NCBI RefSeq assembly: GCF_963583255.1
Contig: NC_084807.1
Location: 19,538,072-19,602,071 of the forward strand
Direction of reading: 5' to 3'
Origin: Pyrus communis
Lineage: Eukaryota; Streptophyta; Magnoliopsida; Rosales; Rosaceae
Length of the DNA stretch: 64,000 nt
The notes below the pieces were generated by a model, which ran no database searches, was not told the origin of the DNA, and was given only the letters and a program-made list of their open reading frames with translations. A program made the translations under genes and the position numbers. Of the stretch, positions 1-64,000 are shown one piece after another. Numbering within the stretch: position 1 is the stretch's first letter; each line of letters starts with the position of its first letter.

Positions 1-60
1 TTAGTAATAAGTTTTCCCATTGAACATGTTTAACATGTGATTCCTTGAATCGAACCTAAA

Positions 61-523
61 CTTCGGGTTAGTGGATGCCCGTGTGAAGATTTTAGGATAC
101 GGCGCATTGCTATTCATCCAGGATGTCCAAAACGATCATGCCAAAGTGTAATTTTGTGCACGGTCCTAGTGGTAGTGCCGGCCACATAGTGGCATTCTAT
201 GGGGCGTATGGTTGTAGTATACAAACCACTCGGGATACGCTCCATCTTCTCTAGAATACGCTTTTGGCCATATTCGTAGGAAGTTATGCACAGAAATTCA
301 ACTCCATTTTCTACGTGGTTTCAACATGGTAATTGTTATCTCTAATGTCCTTGAAACTTAACAACGTTCTTTCGAAACGTGGAGAATAGAGTGTCTCAAA
401 AATGGTCAAGATTGTACCATTGGACAACATTATACGTGCCTTACCGTATTGTTCTATCAGGTTGGATGGACCTGAGAGAGTTTGCATTCTTAGGTATAAA
501 GTTAGTGAAATAGATGCATTCAT
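61..523 (-). pseudogene. Copia polyprotein fragment, GAG-pre-integrase region
   Basis: On the minus strand around 100-165 the translation reads HKITLWHDRFGHPG followed by a stop and IAMRRIL. This is the hallmark of the GAG-pre-integrase domain that precedes integrase in Ty1/Copia polyproteins. The stop falls directly after the HPG motif, so the reading frame is dead. The 70-aa open stretch at 311-523 (ending LLSFKDIRDNNYHVETT) fits the region just upstream, where Copia proteins carry LLS..D...N.....E. It belongs with the gag fragment at 1368-1838, and the element runs off the left edge of the window. Confidence 0.75.
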
Positions 524-834
524 GCAAAACTATGTGCATGGTTGCACTATTTGCTAGACAACTAACTTTCCCACTAGTCATACCTAGAATGAAAAATTAA
601 TTTGAATCGGTCACATGCATAAAATTTCTAAAAAAAATACGAATTCAAAATAATTTCATTTATTCAAGGATGGTAATTAATTAAGACTTAATATCCAAAA
701 ATAAAAATAAAATAAAACAAATCACCAACAAATAATCCAAACATAAAGGAAAATTGTTCAAAAATCAACAAAAAAAAACGTTGGTTGGTTCGGCCACTAG
801 GTAAAATTCAGCCCCAATGTGCAATTTTAACTAA

Positions 835-1247
835 TTAAAATTGTTTATGTCTAAGATTATATTCTTCCATAGTTGTGGTATCTTCCTGAAAGTCAGAAAC
901 CTCCATCTTTCTAGTCTTCGGTTCATCCACTTGCACGAAGTTTGATTCAAACTTCTTACGACGAGAACGATATTCATCTACAAACCTTCTTGGGAGCTCG
1001 GCAAACATGGGACCAATGGTCCTTTGAACCATAACGATAGCATATGTCTGATCCATGGTTTCAAGTGCTTTGCCTTTATTCTTGAAGTTCGAGGCCTTGG
1101 GAGTGAGGTTTGAGCGCTTTTGGGCTTTGTTTCTTCCCTTGGATGGGCATTGACTCTGCTAGCCTTGGTGGGATGGCTTCTGGCCACCCCTACCATGCCT
1201 TTTTGGCGTTTTGGGCATTGGTTTGTTTCATAATATGTTTCAGGCAC
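835..1247 (-). pseudogene. Copia gag C-terminal / linker remnant
   Basis: Two overlapping minus-strand open stretches (835-1056 and 978-1247) lie between the gag fragment and the GAG-pre-integrase fragment. The translations are Lys/Arg-rich (EYRSRRKKFESNF; NQCPKRQKGMVG), as expected for the nucleic-acid-binding tail of a Copia gag. No complete CCHC zinc knuckle is visible. The region is assigned by position between two recognisable Copia domains, not by a motif of its own. Confidence 0.4.
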
Positions 1248-1367
1248 AACAGTAGCCCTAGTAGGTCAAGCTTGATGATTCTTCATCAACAGCTAGTTCT
1301 GCTTTTCAGCAAGAAGTAAAATAGAGATCAAATCCAAGAACTTAGTGAACTTCTGAGCTGTATATTA

Positions 1368-1838
1368 TTACTGCATGACAATATTAGAAGCAGAGAAAGT
1401 CGAATAAGTCTTCTCCAGGAGATCCTCTTTAGTTAAAGTTTTGTTACAAAACTTAAGAAATGATCGGATTCGACAAACTTCAGAATTATATTCATTCACA
1501 GACTTAAAGTCGTAGAAGCGCAAATGTTGCCAGTCATGTCTTGCATCAGGCAAGAATATGTCATTTTGGTGATCAAAACAATCAGCCAAAGCAACCCATA
1601 GTGCACGTGGATCCTCCTCAGCAAGATATTCAGTTTGCAGAGCATCATGGATATGTCTTCGGATGAAGATCATAACGGTGGCTTTTTCAACTTCGCCAAT
1701 AGGGTTGTCTATCTCTTCTTTAATAGCGGGATGCAAGTTCTTTGCAGTGAGGTGGAGCTTCATACCTTGGACCCACTTGAGGTAGTTTCTTCTAGAGACC
1801 TCTAAAGCGGTGAAGTCGAGTTTGTTCAAGTTCGACAT
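1368..1838 (-). pseudogene. Copia gag fragment (UBN2-like), 156 aa
   Basis: This 156-aa open frame starts MSNLNKLDFTALEVSRRNY and contains YLKWVQGMKLHL, IRRHIHDALQTEYL, LWVALADCF and HDWQHLRFYDFKSVNEYNSE. These follow the order of the UBN2/DUF4219-type gag of plant Ty1/Copia elements: a capsid-like domain with a W-x-W-tract and an L..L.M.....V..Y motif. In an intact element it would assemble virus-like particles. The frame ends early (stop at 1368) and downstream pieces lie in other frames, so the element is defective. No Copia LTR or tRNA-Met binding site was recognised next to it. Confidence 0.75.
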
Positions 1839-3223
1839 GTTCCTATCACAAAATAGATGGACAAGATGTGGTTAGTGTAATGGAGAAAAAAGCAATCTAT
1901 TCACATAAGAGTAGAATATACATGTTCTAAAAGACATGTATTGGTTTAATTTTGCATGAAAAAACTTCGGGTTTTCATGGGTGATGTTTTTAAATGAAAA
2001 CTTCAGGTTTTCAAATAAGGCATGTTTATAAGAAACTTCAACTTTCAAAATAATTATGAACTTCAGGTTCATAAATTCATGCAGGCAAACACAAATACAT
2101 ATACATAAATATGCAACAAGAATATGCAAAAAATAGAACTTTTAGGTCTATAATTATAATTGAATTAATTATTTGGACTTTAGGCCAAAGTAAAGTGTGG
2201 GTGAAAAAATATAACACCCATTGGGACTAAAATAATTAGGCAAATAAAACTTGGGGCCCAAAAATATAGGCCAAAAACCACGGCTGGCTTAAAAAAAATG
2301 GTGCCGTGGATCCTGGGCCCTAGGGTGGGCTGGGTTTGGTCTCGGGGTAGGACTGCAAGCCCACGGGGAGAGGAAAACAAAATAGGCCGCATTAGGCGGG
2401 CCTTAAAAAAAAAAAATTTCTTTTTTTTCTTAGCAGGCCAGGGAAAATAGTTAGGTTGAGGGAAACTCCAAAGCCCAACGAGCTGGAGCTATCACTAAGA
2501 ATGGGCCAAGCTTAAGAAAGGCTCAGGTTATGGAACCAAACACCCCATTGTGTGTTGGGTGCGCCAGAGAAGAACGCCAGACCTGTCGCTTATAACAGCA
2601 ATTTGGGGTTTGTTAGGACTCGAGTTGAGTCATGGTAGTCATTGACGACCGTGGTGGTGAACGAAGATGATGTAATCTCAACGTTATAACAACCAAACCC
2701 TAGAAAATTTAAATCAGATTTTTGAAAAAAATTCCTATGAGATTTATTCGAATCTTAATCCTAATTTCATTGGGGACGACCTCGAGTCGTCGATGTTGAT
2801 AACCAAAAAGGTCAGGGTGATGGCTGCAGGCCATACCTGTGGTGATCATAGACAGAGACACCATCAATGGTGTCAGGTTTTCTAGGTTATGAAGCTCAAA
2901 GCTTCTGGCTCTGTGGTTCTTGGCTTGGCGCAACATCAGTCCTCAGGTTGTAGGCCTAGGTGATGTCAGGGGTTCAAAGAACCCTAGGTTCCTAATCACA
3001 AAAATAAAATTAAAAAAAAAAAAAAAAAAAAAACAATTCAATTCAATTCAATTCATATATAATTCAATTTGATGAATATGCCATTCAATAATTTTAATGC
3101 ATATACATATATTTAATGCAATTCATGGCAAATATCAAATTCACATAATTCAATAATTATGAGTATAATGCATACACAATTTATGTAGAATCTAAAATTT
3201 GAAAAACGTAAAGTTGGGTCATG
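1839..3223. other. Intergenic, probable Copia 5' leader remnant, A-rich and AATTC tracts
   Basis: No coding region is supported here. On the minus strand this sequence lies upstream of the Copia gag and may be its 5' leader or LTR, but no TG...CA boundary was found. An A-run at about 3009-3033 is followed by an (AATTC)n tract to about 3053, which could be an old retroposon tail. Confidence 0.4.
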
Positions 3224-3390
3224 CATTATGGTGAATGGTCATTGACACACCCCGACCTAAATCAAGGCGTGCTAGCTACGTCATCCCGTGAGGGCGTGGT
3301 CGGGGCCCAAAGTGGACAATATCGTGCTGCGGCGGAGTTGAGCTCGAGATGTGGTGGGGGCCCAAGCCGGGATGTGACATTCATGCTATC
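3224..3390 (+). repeat. GC-rich dispersed repeat fragment
   Basis: A GC-rich block begins ACACCCCGACCTAAATC and ends CCGGGATGTGACATTC in an otherwise AT-rich setting. Its compositional contrast, and a sequence type I associate with repetitive DNA in dicots, suggest a retrotransposon end. No ORF of substance and no target duplication were seen. Family unknown. Confidence 0.4.
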
Positions 3391-3520
3391 AGGGCTGCAA
3401 AAATATCGAGGTAAAAATCATTGTTTTGAAAGAACCTGATTGTGTGATGATATGGATGGACTGGTTTGATGCAGAAAAATTCTTCAACATCAGATTCCTA
3501 AGCGCAGTGGTAGGAGCGTG

Positions 3521-3792
3521 TTGATAACGTGTTGTAGCCTATTTTATCTGACAAGGTTAAAGGGGGCCGGCGGTAGAGGGAGAGAGATTGAGAGATATGT
3601 GTTTGTAGAATTGTAGAGGAATGTGTGTTGTTATCCATCCTACATGATGCCTTTATTTATAGTAGTAAAAGGAGAGAAGATATTCCTTCTTCCCCAAGTA
3701 ATACAAGTTGTAATAGGAAAGGATAACTAGAATCAAATCTAATCTAGGATTTACACAATCACACTTAAACTAGGAATGTTTACAACATTCTG
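3521..3792. repeat. Possible solo-LTR fragment
   Basis: The segment starts TGTTGATAACGTGTTG and ends GAATGTTTACAACA, giving TGTTG/CAACA short inverted ends typical of LTRs. An internal stretch reads GCCTTTATTTATAGTAG. The flanking 5-mers do not match, so this is either an eroded solo LTR or part of an element whose other half is lost. Confidence 0.35.
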
Positions 3793-4597
3793 CACTTTTT
3801 TTTTCTTTTTTATACATTCTTGTTTATTTTTTATCTTTTGTTTTTTTTATTTGATAAAAAAATAAACATGAGTGTGCATGAATCAAGAAGTACAAACTAA
3901 TTCCAATTGTTTACTTTTATGCGTTTACTAGCACATACAAATCAAGAACTATGTAGGTTTTATAATATCAAATTATGTTATCTAACACCCCGGAAATCAT
4001 GAATTTTGACTACAAAGAAAAGGACTAATTGAGCCAATACCCATTTCATCTCTCTCATATTCATAATTATCCCATTCTAAGTAAAGCTGACTAAGAAATC
4101 AAATTCAAATCAAACAAAGAAGGTCAACATTGAATGTCATTTGAGCTTAATTGTGGTGGAAGTTTGTTAAACATTTTCAAGTCTACATGGTAGGTAAATG
4201 CCTAACACCATAACAGGGCAGACACATCTTCTACACTATACCAGACGCACCATATATATAAGAAAAAGAGCGAAAGTGAAATCCATATGAAAGTCCTGGA
4301 ATTGCCAGACACACCATTAGTTATAACTAATCTGCAATTAGGCTAGCGACTGACAGTTTTCAAATGAAAAAATGAATTAAATGATGAAAGCATATCCTGT
4401 ATAATTTTCAATTTGTCAATCCTTGACCTTGCATGTGGTAAATCACTTCCAAAGAAAACCTTTTCAAATTACAAAAACAATAAAATAAAATAAAGTACGA
4501 GTGATTTAAATTTTTTATTGTATTCCATTTGTCCACCATATCCCTTCAAAAATACTGCAAGGTTGTAAAAGGTTTTTTATCCAAAATAATCTTTGAA
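3793..4597. other. Intergenic AT-rich DNA
   Basis: Poly-T and AT-rich sequence without supported coding potential, RNA gene or terminal repeats. Confidence 0.5.
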
Positions 4598-4606
4598 ATT
4601 AGTTAA

Positions 4607-5458
4607 GGAAAATTTTATTTGAACCCATGTAACCTCTTTTCACACCCAACTTACTCTCTTCACCCATTTTGTTTTTTTATTAAAGAATAAATCTCTCTTT
4701 AAACCCAAATTTATTACTTAAACTACCCTCTCAAATCCAATTCAAAATGTTAAGTTATCTTTACACTCATTCCCTTTATAAAATAACATCTATAATTGAA
4801 TTATTTATTTATTTTATTTTTTATTTTATTTTATCTAAAGAGGCATCCTTACCCCCACCCCGTCTTCCCACTAGCATTTCCATGACTACTTTCTTCTTCT
4901 TTTCTTTTTTTTTCTTTCTACTACCATACCCAAACATTTGCCTTTTTTCTTTCTACTGATGTGCATAAGCAATAAATCAAACAATTCATCCCCTTATATT
5001 TATCAACAAGCGAGGAAGTTTATAATCTAAGAACAATTGTTAAGAAGTTTTTCCTTAGAATTTTCTAATTGTTGAAAGTTTAACAGACAATTTGGGAATG
5101 ATGAAAAAAATGAAACCCAAATACTCATCTTCTAAAATTTAAAAAAAATTGAAATTAAACGAACAAAATATTCATAAATTGAGTCATACCTCAGCTAAAG
5201 GATTCAAAACTTTAAAATCATCATTCATCACTAAAAAAACTTGTTTTTCCCTACAAGACCTACTATGGTTTTAGCCAGAATGAACGTAGAATAAACAATA
5301 AGTGATGGTAGGGTTTAATGGGTTTATTGATAAATTTGAGTTCTATTATTTCATTTTGTACTTAATAGTAATTATGCAATAGGGTAAAATAGACAATTAA
5401 AATTTTAAATTTAAGTTGGGTGTAGAAAGAGGTTACATGGGTTGAAATAAAATTTCCC
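4607..5458. mobile_element. Mutator-like MITE, 852 bp, copy A
   Basis: The left end GGAAAATTTTATTTGAACCC and the reverse complement of the right end (GGGAAATTTTATTTCAACCC) match for about 48 bp, continuing through CATGTAACCTCTTT and ACACCCAACTTA. The element is flanked by 9-bp duplications, ATTAGTTAA (4598-4606) and ATTGGTTAA (5459-5467), with one mismatch. Long TIRs plus a 9-bp TSD are diagnostic of the Mutator superfamily. No transposase ORF is present, so it is non-autonomous. A related copy lies near 61390-62048. Confidence 0.85.
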
Positions 5459-5506
5459 ATTGGTTAAACTTTTTACTTTGGTTGTTGAGATTTGAAATCG
5501 AAAAAA

Positions 5507-5685
5507 ATGGTCCCTGAAATCATCTACCATCAATCATTTTTGTCTTTCTGTGAGAAATCTCCGTTAAAAGAGAGCAATTTTTGTCAACTCCTCCACTTGA
5601 AATGGTGGTTTCTTTAATTTAACAAAGATTTTTCACAAAATGACAAAAAATTATTGATGGTGGACAATCTTAGGGATCAAAATGA
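5507..5685. mobile_element. Foldback MITE
   Basis: An inverted repeat pairs the left arm (about 5515-5567, containing CTACCATCAATCATTTTTGT and GAGAAATCTCCGTTAA) with the right arm (about 5620-5673, containing TTAACAAAGATTTTTCAC and ATTATTGATGGTGG). The spacer is about 50 bp, so the transcript would form a long imperfect hairpin. No certain target duplication was found. Confidence 0.65.
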
Positions 5686-6037
5686 GGAGTTATGACAATT
5701 TCATGATCATTTTGGCTTTGTAGTAGTTTTTGAAAAAAAAAAAAAGTACATATATATATATATTAAAAATAGGCAAATCCTTTAAGAATTTCAAATTGAA
5801 TATCATGAATTTGATCCAAATTGATTTTTCTTTTCATTTTCAACTTCTGAGAGGGACACAAATCTAGGCAACTCAACTTATACAAAGATTTTTAATTAAA
5901 AATAATAATAAAATAAAACTAATACTTACACAAAAGATTTTCTTTTTTGGTTTGAATTTTAAACCAAGATTTTATGTTTCTTTTTCTTTTTTTGTCAACG
6001 AACTTTAAACCAAAGTTGGCTAAGGGCCCATCTAAAT

Positions 6038-6051
6038 ATGATGCTTTGTAA
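6038..6051. repeat. Left target-site duplication of LINE
   Basis: ATGATGCTTTGTAA followed by an A-rich run to about 6086. It is repeated at 36089 after the LINE tail, marking the LINE insertion. Confidence 0.8.
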
Positions 6052-6086
6052 AAAATTAAAAAATTAAAAAAAAAAAAAAAAAAAAA

Positions 6087-8842
6087 GGGTTCTCTAGGGT
6101 TTAGTTGGGGAAAAGGGGGCCGCCAGCTTCCTCTGTGGGGCTATGATGAGATCTCGTAGCCATGGGAGGTATTTTGTTGTAAATTCGTATTAAAATTAAT
6201 CGTGCTAATGTTAATCTTATCAGTTGTGCTAATTGGAAAAGGTGTTAAAGGTATTTTGGAGAAGATAATTCGAATTGATAATTGGGTAAATTGCCTACTG
6301 AGGAAAATTTTGGTTGTTAATTGGAGTTCTAGGGTTATGGTTGGGAGTTTGTGCCTTTGCTGCATTAAGCCTTGGTTTCTTGCGTGGCTCTTCCTTGGCT
6401 AGGATTAGACTGGATTGATGTGGAAGGGTCTTAAATTATTAGGGCTAGGGTTTTGGGTAATTAGAGTCTGCGAGTGTAGGTCTTGTAGGCTTAGAGGATC
6501 TTCATTTGAGTTTTTAGACGCTTGGTATTCTGACCTTTTATGATTAGCTGGTTCTCTACTTTGCATTGTGTGAGTAGGGTTTTATGTTGTGATAATTATT
6601 GCTTTTGCCATGCTTGTTGCTTGGTCTTTGCACCTTTAATCTTGTTTTTGGTTTTGTCTTTGCGTCGTTTGAGCTTTTGTATGGCTTTGGTTTATGCTAC
6701 TTGTTTAATGAGGTCTGGATTATGCCATTCTTACTTGTTAACTTGGTTTGTGCCAACTATTACAACCAATTATCTACTGAGTTTTTTCTTCATAAGGCTA
6801 CTCTTATGTCATGAAGGGGAGTGCCTTACGTTGCGTTGGGAGTGCATCATTTTCTTTAATGGTTGGATTCCCCCAAGTGTTTGGTATTTAAGTGAGGGTT
6901 GGGCATGGAGGATGAGCACATTTTCTGCTCTTCCTATTCTCTCACTTTGGTTGCTTAATCCCGCTTCTATGGCCAACTCTAAGTTCTTTGCATCTTCTTC
7001 TTCTAACCCTAAGAGACCTAGGATTTGTTCTGACCATTACGTGCCAAGGTGGGCGAACCATTTTTCCCTTCCCTAACTTAGGGAAGAACATGTGGTGGTG
7101 GAGAAATCCTTTGGAACTTTTACCATGGAGCGTGGGGTTACCAGGGTTAGCACAACTCTTTGACCTGACCTCAATGTAGAGCTCATAAAATCTTGGAAGC
7201 TGGGGTTTCTTTGGAAGAATAGTGTAAAGAATAATTTTTATCTTGATCACTATGAGAATGGATGGTTCACACTGGAATTCTTATATGCGGATAACTTTGA
7301 CTTCGTATTCAATAATAGACCTTGGTATATTTGAGGACAAGTGTTCCATTTGGAGAGATGGCCGACTCATTTTAGTGACATGGGTGCTATTAGCAAGCTT
7401 GTTATCTAGGCTAGGCTGCCAAGACTCCATGTGCAGTACAAAGAGGACAAGATTATCAAGATCATTGCACAAACCTTAGGGGACATTTGAAGGGTGGATA
7501 AGGTAACTCTTAATCTTAATGGTTTATTTGTCAAGGTTTTAGTTGAAGTGGACTTACGGTTTCCGCTAAAAAGGTCCTCGTTGTAAATGAGGATGATGAA
7601 AACCCAATTTTGGTGAGTTATGAAAAAATCTTTTAAGTATGTTTCTATTGAGGTAGGCGGAAGGGTGGCAATCACTCTTGTCTTGATGAGGAGATTGATG
7701 ATGGATGTTTTATGATTGAGAGGGTGTTCGATGATGAGCCCAATCCCGGAGGATATTAAAGTGAAAAAGGACATTAAGGACACTCTATAAAGCGATGTGC
7801 TACTTTGTTTCCCTATGGCTGTGGCACAGAAAAAGGTGAATTTGGATGCAACAGATGATCGAGTTCAAAAAAATAAAGGTGAAGGTCCTGATGAAGAGGG
7901 GTGGACAATGGTGATCCTAAAATGACGCTGAATGGCTAATAAGCAACGGGCTTCTAAGAAGATTTAGGAAGACACTGCTCCCAAAGAAAGTAGCAAGGGT
8001 CCTAAGTACAAATGGGTGGTTCATGCGGATCTTATGCAGGATTGGAGGAAAACTGACAAGAGCATGGACTAGCTAAATGAGGTAATTATAAGAATTAAAT
8101 ATCTACTTTGAGGTAAGGTAATTAAAGCTGATTGTTTAACTAGTAGGATAATTATTAAAAGTATCTGTTAAACTTATGTTAAAAACCTTTGGTTTAATTT
8201 GATTGAAATTCATTTATGGAAGTTCTTGTCTTATGTTAAACTTATAGGCATGTGTTTTACCTTAATGATGTTTCTAGTTTGCTAGTGGTTGATTGTTGTG
8301 TTTGTGTTTAGGATGTTATTGTGCAAGGGGATAGTAAGGTTTTGGGGGAAAGTAGTAGAAGTGTCAGAGATGCTATGGTGGTTAGCATGGCTGTGGAGGC
8401 CACTTAGGCTCTAACTAGACTAACTGTAGGTCGGATAAGTCCAAGGAAGAGAATCCGCAAGGAGTTTGCAAAAATAGAGGCAAGTTACAAGAGCCAGCTT
8501 GAAGAAATCAACTGATGAAGTGTATGACTTAGAAATGTAGGAGCCCAGGGAAGCCGGATTTTAAAAGTAATTTTAATTTGTTGTGTACTAGTTTTAGAAT
8601 GGACCTTTTTTGTTTAATGGAGACTAAAATGAATGTGGATAAGGTCTAAGAGAACTTCTATGATAGTTATTTTAATCAGCTTGTTAGCTGTGAACCCACT
8701 GGCAAGGTTGGAGTTTAATTATGTTTTGGAATTCTTCCAAAGTTGTTATTAATGTGATTTCAAGATCTTCTCATTTTATTCATTGTCTTGTGACTGATAG
8801 GGCCTCAAACTTTGAATCTCTTGTTACCTTTGTTTATGTTTT
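6087..8842 (+). pseudogene. LINE segment 1: 5' region, ORF1 and start of ORF2 endonuclease
   Basis: ORF1-like coding is visible in fragments. Around 7200-7480 there is a DUF4283-like stretch (ENGWFTLEF, WARLPRLHVQYKED). Around 7560-7640 the translation reads KVLVVNEDDENPILVSYEKI, the sequence that precedes the zinc knuckle of plant L1 ORF1 proteins. ORF2 begins near 8540 with an apurinic-endonuclease-like start (SPGKPDFKSNFNLLCTSFRM, then LFCLMETKMNVDK). Stops interrupt every domain. The break at 8842 lies within the endonuclease, where Gypsy-1 inserted; the frame resumes at 19937 (VFPHKQLQPKLWEDLL). Confidence 0.75.
8838..8842. repeat. TSD of Gypsy-1, left (GTTTT)
   Basis: GTTTT directly before the TGTAGACATC start of the 5' LTR. 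The same five bases follow the 3' LTR at 19932-19936. Confidence 0.9.
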
Positions 8843-8900
8843 TGTAGACATCGAAATTTCGGTGAAATGAATGTTAACCAATAATTAAAATTTCAACGCT

Positions 8901-8986
8901 CACGTGTCACATAAATTTTACATGTAGCGTGTGACTCAACGAAAAATCGAAATAAATTGGAAAGGTCATCAAATAGGACACGTGTC
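8901..8986 (+). promoter_or_regulatory. G-box / ABRE-like motifs in the LTR U3
   Basis: CACGTGTC at 8901-8908 and the palindrome GACACGTGTC at 8977-8986 are ACGT-core elements bound by plant bZIP and bHLH factors. They lie 70-150 bp before the TATA box, so stress- or light-linked transcription of the element is possible. The same sites recur in the 3' LTR. Confidence 0.5.
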
Positions 8987-9052
8987 AATATCTGGCAGAA
9001 ATGATTTATTTCATCTGATTATTTAAATCCAAAAAATCAAGTTTTGGAATTC

Positions 9053-9060
9053 TATAAATA
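9053..9060 (+). promoter_or_regulatory. TATA box of the Gypsy-1 5' LTR
   Basis: TATAAATA within TTCTATAAATAGGAGGCC matches a plant TATA box and lies about 210 bp into the LTR. The identical site in the 3' LTR is at 19101-19108 and could drive transcription outward into the LINE remnant. Confidence 0.7.
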
Positions 9061-9888
9061 GGAGGCCAAGGCATTCATTTCAAAACAAAAAAAGAGGGAG
9101 AGAAAGGAAGAAGAAGAGAAAGAAAGAAAGGAAGAAAGAAAGGAAGAAAGAGAGGAAGAAAGAAAGGAGGGAAGAAGAAAGAAAGAAGGGAATTTACATC
9201 ACACCAAAACCTTGAAGCCTTGAAACTCTAAAGCTCTCAAGCAAATCCCGAAGGATCAAGAAAACATTCTTCGTTCTTCGTCAAATCCTCCTTCAAGATC
9301 AAGCCCCAACGGCCCTTGAAGAACTTCCACCAACTCAAGATCAAGCCCCGACGGCCCTTGAGGAAAGTGTTCATCGTTCATCATCCGTTCATCCTAAGAT
9401 CAAGCCCCAACGGCCCTTTGGATCAACAACCTCAACAAATCCACACATCCAATCAGTCTTCAAGATTAGGCCCAAAAGCCCTTGAAGACCCGCTCATCCA
9501 TCAACCCTCAAGATCAAGCCCCGACGGCCTCTTGAAGAAATCCATACACCCAGTCTTCAAGATTAGGCCCAAAAGCCCTTGAAGATCCGCTCATCCATCA
9601 ACCCTCAAGGTCAAGCCCCGACGGCCCCCTTGAAGAAATCCATACACCCAGTCTTCAAGATCAAGCTCAAAAGCCCTCGAAGATCCGTTCATCAACTGTT
9701 CATCCCTAGATCAAGCCCCGACGACCCTTTGGATCAACAGCTCATCCACAAACCTACACCCTACGAAGATAGAATCAGAGGATCAAATTACAAAGAGATT
9801 GTAACCCCAAAATCAATACAAACAAAAAATATATTTTGTACGCGTTATTCTTGTCTCTTGTTTCAGGAATTTTTCGTGTTCACAAATT

Positions 9889-9906
9889 TGGCACGCCCAG
9901 TGGGAC
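9889..9906 (+). other. Putative primer-binding site of Gypsy-1
   Basis: TGGCACGCCCAGTGGGAC starts 4 bp after the 5' LTR. The near-identical TGGCATGCCCAGTGGGAC lies next to the Gypsy-2 5' LTR, supporting its role as the tRNA primer site shared by this lineage. The tRNA was not identified. Confidence 0.7.
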
Positions 9907-9956
9907 TATCTCTACCTCTCATCTCTGTCTCCGTTAAAGATATTCAAGCACAGTCC

Positions 9957-12316
9957 ATGGCTTCAAACAAAGAACAAGTCACGACTATCGGCACTACCTC
10001 CATTGAAAAACAGCTGGTTCAGATGAAGGAAACAATTGCAAGGCTGATAAAGACTGCAGAGGAAAAAAACTTGCAAACCGCCGGACTCATCAACCGTCTG
10101 GAGGCGCAACATGGTGTCATAGTGAAACCAAGCTCTCTTCCAACTAAGAGGACCGAAGAAGGCTTCAACCCAAATGCCTACGAACTCATGTCAAAGGCTA
10201 GGCATGACTTTGCTTCCTCTTCAAATCTTGGAAAGAAGGTTTCAAACACCGTCAACGACAAAGATCGCGACCTCACCAAAACTCAAAAGAAGTTGAAGGA
10301 GCATGGTTACGGAGTTGACAACAACCAAAGCACACCTCCAAAATCAATGGCATCAAGCAAGGGACAAGCCGTTCTTGCAACCACCAAGGGAAGAAGCATA
10401 AGCACTTCCGCCACGAATGGAGCATCCATTGGCACCACAACCACTCATCAACATGCCGCTTCAAAATTGGTACCGCTAAGCGAGCAAAGGGAACATCAAA
10501 GGCGCGAGTCTATCATCAACCTAACCTTGCTGGGGGCACCAAAGCATGCTGCTAAGGCGCATAAGATGACATCCCAAAATGGCCAATGGGTTTCTTCATC
10601 AGCACCCTGGATGTCTGAAGGAAAGTCATGCCTATTGGTTGCACAAGTCATGACCATCGGCGTCACCTCTGTTGAAGAACAGCTAGCTCAGATGAATGAA
10701 GCAATCGCAAAGCTCACACAGACTGTGGAAGAGAAGGACTTGCAGATTGCCGCACTTGTCAACCAACTAGATGCACTGCCCGACGTAAAAGTCGACCCAA
10801 ATATTGGCCTATTAAAGAAAGAAGGTGACGAAGAAGAGGAGCCACCAGTGGAGAAAGCTGAAGAGAAGCCGAAGCCAGACCAAGCAATGACATCCATGGG
10901 ATCTCTCTCTATCCAGCAGCTACAGGAGATGATTGCAAGCACTATCAAGACACAGTACGAAGGAAGCTCGCACGACTCCGTACTGTACTCAAAGCCTTAC
11001 TCCAAGAGGATTGATGCTTTGAAGATGCCAAGGGGTTATCAGCCCCCAAAATTCATGCAGTTCGATGGAAAAGGCAACATGTCGCCCATTTCATTGAAAC
11101 TTGCAACAATGCTGGGACAGAGGGGGACTACCTCGTCAAACAGTTCGTGCGTTCGCTGAAAAGTAACGCTTTTGACTGGTACACCGACCTCGAACCCGAG
11201 TCTATCAACAGTTGGGACCAGCTAGAAAGGGAATTCCTCAACCGTTTCTACAGCACTCGTCGTACTGTAAGCATGCTAGAGCTGACCAGTACGAAACAGT
11301 GGAGAGATGAACCTGTCATCAACTACATAAATAGATGGCGTTCATTAAGCCTGGATTGCAAAGATCGGCTTTCTGAAACCTCCGCCATCGAGATGTGCGT
11401 TCAAGGCATGCAGTGGGGACTACACTACATCCTTCAAGGCATCAAACCACGAACATTTGAGGAGTTAGCCACCCGCGCCCATGATATGGAGTTAAGCATC
11501 ACCCGTCACAGGAAGAAAGAACAGATCGCCGACTACAAGAATGACAAAGTTTTGGGGCCCAAGGTGGATAAGGCTGCGTGGAAACCCACCAAGGAAGCAA
11601 TGACAGTCAACACAACTCCAGTCAAAACCCATACACGAGGCAAGGCGATTCAAACCGAAGCTTTTCGTGATCAAGAGATACGTAGACGCACTTTGAAGGA
11701 GCTTGAGGAGAAGACTTATCCATTCCCCGACTCTGACGTGGTTGCCATGTTAGATGACTTGCTGGAAAAAAAGGTGATCAACCTACCTGAGTGTAAACGG
11801 CCGGAAGAGATGAACCGTACTGACAGTCCAAGGTACTGTAAATTCCACCGCTTCATTGGTCATCCGACGGAAAAGTGCTTTGTGCTAAAAGATCTCATCA
11901 TGAAGTTGGCTCAGAAAGGGATCATCGAGCTAGATCTTAATGATGTGGTGAAATCAAACTATACCTCCGTCACTTCTGGCTCTTTGAACTCAAAGTCTTC
12001 ACCTCAACCGCTGGGGGCATGCTCCAAAACCATGTCAGTCAAGTCAAGTGAAGTTGAAGGATGGACTTATGTCACTCCAAAGAAAATGCACAAGAAACAT
12101 AGGTCTCCTCCACAAGTTCACCAATCGGAAAGGGGGCAAAGCAGCTACCGTCAACCTTCAAAGCTACATGAAAGTGTTGAGGATGATGAAGTTATGACAC
12201 AAAGATCGTCTGTTGCCATCACGATGCGCGATTTCTTCCCCAAAGACTTCTTCAATCACTCAGTTAAGACTCTTTGCTATGAAGATTGCAAGGAATGCCT
12301 TTCTAAGATCGTTTGA
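9957..12316 (+). pseudogene. Gypsy-1 gag (Tat-like), frameshifted
   Basis: The probable start is ATG 9957 (MASNKEQVTTIGTTSIEKQL). The N-terminal part contains an internal duplication: TTIGTTSIEKQLVQMKETIA recurs as MTIGVTSVEEQLAQMNEAIA. The Retrotrans_gag domain starts at [14 protein letters not shown] near 11065, and a small deletion then shifts the frame. The second frame (11147-12316) carries [30 protein letters not shown] and [19 protein letters not shown], then a [16 protein letters not shown] motif (11834-11881) common after gag in Tat elements. The frame ends at 12316 with no protease behind it. The protein would form the particle shell; here it cannot be made full length. Confidence 0.85.
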
Positions 12317-12601
12317 CAAATTCCAAATGCTCCTGGTCTGCACGAGCATAAAAGGCGACATCAAAAGCTCCTTGTCTGCATGAGCTGAAACTGCAAACGG
12401 CACCAAAAGCTCCTCGTTCGCACGAGCCTAAAAGGTGACACCAAAAGCTCCTTGTCTGCACGAGTTGAAACTGCAAACGACGCCAAAAGCTCCTTGTTTG
12501 CATGAGCTGAAACTGCAAACGGCACCAAATGCTCCTGGCCCGCAAGAGCATAAACTGTGTACGGCAAAATCATCACCAAAATCATCACCAAAATCATCAC
12601 T
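12310..12601 (+). repeat. Tandem array of ~42-bp units and 12-bp units
   Basis: About six degenerate units of the form CCAAAAGCTCCTTGTCTGCA followed by CGAGCTGAAACTGCAAACGG. They are followed by three copies of AAAATCATCACC (about 12566-12601). The array starts at the gag stop, where protease would begin in an autonomous element. Confidence 0.8.
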
Positions 12602-12833
12602 CATTTGAACTACGTTATGACTTGATCTCTTCTTTGGAAGAGTACGTAGGCAACTTGAAACTTCAAAACTTCAAGTACAGTCACATCAAAATAAATAAAT
12701 AAATGTTTCATTAAAGAAAGTCAATTTTATTACAAAAGAAAAGAAAAAAAATAATACATATGTTACTATGTATTAGAAAAAATATATATATATACATATG
12801 TTATAATGTATTACAAATAATAATAATGGCGGT

Positions 12834-12982
12834 GGGCTGGATTGTTGAGGATAAAGCCCAAAACCATGATTGGGCTGGATTGTTGAGAATAAAAGCCCAA
12901 ACCGTGGGCTGGATTGTTAAAGATAAAGCCCAAAACCGTGAGTGGGCTGGATTGTTGAGGATAAAAGTCCAAAACCGTGAGC
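12834..12982 (+). repeat. Tandem array of ~38-bp units
   Basis: Four imperfect copies of GGGCTGGATTGTTGAGGATA followed by AAGCCCAAAACCGTGAG. The array lies just upstream of the captured gene mosaic, after an AT-rich stretch. Confidence 0.8.
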
Positions 12983-13137
12983 CTATTGGCATCAGCCCAA
13001 TGGCGTCCTTCTTTTTCCTCGCACCCATGCCCAGCAACCTCTCCACTACCATGGAAGTGAAGCATCAGCTTTGCTACCTCACTCCGCCAAACCCCACCTG
13101 CTACACAGGGTGCGCACACCCGGAGCAAGGTGGCCTC

Positions 13138-13252
13138 CACCGACTTGGTCTCATCCCCCTCACCTCCGACCGCGCCATGAGCATGCGCTTCTCACGTGAC
13201 TGCGACGCCTGCGACGGCGACGGCCAGTGCGAGTTCTGCTCCGTCGAGTTCC
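13138..13252 (+). pseudogene. Captured fragment of RNA polymerase subunit RPB3
   Basis: The frame open from 12760 to 13530 reads HRLGLIPLTSDRAMSMRFSR, then DCDACDGDGQCEFCSVEFH. This is the conserved loop with the Cys cluster in the third-largest subunit of plant RNA polymerases II, IV and V. Homology starts abruptly at HRLGL and stops after VEFH, where the expected continuation is replaced by unrelated sequence. Only about 38 of some 320 residues are present, so it cannot act in a polymerase. The preceding 13000-13137 (MPSNLSTTMEVKHQLCYL) is not recognised and may be another captured piece. Confidence 0.8.
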
Positions 13253-13486
13253 ACCATCCGCGTTTCCAGAGCCTCCGACGGCAAAGATCGCCACAGCCTG
13301 CTCACCAGACGCAGAAGCTATCCGTCCCCGCCGCCTTTCCCAAAGAGAAGCCCGAGTGGGTCATGTCCGGGTCTCCCCAGTCGACTCTGAGCGGAATCGG
13401 GAGCTGGTCCAGCAACGGAAGCCCGACGGGCCCGTCTTCCCAGGTGCCTTCACCACCGACGACGCCGTTTGGAGCTCAGAACGACA
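13253..13486 (+). pseudogene. Captured fragment of a Pro/Ser-rich plant protein
   Basis: In the same open frame as the RPB3 piece the translation becomes FPKEKPEWVMSGSPQSTL, GIGSWSSNGSPTGPSSQV and PSPPTTPFGAQND. The EKPEWVMSGSPQSTL block resembles a plant-specific family of unknown function that I recall but cannot name with certainty. It is clearly not part of RPB3 or of the serine decarboxylase that follows, so it is a separate donor. The junction with the next fragment is near 13486. Confidence 0.5.
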
Positions 13487-13690
13487 TCTGGGTTATCTGT
13501 ACAATTTGGACTTCGACTATGGTCCTCTAATATAGCTTCAGCATTTCTCCATCAACAATTTGGGCGATCCGTTTATCGAGAACAACTACGGTGTCCATTC
13601 AAGGCAGTTTGAGGTTGATGTTCTCGATTGGTTTGCTCGGTTGTGGGAGATTGAAAAGAATGAATATTGGGATACATCACCAACAGCAGC
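13487..13690 (+). pseudogene. Captured fragment of serine decarboxylase
   Basis: Translation gives HLGYLYNLDFDYGPL, a stop, then [39 protein letters not shown] and EKNEYW, then after a 1-bp shift GYITN. This matches plant serine decarboxylase (a PLP enzyme making ethanolamine) upstream of the cofactor-lysine region. A TAG replaces the Gln codon before LQHF, and a G is missing in the EYWGYITN segment, so two lesions disable the frame. The matching region in SDC genes is normally interrupted by introns, whereas it is continuous here. Confidence 0.8.
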
Positions 13691-14249
13691 CACAGGGACA
13701 CCAGCACCACCAAGCCACTGCTCCGATCGCACGGTCTAAATGAGATTGGATCTTCCAACTCTTCTTCTTGTTCTTCGACATCGTCGGCGGCTCTGGTTCG
13801 CCAGCGAAGCTCTCCAGCTGGCTTCTTAAGCCATCTCACCGCCCCTGAGAGCAATGGAGGATTCTCAGTTACAAGAGGAACTGGAAGCTATAGATCACAA
13901 GGGGGCAATAATGGTGGTCCCGGAGTAACAAGAATAAAGTCTCAGTTGAGCTTCACTGGGCAAGATTCTCTTTCTCAAATCTCTCAACTCCGCCAAGTAA
14001 ACGAGCTAAAAATATGGATGTTGACATATTTGACTGCCTCAATACTTTAGAATCTCAGTTTAGCCTTCCCCAGACGTCTTTAGAAATGGCAACAGTAGAG
14101 AAGCTACTACACATTCCTGAAGATTCTGTTCCTTGCAAAATCCGTGCTAAGCGTGGCCGTGCAACATATCAAAGCCTTCAACATCAAATCCAGGATCTTC
14201 ATAATGATCTTGAGCATTGCACTTGCGGTTGCAAACCAACCGCGAAATG
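13691..14249 (+). pseudogene. Captured bHLH transcription factor fragment without its bHLH domain
   Basis: The sequence reads LVRQRSSPAGFLSHL, GGFSVTRGTGSYRSQGG and SQLSFTGQDSLSQIS, then after an internal deletion and frame change PPSKRAKNMDVDIFD, LESQFSLPQTSLEMATVEKL and PEDSVPCKIRAKRGRAT. It then jumps to LQHQIQDLHNDLEHCTCGCK and a stop. These are the N-terminal, pre-basic and C-terminal motifs of bHLH122/128/130-type factors. The basic helix-loop-helix region between KRG(C)AT and the C-terminal coiled segment is missing. Donor exons are fused without introns. As read it cannot bind DNA. Confidence 0.85.
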
Positions 14250-15262
14250 ATCCCAAATGATGATGAAGCACGCGAAGCTCACGAGGATCCAGTCGTTGCT
14301 GCTGCGGTCGTCGCCGACGATTCGATCCTCCATTCACAGCTTCAACTCTGTCACGGAAGAGGACGTCTTTGCCGCCAACGAAAACCACCGCTATTGCCGT
14401 CTGCATATGGCTCATTGCATGAGGAAGTTGCCTTCACATGATACAGGATGTCTGCTCACCTGTGTAAATGACTTGAAAATTGTGTCGATGAGGGTCATGT
14501 CAGCACAGGAAACCTCTCATGGAGCTGAAAACAGAAGATTGGTTGTTAGTCTGATGGAACCAACCATTGAGTATATCATGAAATGCATATTTAGGAATGC
14601 GTCTGAGAAACAAGTAGGTGATGTACTCGTTGAGCTTGGAGTTGGGTTGAATCAAAAGGAGTTGCTTGGAAGGTTCCCATGTGTCTCGACCGTTCTTCAT
14701 CATCTACTCAAGCAACTTCCATCTGAAGTAGTTAGCTCAAGGGCAGTAGAGATCCTTCATCTTATTGAGTGCAGCAGGGATGATTCCCTTGATCAGTGCT
14801 TGAATTACAGGTTACTTGAATTACAGGTTACTTGGATTTAGGCTCTGTGAAAAATCTCAAATGGACACTGTCAATGCTATAGTGGACAAAATCATTGAGG
14901 TTATTATTGAATATGATGGACTTGATGACTACTTGAAGGTTGTGGATGCTTTTGTGGATATTGTTCTACAAAATCATATGGATGAACATCTAAGCTCCAT
15001 TTTAGAAGGCATTTCAAAACGAGCATGCACTAAAGGTATTGCTGATGATGACCTGGCAACCTTGCAGTCCATTTTGGTGAAGCTTCTTTCATATTGCAAG
15101 GACATAGAAGACATATTTTCCATGAATCATTTTCTCAAAATCTTGGATCTGATGTATGGAAATTCGCGAAGCATCGTCAATATCCATATCCTTGATATGG
15201 GGATAAGGAAGGGTTGTATACGTGATCCAAGAACTATACAGTTTCTTCTTGAAATTTCTCAG
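14250..15262 (+). pseudogene. Captured fragment of a VPS35L-like (retriever subunit) gene
   Basis: The longest captured piece reads MAHCMRKLPSHDTGCLLTCV, VVSLMEPTIEYIMKCIF, VSTVLHHLLKQLPSEVVSSR and AVEILHLIECSRD. After a frame shift it continues CLNYRLLGFRLCEKSQMD, IIEYDGLDDYLKVVDAFVDI, ILEGISKRACTKGIADDDLA and ILDMGIRKGCIRDPRTIQFL. I recognise this as the plant homologue of VPS35-like/C16orf62, a helical-repeat subunit of the retriever endosomal recycling complex. A 16-bp tandem duplication (TTGAATTACAGGTTAC twice, about 14803-14834) causes the frame shift. The coding is otherwise continuous for about 870 bp with no intron, consistent with a cDNA origin. Confidence 0.75.
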
Positions 15263-15540
15263 GCAGTGCAATGGATGTGTAGTGGCTGTGCTTGGTGGTT
15301 GTGCTCGGTACTCATGCTCAGTGGCTGTACTCCTTGCCTGTGCTCAATGGTGATGGTGGAGCTTTTCCCTCTGTCTCCTCACGCTGCCAACAAACCTCGA
15401 GCTCCTCACTCTGGCCACCATGATCAAAATCAACGAAGAGCTTCATTGACCGCTGTCAAACGACTAGCCGGTCTTCAAACTCGACGCCTTACGCTCTGCT
15501 TCAAGCTCTGGCTGCTTCTGCACTTCCGCCATGGCTGCTG
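15263..15540 (+). other. Unassigned segment of the captured mosaic
   Basis: After EISQ of the VPS35L piece the sequence changes to repeated GTGCT/GGCTGTG-type motifs, then to codon-like GC-richer DNA containing LELLTLATMIKINEELH in one frame. That peptide looks like host coding sequence, but I cannot name the gene. It may be a sixth captured fragment. Confidence 0.35.
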
Positions 15541-15826
15541 CCTGTGAATGTGATTAACAAAAACAAAGTTTGTCAACTCACATCTGCTTGCCTCTGCTGC
15601 TGCCTGTGAATGTGATTAACAAAAACAAAGTTTGTCAACTCACATCTGCTTGCCTCTGCTGCTGCCTGTGAATAACAAAAACAAAGTTTGTCAACTCACA
15701 TCTGCTTGCCTCTGCTGCTGCCTGTGAATGTGATTAACAAAAACAAAGTTTGTCAACTCACATCTGCTTGCCTCTGCTGCTGCCTTTGAATATGATTGAC
15801 AAAATCAAAGTTTGGCAACTCACACC
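15541..15826 (+). repeat. 62-bp tandem repeat, five copies
   Basis: Units start at 15541, 15603, 15665, 15721 and 15783 and contain CCTGTGAATGTGATTAACAA, CAAAGTTTGTCAACTCAC and ATCTGCTTGCCTCTGCTGCT. The third unit lacks 6 bp and the fifth is diverged and partial. The high identity of units 1-4 suggests recent amplification. Confidence 0.9.
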
Positions 15827-16300
15827 CAAAGACTTTCTCCGTCTCTTACCTCCTACTACTCCAAGCTCCTCTGCATTTCCTCCCTGCAGGGAATATTTAT
15901 ATAAAAAAAATATTATTAAAAAAAAAAAAAGGGGGATCTATCTTGGTGGATCAGTACCACCGAAAGCAAAGAAAAAAATATAATAAAAAAAAAAGGCTAT
16001 TTAACTTACTTGAACCAACGGGTGTTGAAAAAAAAAAAAAAAAAAAAAAAAAAAAACATTTTCCTGTTTTTCCTCCCAAAACAAGGAAAGATGTTTCTCC
16101 TTTTCTTCCTTTATAATTTTTATAGCCAAAAGCATTTGCAAGTTGTTGTCTAGCTGAAAGCATAGTCAAGTTGGCCATTATCCAACATAAAAAATAAAAA
16201 AAAAAATCTTGGTGATGTATATGTTTTATCTGTATTTAGCACAATACACTGAATAAAATAAAGCATATCCATTAATCTTCAAGAAATTACAAGAGTGTAC

Positions 16301-16332
<32 letters not shown>

Positions 16333-16337
16333 AGCTT
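15827..16337 (+). other. A-rich and unrecognised segment inside Gypsy-1
   Basis: Contains A-runs at about 15902-15930, 16028-16056 and 16300-16329. Multiple internal A-runs within an LTR element could be relics of polyadenylated transcripts joined by template switching. No coding sequence is supported. Confidence 0.45.
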
Positions 16338-16985
16338 TCACAAAGGATGTTCACGTGAAGCCCCATTGCTTGGCAAAACTCTCGGAGCGGGAGGCATTGG
16401 AGCAGAAGTCATCGGAGCGGAAGACATTGAAGCTAGAGCATTCCAGGCCTCAATACTTGGCCAAACGCTGGAAGACCCAGGAAAAAGATGTCTCTGGAGG
16501 AAAGACGAAAACCTTTGACGGTCACTTTGAATCCGACCTTCAGACTCTTGCAGCTCATCAAGCTTCCTCTTCATGCCCGTCGAATAGTTGTTTGCAAGCA
16601 CGTGCAAACTTCTATTCTCATACTTCAGCTGCTTGATCTCTTGCTTGAGACTTTCCACCTCCGCCATCAAGGATTCAACTTGGCGGGAGCGAGCAAGTAG
16701 GCGTTGGCCCATGTTGGACACAGAGCCTGTGCACTGAACACTGAGAGCGAGGGACTCTTGAACGGCCAACTCATCGGACCGTCCTGAAAGCAGCCGACTA
16801 TCTTCAGGAGTGAGGAGGTTCCTAGCTACTATCGTAGCTGTTGTTGCGTCCTTCATCACAGAGTCTTCACCTGTAAGAGGACCGTTAGAAGATAAAAAAG
16901 AAGGGCGCCATACATTACCTTGACGGGGCACAACCGGATCGCTGCTGAGACTCAAATCTAAGCAAAGGTTCGATGAGTTAGTCAT
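16338..16985 (-). CDS. Antisense ORF of Gypsy-1 (215 aa, coiled coil)
   Basis: An uninterrupted 215-aa frame lies antisense to the element. It starts MTNSSNLCLDLSLSSDPVVP and contains a strong coiled-coil candidate at about residues 98-150 (RQVESLMAEVESLKQEIKQL, then KYENRSLHVLANNY). The C-terminus is Met/Pro/Ala-rich (MSSAPMTSAPMPPAPRVLPS). No enzyme motif is visible. Additional antisense ORFs near the 3' end are known from plant Tat-lineage Gypsy elements, and this resembles such an ORF. It is intact while gag is broken, so it may be under selection or simply young. Function unknown. Confidence 0.6.
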   Translation of the reverse strand: MTNSSNLCLDLSLSSDPVVPRQGNVWRPSFLSSNGPLTGEDSVMKDATTATIVARNLLTPEDSRLLSGRSDELAVQESLALSVQCTGSVSNMGQRLLARSRQVESLMAEVESLKQEIKQLKYENRSLHVLANNYSTGMKRKLDELQESEGRIQSDRQRFSSFLQRHLFPGSSSVWPSIEAWNALASMSSAPMTSAPMPPAPRVLPSNGASREHPL

Positions 16986-18890
16986 TTTTCAAAGGTGTTC
17001 AGAGAGAAGGGGTGGATGGAGATAATTCTCAAAAGGCCGGAGACAATTTTCAAGAATGGGCAATTTTCAGAGTGTGTATGTTGGAGTGATCGATACCTCT
17101 GTAAAAAGCCAAGCGACGCGACCACCGATTCAAAAATCCGGATTTTCCTGCGTGAAGTTCGGCGACGCGTTCGCGGCTTTTCAGAAAACGCGTTCAACTT
17201 TGTCAAAAGATATCTGACAAAGTCGAGAACACGTGGAGGCCATCATCGTAACTACACGTCTTTAGCCGACAAGCGCAAAGTTCGGCGACGCTTTCTCTGC
17301 TTTTTAGAAAACGCGTGCAACTTTGTCAAAAGTGGCGCTCGTTCAGAAATCGAAGAGGCGTCGTTCAGAAATCGAAGAGGCGTCGTTCAGATATCGAAGA
17401 GACGTTTGTCGACAAGGGTAAAAGAACGGTACCACCACTTGCTATTAAGAAATCCCTATATGTGTCGACCTTCGTCTCTTATGGCAAGGCAGACCTGAAG
17501 AAAATGCCCAACTCTTCCTCACCTCTGAGGACGCACTCCCAGCAAAGCCTCTCGAAATACACAATTCTTCTTCTTCCTTTGAGAAAACCTATTCAACCTT
17601 TGAAGATACCAGATGCCTGGAGTACAGATGACCCAGGAGGAAACGATAGATTGAAGCATGTGCTGATTCATTCACCGCTTCTTCAAAAGCAAAGGTATCT
17701 CATATCATCAAGGGCGAAAGCATAGGTATCTCATATCATGCTTTTTCCCTATCTTTTCCTTTGCCCTTGTACTCACCTGCCAAGACAAGGACAGAGGAAG
17801 CAATATGTCGGAACCTCCACTCAAACCAGTTGCCACCAAGGAGTGAAGCACCATTTAAATGCAAAGGTTGCATTCAACTCCTGCATCGGAGGACAAATAC
17901 TACAAGAGAAGATGCTAAACCTGCATAAGGAAATACCACTTCTGCAAAGGGGAGCAAGTAAGGCAAGCGAAAATGATACATCGAAGCATGTGGAGACAAG
18001 CACAACAAATATATGTGCTGATTCATTCGCTGCTTCTTCGAAAGCAAAGGTATCTCATATCATGCTTTTTCCCTGTCTTTTCCTTAGTCCCTGTTATTAC
18101 TCGCATGGCAAAGTGAAAGAGAGCAGTCAGCGGCACTTGGAGTCAGTCTTCCGATCTGGAACCGACTACCTGGAATCTATTCCTGATTGCTTACCTAGTA
18201 TTGCTCTCGAGTAGTCATCTTCAACGGTTGATACACTGCCAGAGAAGGGACAAGGAAACTTCAATCTTTCCAACCCTCTTCAATACAAATTGGAAAGATT
18301 GAACAAAGAAACAGGTCAGCACCTCCACCTCGTACTTGCCTGCCATATCCTGAAACCGCTCGTAGATCTTCGGGGGGAGACCAAAAGAATCCTGCTGCCC
18401 AGTTCAAGAGTAGCACAAAGGAAAATCAACGAGCGGAGGAGACCAGAAAAATCCTGCTGCCCAGTTCAAGAGTAGCACAAAGGAAAATCAACGATGGGAG
18501 GAAACCAGAAAATCTTCCAGTCGAACTCAAGATCAAGCCTCAATGGCCCTTGAAGAAATCACAAGTCCGATTCAAAATCAAGTGTTCACCACCCTTGAAT
18601 CAAATTCAACTCCTGATAAAAGGAGTACGTTCAAACCTTCGGAGGAGACCAAAAGAATCTTCCAGCCCAGTTCAAGATTAAGCTTGTGGAAAATCAACGA
18701 TAGGAGGAAACCAGAAAATCTTCCAGTCGAACTCAAGATCAAGCCTCGATGGCCCTTGAAGAAATTTCCAGCTCAATTCAAGATCAAGCCTCGACGGCCC
18801 TTGGGTTGACATCTACATTAAGGGACTTCAAAACGCATCTTCTACACGTGACAAGCACATGTCAACGACGCGCCTTGAAGTGGGGGCATT
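16986..18890 (+). other. Gypsy-1 3' internal region with direct repeats
   Basis: No recognisable protein domain. Repeats seen: a GTTCGGCGACGC block followed by AAAACGCG at 17158-17205 and 17279-17330; three 22-bp units (CAGAAATCGAAGAGGCGTCG plus TT) at 17344-17409; a repeated TATCTCATATCATGCTTTTT segment at 17726 and 18050; and a tandem ~60-bp duplication (ATCCTGCTGCCCAGTTCAAG) at about 18390-18490. Near 18525-18805 three copies of the LTR-type motif AAGATCAAGCCTCGACGGCC occur outside the LTR. Open frames of 136-167 aa at 16995-17725 look like chance readings. Confidence 0.55.
18878..18890 (+). other. Polypurine tract of Gypsy-1
   Basis: AAGTGGGGGCATT directly precedes the 3' LTR (TGTAGACATC). 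It is the usual plus-strand primer site and confirms the plus orientation. Confidence 0.75.
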
Positions 18891-19931
18891 TGTAGACATC
18901 GAAATTTCGGTGAAATGAATGTTAACCAATAATTAAAATTTCAACGCTCACGTGTCACATAAATTTTACATGTAGCGTGTGACTCAACGAAAAATCGAAA
19001 TAAATTGGAAAGGTCATCAAATAGGACACGTGTCAATATCTGGCAGAAATGATTTATTTCATCTGATTATTTAAATCCAAAAAATCAAGTTTTGGAATTC
19101 TATAAATAGGAGGCCAAGGCATTCATTTCAAAAAAAAAAAGAGGGAGAGAAAGGAAGAAGAAGAGAAAGAAAGAAAGGAAGAAAGAAAGGAAGAAAGAGA
19201 GGAAGAAAGAAAGGAGGGAAGAAGAAAGAAAGAAGGGAATTTACATCACACCAAAACCTTGAAGCCTTGAAACTCTAAAGCTCTCAAGCAAATCCCGAAG
19301 GATCAAGAAAACATTCTTCGTTCTTCGTCAAATCCTCCTTCAAGATCAAGCCCCAACGGCCCTTGAAGAACTTCCACCAACTCAAGATCAAGCCCCGACG
19401 GCCCTTGAGGAAAGTGTTCATCGTTCATCATCCGTTCATCCTAAGATCAAGCCCCAACGGCCCTTTGGATCAACAACCTCAACAAATCCACACATCCAAT
19501 CAGTCTTCAAGATTAGGCCCAAAAGCCCTTGAAGACCCGCTCATCCATCAACCCTCAAGATCAAGCCCCGACGGCCTCTTGAAGAAATCCATACACCCAG
19601 TCTTCAAGATTAGGCCCAAAAGCCCTTGAAGATCCGCTCATCCATCAACCCTCAAGGTCAAGCCCCGACGGCCCCCTTGAAGAAATCCATACACCCAGTC
19701 TTCAAGATCAAGCTCAAAAGCCCTCGAAGATCCGTTCATCAACTGTTCATCCCTAGATCAAGCCCCGACGACCCTTTGGATCAACAGCTCATCCACAAAC
19801 CTACACCCTACGAAGATAGAATCAGAGGATCAAATTACAAAGAGATTGTAACCCCAAAATCAATACAAACAAAAAATATATTTTGTACGCGTTATTCTTG
19901 TCTCTTGTTTCAGGAATTTTTCGTGTTCACA
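18891..19931 (+). repeat. 3' LTR of Gypsy-1 (1041 bp)
   Basis: Matches the 5' LTR base for base where compared. The only difference seen is in the A-run before GAGGGAGAG (11 A against AAAAC followed by 7 A). The encoded short frames (19363-19629 against 9316-9582) are identical. Confidence 0.95.
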
Positions 19932-19936
19932 GTTTT
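19932..19936. repeat. TSD of Gypsy-1, right (GTTTT)
   Basis: GTTTT after the terminal CA of the 3' LTR matches 8838-8842 exactly. Confidence 0.9.
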
Positions 19937-22900
19937 CCCTCATAAACAACTTCAACCTAAGCTTTGGGAAGATTTACTTCAACTAGATCCGGGGGATAAA
20001 CCTTGGTACTTAATAGGGGATTTCAATAATATTTTGGATCTTTCTAAGAAGAAGGGGGGTTGTCAAGTAACCACTATGTTCATAAATAGATTTGTGGACT
20101 TCCTTAATAAAGTGAATCTTATTTCTCTTAAGGCCTCAGGGGTTCCTTACACTTGGCGTAATAATTAGGATCGCAACATAAAGGTCTATGAAAAACTTCA
20201 CTGAGCCATTGTAAATGAGAGCTGGTTAACTAAAAATCCTAACTTTAATCTTCATAACTACCCTATCTTTGGCTCGGACCATGGACCTATCCTACTAACC
20301 TTAAATCATAATATTAGCAGAAGGAAAACATATCCATTTAGATTTGAGGCTATGTGGATACTCAATCCTAATTTCAAGACTTTTGTGAAAGATGCTTGGA
20401 GATGTGGTGATGATCTTGGGCCTGGCCATAATTTTTGTGTTTGTGCTAACACATTCAAGTACTTAGTTAGAGATTGGAATTTGAGTACTTTTGGTAATGT
20501 TAAAGCTCGTAAGGACAAGTTACTGCAAGACCTCTTTGAAGTTTAAATGAAAATAATGAATAATCTTCAAAGTAACTAACGAGTTATATAAAACTGGAAG
20601 AGAAAATTAGTGATGATCTTAATCTAGTTTTAAGATGAGGAAATCATATGAGCTCAAAAAGCTAAAGCTAACTGGTTGAAGCTTGGGGATAGAAATACCA
20701 AATTTTTTCAAACTGTTGCCACTATTAGGAGGAAAAGAAATGAAACAAAGAAGGTCAATGATCACAATGGGTTTTGGTGGAATGCTGGGGAGGGTTTAGA
20801 GCAGGTTTTTGTGCAGGATTTTATGCTACGTTTCTCTACGAGACCCTCTCCCTCTTCCTCGGATTTAAACAATTACTTGGACCTAATCCTCCCCTACATT
20901 AATGGTTGTGACAATGCTGCTTTGCTTCAGCGGTGGAGAACAATGAAATCTAGGAAGTAGTCAAAAGTATTGGAGCGCTCAAAGCACCCAGACCTGATGG
21001 GATTGGAGCAGGTCTTTACCATGAATGCTAGGACATTGTTAAAGACTCAATAAGTCCAATGATAAAAGATTTCTTTCTTGATAATTCAAGTTTAAGGCTA
21101 ATTAATCATACAAATATTGCTCTTATTCCTAAAATGGAAAACCCTGAAACAGTTGGTAATTATAGACCCAATAGTCTATGTAATGTAAGTTACAAAATTA
21201 TTATGAAAATTATTATCAAGAGGCTAGACCGCTATTGGATCGTTGTGTTTCTAAGTCTCGATGGGCTTTTTTTTCGAGTCGCTCAATCCATGATAACATT
21301 CTAATTGCCCATGAAATGTTCTCTAGGTTTAAATGTAAGAAAGGATGGATGAGTTCCATGGGCATAAAGATTGACCTTGAAAAGGTTTATGACCTGCTAA
21401 ACTGGGACTATATCAGGTATGTGCTTCTAAAATTTGGTTTTGATGAGAGGTGGGTTAGGTTAGTCATGGAATGCTTAACGTCCACTTCATTTTCAATCCT
21501 AATCAATAGTTCTTCTCATGGTTATTTCTACCCCTTTAGGGGTATTAGACTAGGTGATCCTTTATCACCCTATACTTCATTCTTTGCATGGAGCCTTCTA
21601 TCAGACATCTTAACTTGTTAGCTATAAACTCAAAAAACCATTGGGAATCATATCCTCCCAGGAGGATTTTGTGTTTCTAATTTAGTATTTGCTGATGACT
21701 GTCTTTTGTTTGCTAAATCGACCATAAAGGGTGCTAGACCAAGCGTTAAATTTATTCGCAAAAGCTTCTGGACAACTAACTAATTTTCATAAATCTTCTT
21801 TGTACTTCTCGAATAATACTTCGTCTCAGTTGAGAAATTCAATTGTTAATATCCTGCAAATTCAACATAAAATTACAATTGGCAAGTATTTGGGAATACA
21901 TAATATTGTGTTTTGGAAGGATCCGGTAAATGAACAGGTTGGAAAGCGAAGACTTTATCTAAAGCTGGCAGGCTCATTCTTATCAAATCAAACTTATCAG
22001 ATATGCCAAATCATCTCATGTCCTACTTTAACTGCTCTTCTAGGGTGACTAAACGCTTAAATAAAGAATGTAGAAATTTCTTCTGGGGTAGTGAGGAAAT
22101 TTTGTTCCGTTAGCTTGGAATAAGATTTGTAGGCTTAAAGATTAGGTTGGTCTTGGGATTTGTCGAGTGGATCATTTTAATAATGCTCGCTTGGCCAAAT
22201 TGGGTTGGAAAGTGCTTACAAATGATAATAACTAGTGGGCTCAAATACTAAGAAGAAAATACTTGAAAATAAGTGACTTCCTCAATTGCAAAATTAAGCA
22301 CAATCACTCTTTGGCTTGGAAGGGCATTCTTTATAGTCAACACGTAATTGAGATGGGTGGTGGGTAATGACAAGGAGATTCTCTTCTAGGTAAATGACTT
22401 CATTCAAGATAAATGTTGGGATACCAATAAATTATTTTGTTTACTGGATGTTGATATTGTTTAAAAAAAAAAAAATTGTCTTCTAATCATCCCATTAAGG
22501 GACACCTAGGATTACTTTATTTGGAATTATTCTTCTACGGGTGAATTCTCAATTGAATTTGCTACATGGGTTCAAGGTAATACTAATCAAGAGGTTAATT
22601 GGAAAATTTTGCTTAAGCAAATTTGGAAGTTCACGATTCCATCGAAAGTTAAAATTTTTGCTTGGCTTCTTACTAATGGAAAACTAAATACAAAGGACAA
22701 ACTTGGCAGATTGATTCATACTATAGATATGTCTTGCCTTATTTGTGGTAAGGAGAAGGAAAATCAAACACACTTATTCCTCAAGTGTGATTTTGCCAAA
22801 AAAAAATAAAAATAAAAAAGTGTGCACTTTGTCCTCGTTAAGTCCTTGGTCAAATAATTCTAACCATTGGATTAATATTATTGAATGGCTTATCACTCTG

Positions 22901-23060
22901 CGCACTTCGAAGAGAAATAGGTTAAGTGATCTTAGGAAAGCCCTTTTGAATTGCTGACAAATTTGGAACGAAAGGAATAATAAGGTGTTTGGAAGTGTGG
23001 TGCCGTTCCAGCCAAGATGTGTTTTAATTGTTGTGAAACTGGGATGGATTATTATCATTC
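19937..23060 (+). pseudogene. LINE segment 2: endonuclease C-terminus, reverse transcriptase, zinc-binding domain
   Basis: The endonuclease end reads WYLIGDFNNILDLSKKKGG and SDHGPILLTL. A linker with KLGDRNTKFFQ leads to the reverse transcriptase: NHTNIALIPKMENPETVGNY, RPNSLCNVSYKI, SSRSIHDNILIAHEMF, IDLEKVYDLLNWDYI, RGIRLGDPLSPYTSFF and the catalytic FADDC motif near 21690. A zf-RVT domain follows at 22609-22809 (FTIPSKVKIFAWLLTNGKLN, then CLICGKEKENQTHLFLKC). These are in the normal plant L1 ORF2 order. Stops and frameshifts (for example 21235-21304) separate the blocks. Gypsy-2 inserted after LGWIIII. Confidence 0.88.
23056..23060. repeat. TSD of Gypsy-2, left (CATTC)
   Basis: CATTC before the LTR start TATTGACCC. 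The same pentamer follows the other LTR at 35504-35508. Confidence 0.85.
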
Positions 23061-26000
23061 TATTGACCCTAAAAATTACAAAGCCTACGTGGCGCGCAAG
23101 CCGAGTAACTAATGAGCTAACTATGTCTTTCGGTTGATGCGAGGCGTGCCAACTGGTCGACCGAGCTCGGCTGAGGAATAAAATTAGTTGATGTTGCGTT
23201 GAGCGCGTTGATGACTTCTTGATCTTGCGACTGTGGTTAAGGAAGGAACACGTCTCAGCCTTCGGGTCCTAGAGCCTGAAGACAATGTTGCTAGTTCTGT
23301 GAAGTTCACGAATTGTCAGCACCGGGTTTGGTCACGGTGATTATATTCGTAAAAGTATAAACATGTCGAACCGGCTCCAAATTATACATACACAAGTACT
23401 CAAAAAAGATGTATGTTGTGATGGTAAATGTGGTTCAGCTGTCAGAATGCCAAACTCTGAAACTCACTTGTGAGTATCCAATCATAAAACCACTCGACGT
23501 TCGATGCGCCGAATGTAATAACTTATAACACCTTACTTCGCCGAGAAGGCTAATAAGATGACTTTTACTGATAAGGATTCGAAAACCCTTCTCGACCGAG
23601 ACTGGGATAGGTAACCAATCAGCCTCGACGCAGTGCTATTTATCCAAACTAAAGGTGCTCCTCGATCGCCTGATTCTACGGCAACAGTGCTATTTATCCA
23701 AACTGAAGGTGTTCGCCGGTTGCCTTCACATTGCTGTTTATCCAAACTGGAGATGTGTTGGCGGAAAAAGAAAATAAAAAAAAATCTCAAGATGTTTAAG
23801 AGGTTTGAGCAGGGCAGTTGTGTGTTGAATTGGAGGGGCCCTTAAATGATGCACTCTGCTATCTATTTATAGCAACAAATCCTCCTTAAGATCAAGTTGA
23901 AACCATATTCGGATTAGGACTTCTTATTCTAATCCAACCTTATCTCGACCAATCTTACTCCTATTAGGACTTTGAACTCACCCCCTTTTCACGCTGTATT
24001 CATTTCTGACCAAGAATCCTCATTGCATTATGACCCCTTACCATATTAGAACTTCGGCCCATCCGCTCTTATCCAAATCACTCTTTCTTGCAATAGGACT
24101 TGACCGCCCTAACTGATAGGAGCATATTTAGGCGACTTACTTAGCTTGTTTTTGTGCATTTATATTGTTAATTCCTAGTTGTTTTAGTAGTTTAAGCCAT
24201 TTTCGTGTGTTTTTAGGTTCATATGGCTAAGGAAGCAAAAAGATGCATTTTGGAGCATTTTGGAGCAAAATTGGGCTTGGAATGGATAGCATATGCTTGG
24301 AGCCAAGGTGTTGGACGAATTTGAAGGCCTTGTATGCACTTTGGACATAAAACAAAGGGCCTAGCTCAATCAAACAATCCTTTGAGCCATGCAAAACCTC
24401 TAGCCCAATCAAACAATCCATCAAAGCCATGCAAAACCAACTTTCACACACACTTCACACAAACAACAATCCATTGCCGTGCCTTCCTCAACCATTTCAG
24501 CCACATTCTTCCACTTCCCACTTCATCATTGCACCACATATTCCCTCTTTAATCCACATGCATCTTTAATCATTCACTCACATGCTTGCCCATGATGTAA
24601 TTCAGCCACATGCACCCAAAAGAACTTCATTGCCGTGCATCACACATCAATTCCAGCATCCCATTCCATTTTCCAGCTTTTCTCCTTCTCTTTGCAGCCA
24701 CACTTCCACATGCATTCCCTCTTTTCCTATATGTTTTTCCATCATTATTTCAACCTAACATTCACCCACATGCACCCTTTAAACAAACCCAAACATGCAG
24801 CCACATATTCCTCCCTTTGTCGTGCACTCTCCATCACAATTCCAGCTTTCCAACCTAGCCACATCCACATGCATTCACTCATAATCATTCACCAAACATG
24901 CAGCCACATTTCCACCCACTTCCTAGCTGTCATGTTCCCTCTTATTTACCTATAAATAAGCACCCATTGCAGCCACAATTCATTGATTCCATTCACCACA
25001 TAAATTCATACACAACACACCAACACAAAACTGCCCATTCTATGCCGTGCATCCAGTTCCATTTTCTGCAGTTTTTCTCCTCCATTGCTTCCATCTCCAA
25101 CCACTCCCCACTCCATTCCACATACACCTAAAGCCCTAAACATCTCCTTAGACCTTGTGCTACAACAACGAGGAAGAGAAGAGTGCCTAAACGTTCATAC
25201 AATTCAAGTTTGAGTTGTTAGAATGTTTAGGTGTTTCTTTGATTTCAATGTTTAAATTCAATTCTCTTTGTTTTGTACGTATGAGGATGGAAGAGAAGAG
25301 TGCCTAAACGTTCATACAATTCAAGTTTGAGTTGTTGGAATGTTTAGGTGTTTCTTTGATTTCAAAGTTATGAGGAACTAAACCCCCCTTTAGCTAGGGG
25401 GTGATTCGAAACTATGTTTATGTTTGCAATATGAATTGATTAACTTTCGTTGGAATTCATAAGTTGTTGATTCAATTTGTTTAACCGTTTGATTGATAAC
25501 TTATTTATGTATGTTTATTGAGAATGCGCGCTTAATTTTCATGCATGAATATGACGCTAGAATATAAGTGAGTTTCACCTAATCGTTATGAACTTATATT
25601 CACAAATAGTGGAGGTTGCTTATAAACAATCGCGTTAAATGACTTCTTGGCACGAGTTTCATGCTCATCATAGTAACGAATGCCTCGTCAACACTTATAG
25701 TTTTCATAATGCTTAATGATCTTTGATTGTATCTTTATTGTGCTTTTCACGTAAAGGACTTTTGGAGAATGTGGTGAATTGCGTTGCGCTAACCCATCCA
25801 ATTCATTAACTTAAGGAGAACTTGACGGTTAATTTAAGCGGACCTAATTAACCCGGGGTGTTGAGTTTCATAACTTATCGAAAGACCAACTGAACATCAA
25901 TCTTGTATGCAAGTGTAACATGTGTGGAGAAGAACCCCTTGGCTATTCCATCATCCATATTTTCATCACATTCATATTTACATTTTGCCTTTAATTATAT

Positions 26001-26478
26001 TCTGTCCATTTAATTTAATATCGTCCAAACACATTTCCCCCATATTTCGTTGAGTCTTAATCATTCGTATTTGTTTTATTTTTGTGTCTTTAAGCTTTTG
26101 GAGTCATAAACACTTTCAAATTCGTCTAAATCAAGTTCTAGTCTCTGTTTGAGTCAATTTGATTGTTTTAGGCAGTGTGAGTTTTTCAAAGCTATTCTGA
26201 GTCATAGTAGTCTTGTTAAGAGTCTTTACATTTAGTTTTTGTGTTTTCAAGTCAATTCAAAATAGATTAGCACCCCTAGTTAATCCCCGGTTAGAATGAT
26301 CCCTACTTACATCATTACTACAATTGTCACAAATAGGGTTTAATTTGTGTGCGCATAAATTCCCGCATCACTAACTGAGCGACTTAAGACCACCAAACAG
26401 CCCATAGTACATTTGAAAAAGCTTTGGGCCGAACATAAACCTACGCTCGGCCCAATAATATTATTTTGGGCCCAAACA
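23061..26478 (-). repeat. 3' LTR of Gypsy-2, interrupted by a solo LTR
   Basis: Homologous to 34343-35503. After removing the nested insert and one TSD copy it is 1156 bp against 1161 bp. Its outer end reads TATTGACCC instead of TGTTGACCC, so the terminal dinucleotide has mutated. Many substitutions separate the two LTRs, marking an insertion much older than Gypsy-1. Confidence 0.88.
24114..26370. mobile_element. Solo LTR (2257 bp) nested in the Gypsy-2 LTR
   Basis: It starts TGATAGGAGCATATTTAGGC and ends AATTCCCGCATCA, and is flanked by the 5-bp duplication CTAAC (24109-24113 and 26371-26375). It carries no coding region, consistent with LTR-LTR recombination that removed the internal part. 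Inside, a block of about 80 bp (GAAGAGAAGAGTGCCTAAAC ... GGTGTTTCTTTGATTTCAA) occurs twice, at about 25174-25253 and 25291-25368. The parent element is a large-LTR Gypsy type by general look only. Confidence 0.88.
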
Positions 26479-26493
26479 TTGCCCCCTCGCTTC
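26479..26493 (-). other. Polypurine tract of Gypsy-2
   Basis: On the minus strand GAAGCGAGGGGGCAA directly precedes the LTR start TGTTTGGGCCC. This fixes the orientation of the element as minus. Confidence 0.7.
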
Positions 26494-27037
26494 TGAGGTC
26501 TTTGGCCAAGAATTCCTTAGCTAATTTTCAACCTGGAAGAAGTGAAATTAAACCCTACAAGATAACAATAGGATAATGAAAAGCCTCAAACATCACATCC
26601 ATCGAGCGCACTTATGAGGCACGATCGCATGATCCGAATTCCCCTGCACGTCTTGCCGCGTGTCAATCCTTTAGTTAACCTAGCAACCCTTAATCATGAC
26701 CCTCGAAAACATGCGCCGGTCAAAACGTCTCTTCTGCATTAAATCCATCGCCATACATAATCGTGCGTCCTCAAATCGCGAAAACCTCGATCTTTTCGCC
26801 CGGACTCTCTAAATGTCCATAATGATTAGCGATTTCCCAATCGATTCTGCCCTCAATTTTGAAAACCAAACGTTTAAACTCTTGTCCCAGAACGCCTATA
26901 AATACATAAACTTCTTCCATTTGCATTTTACGCTTCCAGAAAATCCCTTTGCCATTTTTGCTTTCAAAATCCCAGAAATCTTATGCTCTTAAACCAGCAA
27001 TTCTTTCTTCAAACCCAAACAATTCCAATCTTCATCA

Positions 27038-28100
27038 ATGGCTTCCTTCATCTCACAGCTCTCTGATGAGTGTACCAAATACAAAGGCTTCATTGACTGG
27101 AGTGCCATCAAAACTCTGTGCTTCGAAAGTGATCTGAGCACCACTCATCAAATCTTGGGGCCACTCTTCAAGGACGCAGTACCATCGTCCATCACCACGC
27201 TCTTCAAGACTCAATACCTGACATCTCTGCTGCAAAGATTTGATTGGTCAAAATGGGACCTAACAAAGCCCCAAGGAGTCTGGCCTACGACCAACGCCAA
27301 CTGGGCAACTTGGGTCATCCAGATGGAAAAATTCTTCAGTCAAGAATGGAAAGCTCTTGGCATCTATGATGCCATTAGACTCTCGACCATGGAGCTAGCC
27401 ATAGACAAAGAACTTCTTATGGCAGCACTAAGCCTCTGGTGCTCAGCCACCAACACCATGATCCTTCCTTTTGGCCCTATCAGCCCCACCATCCTCTTCA
27501 TCTCAGCTAGTCTTAGATCTTCTCCCTTTGGCATCCCAATAGATGTTGCACTTTTTGGGTGCGCGTCAAATCTCGACCTCAAGGCTCTTTTCGACGAACG
27601 AGCCGTCGAGAAGCTAAATCAAGATGGTCAAAAGCCTTCAAAAGAAGAAGTTCAGAAGTTGCACTAGAACTTTTTTAACTACAACACCCTCATCCTCCAT
27701 TTTGTTGGCTGAGAGGAAGCGAGTTTACGAAAAGGGGAACACAAAGCCTTCCAATTTTACTGGTACAACAAGTTTATCTCTTATACCAAGTCAAACAAAT
27801 GCCTAGTCAAAAATATGTCGGTGGCTGAAACCTTGGCTGGTGGTCACACCTTGGCGCTCAGCTCGGTCGTTCTCGCAAATCTCCTTCGCTGCCTGGCCGA
27901 TGCGACCATTAACAAAATCAACCCAAACCAGAACAGTCATTTCTGGGTCTTCCAATTCTGGCTACAGGTCTATTTTGCCACACTTCGGCCAAAGATCCCT
28001 AATTTCTAGTCCACTAAATCGCTCGGCCTTCAATTGGCATCCTGACCGGCGCCTACTCACCAGGCCGAAGAAGTCTTCAAAAATTTCTTTGGCCTAGATG
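27038..28100 (+). pseudogene. Plant mobile domain (PMD) protein fragment, antisense in Gypsy-2
   Basis: ATG 27038 opens a 209-aa frame (MASFISQLSDECTKYKGFID) with WVIQMEKFFSQEWKALGIYD and LPFGPISPTILFI. The latter is the conserved FGP(I/M)SPTIL core of the aminotransferase-like plant mobile domain. After a stop at 27667 the homology continues in other frames: HTLALSSVVLANLLRCLADA, then TINKINPNQNSHFWVFQFWL and QVYFATLRP (27845-28000), the C-terminal half of the PMD. PMD proteins such as MAIN/MAIL1 act in nuclear genome maintenance and silencing, and the domain also occurs in retrotransposons. Here it is antisense to gag and disrupted. Confidence 0.75.
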
Positions 28101-30419
28101 TCCTTTCTGACGATGAATTTTTAATATGTCGTTGCTAAAAGTACCTTTCTTTCATCGGGCTTCCGACATCATCATGGAGTGAAAGTGAAGATGCTGATCT
28201 TCGTCAAAACTGGGGGACATTCGTGTTAACACGCGACCTTCCCCTCAGTTGCGACTCTCACCGAGTGAACTGGGAGGTCTACCACCCCCACTTTACTGCC
28301 CAATAACTCAGCTACCTCCAAGGTTGTCCAGGGCCTCTAGTTACTTCTCACACCCTCCTAAGCCGAAAACGCCTTTCTGGTTCTTCAGAAATGAAGTGCA
28401 GAGATACCGAGAAAAAGTTCAGGAGCGGTGTAAAACATTCTACCTCCGACCAACTGTTCCCGAATCTCTCGGTACTGACACCTTCAACGACTGGTGAGAA
28501 GAGTATACTCAGGACTTTTTTTAGGCTTCGGTCAAAGACGTCGTCAACAAAATTTTTGTTGACCAACCCGAAAAAACTTCTACTCCTTAATCCAAAGAGA
28601 CAACCTGAGGTATACGGCTGTCTCTACCTTTATTTCCCCTTTTTTATTATTATTACTAAACTTTACTAATTTGATCTCGCTTTCTCAGACGGTCGACTGT
28701 TGAAAAAAATGGAAGTCATCGATGTAGCTGCGGTCAGGAAAAAATTGGTCCCCTACAAGAAAACCAAAGCCGCCGCGTAAGCCCTGCTTAGCAAACAGCC
28801 TCGTCAAGGAGCCGAGAAGGTAGATGAAGCCCCTCACCCCACAAAACGCATTAAAAATTTGGCAAAGAAAGGAGAACGGAAGATTCACGTTATCTCCAAC
28901 CAAACTACGGGAGCAACCGTTCCCAGTGTCTCTCCTCTCGCCCCTATCATTCAAGCCTCGACAGAGAAACGGCCAACACCAACTAGCCAAGCGGCCCAAA
29001 TTCAACCAGTCCCTAGGGTCGTGGCTGAACCAGTTGCCGCTCCGCTGGTTGAAGAACCTGCAGCTCCAGGGCTGATCATTGCGCATGTCTTGGAAGAGGT
29101 GGCCCCATCTGTCGGGACAAATCTCCCCAAAAAACAATCAACGATCATCTTAGAAGAGGTATAATTATGTTGTTGATAACTCCTTTCACCTCATCAAATT
29201 CACAAGTATTAACAGCTTTTTCTTTTAGGATGACGAAAGCGACGAGATTCCGTTGGCGAGTCGTCCTCGACCAACCAAAACCCCTACCACTAATCCCTTT
29301 CCTGTGGTTGAGGCGACCGACCAAGTCGACCCTCTTGCAGCAGATCGTGGGAAGAGGACTTTCGTCGAGCCTGAAGCGAGGGCGAAGACGCTGGTCCATC
29401 CGCAAGATCAAGACCTTGGCGTTCCTCCTTAAGAAGTCACTTCGGCTTTTGTAATGCTCGATCCCTTTCTCTTGTTAGTTTTCCTATAACAAATCTGAAC
29501 TGAGAAAATATTAAATGTCAAGTGCCTAACTATTCATTTCACCAATAATTCTATGCGCCAAAGAGTGTTATCTATATTTCTTGGCCACTTCAGTGGTCGT
29601 CGAACTTGGATAAGCTCAATCAGCTGCGTGAATTGAGAAGCAATCTTAAACACTGGGCGCGGCCATTAAGCTCTCTAGGTTCGAGCAATGAACCAGGGGA
29701 CATGGCTGAAGTCTCCTCTCAGCAGGTTTAAAACAAATTCCCTTTGCTATGTTCCTTATAATTTTTCCTTCTGCTTAAAATCTTTTCCTGTGCAGCTGAC
29801 GCTAGACTCTTGAGCATTTTTGGAGCAGCTGGTTCTTCTGCTGTATCGGCCAAGCTTTCGAAGACCGTGGCCGAATCCCATGCTTTTGCTAAGCTAAAAG
29901 AAATCATATCCCTCTCTGCCTCTTAGGTCTTCTAATGTAAAGGCCTTGACTCTATAGGAGAGTGCCTGAACAACCTTGCAGATGGCGGCTTATTGAGCAC
30001 CAAAAATGTCGTCTATTTGTCTGACCTTCTAGAGCGGACTTGACAGCACTTTATCATTTTTGAACAAGCTCTCCGGGCCAAGGACGACCTAAAGACGGAA
30101 AAGATTGCTCATGAGGCTAGCCGGTCGGAGGTTGAGGCTATAAAAGCAAAGAAAGCGTAAGTTTTGATCGCCAAATTTCTGAGCTTCAATGTCAAATTAC
30201 CAAGCTTCAACAACAAAGGTCAGCTGTTGCTTCAAAACTCGAAAGGGATTTCGAGATGAATAAGGCTCGATTGACTGATTTTGGCGGCTGACATAAAGTA
30301 GATCCAGCAACTTCAACTTAACAAGAAGACAAGGCAGGCCGAAATCATACTGAGCGAAGTAAGGTGGCTAGAGTTGATAGTCGCTCTTGAAACCTTTCCT
30401 CCTTCAACCCTCTAGAATT
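28101..30419 (+). pseudogene. C-terminal region of the antisense PMD ORF, degenerate
   Basis: Plus-strand frames between 28249 and 30415 are short but share a low-complexity, charged, coiled-coil character (about 28859-29164 with PTPTSQAAQIQPVPRVVAEP; about 30060-30360 with Lys/Glu/Ala-rich stretches). Retroelement PMD proteins often have a long C-terminal extension of this kind, so I read it as the broken tail of the PMD ORF. No other domain was recognised. Confidence 0.4.
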
Positions 30420-30760
30420 TTAGGAATCTTTTATAAATTTACTTGTATGTCCTTTTATAAATTTAATGAAATGATCTTTTATTCTCGTACCTCCCAAGTG
30501 ACTGGGTAGTATTTCTTTAAAAATTTCCCGTTGATTGGCAACTTGTGAACTAAACCAGTCTAATCCTTGAGGTGGTATGCCCCATTGCCGAGAATTTTGT
30601 GAATGATGAACAATCCTTCCCAATTCGGTGACCATTTTCCGAACCTAGGGTTTTTAATTCCAACTGGTAGCACGGTTTGCCATACCAACTTTCCTTCGCC
30701 AAACGTTTTTTGTCTGACACACCGATTATAAGCTCGCTCGGCAATCTTTTTCTATGCCAC
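30420..30760 (-). pseudogene. Gypsy-2 integrase C-terminal remnant
   Basis: In the minus frames one reads AERAYNRCVRQKTFGEGKLV, WQTVLPVGIKNPRFGKWSPN and WEGLFIIHKILGNGAYHLKD. This is the segment at the very end of Tat-lineage integrases. It stops at WEVRE near 30484. The catalytic core and the reverse transcriptase that should precede it are absent. Confidence 0.75.
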
Positions 30761-30776
30761 TAATAAGTTATAAGCA

Positions 30777-30992
30777 TTAAGCCGAATTTCTGACGAAGCT
30801 GTTTATTGTTACTCCTGATGGTATGAATTTGTCATTGGAGCGGCGTAATGCCTTCTTGATAGATATATGCATGATGTTGACTGTGGCTGCACAATCGACA
30901 AACACCTTAGAAATTAGGTATCCTTCAATATGAGCCGTAACATACAACGGCTTTAGATGTTGGAAATTAACAAAAAATGAGTGGGGAAACAA
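30777..30992 (-). pseudogene. Gypsy-2 aspartic protease remnant
   Basis: The 71-aa frame reads HLKPLYVTAHIEGYLISKVF then VDCAATVNIMHISIKKALRR. The VDCAATVNIM motif corresponds to the active-site D-(S/C)-G-A of retropepsins in this lineage, with Ala in place of Gly. Only one half of the protease is preserved. The junction to the integrase tail, about 20 bp away, marks the internal deletion. Confidence 0.75.
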
Positions 30993-31003
30993 TTTGGCCA
31001 GGG

Positions 31004-31660
31004 CTACTTTAAGTTCGTCATCCTTACTCGCTTGCCCATCTTCTTCGGTGGCAATGAAATCGACTTATGTTGCTTTCTCGGCAACCACCTCCCCATCCAA
31101 TAAATTTGGTTGTGTGTGGTTGGTCGAAATTCAGTGAGTAAAACATAGACCATGCTGATTTCCATGTTTTCAAGGACTGAGGGACCCATCGGATCCTAGT
31201 CGTCTTCCTCTGGGTGATCGATAGCAGTATCATGTTTTTTAGCATTCTTGTTATGGTCATCTTCTGCCTCATCGGATGCTTGCACTTGTGGAATGACACC
31301 TGGACCTGGTTCATTATGGTTGTCGTTTTCGAGCATTATCGATGCTGAGGTTTGATTTTGTCCCTGCAATGTTCGTTCTTTGTGTCTAGATATGCATCTA
31401 AACGAGCCACATCTTTCTTATCAGCCGTAAGGCCGAAGAGGCATACGACCAAGAAGACTTTAAAATGATACGCAAATGCTTGAGATCTTCAAGGGAGAAA
31501 GGAAGTTCGGCGATGTCTATGTCTGTGTATGGGTTAACCTCTAAACCGAGGACTCGAGCCTCACATATATGCTGGAACCTAGCTTTTAATGCTGGATCAG
31601 TGGTTTTCTGGATAATTTGTTCAGCATCGGGACAAGTTAGTGCCAAGTCGAGAGCTTCTT
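31004..31660 (-). pseudogene. Gypsy-2 gag-protease linker remnant
   Basis: Frames at 31024-31314 and 31398-31646 (MALTCPDAEQIIQKTTDPAL; NPYTDIDIAELPFSLEDLKH) lie between gag and protease on the same strand. No domain was recognised; assigned by position. Confidence 0.4.
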
Positions 31661-32546
31661 AACATGCCTTAGGCAGGCCACATAAGTCATTGGAGGAATG
31701 CTTCTTATGAAATTCTCACATGTACTCCAAGGATTCACCTAGGAATGAAGGGTGTAGATTCCGCAGAACTTTTATTAATGGCTCTTGCGGGGGTAATGGG
31801 GGAAGCTTGCTTTTGACTTCTTGTCTGAAATGCTAGAGACGAACTTTCATCTCCCTAGGCTAAAGAAGGAGTTTGCTGTGTTTTTCGGACTCTTCAATGA
31901 TCGTTTCAAAGTCACGATCAACTGCCTTTTTCTCTTGAAGTAATTCGGCCATAATGGTCGGGGTTAGTCGGTCATCTTCATTTCCTGTTGCCTCTTTTCG
32001 CTACCACCTGGTAGTTGAATTAGCTTGTGCTTCTTGCCATTGGGCCATGCAATCTATCCGTTGGCGGGGACATTTTTGAGATTCGGATAATGTCGTATAC
32101 ATGCCAACATGAGAATTGTAACTATACCAATGTTGGCTGAGTGGCTTAGGTGGCTTGAAGGTTTTTTGACTCACCGATGAACTCGAACTGCTGGAGTTAC
32201 GCGAGTAATAATCCTCATTATAAAACAGAACGCCAAAGTCAAGACGCAGTCTGGCTGAGGTTGGACCATTTGTTCATTCCTGAGGGCCGAGTCTCTCGAA
32301 CACTTTTTAGCATTGGCCGACACCGAGTTCTTTTAGAGGTGTCGCTGCAGCCATGGACGGTTGCTATAAAGTTGGAACCTGAGGTGTTTTCTCTTTAGGT
32401 TCGGTTAGGACGACGCGCGTTTTACAACAGCCGCACAAAACCATCGGTCCATCAGCTTCTTCGGTACTGGAGCCTGACATAGATTCAACTATGACCGGTC
32501 CCGAAAACTTCATGGGTGGTTCATTTGAAAATAAATCAATCTTGAG

Positions 32547-34224
32547 TCATGGCTGAGAGTTTTGCTTAAGGACATGTTGTACTAGGATGAACTCGGCCTT
32601 CCCTTTCCCTTTGTTTTTAGGCAGATAAGCATCCACCATGCCAATTGTCGTCGAGGGAAAGGGATTAACGTCGACAGCTATTTGTTTCTCAGGAAATTTT
32701 AGCTTGCCTTTATCAATCCAACTTTGAATGGCATCACGAAACACGACGCAATTGTTGGTGGTATACTTGTTCGAGTTATGGTACTTGCAATATGTTTTGC
32801 CTTTCAACTCTTCGGCCTTAGGAATGTTATGTCCTAGCCGAAGTTTTATGATCTTTGCTAACAAAAACTGGTTGAAAATTGCATCGGCCTTTGTGATATC
32901 GAAAGTGTATACTTTCGATGTTTTAATCGTCTCTTCAGAGGCCGAGCGGATTTTGGCATCCTTGGAATTAATTTGAGCTAATTCCTTGCAAATGTATGGT
33001 TTATCAATTATTATCTCAGCTGCATCTACACTGGCATATTGGGAATCCTCGTTTTCGACCAATACGTAACTAACCATAGGATTCTTGTATATCGTTCCCT
33101 GGGATGAGGATTTTGAGATCTTTTCCTTTCGGAGCAAATAATCATATTGCTCAACATGCTGGGCCAGTTTGTACATATCTCGAATATTTGCCCCCAGGAA
33201 TTTCTTTTTGTATTCCACATCCAGGCCGTTTAGAGCGATTCTAACGAATTCAACTTCAGGGAAAGGTACTCAGCACCAATTTCTGGCCGACTTGAACCTT
33301 GTTAAGTATTCTATTGGTGACTCGTCTGATGCTTGAGCCATTTTAGCTAATGATGAAACTGACATTTCCATCCTCGGTCGCTAGAATTGTTCATGAAAAC
33401 TTTCAACCAGTTCCTTCTAACTCTAGACGGAGTTAGGTGGGAGGTTGATGTACCAGGCAAATGCCGAACCTGTTAGTGAGAAGTTAAATAGTCGTGGGTT
33501 ATGGAAGTCACTATGAACGTCTCCACATTGCGCAGTGAACCGAGCTACATGTTCTAACGAAGACAAGGACGATTCTCCAGCGAAAAGGCTGAAATCTGGG
33601 ATCTTGAAGCCTTTAGGATATTCAAACTTCTCCACATAAGCCGGGTATAGATGGATAAATGTTGGGAAGTTCGGCCCTTTTTTTTAAGGCCAAGTCGATC
33701 ATCCTTTGGACCTCGGTCATATTGACGGATGCTATTTCCACTCCCTGGTCAGGTCCGTCTGATCTATTACTTGATCCTCTTCTTTTTTCCAAGTCAATAG
33801 GTTGGAGCCAAGCGGATCCTATCTCGGCTTGCAATAGAATACTCATAAATGGAAGTTGTCGAGGTTGACTGACGTGTCCATCTTCAAAAGCTTTACTGAC
33901 CAATAGTTCAAGCAATCTAGTGTGTGTATCACCATTACTTCGTATTACTTCGAGCAAATTGTTCATTTTTTGGTCGACCGACCGTTCGACCTGCCGAGAT
34001 TGCTCATCAAGTCGTCTTCGAAGAAACGACCTAGTCGGGGGATCAGAACCTTCCCCACTATCTTCGTCGTAGTCTTCCATTATTCCTTCGATTAAAATGC
34101 ATGTGGTTTTGTTAGGAATTTCTACGTTGCAAGGCTGGCTACTGAGACAAACTTCCTTTTCTCGGTGTGTCCCACTTACAGCCTCAAGTGTCACAGTAAT
34201 GAGGGGATTTTGTACCTGTGACAA
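32547..34224 (-). pseudogene. Gypsy-2 gag remnant (Tat-like)
   Basis: The N-terminal part (34224-33622) is an acidic, coiled-coil-prone stretch (RSFLRRRLDEQSRQVERSVD). The capsid domain follows at 33635-33423 (YPKGFKIPDFSLFAGESS, then SSLEHVARFTAQCGD and SLTGSAFAWYINLPPNSV), the Retrotrans_gag signature. The C-terminal part (33218-32547) has RDMYKLAQHVEQYDYLLRKE and KTYCKYHNSNKYTTNNCVVF, with spaced Cys/His as in Tat gag. Stops around 33230-33420 split the frame. A sister copy of the capsid region is at 43323-43571. Confidence 0.8.
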
Positions 34225-34324
34225 ATCTTGTCCAAGGCCTTGGTCGTTGACTTTCCCATGACTATTTTCTTTTTTACTGACCGTGTCTCAATGGTCATGA
34301 ATTTCGAAGGTTTAGCATTAGGTC

Positions 34325-34342
34325 CCACTGGGCATGCCAAAA
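34325..34342 (-). other. Putative primer-binding site of Gypsy-2
   Basis: On the minus strand, immediately after the LTR end GGTCAACA, the sequence reads TTTTGGCATGCCCAGTGGGA. It is nearly identical to the Gypsy-1 site at 9889-9906. Confidence 0.65.
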
Positions 34343-35503
34343 TGTTGACCCTAAAAATTACAAAGCCTACATGGCGCGCAGGCTGAGTAACTAATGAGCT
34401 AACTATGTCCTTCGGTTGATACGGGGCTTGCCAACTCATCGGTCGAGCTCGACCGAGGAATAAAATTTGTTGATGTTGTGTTGAGCGCGTTGCTGACTTC
34501 TTGATCTTGCGACTACGGTCGAGGAAGAAACATGTCTCGGCCTTCGGATCTTAGAGCCTGAAGACAAGGCTGCTAGTTCTACGATGTTCACGAATCATTG
34601 GGGCCGAGTTTGGTCATGGTGATTATATTCGTAAAATATAAGCACATCGAACTGGTTTCAAATTATACGGACATAAGTACTCAAAAGAGATGTATGTCTT
34701 GATGGTAAATGTGGTTCGACTGTCAGAATGTCGAACTCTGAAACTCACTTGTGAGTATCCAATCATAAAACCACTCGGCTTTCGATGTGCCGAATGTAGT
34801 AACTTGTAACACCTTACTTCGCTGAGAAGGCTAATAAGATAATCTCCACTGATAAAGATTCAGAAACCCTTCTCGATCGAGACTTGGATAGGTAACCAGT
34901 CGGCCTGAACACAGTGCTGTTTATCCAAACTGAAGGTGCTCCTCGGTCTACTGATTCTACAACAACAGTGATGTTTATCCAAACTGAAGGTGTTCGCCGG
35001 TTGCCTTCACAGTACTGTTTATCCAAACTGAAGATGTGTTGGCAGAAAAAGAAAATAAAAAAAAAATCTTAAGATGTTTGAAAGGTTTGTGTAGGGCAGT
35101 TGTGTGTTGAATTGGAGAGGCCCTTGAATGATGCACTCTGCTCTCTATTTATAACAACAAATCCTTCTTAAGATCAAGTTGAAACCATATTCGGATTAGG
35201 ACTTCTTATTCTGATCCGACCTTATCTCGACCAATCCTACTCCTATTAGGACTTTGAACTCACCCCCCCCCCTTTTCAGGCCGTATTCATTTCCGGCTAA
35301 GAATCCTCATTGCATTAGGACCCCTTATCGTACTAGGATTTCAGCCCATCTGCTCTTATCCAAATCACTCCTTCTTGCAATAAAACTCGACCGCCTTAAC
35401 TGAGCGGCTTAGGACCACCAGACAACCCATAGTACATTTGAAAAAGCTTTGGGCCGAACATAGACCTACGCTCGGCCCAATAATATTATTTTTGGCCCAA
35501 ACA
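34343..35503 (-). repeat. 5' LTR of Gypsy-2 (1161 bp)
   Basis: On the plus strand it runs TGTTGACCCTAAAAATTACA ... GGCCCAAACA. It is homologous to 23061-26478 apart from the nested solo LTR. It contains an internal short repeat TGTTTATCCAAACTGAAGGT at about 34918, 34972 and 35015. Confidence 0.9.
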
Positions 35504-35508
35504 CATTC
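35504..35508. repeat. TSD of Gypsy-2, right (CATTC)
   Basis: CATTC following the LTR end AAACA matches 23056-23060. Confidence 0.85.
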
Positions 35509-36088
35509 AAATGTCAACAATGTGGAGTCTAAGAATCGGATACATCAGGGGCTTATCCATTAGCGGCCCCCTGATCAGGGTTGGGTTAAATTAAACTTTA
35601 ACGGATCGATGACTCAAGGAAAGGCTGGTGCGGGCTTTGTGTCAAGAAATTACCAGGGTTTGACAGCGGGTGTTGGGGCTTGCAATTTGGATGGGGCTAC
35701 TATTTCAGTGGTGAAGGTGTTGGCCCTAAATGAGGGGTTCATTTTTGCAATAATGAAGAATATTCAACAACTAGAGGTAGAAGGTGACTCTCCGTTGATC
35801 ATTAAATTAGTGTCTAGAATATGGAAACTCTCCTGGCATCTCCTCTCTCCCATCGAAGATATTAAATGGATGGCTGCTAGCTTTAATTCTATTTGCTAGA
35901 GACATTTTTAGGGAAGCCAATTTTGTGGCTGACAAAGATGGCTGATGTGGGTGTGGTGGTATCAAATCCTCATTTTTGGGACCATTGCCTCCCCACTTCA
36001 GCTTTAGAAGCTTTTAACCTTGACTGTATTGGAACTGGTTGTATTAGAGGCTTTTTGATTTAACATATTTATTTTGCCATGAAAAAAA
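35509..36088 (+). pseudogene. LINE segment 3: RNase H-like domain and 3' end
   Basis: The frame at 35609-35899 reads MTQGKAGAGFVSRNYQGLTA then LALNEGFIFAIMKNIQQLEV and EGDSPLIIKL. These are the RNase H fold motifs found at the C-terminus of many plant L1 ORF2 proteins. FREANFVAD occurs downstream in another frame. The element ends with a short A-run at 36082-36089. Confidence 0.8.
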
Positions 36089-36102
36089 ATGATGCTTTGT
36101 AA
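36089..36102. repeat. Right target-site duplication of LINE
   Basis: ATGATGCTTTGTAA followed by an A-run to 36126. Matches 6038-6051. Confidence 0.8.
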
Positions 36103-36126
36103 TTTTAAAAAAAAAAAAAAAAAAAA

Positions 36127-36589
36127 CAACAACAACACTTTTGTTAAGAGTGGTTTTATTACAAATACAACGAACTTTTTAAAAAGTCAAGTGCTAAAGT
36201 ATTTAGCAAAAATGTTTTCTCGTTTACGTTTTAGCAATAATGTTTCCTTTATGCCAATGAGAATTTTTATTTTTATTTTTTTTAATCGAAATGTAAATGG
36301 GTTTAAATACACAATGAGCTTTTCATTTGTTTTTCTGGCCCATTACGAGAATGGATAACAATTGCCAAATGGTTTCTTGCACCAAGAAAGAAGAGAGACA
36401 TTTGCACATAGTAAAAATACTTTAGTGCATTGAAAAAAATCGGAAAAAGAGCCGTTTTCATTTTCAAAAGCAAAATAATGTTACAAGCTTAGTACAGTCG
36501 TAGAAGGTCTGCATGGTGATTAGTGATTAGTTGAAGGTGTACATATTGAAAGGGAATTGGGTTATCATCCAAAAATCTTGTCCTACCTA
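36127..36589. other. Downstream/3' UTR region of the At1g16860-like gene
   Basis: Contains a (CAA)n tract after the LINE A-tail and AT-rich sequence. The 3' UTR of the minus-strand gene must lie in the part nearest 36589. No other feature seen. Confidence 0.4.
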
Positions 36590-39412
36590 CTACCATCTTT
36601 CTGCCTGTTGTATTGAATCTTGGTTGACTGAATGCCCAGCGGCCGTTTGATAGACCCTTAGGATCATCCCATCTACGTCAACTGGGAGAAGCAGTTTTCG
36701 CCAGAGACACCCGGTTGAGATTACTTCTGGCGGTTGAACAATTGTAGTCATGTCATTGTTTCTATGCAACATTCCGAATACTGTCACTGAGCTGCCTTCT
36801 TGAACATACCTGCAAAAATTCGTGCAAATCTGAAGTACATAAGCTCCTAGGAAGCTCAGGTTAAAATGTAAACAAAACCATTTATGCAGCAGGGTATTCA
36901 AGTGAGATTGTAATGTATAATTAGGTTACCCTTCCTCCAGACGTAGTAGACGGGATTCAGATGAGAGATTTCTCTCAGTTAACCATTTCCTCAAGTGAGG
37001 AGAGAGGATTCTGCATCTTTTAGTGTTGACAAGTTTGCTCTCGACAATTAGTGGGATAATTTTGCAACCAGAACCAGCTTTGACAATAGCTGTAAGACCA
37101 GACTTTTGATCGGTTAAGTAAAAGTCTGTGGAGAATCTCTGTCAGGTGGAAAGCCGAAGAAGAAGAAAAAACAATTATAATTCTATGTACACAGATATTT
37201 TCTTCATGATTCAGATACTAGTATAGAAATGCAAATAAAAATTTTAGACAAAAAGATCTGCAGAAATTTTCTTATTATCTACAAAAAGAAAATAATAGAT
37301 TCATTTGGTTGGTTTAATTACACCAGTACGTTTGAGAAGTTTCGATTTGGCAAAGTCACAAATAACTTGAAATGTTAAAGAATACCAAGCATAGAAACAA
37401 ACGAGAGACTTCAAATGTGTATTATTTGTACTAATTACAAATTAACTATTGGAACTAATCACTAGCCAAATATAGACTACAAGTCACACATATTATCTTC
37501 AAACTTTTTTTACCGTCATCATCTTTCCTCCAATTACCTTGGGTCCTTGACCATTACAGGAAACAGTAGATGCTTAAAAAATGCAGGATAAGCCATCCAA
37601 GGCAACAAAAGGGAAAGGCCTGAGGCCTTCAAACCTCTAAAGCTTCATCGCACAAAAGACCGAGCATCACAAAAACAATGAGCGAAATTGATGTAAGCTT
37701 GCCAATGTAAAGGAGACAAAAGATAGCAAAAGACATAATCAGACAAAGCTCCCGGATAGAAGACATGAAGTTCTAATTGAGAACAATGAGAAACATACAC
37801 CAAAATTTTTAGCCACGAGCAAATAAGGAGCTAAATGGGCAGCAATAAATTATTTGGACCATGTTTTTTACTCCATCGGCCAAATGAAGTCCAAAGTCGT
37901 GGTGCAAGATGATCAGAAGGATGTGGGGACTAAACTTAACATTCTGCGTTGCAAATGCCAAGTAAGCATTCCAATCGTGATAGTTAACTAAACGCATAAA
38001 TTGACGCAAAGCACGAAAGGACATGGAAACAAGTACAAATGATTGATCCATCTCATGAACGCAATCAACCTATTTGATCTAATTAGGACAAGCAACAGCT
38101 TGCTGATCCACATGGCAACAGAAGAGTATTCATACCTCACAATATGCTAAATGCCACTGGAAGCATGATCTCTTGACATTCCCTGGCTGTAGAGTTAATC
38201 CCCTGTATTCATATAAAAGAGTAGAGGCATAGATACAGCCGGTAGCTTTTTCATATGAAGATTCAAGGGATAGACTCCCACATGATGCAATCTGAAATCA
38301 TTGGAACAACATGTTATCATTCGTCCTCTCATATGTTGAATAAACCACATACTGAGTGACAGATGAGAAACCGGTGGAAATAACCAAGAAAAAGGGTAGG
38401 TTAACCGTGATGCATATATTTACAAGTTTACAGATCAGCACATATGAGGTGCACAATCCACTTGTTATATAAAGATCCTTACTTCATAAGTAATCTAGTA
38501 TGCATTAAAAAAAATGATTAAAAAAACTTCTGCGAAAAGTCTTTCAAGATGATGCTATATTTCTAATGAGTTCGTATAGTATCATATGCATATAAAACTA
38601 GAACGTGAAAATGCTGCATAAACCTATTATTGCAACAAATATTGAACCATCCAAGCTCCCAAAGTCTTAATTTAGTTCCATGATACCAAACAAATTTTCT
38701 GATTTTTCGCCACTTAATGTTATTCTCCAATAGTTCAGCTGCGCTTCATTCGATTTCTAAGAACAATAATTTTCCAGAACTTCAAACTATTCCGGTTTAA
38801 AATGTCAGAAACCAAACACAGGAACATACAATCTGCCCCACATAATAAAAACATTCATACAGAGATAACATCAACAAAACACCCCAATTTTCCCCTTTCG
38901 TTTTCCTCCAATTTCTCAGCAACCAATCACATACTTCTACATTGCACTCCAACTACATATTCCCAACCTAAATTTCCCAAAACCAAATCATTCCAAAAAC
39001 CCCCAAAACAATTTTATTACCTTTGAAAGTAATACAGAAACCCAATAAAAAATTACAAGAAACCCATAACAACGAGCTAAAAGGGCGAGAGGATGAGTAC
39101 CCCAGTAATTTTGACGAGCTGTCCGTGCTGGGCGAGGCGGAGGTCGGACTCCGGAACCGAGTCGAGGAACCAAAAGACGGCAGCTTTGGTCGCCCAGTGC
39201 CGTACATTCCAGACGACGAAGGCGGCGACGAGGACGGAGAGCAGGAGGAAGAAGACGAAGAAGAGGGCGTTGCGGACGACAATGAGGATGAAGATTGAGA
39301 CGGAGAGGCCCAGAAAAAAGATGGGTACGAGAATGTAGAGAACCAGAGACGGAATGGGCTTCAAGGCTCTGCCACCGTGGTCTCTCAGGACGCCATTAGA
39401 GAGGTCGTTCAT
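36590..39412 (-). CDS. At1g16860-like membrane protein, four exons, 298 aa
   Basis: Four exons on the minus strand join in frame with GT-AG introns: 39412-39101, 38291-38136, 37138-36930 and 36809-36590 (312+156+209+220 = 897 bp). The start ATG gives MNDLSNGVLRDHGGRALKPI. Two hydrophobic segments lie at about residues 22-46 and 47-68 (SLVLYILVPIFFLGLSVSIF; LFFVFFLLLSVLVAAFVVWN). A conserved soluble part follows: KITGIASCGSLSLESSYEKA, LLYEYRG, FSTDFYLTDQKSGLTAIVKA, LSPHLRKWLTERNLSSESRL, YVQEGSSVTVFGMLHRNNDM and VISTGCLWRKLLLPVDVDGM. This pattern matches the plant-wide At1g16860/At1g78880 family of unknown function, whose soluble part loosely recalls the GIDE-type domain of MUL1-like ligases. 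It is shorter at the N-terminus than At1g16860 itself. It appears intact and is the first host gene beyond the transposon nest. Confidence 0.88.
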
Positions 39413-41940
39413 TACTCCTCCGAGCTTTTGAGTCGGCGGTTATGCCGTTGCTCCTTCGGTTAAGCTCCCACCTTTACTGAATCAGTGAGGACGAAGGAGA
39501 AGACTGTTGGGTAAGTGTCTAAAACGCAATGCCATTTCGACACTCAGCGGTCATACCACGCCGTTTTCTTGAGGCGTGGTGCTTTGACTATTTAGGACTT
39601 TCACGTGAAACGACTACGCTGGAATGGCGTGGTTGTTTGAAGGGGCCGTAATTCGGATCGACGCAATTTGCATTTAGCTCGTTTTTTGTTCGGTGAGTGT
39701 GCTCAGATTGAACAAAAATGTGCGAGCTTATAGTTTGGTTTGTTCTTCTCATAAAATTCGTGTGTAACTAGTGAAGATATAAATTAACTACTTTCAAAAG
39801 GAGAATGACATATGAACAATATGTTTAATGTAACGGTTTTACTTTCAACGTCGTGAGTAGACCAAAAATTACTTAAGAAAATAAGATGTAATATCCCCTA
39901 TATTAATGGGCATTTAACTAATGGCCCATGGGCTCTCCAGACCGACCATAAAACGTCATGCTATAGATCCATACCCAATCTAAAGATGGCAGGGCACCAA
40001 CTCTTTGGAGTCTGCCCATAGGTGTCTGGTGCGACCGCGTTCTTACCAACAAGGACCTTCATAACTACTAGTTGGCAGGACTATGACGGCTGACTTGCAT
40101 CATCAAGGACAGCAAAGCTTCACATGATTAGTTATTGTTAACGCGAGTCTCCTAAATGACTCGGTCCACTCTTGCCACGTCATCACTATGAGGGAAGACT
40201 TTTTTATTATAGACTAGATCACTGTTGGGTGGAGGAGACACTTTGATCTGTGATAGACCACCTCTTCCAAATGGTCAGTTATCTAATGGCCTATACTCTA
40301 GTGGATAGTGCTATACTAAGACAATCTGACTAGGATGCTCTGTTGAGACCACCAGACCAGGGTACTTTACTAAGACACCAGACCAAGGTACTTTATTGAG
40401 ACCAGCAAACAAGGGTGTAACATTCTTAGAGTTATGCTACGTCCTTGTTCAATTTTTTTTTTCGTTTCTGCAGTAATAAGAATACTAAAAGTCCAAATCA
40501 TACAAAACTTTGAAACTTCGCATAGCTCCAAGTTGGCATGGGCATGGGTTAGTTTGGGTTGGGTTGGTTTTGGACTAAAACCAAAAGCAAATCGACCTAG
40601 TCGGTTGGGCCAAAATTGCAAACCGAAACCGACCAGGCTTAGAACCGATCAGGTCGATTAGCTGATAGAGGCAGGTTGGTTTGGGTCGGTTATCGGTTTG
40701 TGTAAAGATGAAAATACATAGAAAATTTCTCTCTAAAACTAAAGAACATAGCGCCAAGATGAGTGATTGCTTAAACGAAAGCACAAATGAAGCATCTCAA
40801 TGAGAGCACCAAAGCAGCAGCTGCTGCCTTCTCCAAATGGTGCCTCATGTTCTTCTCTAAAAGGACTCTTAAGCTAATCAGGTTTTGTGTTCATGTGGTG
40901 AAAACACGGTAACTCATAAAACTAACCGTTTATATTACTACATGTATTAATTATGATTACAAAATAAAATTAAATATATGAAGGTCAGTTCGGTTAATTG
41001 CACCCTAAGAATTTTGGGAACCGATTGCCAAATCGATTAAGATTGATGCGGTTCAGTTTAATCACCAAAAATTTAAAAAATAAAAACAAAAAGTGTGGTT
41101 CGAGCGCTTCACTAGGTTTTTATTTTTATTTTTTATTTTATTAAATGCCTAGCTCTAGCTGCAAGTCTAAACAACTCAAAGTGATAGTGTTCAAAGGAGT
41201 TTCATTTAGCCCACTCTGTAGTGTCCAGTTAGCAACTTGGGAGACTCGAATAGTAATAAATGTTGTAATGATTGGCGGCTAGGAGTAGGGAAAATACGTT
41301 GTATCCCGACCCTGAGTATGATCACTTCTATCCTAGACCAGTCAAATACATACTGCAACACCATGTGTTAAGCAGGTCTGAAAGAGGTATCTAGACTAGG
41401 AAATCCCCAAGTTGAATTTTATTCCAATAAGCCTCTGGTGCACGAAAGTTCCTGAGCCAAGTCAGGTCAGTGGTGTCTGACAAGAAACGCTCAGGTCCTA
41501 CGTATGAGGTCTAGCAATGGGATTCAATTAAGTGTTTCCGACCCATATGCAGGCAGCCAAGTCCCTAACGAATTTTCGTTTTAAGACTCACTAGGGATGG
41601 ATCAGCAATCTAGATTAGGAACCCAGCCTCTTCTCTATTACGCGTTGCAACATCTAAAATCCTCATACCTGAAATTGGATAAGGTGAACAAACAAGACAT
41701 CATATCAAAGTAGGAACGCTTATTCAAAAATGAACTTTGGAGGTCATTCTGGGTAAGACTTGTCATTTTTTTTTATCCTAAGTTTGACAAATAAATTATG
41801 AGTATAGAGTAAAGGATTTTCATGGGTATTAGACCTAGTGTTGGAGTAAGGTAACTCTCCGATAGTCGCAATGGGAATCATTATGAATGCCAAGTTTGGG
41901 ACATAGTGTTTTTCCGAATCAAGGTTACCAAGAAAGGTTT
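39413..41940. other. Intergenic region upstream of the At1g16860-like gene
   Basis: The first few hundred bases after 39412 should contain the promoter and 5' UTR of that gene, including a TTTCACGTGAAA palindrome near 39599-39610. Further right, 40538-40700 is rich in GGTT/GGTTTTGG-type repeats of the sort seen in small transposons. No coding region or RNA gene is supported. Confidence 0.4.
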
Positions 41941-42574
41941 TGAGCTATGTCACGGGCCCGCAAGCTTGCTCGTACTCTACTTTACTACTTTGTACTTTGA
42001 AGTTAGCTTATTTTGAAGGCATTCGTCGGATTACTAAATTATTGCATGATGTGGAGGCAAGGGATGAAAAATTTTCAACATTTTATTCAAACTGGATAAA
42101 TGACTTGGATGAAATGGGAAGTGTTTATAATACATAAAGTATATGTTTATTATCAAAGTCCCATGAACAGGGTAGAAAAGGTACAATTATTTAGGGGGAG
42201 ACAAGCCCTCATCCTTAGCATGCCCTGGGAAAATTATCAAGTAGATTTGATGAAGATCATCAACTCTGATGAAGTTCAGTCATCGTTAGAAGACTTCTAT
42301 GAAAAGACGTGAAGACAGCCACAATGAAGAAGAACTTTTTCAAGAATCTTAAAGCCCTTTTGAAGTTGAACCTGTATGTGAAGACTACAATGAGGACATT
42401 GCAGACAAGAGGGCAAGGAATGAATATTATGGAACATGATGTGAAAAGCTTTACAAGATTTGTTATGCTATGCAAAAACCACCAGTGCAATAAAGTTATT
42501 TAAAGGCAAAGTGCCAAGAGATTTCACCATTGAGTCTAGAAAGTTTCACCAAGAGATTTGTGTGTTCAAAGAAC

Positions 42575-42714
42575 GAAGATTGCTCGGTGATATAGAGAGT
42601 TGTTCCTTGTTTAATGTGCACAAGTAACCTGGCGTCTTTCATAATTGCTCAGTGATATAGAGAGCCATTCCTTGTTTAATGTGCATAAGTAACCTAGCAT
42701 CTTTCATCATTATT
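42575..42714. repeat. Tandem duplication of ~71 bp
   Basis: ATTGCTCGGTGATATAGAGA ... GTAACCTGGCGTCTTTCATA is followed directly by a diverged second copy (ATTGCTCAGTGATATAGAGA ... GTAACCTAGCATCTTTCATC). It lies among sequence resembling a decayed retroelement (41940-43100) that I cannot classify. Confidence 0.75.
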
Positions 42715-43099
42715 ATGCCTCTTTCTCAATATTTGAGATCACACAGCTGAATCTAGAACGTAAAAAATTCACAAGCAACAAAGTTAATACGTCGCGTGTC
42801 TGAAAGAAAGAAAATAGTACGCATTCAGACTGACTCCTAAAGGCGTGGTCTCTAAGTAACTACCCATCCTTAAGGAGAACAAGTCGTTTTCAATGCCTAG
42901 TTAAGGGTAATTATGGAACCATGATTTTTCAAGGCCGGAGAAAGACAAATCGAACTACGCCTACCTCAGAAGTTCGATCATCGACTCAACAGCCTCCATT
43001 ATAGAGCTGACTTAACGAATATGCGATGTCACCATCTTGTTTCACAAGATTCAGGAACCTAATCTAGTATGGAATCAACAGGTTTCCTAATAATCCTTA

Positions 43100-44370
43100 C
43101 AATCTAACGATAAGCGTGCATTGCAAGTAATCTCACTCCTAAGATAATCCAATATCTACTTCCCAGATATCCTGACGTGCCTGAGCCATTCTCGCAAATG
43201 AGGAGACTGAGACTAAAACTGCTTGTGAAGCTTCCTAACAAAGTCATCTCGAGTTTGTATTGAGTTGATGACAGTTTTATATACCACAAGAATGCAACCA
43301 AAGTTAATGAAAAGTTGTACAGTCACAACTTATGATAGTCATGGTTAGCATCACCGCACTGAGCAATAAACCAAGCGATATGTTCTAACAAGGAGAGACT
43401 TGATTCGCCATTAAAAATGCTAAAGTCAAGAATCTTAAACCCTCGAGGATATTTGTATTTCTTGGCGTAGGGAAGATAAGGATGAATAAACTGCAAGACC
43501 ACCAGCCCTTTCTTTATTGTTGGCACCCATTTTGTCGGTTCTAGCGAAATTGCAAAACAATAATGGCCCATATAGTGACTCTAAATCAACTCTATGTCCG
43601 CTTAATATACCTTGAACTGTGGTGGCAATGGCTTATCTCGTCGAGAATCATCTTCTTTTTCGATGGGGCTATATTTGGTGGTTGTTTCTCGGCGCTAGAA
43701 TTTGTTCTAGTCTGCCGAACCTCAGTAACTCATGTTGTGAGCAAACGATTTGTCTTTTCTTGCCTTCGCTATATTCCCTTGTGGTATTAATTTGCTATGT
43801 CTTGTTTAAGACTCAGAGGGCCAATTTCCTGTTCAAGGGTAAACTCGAAATGTCTAGTGTGCTCTTCAAGCCTTTACCAAATGGACATCTTAGGAAGTAC
43901 ATTTAAGGTTTTATTGTTCTCATCATGTTATTCCTCAACTATCCCTTCTAGAAGGTCAAAATCAGCGAGCTTAGTGGTCTTTGTGATTGCCAATGCACTG
44001 TGTTTCTGGCAGTTGAGATTAATTTCTACCTCTCAGTGTGTTACATATTCTTATGTGACGGCAATAGGAGGATCATGTGCCAGTTCTACGCTAGAATACA
44101 CAATTGCCTGATTTGCAAATGTCTGATTTCCTGGCGGTTTTTCCATCGTTGTTTTCTTCTTCACATAGCGGGTCACGATGGTCATGAACTTCGTAGTTTT
44201 TTAGCATTTTGTCCCACTAGTCGTTCCAAACATGTTGACCTTAAAAACTACTTAGCCTACGTGACCTGCATATCGAGTAACTAAATAGCTAATTATGTTC
44301 TTCCAGTGAATGCGAGCGTGCCAACTCGCCGCCGAGATTGGTCAACGAGTAGAATGAATGTGTTGAGCAA
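43100..44370 (-). mobile_element. Truncated copy of the Gypsy-2 family (gag plus LTR end)
   Basis: The minus frame 43323-43571 reads YPRGFKILDFSIFNGESSLS then LLEHIAWFIAQCGDANHDYH, clearly parallel to Gypsy-2 gag (YPKGFKIPDFSLFAGESS). At 44233 the sequence TGTTGACCTTAAAAACTACT starts an LTR portion parallel to 34343 onward (GCCTACGTG..., GAGTAACTAA, GAGCTAA), fading out after about 44370. The order gag, leader, LTR is conserved. The rest of the element is missing. Confidence 0.75.
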
Positions 44371-44775
44371 CATATTACATATGTTAGAACTAACTGAGTG
44401 TGCGTGCGTGCAAAAGGTCATTGACACCAAAAATAAAACAAATTCACATATGTTAGAGGCTACATCAAGGTTCAGAGTATTGAGCAAGATACCAACTCCT
44501 ACAAAATTCTAGCCGATGTCAAGCACACATGTGTGTGTCTTTGGGCTTTATGATGTTACTTTTCCAAGATTAGACACAGACCCACATATCAGAATTGCAA
44601 CATCGTAATTAAACGGGACATCAAAGTGATTAAGTGTAACACAATGTCAACAAGTGACATGGTGAAGAACAAACAATCTCCAAAAGCTAATGTAACTCTG
44701 ATGAGTTTATAAGCCCCTTTCTCTTGATCACTCCAATAGAAGAAGCACTTCATTATATACACACATTTTCTGGTT

Positions 44776-45772
44776 TCAAGACCAGAAGTCCCACCACTGA
44801 TAATCACCAGTTGATTCATCAAAAAGACCATTAGAATTCAATTTCCCCCAATCCTCAGCTGATGTTAAGGAACCATCTACATACTCCACTAAGTTAACAA
44901 GGTTCGATTCATCTTCCAGTCCAAAGTACTCTGGTTTTATGCTGCTATCATCATCTGACAGCACCCCAAGTTCTCCTTGCTCTGATTTTTCCACTGAAAA
45001 ATCAAGCTTCACCTGATCAGATTCAGAAATGATGGCATCTCCATTATCTGACTCACCATCAATGCCATTGTTCATAGCTACATCTTCCCCACGATTCTCC
45101 CTTTGCATCATCAGATTATTCAGCTTCTGAACCTGTCACAAATAAGACATAATCTATCAGTTATTGATTATCTTAACATGTTAAAATTAGTGAAAAATGT
45201 CTTGTTCCGGACTTGTGAGGGTTCATTACTTCTTATATATGACATGTGCTTACACTTTTCCTTTTTTATGGTTTTAATGAGTTACTTTTACATGCGCTAG
45301 TCTGAACTTATGGTTAACAAAGAATGACTTCTTACAGGTAAGGACAAGCAGTGTTCTTCAATTAGGCATATTTAAAGAACCAGAATGAATGAATAATTAC
45401 CTGAACAACCAAGGCCTGCTTTTCTTTCTTCATGGCTTCAAACTTTGATGCCAAGTTGTTGTAATTGGCTCTCAATATGCTGTATTCTCTCTCAAGCTGC
45501 TTGGACTTCCATCTGGCTCTCTTGTTCTGAAACCAAATAGAAACCTGCCTCGGTTGCAACCCTAGCTCTTTGGCCAACTGCATCTTCTTCCTCGGCTCAA
45601 GCCTCGACTCAGACTCAAAGATGGACTCCAGTGACCTAATCTGCTCATCACTAAACCTCTTCTTGTTCTTGTTGTTCTTCCTCCTTGTAGTAGCAGCTCT
45701 CGGTGAGCTCATACAGCTGAAAGTCTCATGATCTTCTGCCGAGGGACTCGAATATTCGATCGGATCGAGCAT
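44776..45772 (-). CDS. HD-Zip class I transcription factor (ATHB7/ATHB12-like), two exons, 242 aa
   Basis: Exon 1 is 45772-45401 (124 codons) and exon 2 is 45132-44776. The 268-bp intron has GT/AG ends (CAG|GTAATT; GACAG|GTTCAG) and falls inside the zipper. The homeodomain spans about residues 31-90 ([35 protein letters not shown]). It runs directly into a leucine zipper with heptad positions L93, L100, L107, M114, L121 and L128. The FESE.RLEPRKK and [14 protein letters not shown] signatures fit the ATHB7/ATHB12 clade. The tail is acidic and ends [10 protein letters not shown], an aromatic C-terminus typical of class I activators. These nuclear proteins bind CAAT(A/T)ATTG as dimers and act in ABA and drought responses. 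Length is normal for the clade and the gene looks intact. Confidence 0.95.
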
Positions 45773-45981
45773 CTTGTTAGGATCTTCGTAGCTTAACTAG
45801 AAAATCCTAATAGGGTTTTGTGGGTGGTTGTAGAAAGAATGTTTTGGGAGTGTGCGTGTGTGCTTTTTCTGATAAATGCATGATATGGAATTCGGTGGTT
45901 TTTAAGGCCTTAAGCAATGTGCGTCTGATGTCATGGTTTTTTGGTCTGACTGGGTTTTGTGACTTCGTGACTTGGGATTCT

Positions 45982-45990
45982 CCTTTATAT
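45982..45990 (-). promoter_or_regulatory. Candidate TATA box of the HD-Zip I gene
   Basis: On the minus strand ATATAAAGG lies about 210 bp upstream of the ATG at 45772, a plausible distance for a plant gene with a short leader. The start site is not known. Confidence 0.5.
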
Positions 45991-46025
45991 CCACAATCCA
46001 TGGGCTCTGAATTAATCAACATGAT

Positions 46026-46142
46026 TTACGTGTTATAAACATCATGATGATTTTTTTCCATTCTCTTTTCTAAATTGTGAGAAGTTTTATGTATTTTCAG
46101 GGCAATTGTTACCTAGTATCACATTTTACGTGTTATAAACAT
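46026..46142. promoter_or_regulatory. Duplicated ACGTG-containing motif upstream of the HD-Zip I gene
   Basis: TTTACGTGTTATAAACAT occurs near 46026 and again near 46125. Each has an ACGTG core as in ABA-response elements, about 250 and 350 bp upstream of the start codon. This fits the ABA-inducible behaviour known for ATHB7/12 genes, but function is inferred. Confidence 0.45.
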
Positions 46143-46528
46143 TAATGATAATATTGTTGACATGTTTTGATTTTAAATTTTTTAAAAAAATACAGATGAC
46201 GGTATTCTAAATATACCAAAACATCTCTCCTATAAATTATTCATAGGCCATACCATATAATAAATATGATTTTTCATTTCATTAACTTAGAGCTCTCTAG
46301 CTAGCATTGCAGCCGAGCTGTCTTTGTTAATTATCTTGCACTAATGCAGGCACATTTTTAGTGATTTTTAAATTGTTTAGGATATGATTTTAAAATGCCT
46401 TGTCATTTTCGTAATCTGAACAATACAGAGAACTCTAGCCAAGTCTTCTCCTAGTGAGCCATATAGTGTCGGCAACGTGAATCACGTTCCAACATTGAAC
46501 CTTCCGCCTTTGTTGATTTTGTGAGACC

Positions 46529-46572
<44 letters not shown>

Positions 46573-48119
46573 GAATCTATGATGTCACAAATATTCTTCT
46601 AATTTATGTTTAGGTTTTGGTGTCTTTTATTCCGGATCTTTGAAATAATCGTAGTTTAAATTTACATTCAGATTCAATTTCTATATACCATATTTTCTAT
46701 AACAGAAATTGTGATTGTGGTGAATCCAAGAATTTTTTAATTCGGAAGCAAAATGAACCTAAACTTTGTCATGTTTATCACGTGGACATTTTACATATTA
46801 TTAACATTGAACCTAAACTTGGTGAGTAATAGGTCTCCGTCACAAACCAAGTTTCATACTTACGATTAAAAACTTCTCAAGGATAGGGCTTAGACTTAGG
46901 TAAGCCACTTCCAATTTCGACTCGAAGCCATGAAAATGGTTTTGATCAAGTCCCTATCAGAACGTGTCCAACTTTGGTTCTCCTTCCGAACGATCAATTT
47001 ATAAACCCCACACCTTAAATTTTAAATCTTATTCAAATCGATAAACATTAACTAATTCACCAAAGGATATTATTTTAAACCAATAAAATTAGTTGCATCC
47101 TGACAAGAGTCTGTCACCTGTCACACGTCACCCATTCACTCCTTGCCACCTGCCCTCGGTCAAAACTTGGTATCCCATTTTCTTAGGGTTTCCATCGCTG
47201 GCTCGTTGATGTGGCATTTATCTGGTGGTTGTACGTTAGAAAGCTTATGGAATACAGCCGACACGTGCCCTTACGTTTGTTCTGAGTCGTGCATGTGGGG
47301 ACAAGTCTTCCAGGTTGTCTGTTTGCGACGTGGTCGTTTAGGAGATGATCGTTTAGGAGAAGGATTCTCTGTTTTATTTTCTATTTTTTTTCCTTATTTT
47401 TTAATTTTTTTATTTGAACGATCACGATTAAGACATATCAATATTTTATATTAATTTTTTATAAAAAGAGAAAGATAAAATAAAAAGTGTATAAGATGAG
47501 GAGATGGAAGGAAATAAAAAGAAGAGGAAATAAAATCTTAGTCCGATCGTTTAATCCTTCTTTATGGTAAATCCTTTTCCTTTTTTCTGTTGCCTTCACA
47601 TCTTCACAACATCATAGTAAACCCTTCAAAACCACGATTTTTTGTCATTTTTTACTTGGTATAAGAACCTTGGTTTGTTTTTAATCCTTTTGCAGAATTA
47701 TAAAGAGTTCTAGCTCAGAAAATGATATGAAACTAATTTTCTTAACAGCTATCTGGGATGCTGTCGATGCCGGTTTAAAAAGTTCATTTCAAATCGATCG
47801 TTTCCTAATATCATATTGAAGGACTTATAGAATATTAGAATAATGGTATATTACTTTAGTAAAGTTTATTGTACTATTTCTTGTTAAATAACCCACAAAA
47901 TTGTATGAGTTGGAAAAATTCTTTAAATACTATATGGGGCACAAATGTAGGGTAAGGGAATGTCCTCACGTTTCTTCTATGTTGTTGTTTATCTTTTGAT
48001 TTTTTAATTTTTAATTTTTAAAATGTTTGTTGTCCTTTTTTTTCCCTTATACTACTGTGTGTAGGCAACAGTTGGACGATGGGGATTGGGTTACTGAGGT
48101 ATTTTATTTACAATATCAT
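46143..48119. other. Intergenic region with (AT)n microsatellite
   Basis: A (TA)n run lies at about 46535-46568. The 103-aa frame at 47143-47454 has no recognisable domain and ends in a poly-T-encoded Phe-rich tail. No gene supported. Confidence 0.45.
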
Positions 48120-48655
48120 CATAGCTACGCACTGTTTTAAAATCTCCACTCAGCACCGCCTAGGTTGTGGGTTCTAGACGGCTGACCATCGCCCCAATTA
48201 ATCTTTAGGCCAATTAATCTTTAGGTGTTTGGAAATTAAGAAATGAACCTAAACCTGCTTAGGTGTTCACCTAGCCTGCCTAGACTCGCCTAGGCACCAG
48301 CTTAAGTTGCGACTCTCACTTATACACAAAATTGATAGCTTTCACTTTACATTTTATTTTTTCAATAAAATGTAAGAAACATGTGCAATACTCAAATAAA
48401 CACTCACTATATATTTGTTCCCCATGTTTTGAATATGTTTTAATACTTTATAATTTATACATAGTTTTATTTTATAATTTATGTATCCCAATGCAAGTTT
48501 GTATTTTTTTTTAAGTTTAAATAGGCACTTAATTATATGATATACAATAAAATTTACTTAAATCTGCCTAACTCGTCTATGCCCCTTCCTAGGCGCTAGA
48601 CCCCAGCACACCCCCGACTAGCACCTAACATCTTTTAGAACCTAATTGCTACACA
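48120..48655. mobile_element. MITE-like repeat with CCTAGG subterminal motifs, copy 1
   Basis: GTTTTAAAATCTCCACTCAG at the left and, inverted, GGTTCTAAAAGATGTTAGGT at the right look like eroded terminal repeats. CGCCTAGG and CCTAGGCGCTAGACCCC motifs lie inside both ends. A related right end recurs at about 50040-50170. Confidence 0.5.
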
Positions 48656-49347
48656 AGATCTTCCTCTTTACATCGTATCAAGAGAAAAAAAGTATGAAAA
48701 CTTTAAGCGTGTGCTAAAACATAGACTCGTGACCATGAAAAGTTGAATTAATTAAATTAAATTAAGGGTTATTTTAGTTCCAGTCTTTGGTCAACCCACT
48801 ATTAAACTGAAGTCATGTTTGTTTTAGTATTTTGATCGCAGTCCTTATTAGCATCAATGTAGAAATTAAAGAGAACGAAAAAAAGAGATGGTAAGTGACC
48901 ATGAAGATAGTGTTTGAAGATGACACTAGTTTATTTGTATAGACAGGCTTATCATCGTCATTTTCATTCGTTCCATATGGGGTAAAGTTTGGACAGCAAA
49001 AAAGAATTGAATCAATCTACACTGTTTGAGTAGCAAAGCAGACCAAGACTTAATAATTAGCTGATCATGTTTTACGAAACGAAATTTGTTTGTCACATTT
49101 CCTTCTTGCTAGATTAGCATTATGTATATCGTTCGGATGCAAACGACCAATGAGTACTAGCAACATGGTGCAAAACGAGCGGAACAAGGTGGAGCTTGTT
49201 GGATGAAGCAGGTTTATTTTACTAGTGTATGTTGGGATATCAAAAGTTAGGAACACAGGAAGGGATCAAATTGTAGTAAGTCATAGTGCCTATCACGTTT
49301 AGGAATTAAGGTTATACTTATACATCATGAAGGTTGGTGGAATAGTG
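48656..49347. other. Intergenic DNA
   Basis: No coding region, RNA gene or terminal repeat recognised. Confidence 0.45.
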
Positions 49348-49355
49348 CATGTGAA

Positions 49356-50447
49356 CCGTGGCGAAGCTACGTGAGGGCAAGGAGTGGCGGCCGCCCCTCC
49401 CCTTGCCAGAAGTCAAGCCCAGGAGCGGTAGTTCCACCCCTTCAGTCTCGTCGGAAGTGATGAAATTCCGTCTGGTTTTCTAGTCTTTTGGGTTTCCTTG
49501 CTCTATGGCAACACAGGCTCTCTTTCTTTTTCAAAAAAAAAAAAGAAAAAAAAAACCTAGGCCAAAGAAAGGAGGAGCGAAGATCTGCATTTTGCAGCTT
49601 CTGGAGACTGGAAATGAAGTTCTGGTTTGGTTCTAACAAAGAAGAAGAGAAAAGAAGAAGAGAGAAATTTCTCTCTCTCCCAACCCACCCTACGTGACCT
49701 TTTATAATTACAATTTGTTTTTTATTCTTAAATATTGGCCAATCAATTTGCGCCACAACTAATTTATATTGGAATTTGTTTTATTTTTTAATTAATGTCC
49801 AATTAATTTGACCACTCTTCCAGTATTTTTTAAGCCACTTGTTTGACATTGTTATTTATATTAAAATTCACTATAAATTTATACGAGCTTCAAAAAATAA
49901 TTTGTAAAATATTACAAACTCTTAATTATTTGTTTTTTTTTTCTCTTACCATCAAATTCAACAAAGTAATGAAGAAAATTTGTCAATATTTTTATATATT
50001 ATATGTTTTATAATCAATGTTTTTTTTGGATATTATAAGCTATTTAATAAATAGACAATTATTTACACGGTATATAATAAATTTATTCAAATTTGCCTAG
50101 GTCCTTGCCTAAGTATAAAGTCATCTCCATCATCTGACTAGAGCTTAGCATCTTTTAAAACTTTGATAATTATACAGTTAAGTAATAGGACAATACAACA
50201 GGAAATGGTGCTAAATCAGCCTTCAAATAATATTATTGTTCAAACCCTCCTTCGACTATTTTGAGTAGTCTAAATCCTCTTATGAATATTTCGGTTAGTG
50301 CAAATTCTCCTATGAATATTACGGGTAGTTCAAATAATCTTCTTGCAAATTCTGGACTTAGACCTCAAATGAATGTTCACATTTTTTTGGGACCCTAAAT
50401 TTTTTAAATTTCGCCCCTCCTCCCAAGAATTCCTGGCTTCACCACTG
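49356..50447. mobile_element. hAT-type non-autonomous transposon, 1092 bp
   Basis: Ends are CCGTGGCGAAGCTACG and, inverted from the right, CAGTGGTGAAGCCAGG, which match the widespread plant hAT terminus CAGTGGCGGAGCCAGG. A perfect 8-bp target duplication CATGTGAA flanks it (49348-49355 and 50448-50455), the hAT hallmark. No transposase frame is present. The left end has a substitution at its second base. Its right part contains a fragment related to the 48120-48655 repeat. Confidence 0.88.
50040..50170. repeat. Partial second copy of the 48120-48655 repeat
   Basis: AAATTTATTCAAATTTGCCT ... GAGCTTAGCATCTTTTAAAA parallels 48545-48645. It lies inside the hAT element, so either the hAT captured it or it inserted there. 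Confidence 0.5.
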
Positions 50448-50455
50448 CATGTGAA

Positions 50456-53400
50456 TGCATGTCAAACTCCTAAGAAGGGGATGACCTATTGTTTTCGTTG
50501 CCTAAATTCCAAAGTGCTACTACATTCAAGTCCCGAAAAGGACCTTTTTAATTAGTCTCTAAGTCTGATTCGTAGCCAACGTAAAGAGGATAGCGGATAT
50601 CTGTACTAGGGAAAATTGATAAAAGCATATTGGATGTGACTTGAAAAATTAGTATCAAGAAGAAAAACCTGTAGTTTGTTTTGTTGTCCAAACGGCACTC
50701 GTCCTATCTTTTATTGTGGATTACTAGTAGTTTGAGTTCTCTATTTCTTCTTTTTGTCGTTAGAAAGATGTGCAGGATTTCGGACTGAAGGTGTATTTGG
50801 ATGAGAGATTTTAAGATGTAATTAAGTTTGTTATGTATTGTGGAGAATATGAATTTCACGTCTTGAGGTGAAGCCTTGAATGACTTTTTAAATAATCATA
50901 GGTTTTTTCCTTTTGTTATCAATTGATTTTATTAGGATGGATGTACTGATGGTTATGGCTTACGGTTCAAATTCAAATCTTTAAGAATCGTCTATTGTTC
51001 AGATTTGTTGGAGATAACTATGAGGAGGAAGCTCAATATTTGTTGGAGATGACTCACAACAGTTCTTTGTTGATACTTGCAAGATCATCAAAGGTGGTGT
51101 AGTCTTTTCCTCGTGATGTTTGTTACGGTGCTTCTACAACTCGCAATATTGTTATCTTTATTGTTGGATAAATATGAGTCTCCCTGGTGGTTGGAGAAAT
51201 GTATTGTATCATGATGAGTTTGTAACTGTGAATTTGTGTGGTTTTTTTTTTTGACATGTGTGACCTGTTGGTTACGTTCGACATGCATGACCTCTTGATG
51301 GTTTCTTTATAAATTCTTATTACCTTAAAAAAATGGTTAAAGAAGATTGCTCAGACTAATCCTTTCTCCTTTTTTAAAGTGTTGGCATGTCACCACTAGT
51401 ACTATGGTTTATAGCTCGATATTTTGAGATCTGATTGTTAAAATATTGAACCATTGTTGTCCATCGAGTGGGTTCTAGAATATCAAGCGTAGTAGGAATA
51501 GAGGAACACTCATTCCTCTTTGATCGTTTGAATGTTTCCATAAAAGGAGAGAAGTCGATACTTTAATTATTTATAGCCAACCCATGTGACTTGATTCAAA
51601 AATTCATTGCTGAAATTGAGCTACCACGAGAAATTCCATGACAGTAGTGACAAAGTTTCTTTCTTGCTAAAGCCAAACTTCAGCGAGGAAATTCATGTAT
51701 ACATTCACTGGCTGAGATCCGGTAATGATCGTAGCGACGAAGCGATTTCCTCGCCAAACACCTCAAGTGTCGAATACGAACTTCTACTGAGGATTCATTT
51801 CGTCGCTGAAACGTTTATTTGTTGTAGAGCCCCTTCTAAAATATCAGTTGTATAAAAAACAAATTGGCCTCTAATTCACATCCACAAGTTGAAGGTTGAA
51901 AGGCCCACTCTGAGGCTGGGCCTGAATTTGATATTGGGAAACACGAAGGCAGGCCTAACATTGTTTTAAAAACCATTTGCCACTCAAAACCCCAACTGAC
52001 TGAGAAAGGCTTGTATCTGATTGAAATACATCTTTTGCAAGAATTAGAGTTTCAATTCGCCACCAAATTACAATTAAATTATAGTAATGGAGTATGAATT
52101 TGTATTGACTCTCTATAGTCTCCATCATGGTCCACACAGAGAGCTTTAGCTATCCTTTAAAAGTTCCAAAAAAAAAATAAATATATATATATGAAAAAGG
52201 AGAGAGTGAATACACTCAAGAACTGACATTCAAAGGAATTCAAAAGCTGAAGAGCATGCAGTAGCATATATATTACAACTGCAATAACCTCCAGGAAAGG
52301 CTTGTGTAATTCCCTATGAAAGTTTACATTATCTGTAGTCCCTTTAGAGATAGATTAATCAATAATATATGAATGATTAGTACAAAGTACGTGTGTGCAT
52401 ATGTTTTCCCAGCCTTTTATTTTATCGATCCAGACACCAAATTGACTTAATTGTCAAAAAGCTTTCTCAACCTTTTCCTCCTTTTCAACCACCACCACCT
52501 TTGGTCCTTTTCTCTTTCACACAGTCATACACTGGGTCACACAGTCTCACAGTCAGTGTATGTCACACCCAAAAATACCGACACCACGTGACAAGCACGT
52601 GGATTATGCAGTGCAGTGAAGACAGTAAAACCCTAGGTCCAGGTCGTTTTTGTTATATCACCTGTCCTTTGTTATAAACATTTCAAATGCATTTGTAGTT
52701 TCTCTCACTTCACAAGACGTCTGTTCTTTACACAGCGTCTCCATGATATTAATAAAGTATTGATAATGTTGGTAGATAGTATTTTAATAGCAAAGCATAT
52801 ATTTTGGCGCATTATCCATACAAAATATGTCTGCACAAGAGACCGTTTCTATACATATATAAGAATCATACTGTTAATGTATAAGCAAATTTATTATATG
52901 TATAGTACTGTGTTGTTTGAAGTTTGAAATGTGTGGATGGACAAGCTGGCTTTGAGAGGAAGCACAGGAGTAGCTAGGGGGAAGGATTTGACATTTACGT
53001 GTTGTTTCTTTCCTGCTGGGCCTTTCTGTGTTTCTCTTTCATTTTTCTCTCACGGTCAGTCAGTCACACAGCTTCTTAATTTACACAACTTTCAAGACCT
53101 GTAATAGCTTCGAAATCTGGAGCCAGTATCGTCCTCTCCGTTTGTCAATCTGATATATACATGTACAGCAAATACACATTCAACCTTGAAAGAAAGAAGA
53201 AAGAAGAAAGAAAGACAGAAAGAGAGAAGAAAAAGACCCAAATAAGAATAAGAGCTAGAAATTTAAAGGTAGGTCTGAGTCTCACTAGGGTTATTCTTAA
53301 TCTGGTGGTGAAGTTGGGTTCACTAGGCATGGCAGCACATCTTCCGGACACCCCCTTTTAGATAAAACAAGGAGATCATCATGATTCCAAATTCTCGATT

Positions 53401-54060
53401 TTACTAATCAACAAATATATTATTCTAATTACAATGTACATGATCTCATTCAACTTTTTAATGGTAATTATTCCTCACCATGCCAAGACAATACAAATAT
53501 TATTACCAAAAGCTGAAAATAATGTCTCCCTAATTAAGGACCTTTGTCCTATGTGTTGAACTTTTTTTATTTGTATTTTCAATTTTGCATGAAAAATATT
53601 AATTAACAGAAATTTTAGAATGGATCGGCTCGTAGAATGAACCAGGTGAATAAACATCTGGATATGCAGCTAAAAGCTTCATGATTAAGAATCCAACCAT
53701 GCAGCTCTCTGGTAATAAACATCTGGATATACAGCTCTAGTCTATATTGGACTAACTCCAATATTTAGGCCACTATTGTGTGAATTTCGTGCTTGACATT
53801 ATCACTTGAATCTTACAAGAGCTAGGTAAGGGCACAGCCGCATATAGACCTAGGTATATCTATATGTCAAATTGGTAGGTAGGGTTTCCATTTGACTTGT
53901 ATTAAAACAAACACCTTATATTATATGCAATTATTTTTTCTAGCTAGGGTTATAATTCAAATAAATTATCCAACCATGATACTGAAAGGCATGTGTGTTT
54001 AAATCAAAACTTTTACTCCAACATACAATGCTTCAATTAAGAATTAGTAAACATGAACAT
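50456..54060. other. Intergenic region without a supported gene
   Basis: Short frames only. A CACGTG-containing segment near 52586-52603 (ACCACGTGACAAGCACGTGG) has two G-boxes 7 bp apart. A purine-rich AGAAAGAAGAAAGAAG tract lies at 53190-53235. The stretch 52900-53360 has a 5'-leader-like look, but no ORF or known miRNA was recognised. Confidence 0.45.
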
Positions 54061-54066
54061 TACTAA

Positions 54067-54297
54067 GGACTCGTTTATAAGTGTTTTATAGCTGAAAAAG
54101 CTTTTAATGAGAGTATTTTTCACATTAATTCTTAGTAAAAATACAAATGAATTCTAAAGAAAAAAAATGACTTGAAGTGCTTTATGCAAAAAACACATAA
54201 CTATTATTTCTTTCAAAAGCACTTGAGTGCTTTTCGAACCCAAGAACAATTTCACCAAAGCATTTTCAGTCATTTTAAAGGACTTCCAAACGAGCCC
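54067..54297. mobile_element. PIF/Harbinger-type MITE, 231 bp
   Basis: Ends are GGACTCGTTTATAAGTG and, inverted, GGGCTCGTTTGGAAGTC, flanked by the 3-bp duplication TAA (54064-54066 and 54298-54300). The TWA target and GGGCTCGTTTGG-like ends fit Tourist-type MITEs. The two halves can fold onto each other. Confidence 0.75.
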
Positions 54298-54300
54298 TAA

Positions 54301-56430
54301 TACAATTATTTACAGCACTTTTAACACTGCAATGCATTTGTTTTAAGTGGTTTTTTTTTACAAGTCCAACTTCTGCAGCCCCTAATTTATGTTTTTTTTT
54401 TTTTTTTTTAAATTTGCCACAGTTGTAATATAAAACATGCCACAGTGTATGGTCTATTGCCTGTATAGGCTCAGTACTTTTGCAGCTTGTGATGTAAGAA
54501 AAAAAAAAACTAGGGTTCATAAATTAACCTATCTACCCATTATTCCCATCTCACCAACGTGCAAATATCCTATATGCTTTCATACACCCAAATTTACGAC
54601 AATTAATTAATTAATTAATCATTCCCAAGCCATGTCAATTCCCCTTGAATGTTTGAATTGAATAGATGAATGCGACATGGAGTAAAAGAAAAAGGTAAAA
54701 GATGTAACCTAGGTGGTGGGGTGAAAAATAAAACGGCGTCGTCGAACGTAAGGCAAACATATATTCACACGCACAAAAGGGAGGAACCCAGAAAAGTCGC
54801 CGAGGAATTGGGGGTCGGCGAAAGGTAAAAACTAAAAAGGTTAAAAGGCAAAGTGAAAAATGAGGGAATGGACTCCCTCTGCCCCATCTGTCGGTCATCA
54901 CCTCGAATTCATCGTCCTGCACCTCAGCTCTAAAGTGACACGCCAGCCGAGGGTCCCATTTTTTATTGTTTATTTTATGAATTAAAAATTAATCTTGTTC
55001 TAAACTAATTAATTAATTTTGTGATTTCGCATAAAAGTGACAAAAGTATTAAATGGGGTTTCCATCATCGGGCAGCTCAATCACTCAACCACTCCTCTGA
55101 CTCGCTTCATAGCTCCACTGTTTGTTTTGATTCTTTTTTTTTATTTATTCATATTTGTTGGAGAAATATTTTATAATAATATTAAAGAGATTAAATTTAT
55201 AAATTAAATAACATAAAGAATAATAATCAATTATTACTTAAATATTAATAATGTTCTTATTTTTTATTACATATACATTATTTAATTTACAAATTTAATT
55301 TATATATTTAGTATTACTCAAATTTTTATATGTACCCAACTTGTCATTGTTATGTGATTGTTTTTCCACTTTTTGATCATTGTACAATGATAGTATCCTA
55401 CGGTCAAAAATGGTGCATCGATCACTAGGCTTACACAGAGTAGACTCGTAGACTCACTATTCACTACCCTTAATATCATGTTTGATGACGCAATCGAACC
55501 CTCCTGCCCTAAATCAAATGGTGAGTGTTTTTTTTTTCCTCACTTTTTGTGGTACTAATTCTCATGCTCCATGCTGTACGAGGAGGCTCATCTGCCAAAT
55601 CCGACGGTGGATATCATATCATATCACTTTCATCCATCAAATCCAACCTAATAAATTGACCAAAATAAAAACCTATAAACATGTTTTTTTTTCTTTAATT
55701 CATTTGTGACTATGCAATTTATATTACAATTTATTAGTATATTATATTTTTACTATGTAAATAAGAAATTTTAGGCCTCATCAATTGACAGATTTATCAC
55801 AGGATCAACTTCGTTACTTGACTCCGGACGAAAAAGGTTCTAAAGAGTGCCTCCGATGACCCCTTGGTTGTTGGGGTAGTAACCAATTCCATAAAGTGTT
55901 TGACAAAATGTTTCAGTGAGACTCAACAACACTCGTCAGCACTTTGGTGTGTATTGTTAACATTTATCGACAAACTCGCTCGAAAGTTATCAACTTCTAT
56001 CAACATATGCTCAACATGGCTATGCATATATATCACTTCAGCTCATCAACTGTTTGATAAAATGGCACACTAAAAAATTTACATGTTGTTTCCGCCTAAA
56101 AAATTTAGCACACTAACCCTCTATTTCTCCAATAACCCTTCTTTTATGACAAGTTTGTTATCAAATTATTATCTGACTTTTTATATTACTTAACCTTAAC
56201 ATAACGTATCATTTTATCGAAAATTTGGAAAAACAATTAAATAAAATTTATGACTGTGGCTAGACACAGTAAAAGAAGAGAGAGAGAGAGAGGAGAGATG
56301 GTGCATGGGGTCGTGGGGTCGTGGTCATTTCTGGAAGTGAGAGATGAGAACCCAGCTGGTAGGGAGTCTGCACCTATGTTTTTGTCTTTTTTAGAAGGCA
56401 TTTATTATTCTACATATTATAAGGTTTTTT
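54301..56430. other. Intergenic region upstream of MIR166
   Basis: AT-rich DNA with an ATTAATTAATTAATTAATC run near 54602. No coding region was recognised. The right end presumably holds distal promoter sequence of MIR166, with a GAGAGAGAG tract at about 56277-56297. Confidence 0.45.
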
Positions 56431-56433
56431 GTT

Positions 56434-56450
56434 CATATATATATTTATAA
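56434..56450 (+). promoter_or_regulatory. Candidate TATA region of MIR166
   Basis: CATATATATATTTATAA lies about 280 bp before the hairpin and is followed about 80 bp later by a (CT)n leader tract (56531-56564). CT-rich leaders are common in plant pri-miRNA transcripts. Confidence 0.55.
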
Positions 56451-56530
56451 GTCACCCCCTCCCACCCCATGCCATACTAACCATACCATATCATCATTCT
56501 CTACATTCTCATCATCATTATCATCCTTCA

Positions 56531-56564
56531 TCTCTCTCTCTCTCTCCTCTCTCCTTCTCTCTCT
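56531..56564 (+). repeat. (CT)n microsatellite in the pri-miR166 leader
   Basis: Nearly pure CT repeat, probably transcribed in the 5' part of the primary transcript. Confidence 0.8.
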
Positions 56565-56725
56565 GAACCCCCTTGAAGATAGGCGATGCTCTTGGGGGGC
56601 AAAGAGATAAAAGAGATCAGAGAAACAAACACACACATACATAAAAAGAGATACACTCATTCATGGATAAATTATTGTAGCTAGGGTTTCGAAGATGTTG
56701 AAGGAGAAGAGGAGCTTTAGCTTTT

Positions 56726-56907
56726 GAGGGGAATGTTGTCTGGCTCGAGGACACTTTCCTTGATCTATAATCTCTGGATCAACAACCGTTATATACCTAT
56801 ACATATATCTATATATGTGTATGTGTTTGTATATGTTGTGTGTATCATCTGCATACATAGATGATCAGGTTAAGTAGTGTCGTCGGACCAGGCTTCATTC
56901 CCCCCAA
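56726..56907 (+). ncRNA. MIR166: MIR166 precursor hairpin
   Basis: The 3' arm holds mature miR166 at 56883-56903 (begins TCGGACCAGGCTTCATTC, ends CCCC). The 5' arm holds the star strand at 56730-56750 (GGAATGTTGTCTGGCTCGAG plus G). The arms pair as in other miR166 precursors: GGAATG with CATTCC, a TT/TT bulge, then GTCTGG with the CCAGGC side. Pairing extends inward (ACACT with AGTGT; CCTTGATC with GATCAGG) and outward (GAGGG with CCCCC), leaving a loop of some 90 nt. miR166 directs cleavage of HD-Zip class III mRNAs in leaf polarity, meristem and vascular patterning. The locus appears intact and no second copy was seen in the window. Confidence 0.96.
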
Positions 56908-56967
56908 TTCATGGCTTCCGATCCATACGGAGACCTTTTTTCCAGGGCAGATGGGTTCTTCATCTGA

Positions 56968-58563
56968 AGGTTTGATTTCTATTTTGTTTTTAATTATTTT
57001 TATTTTTATCGATTTGCTATTTTGGGTTTTTTTTTTTTAACTCAGTTTAGAATTCTGGGTTTTTGTCTTTAGAACAATTAAGGTTGTTCGTTATGTGCAG
57101 ATTGGTGTAATGAGGCGTATCTTGACTACTTTTGTTTTTCATCGACTTTGCATAAAAGGTTTGATGATTGCTGGATCTCCTTTTCATTTATTTTTGTTCT
57201 TGTTTGAATCATCATGCTGTGATGATTGTAGCCTAATGATGCCTTCCAGTATCTGATCTGTCTGCTTCTGCCATTTTTTCAGATCTGCCCCCCTTTTTAT
57301 TATTTTTGTTCATTAAAAAAAAAAAAACTTTGGTAGACATTCCCTCCTCTCTTTCACGTTATAATTCTCTCTCTTAGGGTTTCGTGGGTCTAGATTTATT
57401 AGGCTACGATATATCTAAACAAATCTTTTAGAAAATAGCAAATTAATTTTATGCTTAGGAGAACAAGCAAAAAAATGACACCCTTTCTGACACTGTTCAA
57501 ATGCCTATTTTCATCTGTCAAAAATATATAAATATAAAATTAGCTTCCCTGAACACCCATCTGTTTCTGACTCTTAATCTAACGCTATTAGTCAGTAATC
57601 CTTTTGCAGTCTTGATTATAAAGTATAATAATGCATAAATAGATTAGTACTTTCCTATTTTCTCAGATCAGTCTATTATTCTCACACTTTTACCTATTAG
57701 CTTTGATAATGTTTCTGTTAGACATCTCATGTATCTTGAACTTGTTTCTTTCCAAATGTGATGAGCATATGAAAATGTAGGTTCAGCAGAAAGTACGAAT
57801 ACTATAACTTTGGGAAAGTGCTTGTCCAAAAGGAAATCTGTTCACTTGCCTTTTCCTTTAGATTATTTTCTTTACCAATTGACACCAATTTGAAACCCTA
57901 ATATTGTTTATCTTGGAGTTACTGTGAATGTTGTGAACTTGTGTTTGTCAAAGCTTTAGTCCCCCACAATGATTTAACTCCACCTTGGTTTTTGCCCTTT
58001 ATTATGGCTTTATATGACTAAACTGCGGTTGTTCAAAGAGTCAATGGAGCTTAATTAGAACCCAACCAGCGCTGAAAACTAAAGGTGAGTAGTTTGATTG
58101 TATGAACATTTCTTTTTTGTTTCAGTAATTTATATACTAGACAAGAAAAGTTGTGCAGGTATCCATGATGCTCCATCACGTTTCAAAGTATCATTAACTA
58201 ATTTGATCAATTGTTTGTGAGAATTTTCTCAAGTTTAAGAATTCCCTTTGTATTCTTGAAGGGCAGCTGATTAATCCCAGATTTAAAAATGTTTTTGGTT
58301 GTAGAGGAGGATTTCAAACCCTTGCTGGATTAACCCAGTGGTTTAATGCCAGACTTAAATTGATGCGTAATCAGTCTAGTGTAATTTGTATCTCCTTTAA
58401 TTACTTTCCTTCATATTTGCATCTATAATTTGCTACTTGAGAACCTCCCAAATGAATAGAGAGAATTAAAAAGTTGAATACAAGGTTCTGGAAGAAGAGT
58501 TGTCATGGCTTCTAAGAACGCACATGGTAGATGCCACTGCTCTAATGTAAAATCCAAGGAAAC

Positions 58564-58617
<54 letters not shown>

Positions 58618-58880
58618 ACACACTCAGAAAGACCATCACATTCATCTTCATATGCTTGATATTATTAATAGGGTCCTTATTAATACATGGGGTCTGCTTG
58701 TGTCCCTCCTTTTAGAATTTTACTGTTAGTTTCGCTCTCACAAAACCCTACTTGTAAGAAAAGTCAATCCATGAAAAAAGCAGCTGGTTTGGAATCAAGG
58801 AAGCAATCTCAAATGCTAGCAATCAATTACTTTTCTTGTGGCTGCAATCACAAATCTATTTCCTTGTTTTCATTGCAGGA
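56968..58880 (+). other. Possible pri-miR166 intron and downstream exon
   Basis: CATCTGAAG|GTTTGATTT at about 56968 could be a donor and TTCCTTGTTTTCATTGCAG|GATGCTTC at about 58880 an acceptor, which would give a ~1.9-kb intron downstream of the hairpin. Spliced pri-miRNAs are common in plants. This is a sequence-based guess; the region has no coding gene. Confidence 0.3.
58563..58612 (+). repeat. (CT)n microsatellite, ~50 bp
   Basis: Long CT run; the frames it generates (Leu/Ser or Arg/Glu repeats) are not genes. Confidence 0.9.
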
Positions 58881-60735
58881 TGCTTCTCCTTTTTCGTGAC
58901 CCTTCTTAGTTAGTGTTAATTTCCCCGGAAAGGGATTAAGATTAACGTATGAATGCCGACTCACTGTCACAAGAGTTCCTTTTGGGAAATTGAATCTTTT
59001 TTGACCTTTGCAAACATAAAAGTAAAGCCTTTATTATTGCTTTATTTGTGCCCAAAACTTTCCCCACACCCACAGACACAGAGAAAGAAGAAGGAGATGA
59101 GGTTGGAGTCATCAGCTGTCCTTTAGGGCGAGCTTCAATGAAAGCTTTTTGTGCATGGCCACAACTTTCGATGAATAATTGCGGTGTGATTGTTCCACTT
59201 GACCAAGACTTCTTAGGTTTTAGTTAATTCAGTAAGCTTTTGTATAGGAGTACTTTGGATTATTGTTCCTAGCTATATAGCTAGCTATTAGATCGATGTG
59301 CATGGGAAGTTTGGGCTATTGGTCCTAGCGGATGGGAACTTGTGGTGGACCTCGTATTCGTAATAGCGCCATACAAATATAGGTGCTGTGGTACTACTTA
59401 CAGTTGTTCGAACTTATTAAATCCTCATTGAGTCATGAATTGGTAATAGGGTAATAATTGGAGACCACCTGTGTATCATGACATCACGTGTGTATTCTCA
59501 CATGTATTGTGATGTGAAAGTTATAGAACACTCCAACTTCTCTTGAATCATAAGATCCTTTCTTCTCATATATTTCTTTGTAATTTTATACACTCACAAG
59601 GGAGTGCTAGATACTAAACTCCGAGTGCTCTCTACTTTTGTTTTTCCTACTTTAGGGTTTCAATTTATTTTATTGGAATGGCTCCGAGCATAAACAAAAA
59701 TATTAAGTTTTGTGCGTCAATTACGAAGTGTTTTGAAGAGGCAAGTTAATACCTCTTATCGGGACGAGTTTTGAATGTCAGAGGCCAGTAAATTAGTTCT
59801 GAACGCTTTATGGGGCATAGATTATCAATCATAATGCTAAACTGGTTAGAGGTATTCCCTTTTACATCCATGGTCGTAGATTTGTACAAGAAAAAAAAAT
59901 CTTATTTGTTAACTAGTTTGTCGGATTTCCATTATTTGGACCCTACAAGTCCAAAACTTGAGGGTCGAGCTCAAACTAAGCTTTAGGTTCAGAGAAATGC
60001 GCATCATGTTAAGTTTGGGCTTTGCAAATAACATTTTGAACTAGTAGAGAGGAATGCAATATGGCCAATAATATTTAAGAAAATAGTTCAAGTTTCTAGT
60101 ATAAAACCACCATTCATAAAAAGCCCTGCTCAAAAAATGTATTCTCATCTAGCCTTGTTTGACATGCCAAAATATTGACACATGGAAAATGGAAAATATC
60201 GATACAAAATATCAAAAACTCAATTTTTCTTCAACAAAACACACATTAATTCTCTTAACAAAATACACGATTTCCCCACACATACATGAAAGGGAACTGA
60301 TCCATGCTTCATATAAATGTAGAATGCATTGACCATAATGCATCTGGTGACTAGCTACATATATCATTGTTTCCCTATTTTCGGCCGGACTGGGTGGCCT
60401 AGCTAGAAGGACTTTCGGTTCTTCTTTGGTTTAAATGTGCAAGCATGCTATCACATGGCCGAGATTGGCCTACTTAGAAAATATGTAAAAGTGATTGTGT
60501 TTGTGCCTTAGATTTGACTTCTAATGAAATCATTGAACAGCCAAGCAAGAAACGTCTTCTTGGCCTAGGTTTTCTCTTTCTAAAAAACAAGGCTTTGAAC
60601 GAACAACCAATGGCGTAGCCATGAATTATTCGATGGGTGGACTAAGTAAATATTATTACTTTGAAATCAAATTTTTAATCTTTTGTTGCGTACATAAAGT
60701 TATATAATAGTAAACCTGAAAGTAATAATTTGAAA
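58881..60735. other. Intergenic DNA
   Basis: No recognised gene or RNA. Possible weak retroelement traces near 59390-59780. Confidence 0.4.
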
Positions 60736-60748
60736 TAAGAAATTTATA

Positions 60749-60910
60749 CTACCACTTAGTACTACGGTTTAGTGGTATTCCTCTTCACTTGTAAGAAAGA
60801 GGTTTTAAGTTCAATTCTCGCCAAAGGTGAATTTGAACCACATTATTGCTAGTCCATTATGAAGTTTAGCTCATTTTCCCACCCCTTAGTATATATAATA
60901 TCATGTGTTC

Positions 60911-60943
<33 letters not shown>
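60749..60943 (+). mobile_element. tRNA-derived SINE with poly(A) tail
   Basis: GGTTTAGTGGTATTCC resembles a polymerase III A box and GTTCAATTC a B box about 40 bp later, as in tRNA-derived SINEs. The body is followed by a ~30-nt A-tail (60912-60941). A perfect 13-bp target duplication, TAAGAAATTTATA, flanks it (60736-60748 and 60944-60956). Confidence 0.88.
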
Positions 60944-61389
60944 TAAGAAATTTATATTATGTTTTCTAAACTTCTAACCTTCAAAACTTTCAGGTGAATA
61001 AAATAAGAAACTATTTGTGGGATGAAAGTTTTAATTTATTACTATTAAGTTATAATATAGGTTAAAGAGTTTATTTAACATTTATTAGCTCTTATTTTCC
61101 TTAAAAGCAACCTTATGATTCAAAATTTTCAATTGCTAGAATATGACAATTAAAAATCATAAAATAGCCCAAAAGATTAATATTTTGAAGGCTAAGATCC
61201 AAAACTTTCCCTATATATGCTATAGCCTAGGGGAGCCTTGTACTTGGCTCTGCCAATGCGAACAACCAAATGATTGTTAATAATTTTAGAGTCCGTTATT
61301 TAGGTAGGATTAGGATTTGTAATCTTTAATTAGGATTTTGTTTCCTTATCTTTTGTAATTACTTTCCTTGTAGAATAAGGCATGAGCCT

Positions 61390-62048
61390 AGATATTTGAA
61401 CTCATACAATATCACTCTACACCCAACTTACTTTCTACACTCGTATTATTTTTAATTAAACTATCAATATCTATTTAAACTCTAGTTTACTACCTAAACT
61501 AGGAGCACAAACTCAATCCAATATGTAAATTTAACTGTATACCCAATTTAAAAAAAATAAAAAAACCAAGTCATCCTCAGTCTCTGCAGGCAAAGAGAAG
61601 CATATCTGCAATCAGCCAGAGGAAAGGTTTGCAAAACTCAGCATATGCAAAGTAGTTTTTGGATGAAATACCTTGCCATCATCTGATAGTTCATTGTATT
61701 TATAGTAGTATAGGGTTCCATAAGTTTGAGTGTTTGAGGAATATGAACAAATCCCTATTAATTTACACGTGAACATTTAAAATACAAAGAACAAACTCTA
61801 TTAACCCATCCAACAGCTGCTGTATATTGAATTTGAATTACAGAGCTAGACTATGGTTTGACACTAGCCACCGAGAAAGATTGTAATGGTTTGATTATTG
61901 GAGGTAAGTTTATTAATATATCTTAGTTTTCAAGTTAATTTCATCTTTACTTGATGGTCATTATTAAATATAACAAAAAAGACAATTTACGTGTAAATTT
62001 TAAGTTGGGTGTAGAGTGAAATTATATGGGTTTAGATAAAGTTTTCCT
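61390..62048. mobile_element. Mutator-like MITE, ~0.65 kb, copy B
   Basis: Left CTCTACACCCAACTTACTTT and right (inverted) CTCTACACCCAACTTAAAAT share the subterminal core with copy A at 4607-5458. The outer right end (inverted GGAAAACTTTATCTAAACCC) is preserved, while the left end is eroded. No clean 9-bp TSD was found. Confidence 0.65.
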
Positions 62049-63240
62049 AAAGTAAATTAAATTAAGAACAAGTGCGTGAAATAAAAGTGTTTTGAAAGTA
62101 AATAAATTTAAAAGACGAGACAGAAAAGTAAAGTGCGTGAAATAAAAAATTGAAAAACAAGTGCAGAATTAAAGTACAAATGCGTAAATAAAATCACTTA
62201 AAGTATAAAAATTGAAATACAAGTGCAGGATAAGTTGCATGAAAATAAAATAATCTAGACTAAGACTACATTATCCTATATAGAAAATGAAGAAAATATT
62301 GAATAACGAGCTTTATGTTTCATCGGGGGATCCTTTTCTCTTTTTCGGAGCTCATATTTATAGGTTAATGCTCATCCCACCAGCTTGCTATTAAATGGCC
62401 GGAGTCAACTTTTGGAAAATAGGCTAGCCTCCTTGATTTGGGTCGGAGAAATGTAGATTTTATCATATATTAGACTTGAAGCTTGATCCCTTCCGTATTG
62501 TGAGAATTCTTGCTTGACATTGATCCCATAATTTCCTCTTTATTTGGCATTCCACCACAAACGAATCTCATCCAATTCCCACCAAATAAATTGATTTCAT
62601 ACCCATGGGTGCTTGCATTGGCCAGTTGGCCTACTTTCGATTGGAAACCCATCTCAATTTGGATGACTTGCGCCTTTTAACCAACTTGGCTAAACTCATA
62701 TTGATAGGCGTAGAGCCTTGGAGTTTAACGTACCCACAGGCCAGTAAGCCATTAGACTCATGCTCATGGTCACACAGGTCATTTGACCCACAGTCAGGTT
62801 GCGGCCTTAATAGGTTGGTCGATAACATCTTTGGCCTTGGTATCATTATCGACTAGCATATCGGTCGTATGCCGTAATGATACCAATTTTGGCTTTAATC
62901 TTATGATGGCGTAAGTCACATCCTCGAATAAAGTCGGTATAGAACCATGGTCTAAGCCATATATTGGCCGAAATTACCTTTTATTCTTGTATTGGTTCAA
63001 TTTGACCACTAAATTAAAGCCGATAATCAATTAGACCAGATGGTGCAAATCGGTTAAAAACAATTATATTTTGATTATTTGAAGGTCAGTGGAAATTATG
63101 TTGTATGGAAAATATTCAAACACAAAGCAGCCCTCCAAGAAGAATTAGAGAATAAATGTCATTTACACCCTTTCTCTTTTGCTTTCTTCAAAAGCAAGCA
63201 TCGATGGCTCACTCCCCCACTTTGGGTGGCTTTTCCATCC
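62049..63240. other. Intergenic, possible LTR-element fragments
   Basis: 62340-63060 has GGCC-rich motifs (TTGGCCGAAATTACC, TTTGGCCTTGG) of retroelement character, but no LTR boundary or domain was found. Confidence 0.35.
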
Positions 63241-63245
63241 ACACT

Positions 63246-63473
63246 TCTTTTTTCTTTTTTCTTTTTTATAAAAAAGAGGAACAACTGGTGGCAAGCTACA
63301 GTTATCCACTTCTTCCGGGGGTCAGAAAGACTCACAGAGGCATTTCAACATCCCTCTGACCACAAGTTTGGCTTCCACACCAGCAGTAGGTTTCGAACCC
63401 AATACCTCTAGTTTTTAATTTTAAAGAAGTCTCGTAATCTGTTCTTTACAACTAGACCACCAACTCATGGTTC
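63246..63473 (-). mobile_element. Probable tRNA-derived SINE, minus strand
   Basis: On the minus strand, TGGTGGTCTAGTTGTAAAG (A-box-like) is followed about 55 nt later by GGTTCGAAACC (B-box-like). The body ends in an AAAAAAGAAAAAAGAA tail near 63246-63275. No target duplication was secured. Confidence 0.6.
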
Positions 63474-64000
63474 ATCCTCACTTCATTGACTTTGCATCTT
63501 TCAGCTCGTGGTCTCATTTTGCTGACATATTTTATCAAACACAATCACATACGTTGAGTATGTAATAGTATATATATAGTTCGGGAGCATATAACAAGGA
63601 TAATTCCACAATATCTCTAAATGACTTAGCGCATATACGGCATACCTAATTACATTACTAATTAGTATACGATCCTTTTTTTTTTTTTTTTTTCCTCTTA
63701 GTTTGACTTGTCATAATTTAGTGGTGGTACTTAAAAAAACAAAACCGAATCTAGCTTCTTTTTTTTTTGGAAACTAAACCGAATCTAGTTGCGTAGCACT
63801 TTATGAAAGTCTCAAATTTTGAAAATGTGTTTAATTCTTTGTTCATTTTATTTGTGGTCATTAGTTAGTTTTCGGGTAAATTATATAAGGCATACATTTT
63901 CAATGAGGTGTGGATGCCAACTTTGCTTTTATGTGAATAAAAATTATTTAGTTCATAAAAAATAATTTAAATATTAAACTACTCTAAAACAAACTTAACA
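63474..64000. other. Intergenic DNA to window end
   Basis: A/T-runs (63676-63693, 63760-63768) and AT-rich sequence. Nothing further recognised. Confidence 0.5.

Follow-up and report, generated by a model that had tools for sequence, protein, structure and literature searches.

In the pear genome (Pyrus communis), an LTR element carries pieces of seven host genes, all in its own sense frames, between 13137 and about 15265 of the window, the 64,000-bp stretch C5:19538072-19602071 that we analysed against its own assembly (487 Mb, 29 contigs). From the sequences we consider it very probable that this element is one of a family of elements that have a cargo slot, that the cargo would have been acquired by switching onto spliced host mRNAs in the course of reverse transcription, and that the mosaic would be the outcome of several such cycles. 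The proposal builds on what was observed: the LTRs with their TSD, gag, the donors and the exact loss of their introns, microhomology at joins, a second copy, the cargo of siblings and nested sharing of pieces.

Structure of the element

The element is 11.1 kb long (8843-19931) and has the same 5 bp, GTTTT, as a TSD at both ends (8838-8842 on the left, 19932-19936 on the right). The 5' LTR (8843-9884, TG...CA) and the 3' LTR (18891-19931) lie on the plus strand, as do all stranded features below unless stated otherwise. Aligned to each other, they show no mismatch in 1,043 aligned bases (two of which are flanking Ts) and one 1-nt gap in an A-run. Since a single LTR substitution corresponds to ~37,000 years at a rate of 1.3e-8 (rate given in the available text of PMC5664825), the element is, on this dating, a very young insertion. 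Directly 3' of the 5' LTR, at the position of a candidate primer-binding site, stands ATTTGGCACGCCCAGTGGGA, and directly 5' of the 3' LTR, at the position of a candidate polypurine tract, stands GAAGTGGGGGCA.

The gag region (9957-12316) runs in two frames with an internal near-repeat, and Pfam recognises Retrotrans_gag (PF03732) in 11147-12313 above cut-off (E 6.2e-13), while Ty3_capsid (E 2.2e-4) falls below its cut-off. No pol-like ORF of at least 100 aa was found inside the element when ORFs were read by eye and selected ones were submitted to Pfam, which fits its earlier description as pol-less. We therefore class the element as a non-autonomous LTR retrotransposon of the Ty3/Gypsy superfamily, the superfamily being assigned from gag. 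Beyond the cargo, tandem repeats with a spacing of 56-62 bp adjoin the slot (15476-15835, from a repeat scan), and an antisense ORF of 215 aa occupies 16338-16985 on the minus strand, for which Pfam gave no family above cut-off and no match to TRP28 (PF04195). Within the element, A-runs of at least 18 occur only at 16028 and 16301, both outside the cargo, and 5000-25000 contains no inverted pairs of at least 40 nt. A scan of viral contigs with gag gave no match. As side observations, the gag region also matches ANTH above its cut-off (E 2.2e-5), and LINE-like sequence, recognised by eye, flanks the element.

Seven host-gene pieces and their donors

Searched as DNA in its own genome, the 2,125-bp cargo gave 43 matches, with 29 of 29 candidates scored; these are the window itself, one complete copy on contig C13, partial siblings, and the donors exon by exon. 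Since no host piece of the window reached a Pfam cut-off, the donors were sought by protein and genome DNA comparison, and a source locus was found in the same genome for each of the seven pieces. The nearest protein matches of the cargo are from pear (P. communis and P. ussuriensis x communis), and chance is no reasonable account of cargo-donor matches of this kind.

The first identified piece is preceded by 339 nt (12798-13136) made up of tandem repeats and a part for which no source was found; apart from the C13 copy, six further places in the genome contain parts of this stretch. That first piece derives from RNA polymerase II subunit 3 (RPB3; 13137-13262; PDB E 9.5e-20) and is 97% identical to locus L018 (C2:20783928). 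It is followed by 46 nt of a TCP transcription factor (13252-13297), 93% identical to L020 (C2:5141536), a locus with a long TCP frame. Next come two joined exons of a Pro/Ser-rich protein (13288-13492), 94-99% identical to L017 (C5:23826978) and 96% to apple protein P0122; one donor intron is absent, and the protein is from an uncharacterised plant family that the search listing names PF27723. The serine decarboxylase (SDC) piece (13485-13683; PDB E 3.5e-24) matches L015 at 96%. A bHLH128-like piece (13680-14273), which includes the stop and the start of the 3' UTR, matches L014 (C17:2391022-2395438) at 96-99% in six blocks, with three introns absent; its two internal deletions, joined near 13984-13987 and 14159-14165, do not coincide with mapped exon borders. 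The N-terminus of a MORN-repeat protein (14269-14393) is identical to native locus L053 (C7:21832113) at 120 of 125 positions. Last, the VPS35L piece (14391-15265) joins eight exon blocks of L013 (C14:17961856-17965634), seven introns being absent, and is 98% identical to the P. communis protein; in PDB its second half finds human VPS35L weakly (E 0.001) and its first half finds no match.

Compared with its donor, the VPS35L piece has 9 mismatches in 773 counted bases, a count that leaves out block 15125-15208, which contains a gap. Among the changed codons scored, three changes are synonymous and five non-synonymous, and we see no sign of protein constraint in this piece. Sequence comparison also revealed a 16-nt tandem slip duplication within it (14800-14831). 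With this duplication, the bHLH deletions, a stop codon and changes of frame, the window mosaic does not form a single open frame.

The earlier note on this DNA had counted at least five host fragments on one strand. Seven were found, the TCP and MORN pieces having been overlooked, and all seven read in the element's sense frames. Four of the five donors it had named (RPB3, serine decarboxylase, bHLH and VPS35L) have protein support, and the fifth, the Pro/Ser-rich piece, proved real as PF27723. The checks it had proposed located the donors in the same genome, mapped the intron-free joins to exon borders, and found one complete second copy of the mosaic, on C13.

The C13 copy contains the complete mosaic at 99%, has its own TSD (CTCTC), and its LTRs differ from each other by 3 mismatches in 967. 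A second full copy with a TSD of its own implies that the mosaic moved after its assembly. Around the cargo the C13 and window copies are 98.3% identical over 3,207 aligned columns, whereas the C13 LTRs are about 92-95% like those of the window; recombination could produce such a pattern, in which two copies differ more in their LTRs than in their cargo.

A cargo slot shared by a family of siblings

Genome matches to the sequences on either side of the cargo end and begin at recurrent positions. With the 5' edge (12560-12797, common to many family members) as query, 33 of the 40 scored matches (481 candidates) end at query positions 228-242, corresponding to window 12787-12801, so that these ends fall within 15 nt of one another. 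On the 3' side (15266-15545, common to siblings; 40 matches scored of 140 candidates), the matches start at 15282 (n=6), 15315-15320 (n=8), 15338 (n=3) and 15391-15397 (n=21), the remaining two, at 15266, being the window element and the C13 copy. A same-strand 5'-side match lies within 10 kb at 14 of the 40 3'-side loci (window element and C13 included), with gaps of 0.5-2.3 kb between the paired edges and one of 7.6 kb. Judged from these match ends, the family of LTR elements has a cargo slot, which in the window extends from ~12797 to ~15282-15397. Among 30 loci followed up (L023-L052), both slot edges are present in 19 and the 3' side alone in 11; six loci of the 30 show 5'-side sequence in addition to the paired ones.

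As read from their translations and Pfam matches, siblings carry other host pieces at the same slot. Sense ORFs were read in the 1.5 kb upstream of the slot at 23 loci, and 30 ORFs picked by eye were submitted to Pfam, which assigned a family at E<=0.001 to 21 and above the curated cut-off to 16. No Pfam family was found in ten long antisense ORFs of siblings (10 of the 12 longest, one per locus, from 83 ORFs of at least 70 aa in 18 loci), a comparison that is biased, as sense ORFs were picked by eye and antisense ORFs by length. The families above cut-off are CWC25, Sod_Fe_N, UBA, U-box, HMG-CoA reductase, PB1, exostosin GT47, PPPDE peptidase, acid phosphatase B, DELLA, class-II DAHP synthase, WI12, sugar transporter, ARM, LRR and triosephosphate isomerase, that is 16 besides TCP, which occurs again. 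Matches below cut-off only were obtained for L028, L037, the second L025 ORF, the first L030 ORF and L046. The GRIP-, HGH1-, TIR-, MAX2-, NUB1- and PUB9-type cargo names come from our reading of translations, Pfam supporting the listed domain families only. Window and siblings together hold at least 23 host gene types, with U-box and ARM counted apart. The sugar-transporter cargo of L044 matches a C11 native gene in seven separate blocks over 5.9 kb, its WI12 part matches C16, and its third part matches C7 in two blocks. A-runs are present in several siblings. In L048, a stretch immediately ahead of the 5' slot edge resembles, by eye, the C-terminal part of pol, which makes this sibling a candidate for the pol-bearing partner.

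Probable growth of the mosaic over several cycles

Parts of the window mosaic stand in other combinations elsewhere. Sibling L011 on C6 carries the bHLH piece with the window's second deletion and not the first, together with the 3' UTR, the MORN piece and an ARAD1-like piece (by eye); its bHLH part lacks the same three introns as that of the window, the first join being altered. On this comparison, the join between bHLH and MORN in the window resembles a deletion at CACGC in an ancestor like L011. The SDC piece has a G deletion and LYLYN/GPL changes in common with L015, situated on C4 at a distance of 1.1 kb from a 5' slot edge; a sibling element is probably the source of this piece. L025 and L026 also contain the first ~100 nt of the bHLH piece, there next to other neighbours. 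All of L025-L029 have the final ~158 nt ahead of the slot in common, L025 and L026 the final ~626, and L027-L029 the final ~559. Cargo 602-1445 of L044 recurs at loci on C12 and C7, and 771-1445 at loci on C17 and C1. Pieces seem to pass between elements and, since sub-mosaics are shared in other combinations, the mosaic was probably built up in several cycles, to some extent through recombination among the RNAs of different elements. Two candidates for native sources, C4:27251296 for SDC and C6:15064123 for MORN, were rejected: both adjoin slot sequence and were assigned to sibling cargo.

At six residues of VPS35L that differ between P. communis and Malus sylvestris, the element has the Pyrus residue at five and the M. 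sylvestris residue at none, although at one of the five Malus domestica agrees as well; this points to capture of VPS35L in the pear line.

A single run of reverse transcription through all seven mRNAs in succession would account for pieces that are all sense, abutting and intronless where tested, and for a complete series that occurs only in the C5 and C13 copies. However, the C6 sibling holds bHLH, with the same second deletion, and MORN together beside a different right-hand partner, SDC with the same derived changes lies near another slot edge, and the beginning of the bHLH piece has other neighbours in L025 and L026. Given these shared sub-mosaics, one burst is disfavoured and appears unlikely. 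Of the earlier proposal of serial template switching onto spliced mRNAs, capture at the RNA level stands, with 11 of 11 introns absent, sense pieces and microhomology joins; the single serial run is not supported, parts of the mosaic occurring in other combinations at C6 and C4.

Evidence for capture from spliced mRNAs

All 11 donor introns within the retained stretches, each of them GT...AG, are missing exactly (seven of VPS35L, three of bHLH, one of PF27723), and the element joins the exons exactly. Introns were checked in this exact way for the window cargo, whereas siblings L044 and L011 were judged from their match blocks. Independent of this, annotated gene models from other Rosaceae and from plants further removed skip or retain sequence at points within the VPS35L and bHLH pieces, as they would at exon borders. 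We examined the eight inner joins of the cargo (six between named pieces and the two bHLH deletions), taking sibling L011 on both sides of one join and sibling L015 as the SDC source for two. Exact overlaps amount to 6 nt at the RPB3-TCP join, 4 nt each at TCP-PF27723, PF27723-SDC and SDC-bHLH, 1 nt and 7 nt at the first and second bHLH deletions, 5 nt between the bHLH 3' UTR and MORN (in the L011 context) and 3 nt at MORN-VPS35L. At least 4 nt are thus shared at six of eight joins, compared with at most three of eight in 20,000 random-join simulations, of which 0.045% matched the summed overlap. The 11 splice joins, which are not template switches, also overlap, by 1-6 nt and by at least 4 nt in four cases, because of the splice consensus, so that short overlaps alone are weak evidence. 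Taken together, the 11 absent introns, the sense orientation of all seven pieces and the microhomology joins strongly support RNA-level capture of spliced mRNAs.

These results bear out what the earlier note had said of pieces without introns that abut without spacers (at the eight joins tested, with overlaps of 1-7 nt) and of a capture that was not at the DNA level. No donor intron is kept in the pieces tested, and the complete mosaic was found in two places only, the window element and the copy on C13, each of which has LTRs and a TSD, and at no contiguous non-element locus.

A resident element could also have received processed pseudogenes made by LINEs in its slot, one by one, and have been amplified afterwards. 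The pieces are spliced, as such a route would have it, A-runs occur in several siblings, and the window element has LINE-like neighbours. Yet each retrocopy would be expected to bring a 3' poly(A), whereas none of the window pieces, all internal fragments, has an A-run at its ends and the cargo contains no A-run of at least 18; the pieces are joined at overlaps of 1-7 nt and are all sense, while insertion time after time should have involved both strands and many places. We regard this route as highly unlikely. Slightly less credible still is the repair of breaks inside an integrated element by patches of spliced cDNA, not involving switching in reverse transcription. Spliced-mRNA patches at breaks have been described in mouse zygotes (available text of PMC4516963) and microhomology is compatible with end joining, but breaks would fall anywhere, while the same slot is seen at many loci with varied cargo, and both orientations would be expected, while Pfam recognised no family in the 10 antisense ORFs tested. 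Capture at the DNA level, by a Helitron or Pack-MULE type of process or by repair of breaks with genomic DNA, with the LTR element as a bystander, has a negligible chance of being right: Helitrons and Pack-MULEs typically capture several genes (review, PMC13317346, in its available text), but all 11 introns are exactly absent, the tested pieces contain no intron sequence, and the LTR and TSD structure is intact in two copies.

Under the mechanism that we prefer, switching in reverse transcription at a family's cargo slot, reverse transcriptase would be supplied in trans to the non-autonomous element. The enzyme would quit the element RNA close to the slot's 3' side, given the presumed direction of synthesis, and carry on along a spliced host mRNA, presumably co-packaged, by means of complementarity over a few nucleotides. 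It may hop again before rejoining the element RNA at the 5' side of the slot. The product would integrate with identical LTRs and a TSD and then be transcribed anew, and in a later cycle it could gain a further piece, lose part of an existing one, or recombine with RNA from a sibling that has different cargo. The seven-donor mosaic of the window would be one product of several such cycles.

Relation to known elements

Host-gene capture by LTR elements is already known. Maize Bs1, as described in the available text of a review (PMC13317346), resembles the window element as an LTR element holding pieces of several host genes, and sense host-gene pieces without introns lie inside LTRs here as in Bs1-like transducing elements; it has three donors, compared with seven here, where siblings carry different cargo at the same slot. 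A survey of maize B73 (Baucom et al. 2009, PMC2774510, in its available text) found intact LTR elements with host gene fragments, as here: 425 elements with such fragments and at least 189 captures but, under its own conditions, none in which fragments of two or more standard nuclear genes occur together. Retroduplication in pepper likewise places spliced genes inside LTR elements, most of which lack gag or pol coding potential and so are served in trans; NLR genes are central there, two or three genes in single elements are mentioned, and the available text describes no fixed slot with changing multi-donor cargo (PMC5664825). Captured host genes are also known from LTR elements of rice and sorghum (PMC3726574), and in LTR elements with additional ORFs the transduced sequences are usually sense (PMC7264820); neither source, in its available text, describes a multi-donor slot family.

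Other likenesses concern single features. In the Onsen family of Arabidopsis, new copies are pairwise recombinants of family members that arise in transposition bursts, the kind of intra-family recombination that we propose for sibling-derived pieces, while the available text mentions no host-gene cargo (PMC5668417). Like the window element, Retand elements have tandem repeats and antisense ORFs in a long region ahead of the 3' LTR, but the antisense ORF of the window has no TRP28 match and the available text describes no cargo slot for Retand (PMC11963269). A LARD, in which large conserved non-coding DNA replaces the coding region (available text of PMC4668562), differs from the window element, where gag is present. 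Helitrons and Pack-MULEs, too, shuffle many host gene fragments, but they carry genomic, intron-bearing DNA, whereas the cargo here is spliced and would move through RNA. In the open-licence PMC literature we found no LTR family described in which a fixed slot holds changing spliced cargo from several donors, and gene-capture terms are absent from the main text of a pear LTR survey.

If the proposal is correct, the family is an RNA-level counterpart to gene shuffling by Pack-MULEs and Helitrons. Acquisition of cellular mRNA by reverse transcriptase is usually argued from isolated end products; here donors, products and sub-mosaics lie in one genome, which would make switching, microhomology, the choice of mRNAs and shuffling directly measurable.

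Chimeric frames and annotated pear proteins

In sibling L031, a U-box (PUB9-like) piece, HMG-CoA reductase and the slot make up a single open frame of 481 codons (472 when counted from the first Met), which is 97% identical to P0121, an annotated gene in a pear hybrid. We tentatively suggest, at slightly less than an even chance, that the family is dedicated to collecting mRNAs: a fixed switching site would lie between gag/pol and the antisense-ORF region, spliced host mRNAs would be picked up there repeatedly, shuffling between elements would expand a combinatorial library of multi-gene cDNA chimeras in one plant genome, and some of these, such as L031, would now be open chimeric genes. Apple protein P0178 appeared mosaic-like by eye and was not counted, its sole support being a Med30 match below cut-off. 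The family would also be a source of misannotated pear genes, among them P0121, P0129, P0130 and P0162. Two of these annotated proteins, P0162 and P0130, are 99-100% identical to the window mosaic over most of their length, and both probably lie on one 481,821-bp contig of another pear assembly.

Homopolymer runs upstream of the cargo slot

Within the 1.5 kb upstream of the slot, the site at which the Gypsy element carries host-gene pieces, we counted 15 sense-strand A-runs of at least 18 nt, spread over 12 of the 30 sibling loci (L023-L052), and no T-runs in the same count across these 30 loci. By eye, some A-runs coincide with the points where two cargo pieces meet (in L030, L035, L049 and L052), and others lie within the element's own sequence (in L032 and L048). 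The A-runs would represent either remnants of poly(A) tails or products of slippage.

Mosaic and retro-derived copies

In sibling L031, an open chimeric frame of 481 codons (L031:286-1728) joins U-box, HMG-CoA reductase and slot sequence. The serine decarboxylase copy L016 (C1:27546300-27547500) is without the intron present in L022, and its sequence diverges past TEGK; L016 is a further retro-derived serine decarboxylase. The apple protein P0178, in which the MORN N-terminal piece is flanked by unrelated stretches, may be one more mosaic built from several donors. In sibling L027, the cargo that bears UBA is preceded upstream by sequence that by eye is copia-type (L027:3-692), in which Pfam gave no match; this stretch would stem either from the capture of an element RNA or from an insertion nested at this place.

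The gag region and a probable host gene elsewhere in the window

Inspection by eye of the gag N-terminal region of the window element (9960-11159) revealed a near-repeat, MASNKEQ... and VMTIGVTSVEEQ..., whose copies flank an insert that looks similar to the C-terminal part of pol in Gypsy elements from Rosaceae. BLASTP of this region against itself listed the self-match alone. An ANTH domain match inside the gag region (10548-10977; E 2.2e-5) scored over its Pfam cut-off. Elsewhere in the window, a homeobox-leucine-zipper-like ORF on the minus strand (45362-45772) looks, by eye, like an ordinary host gene.
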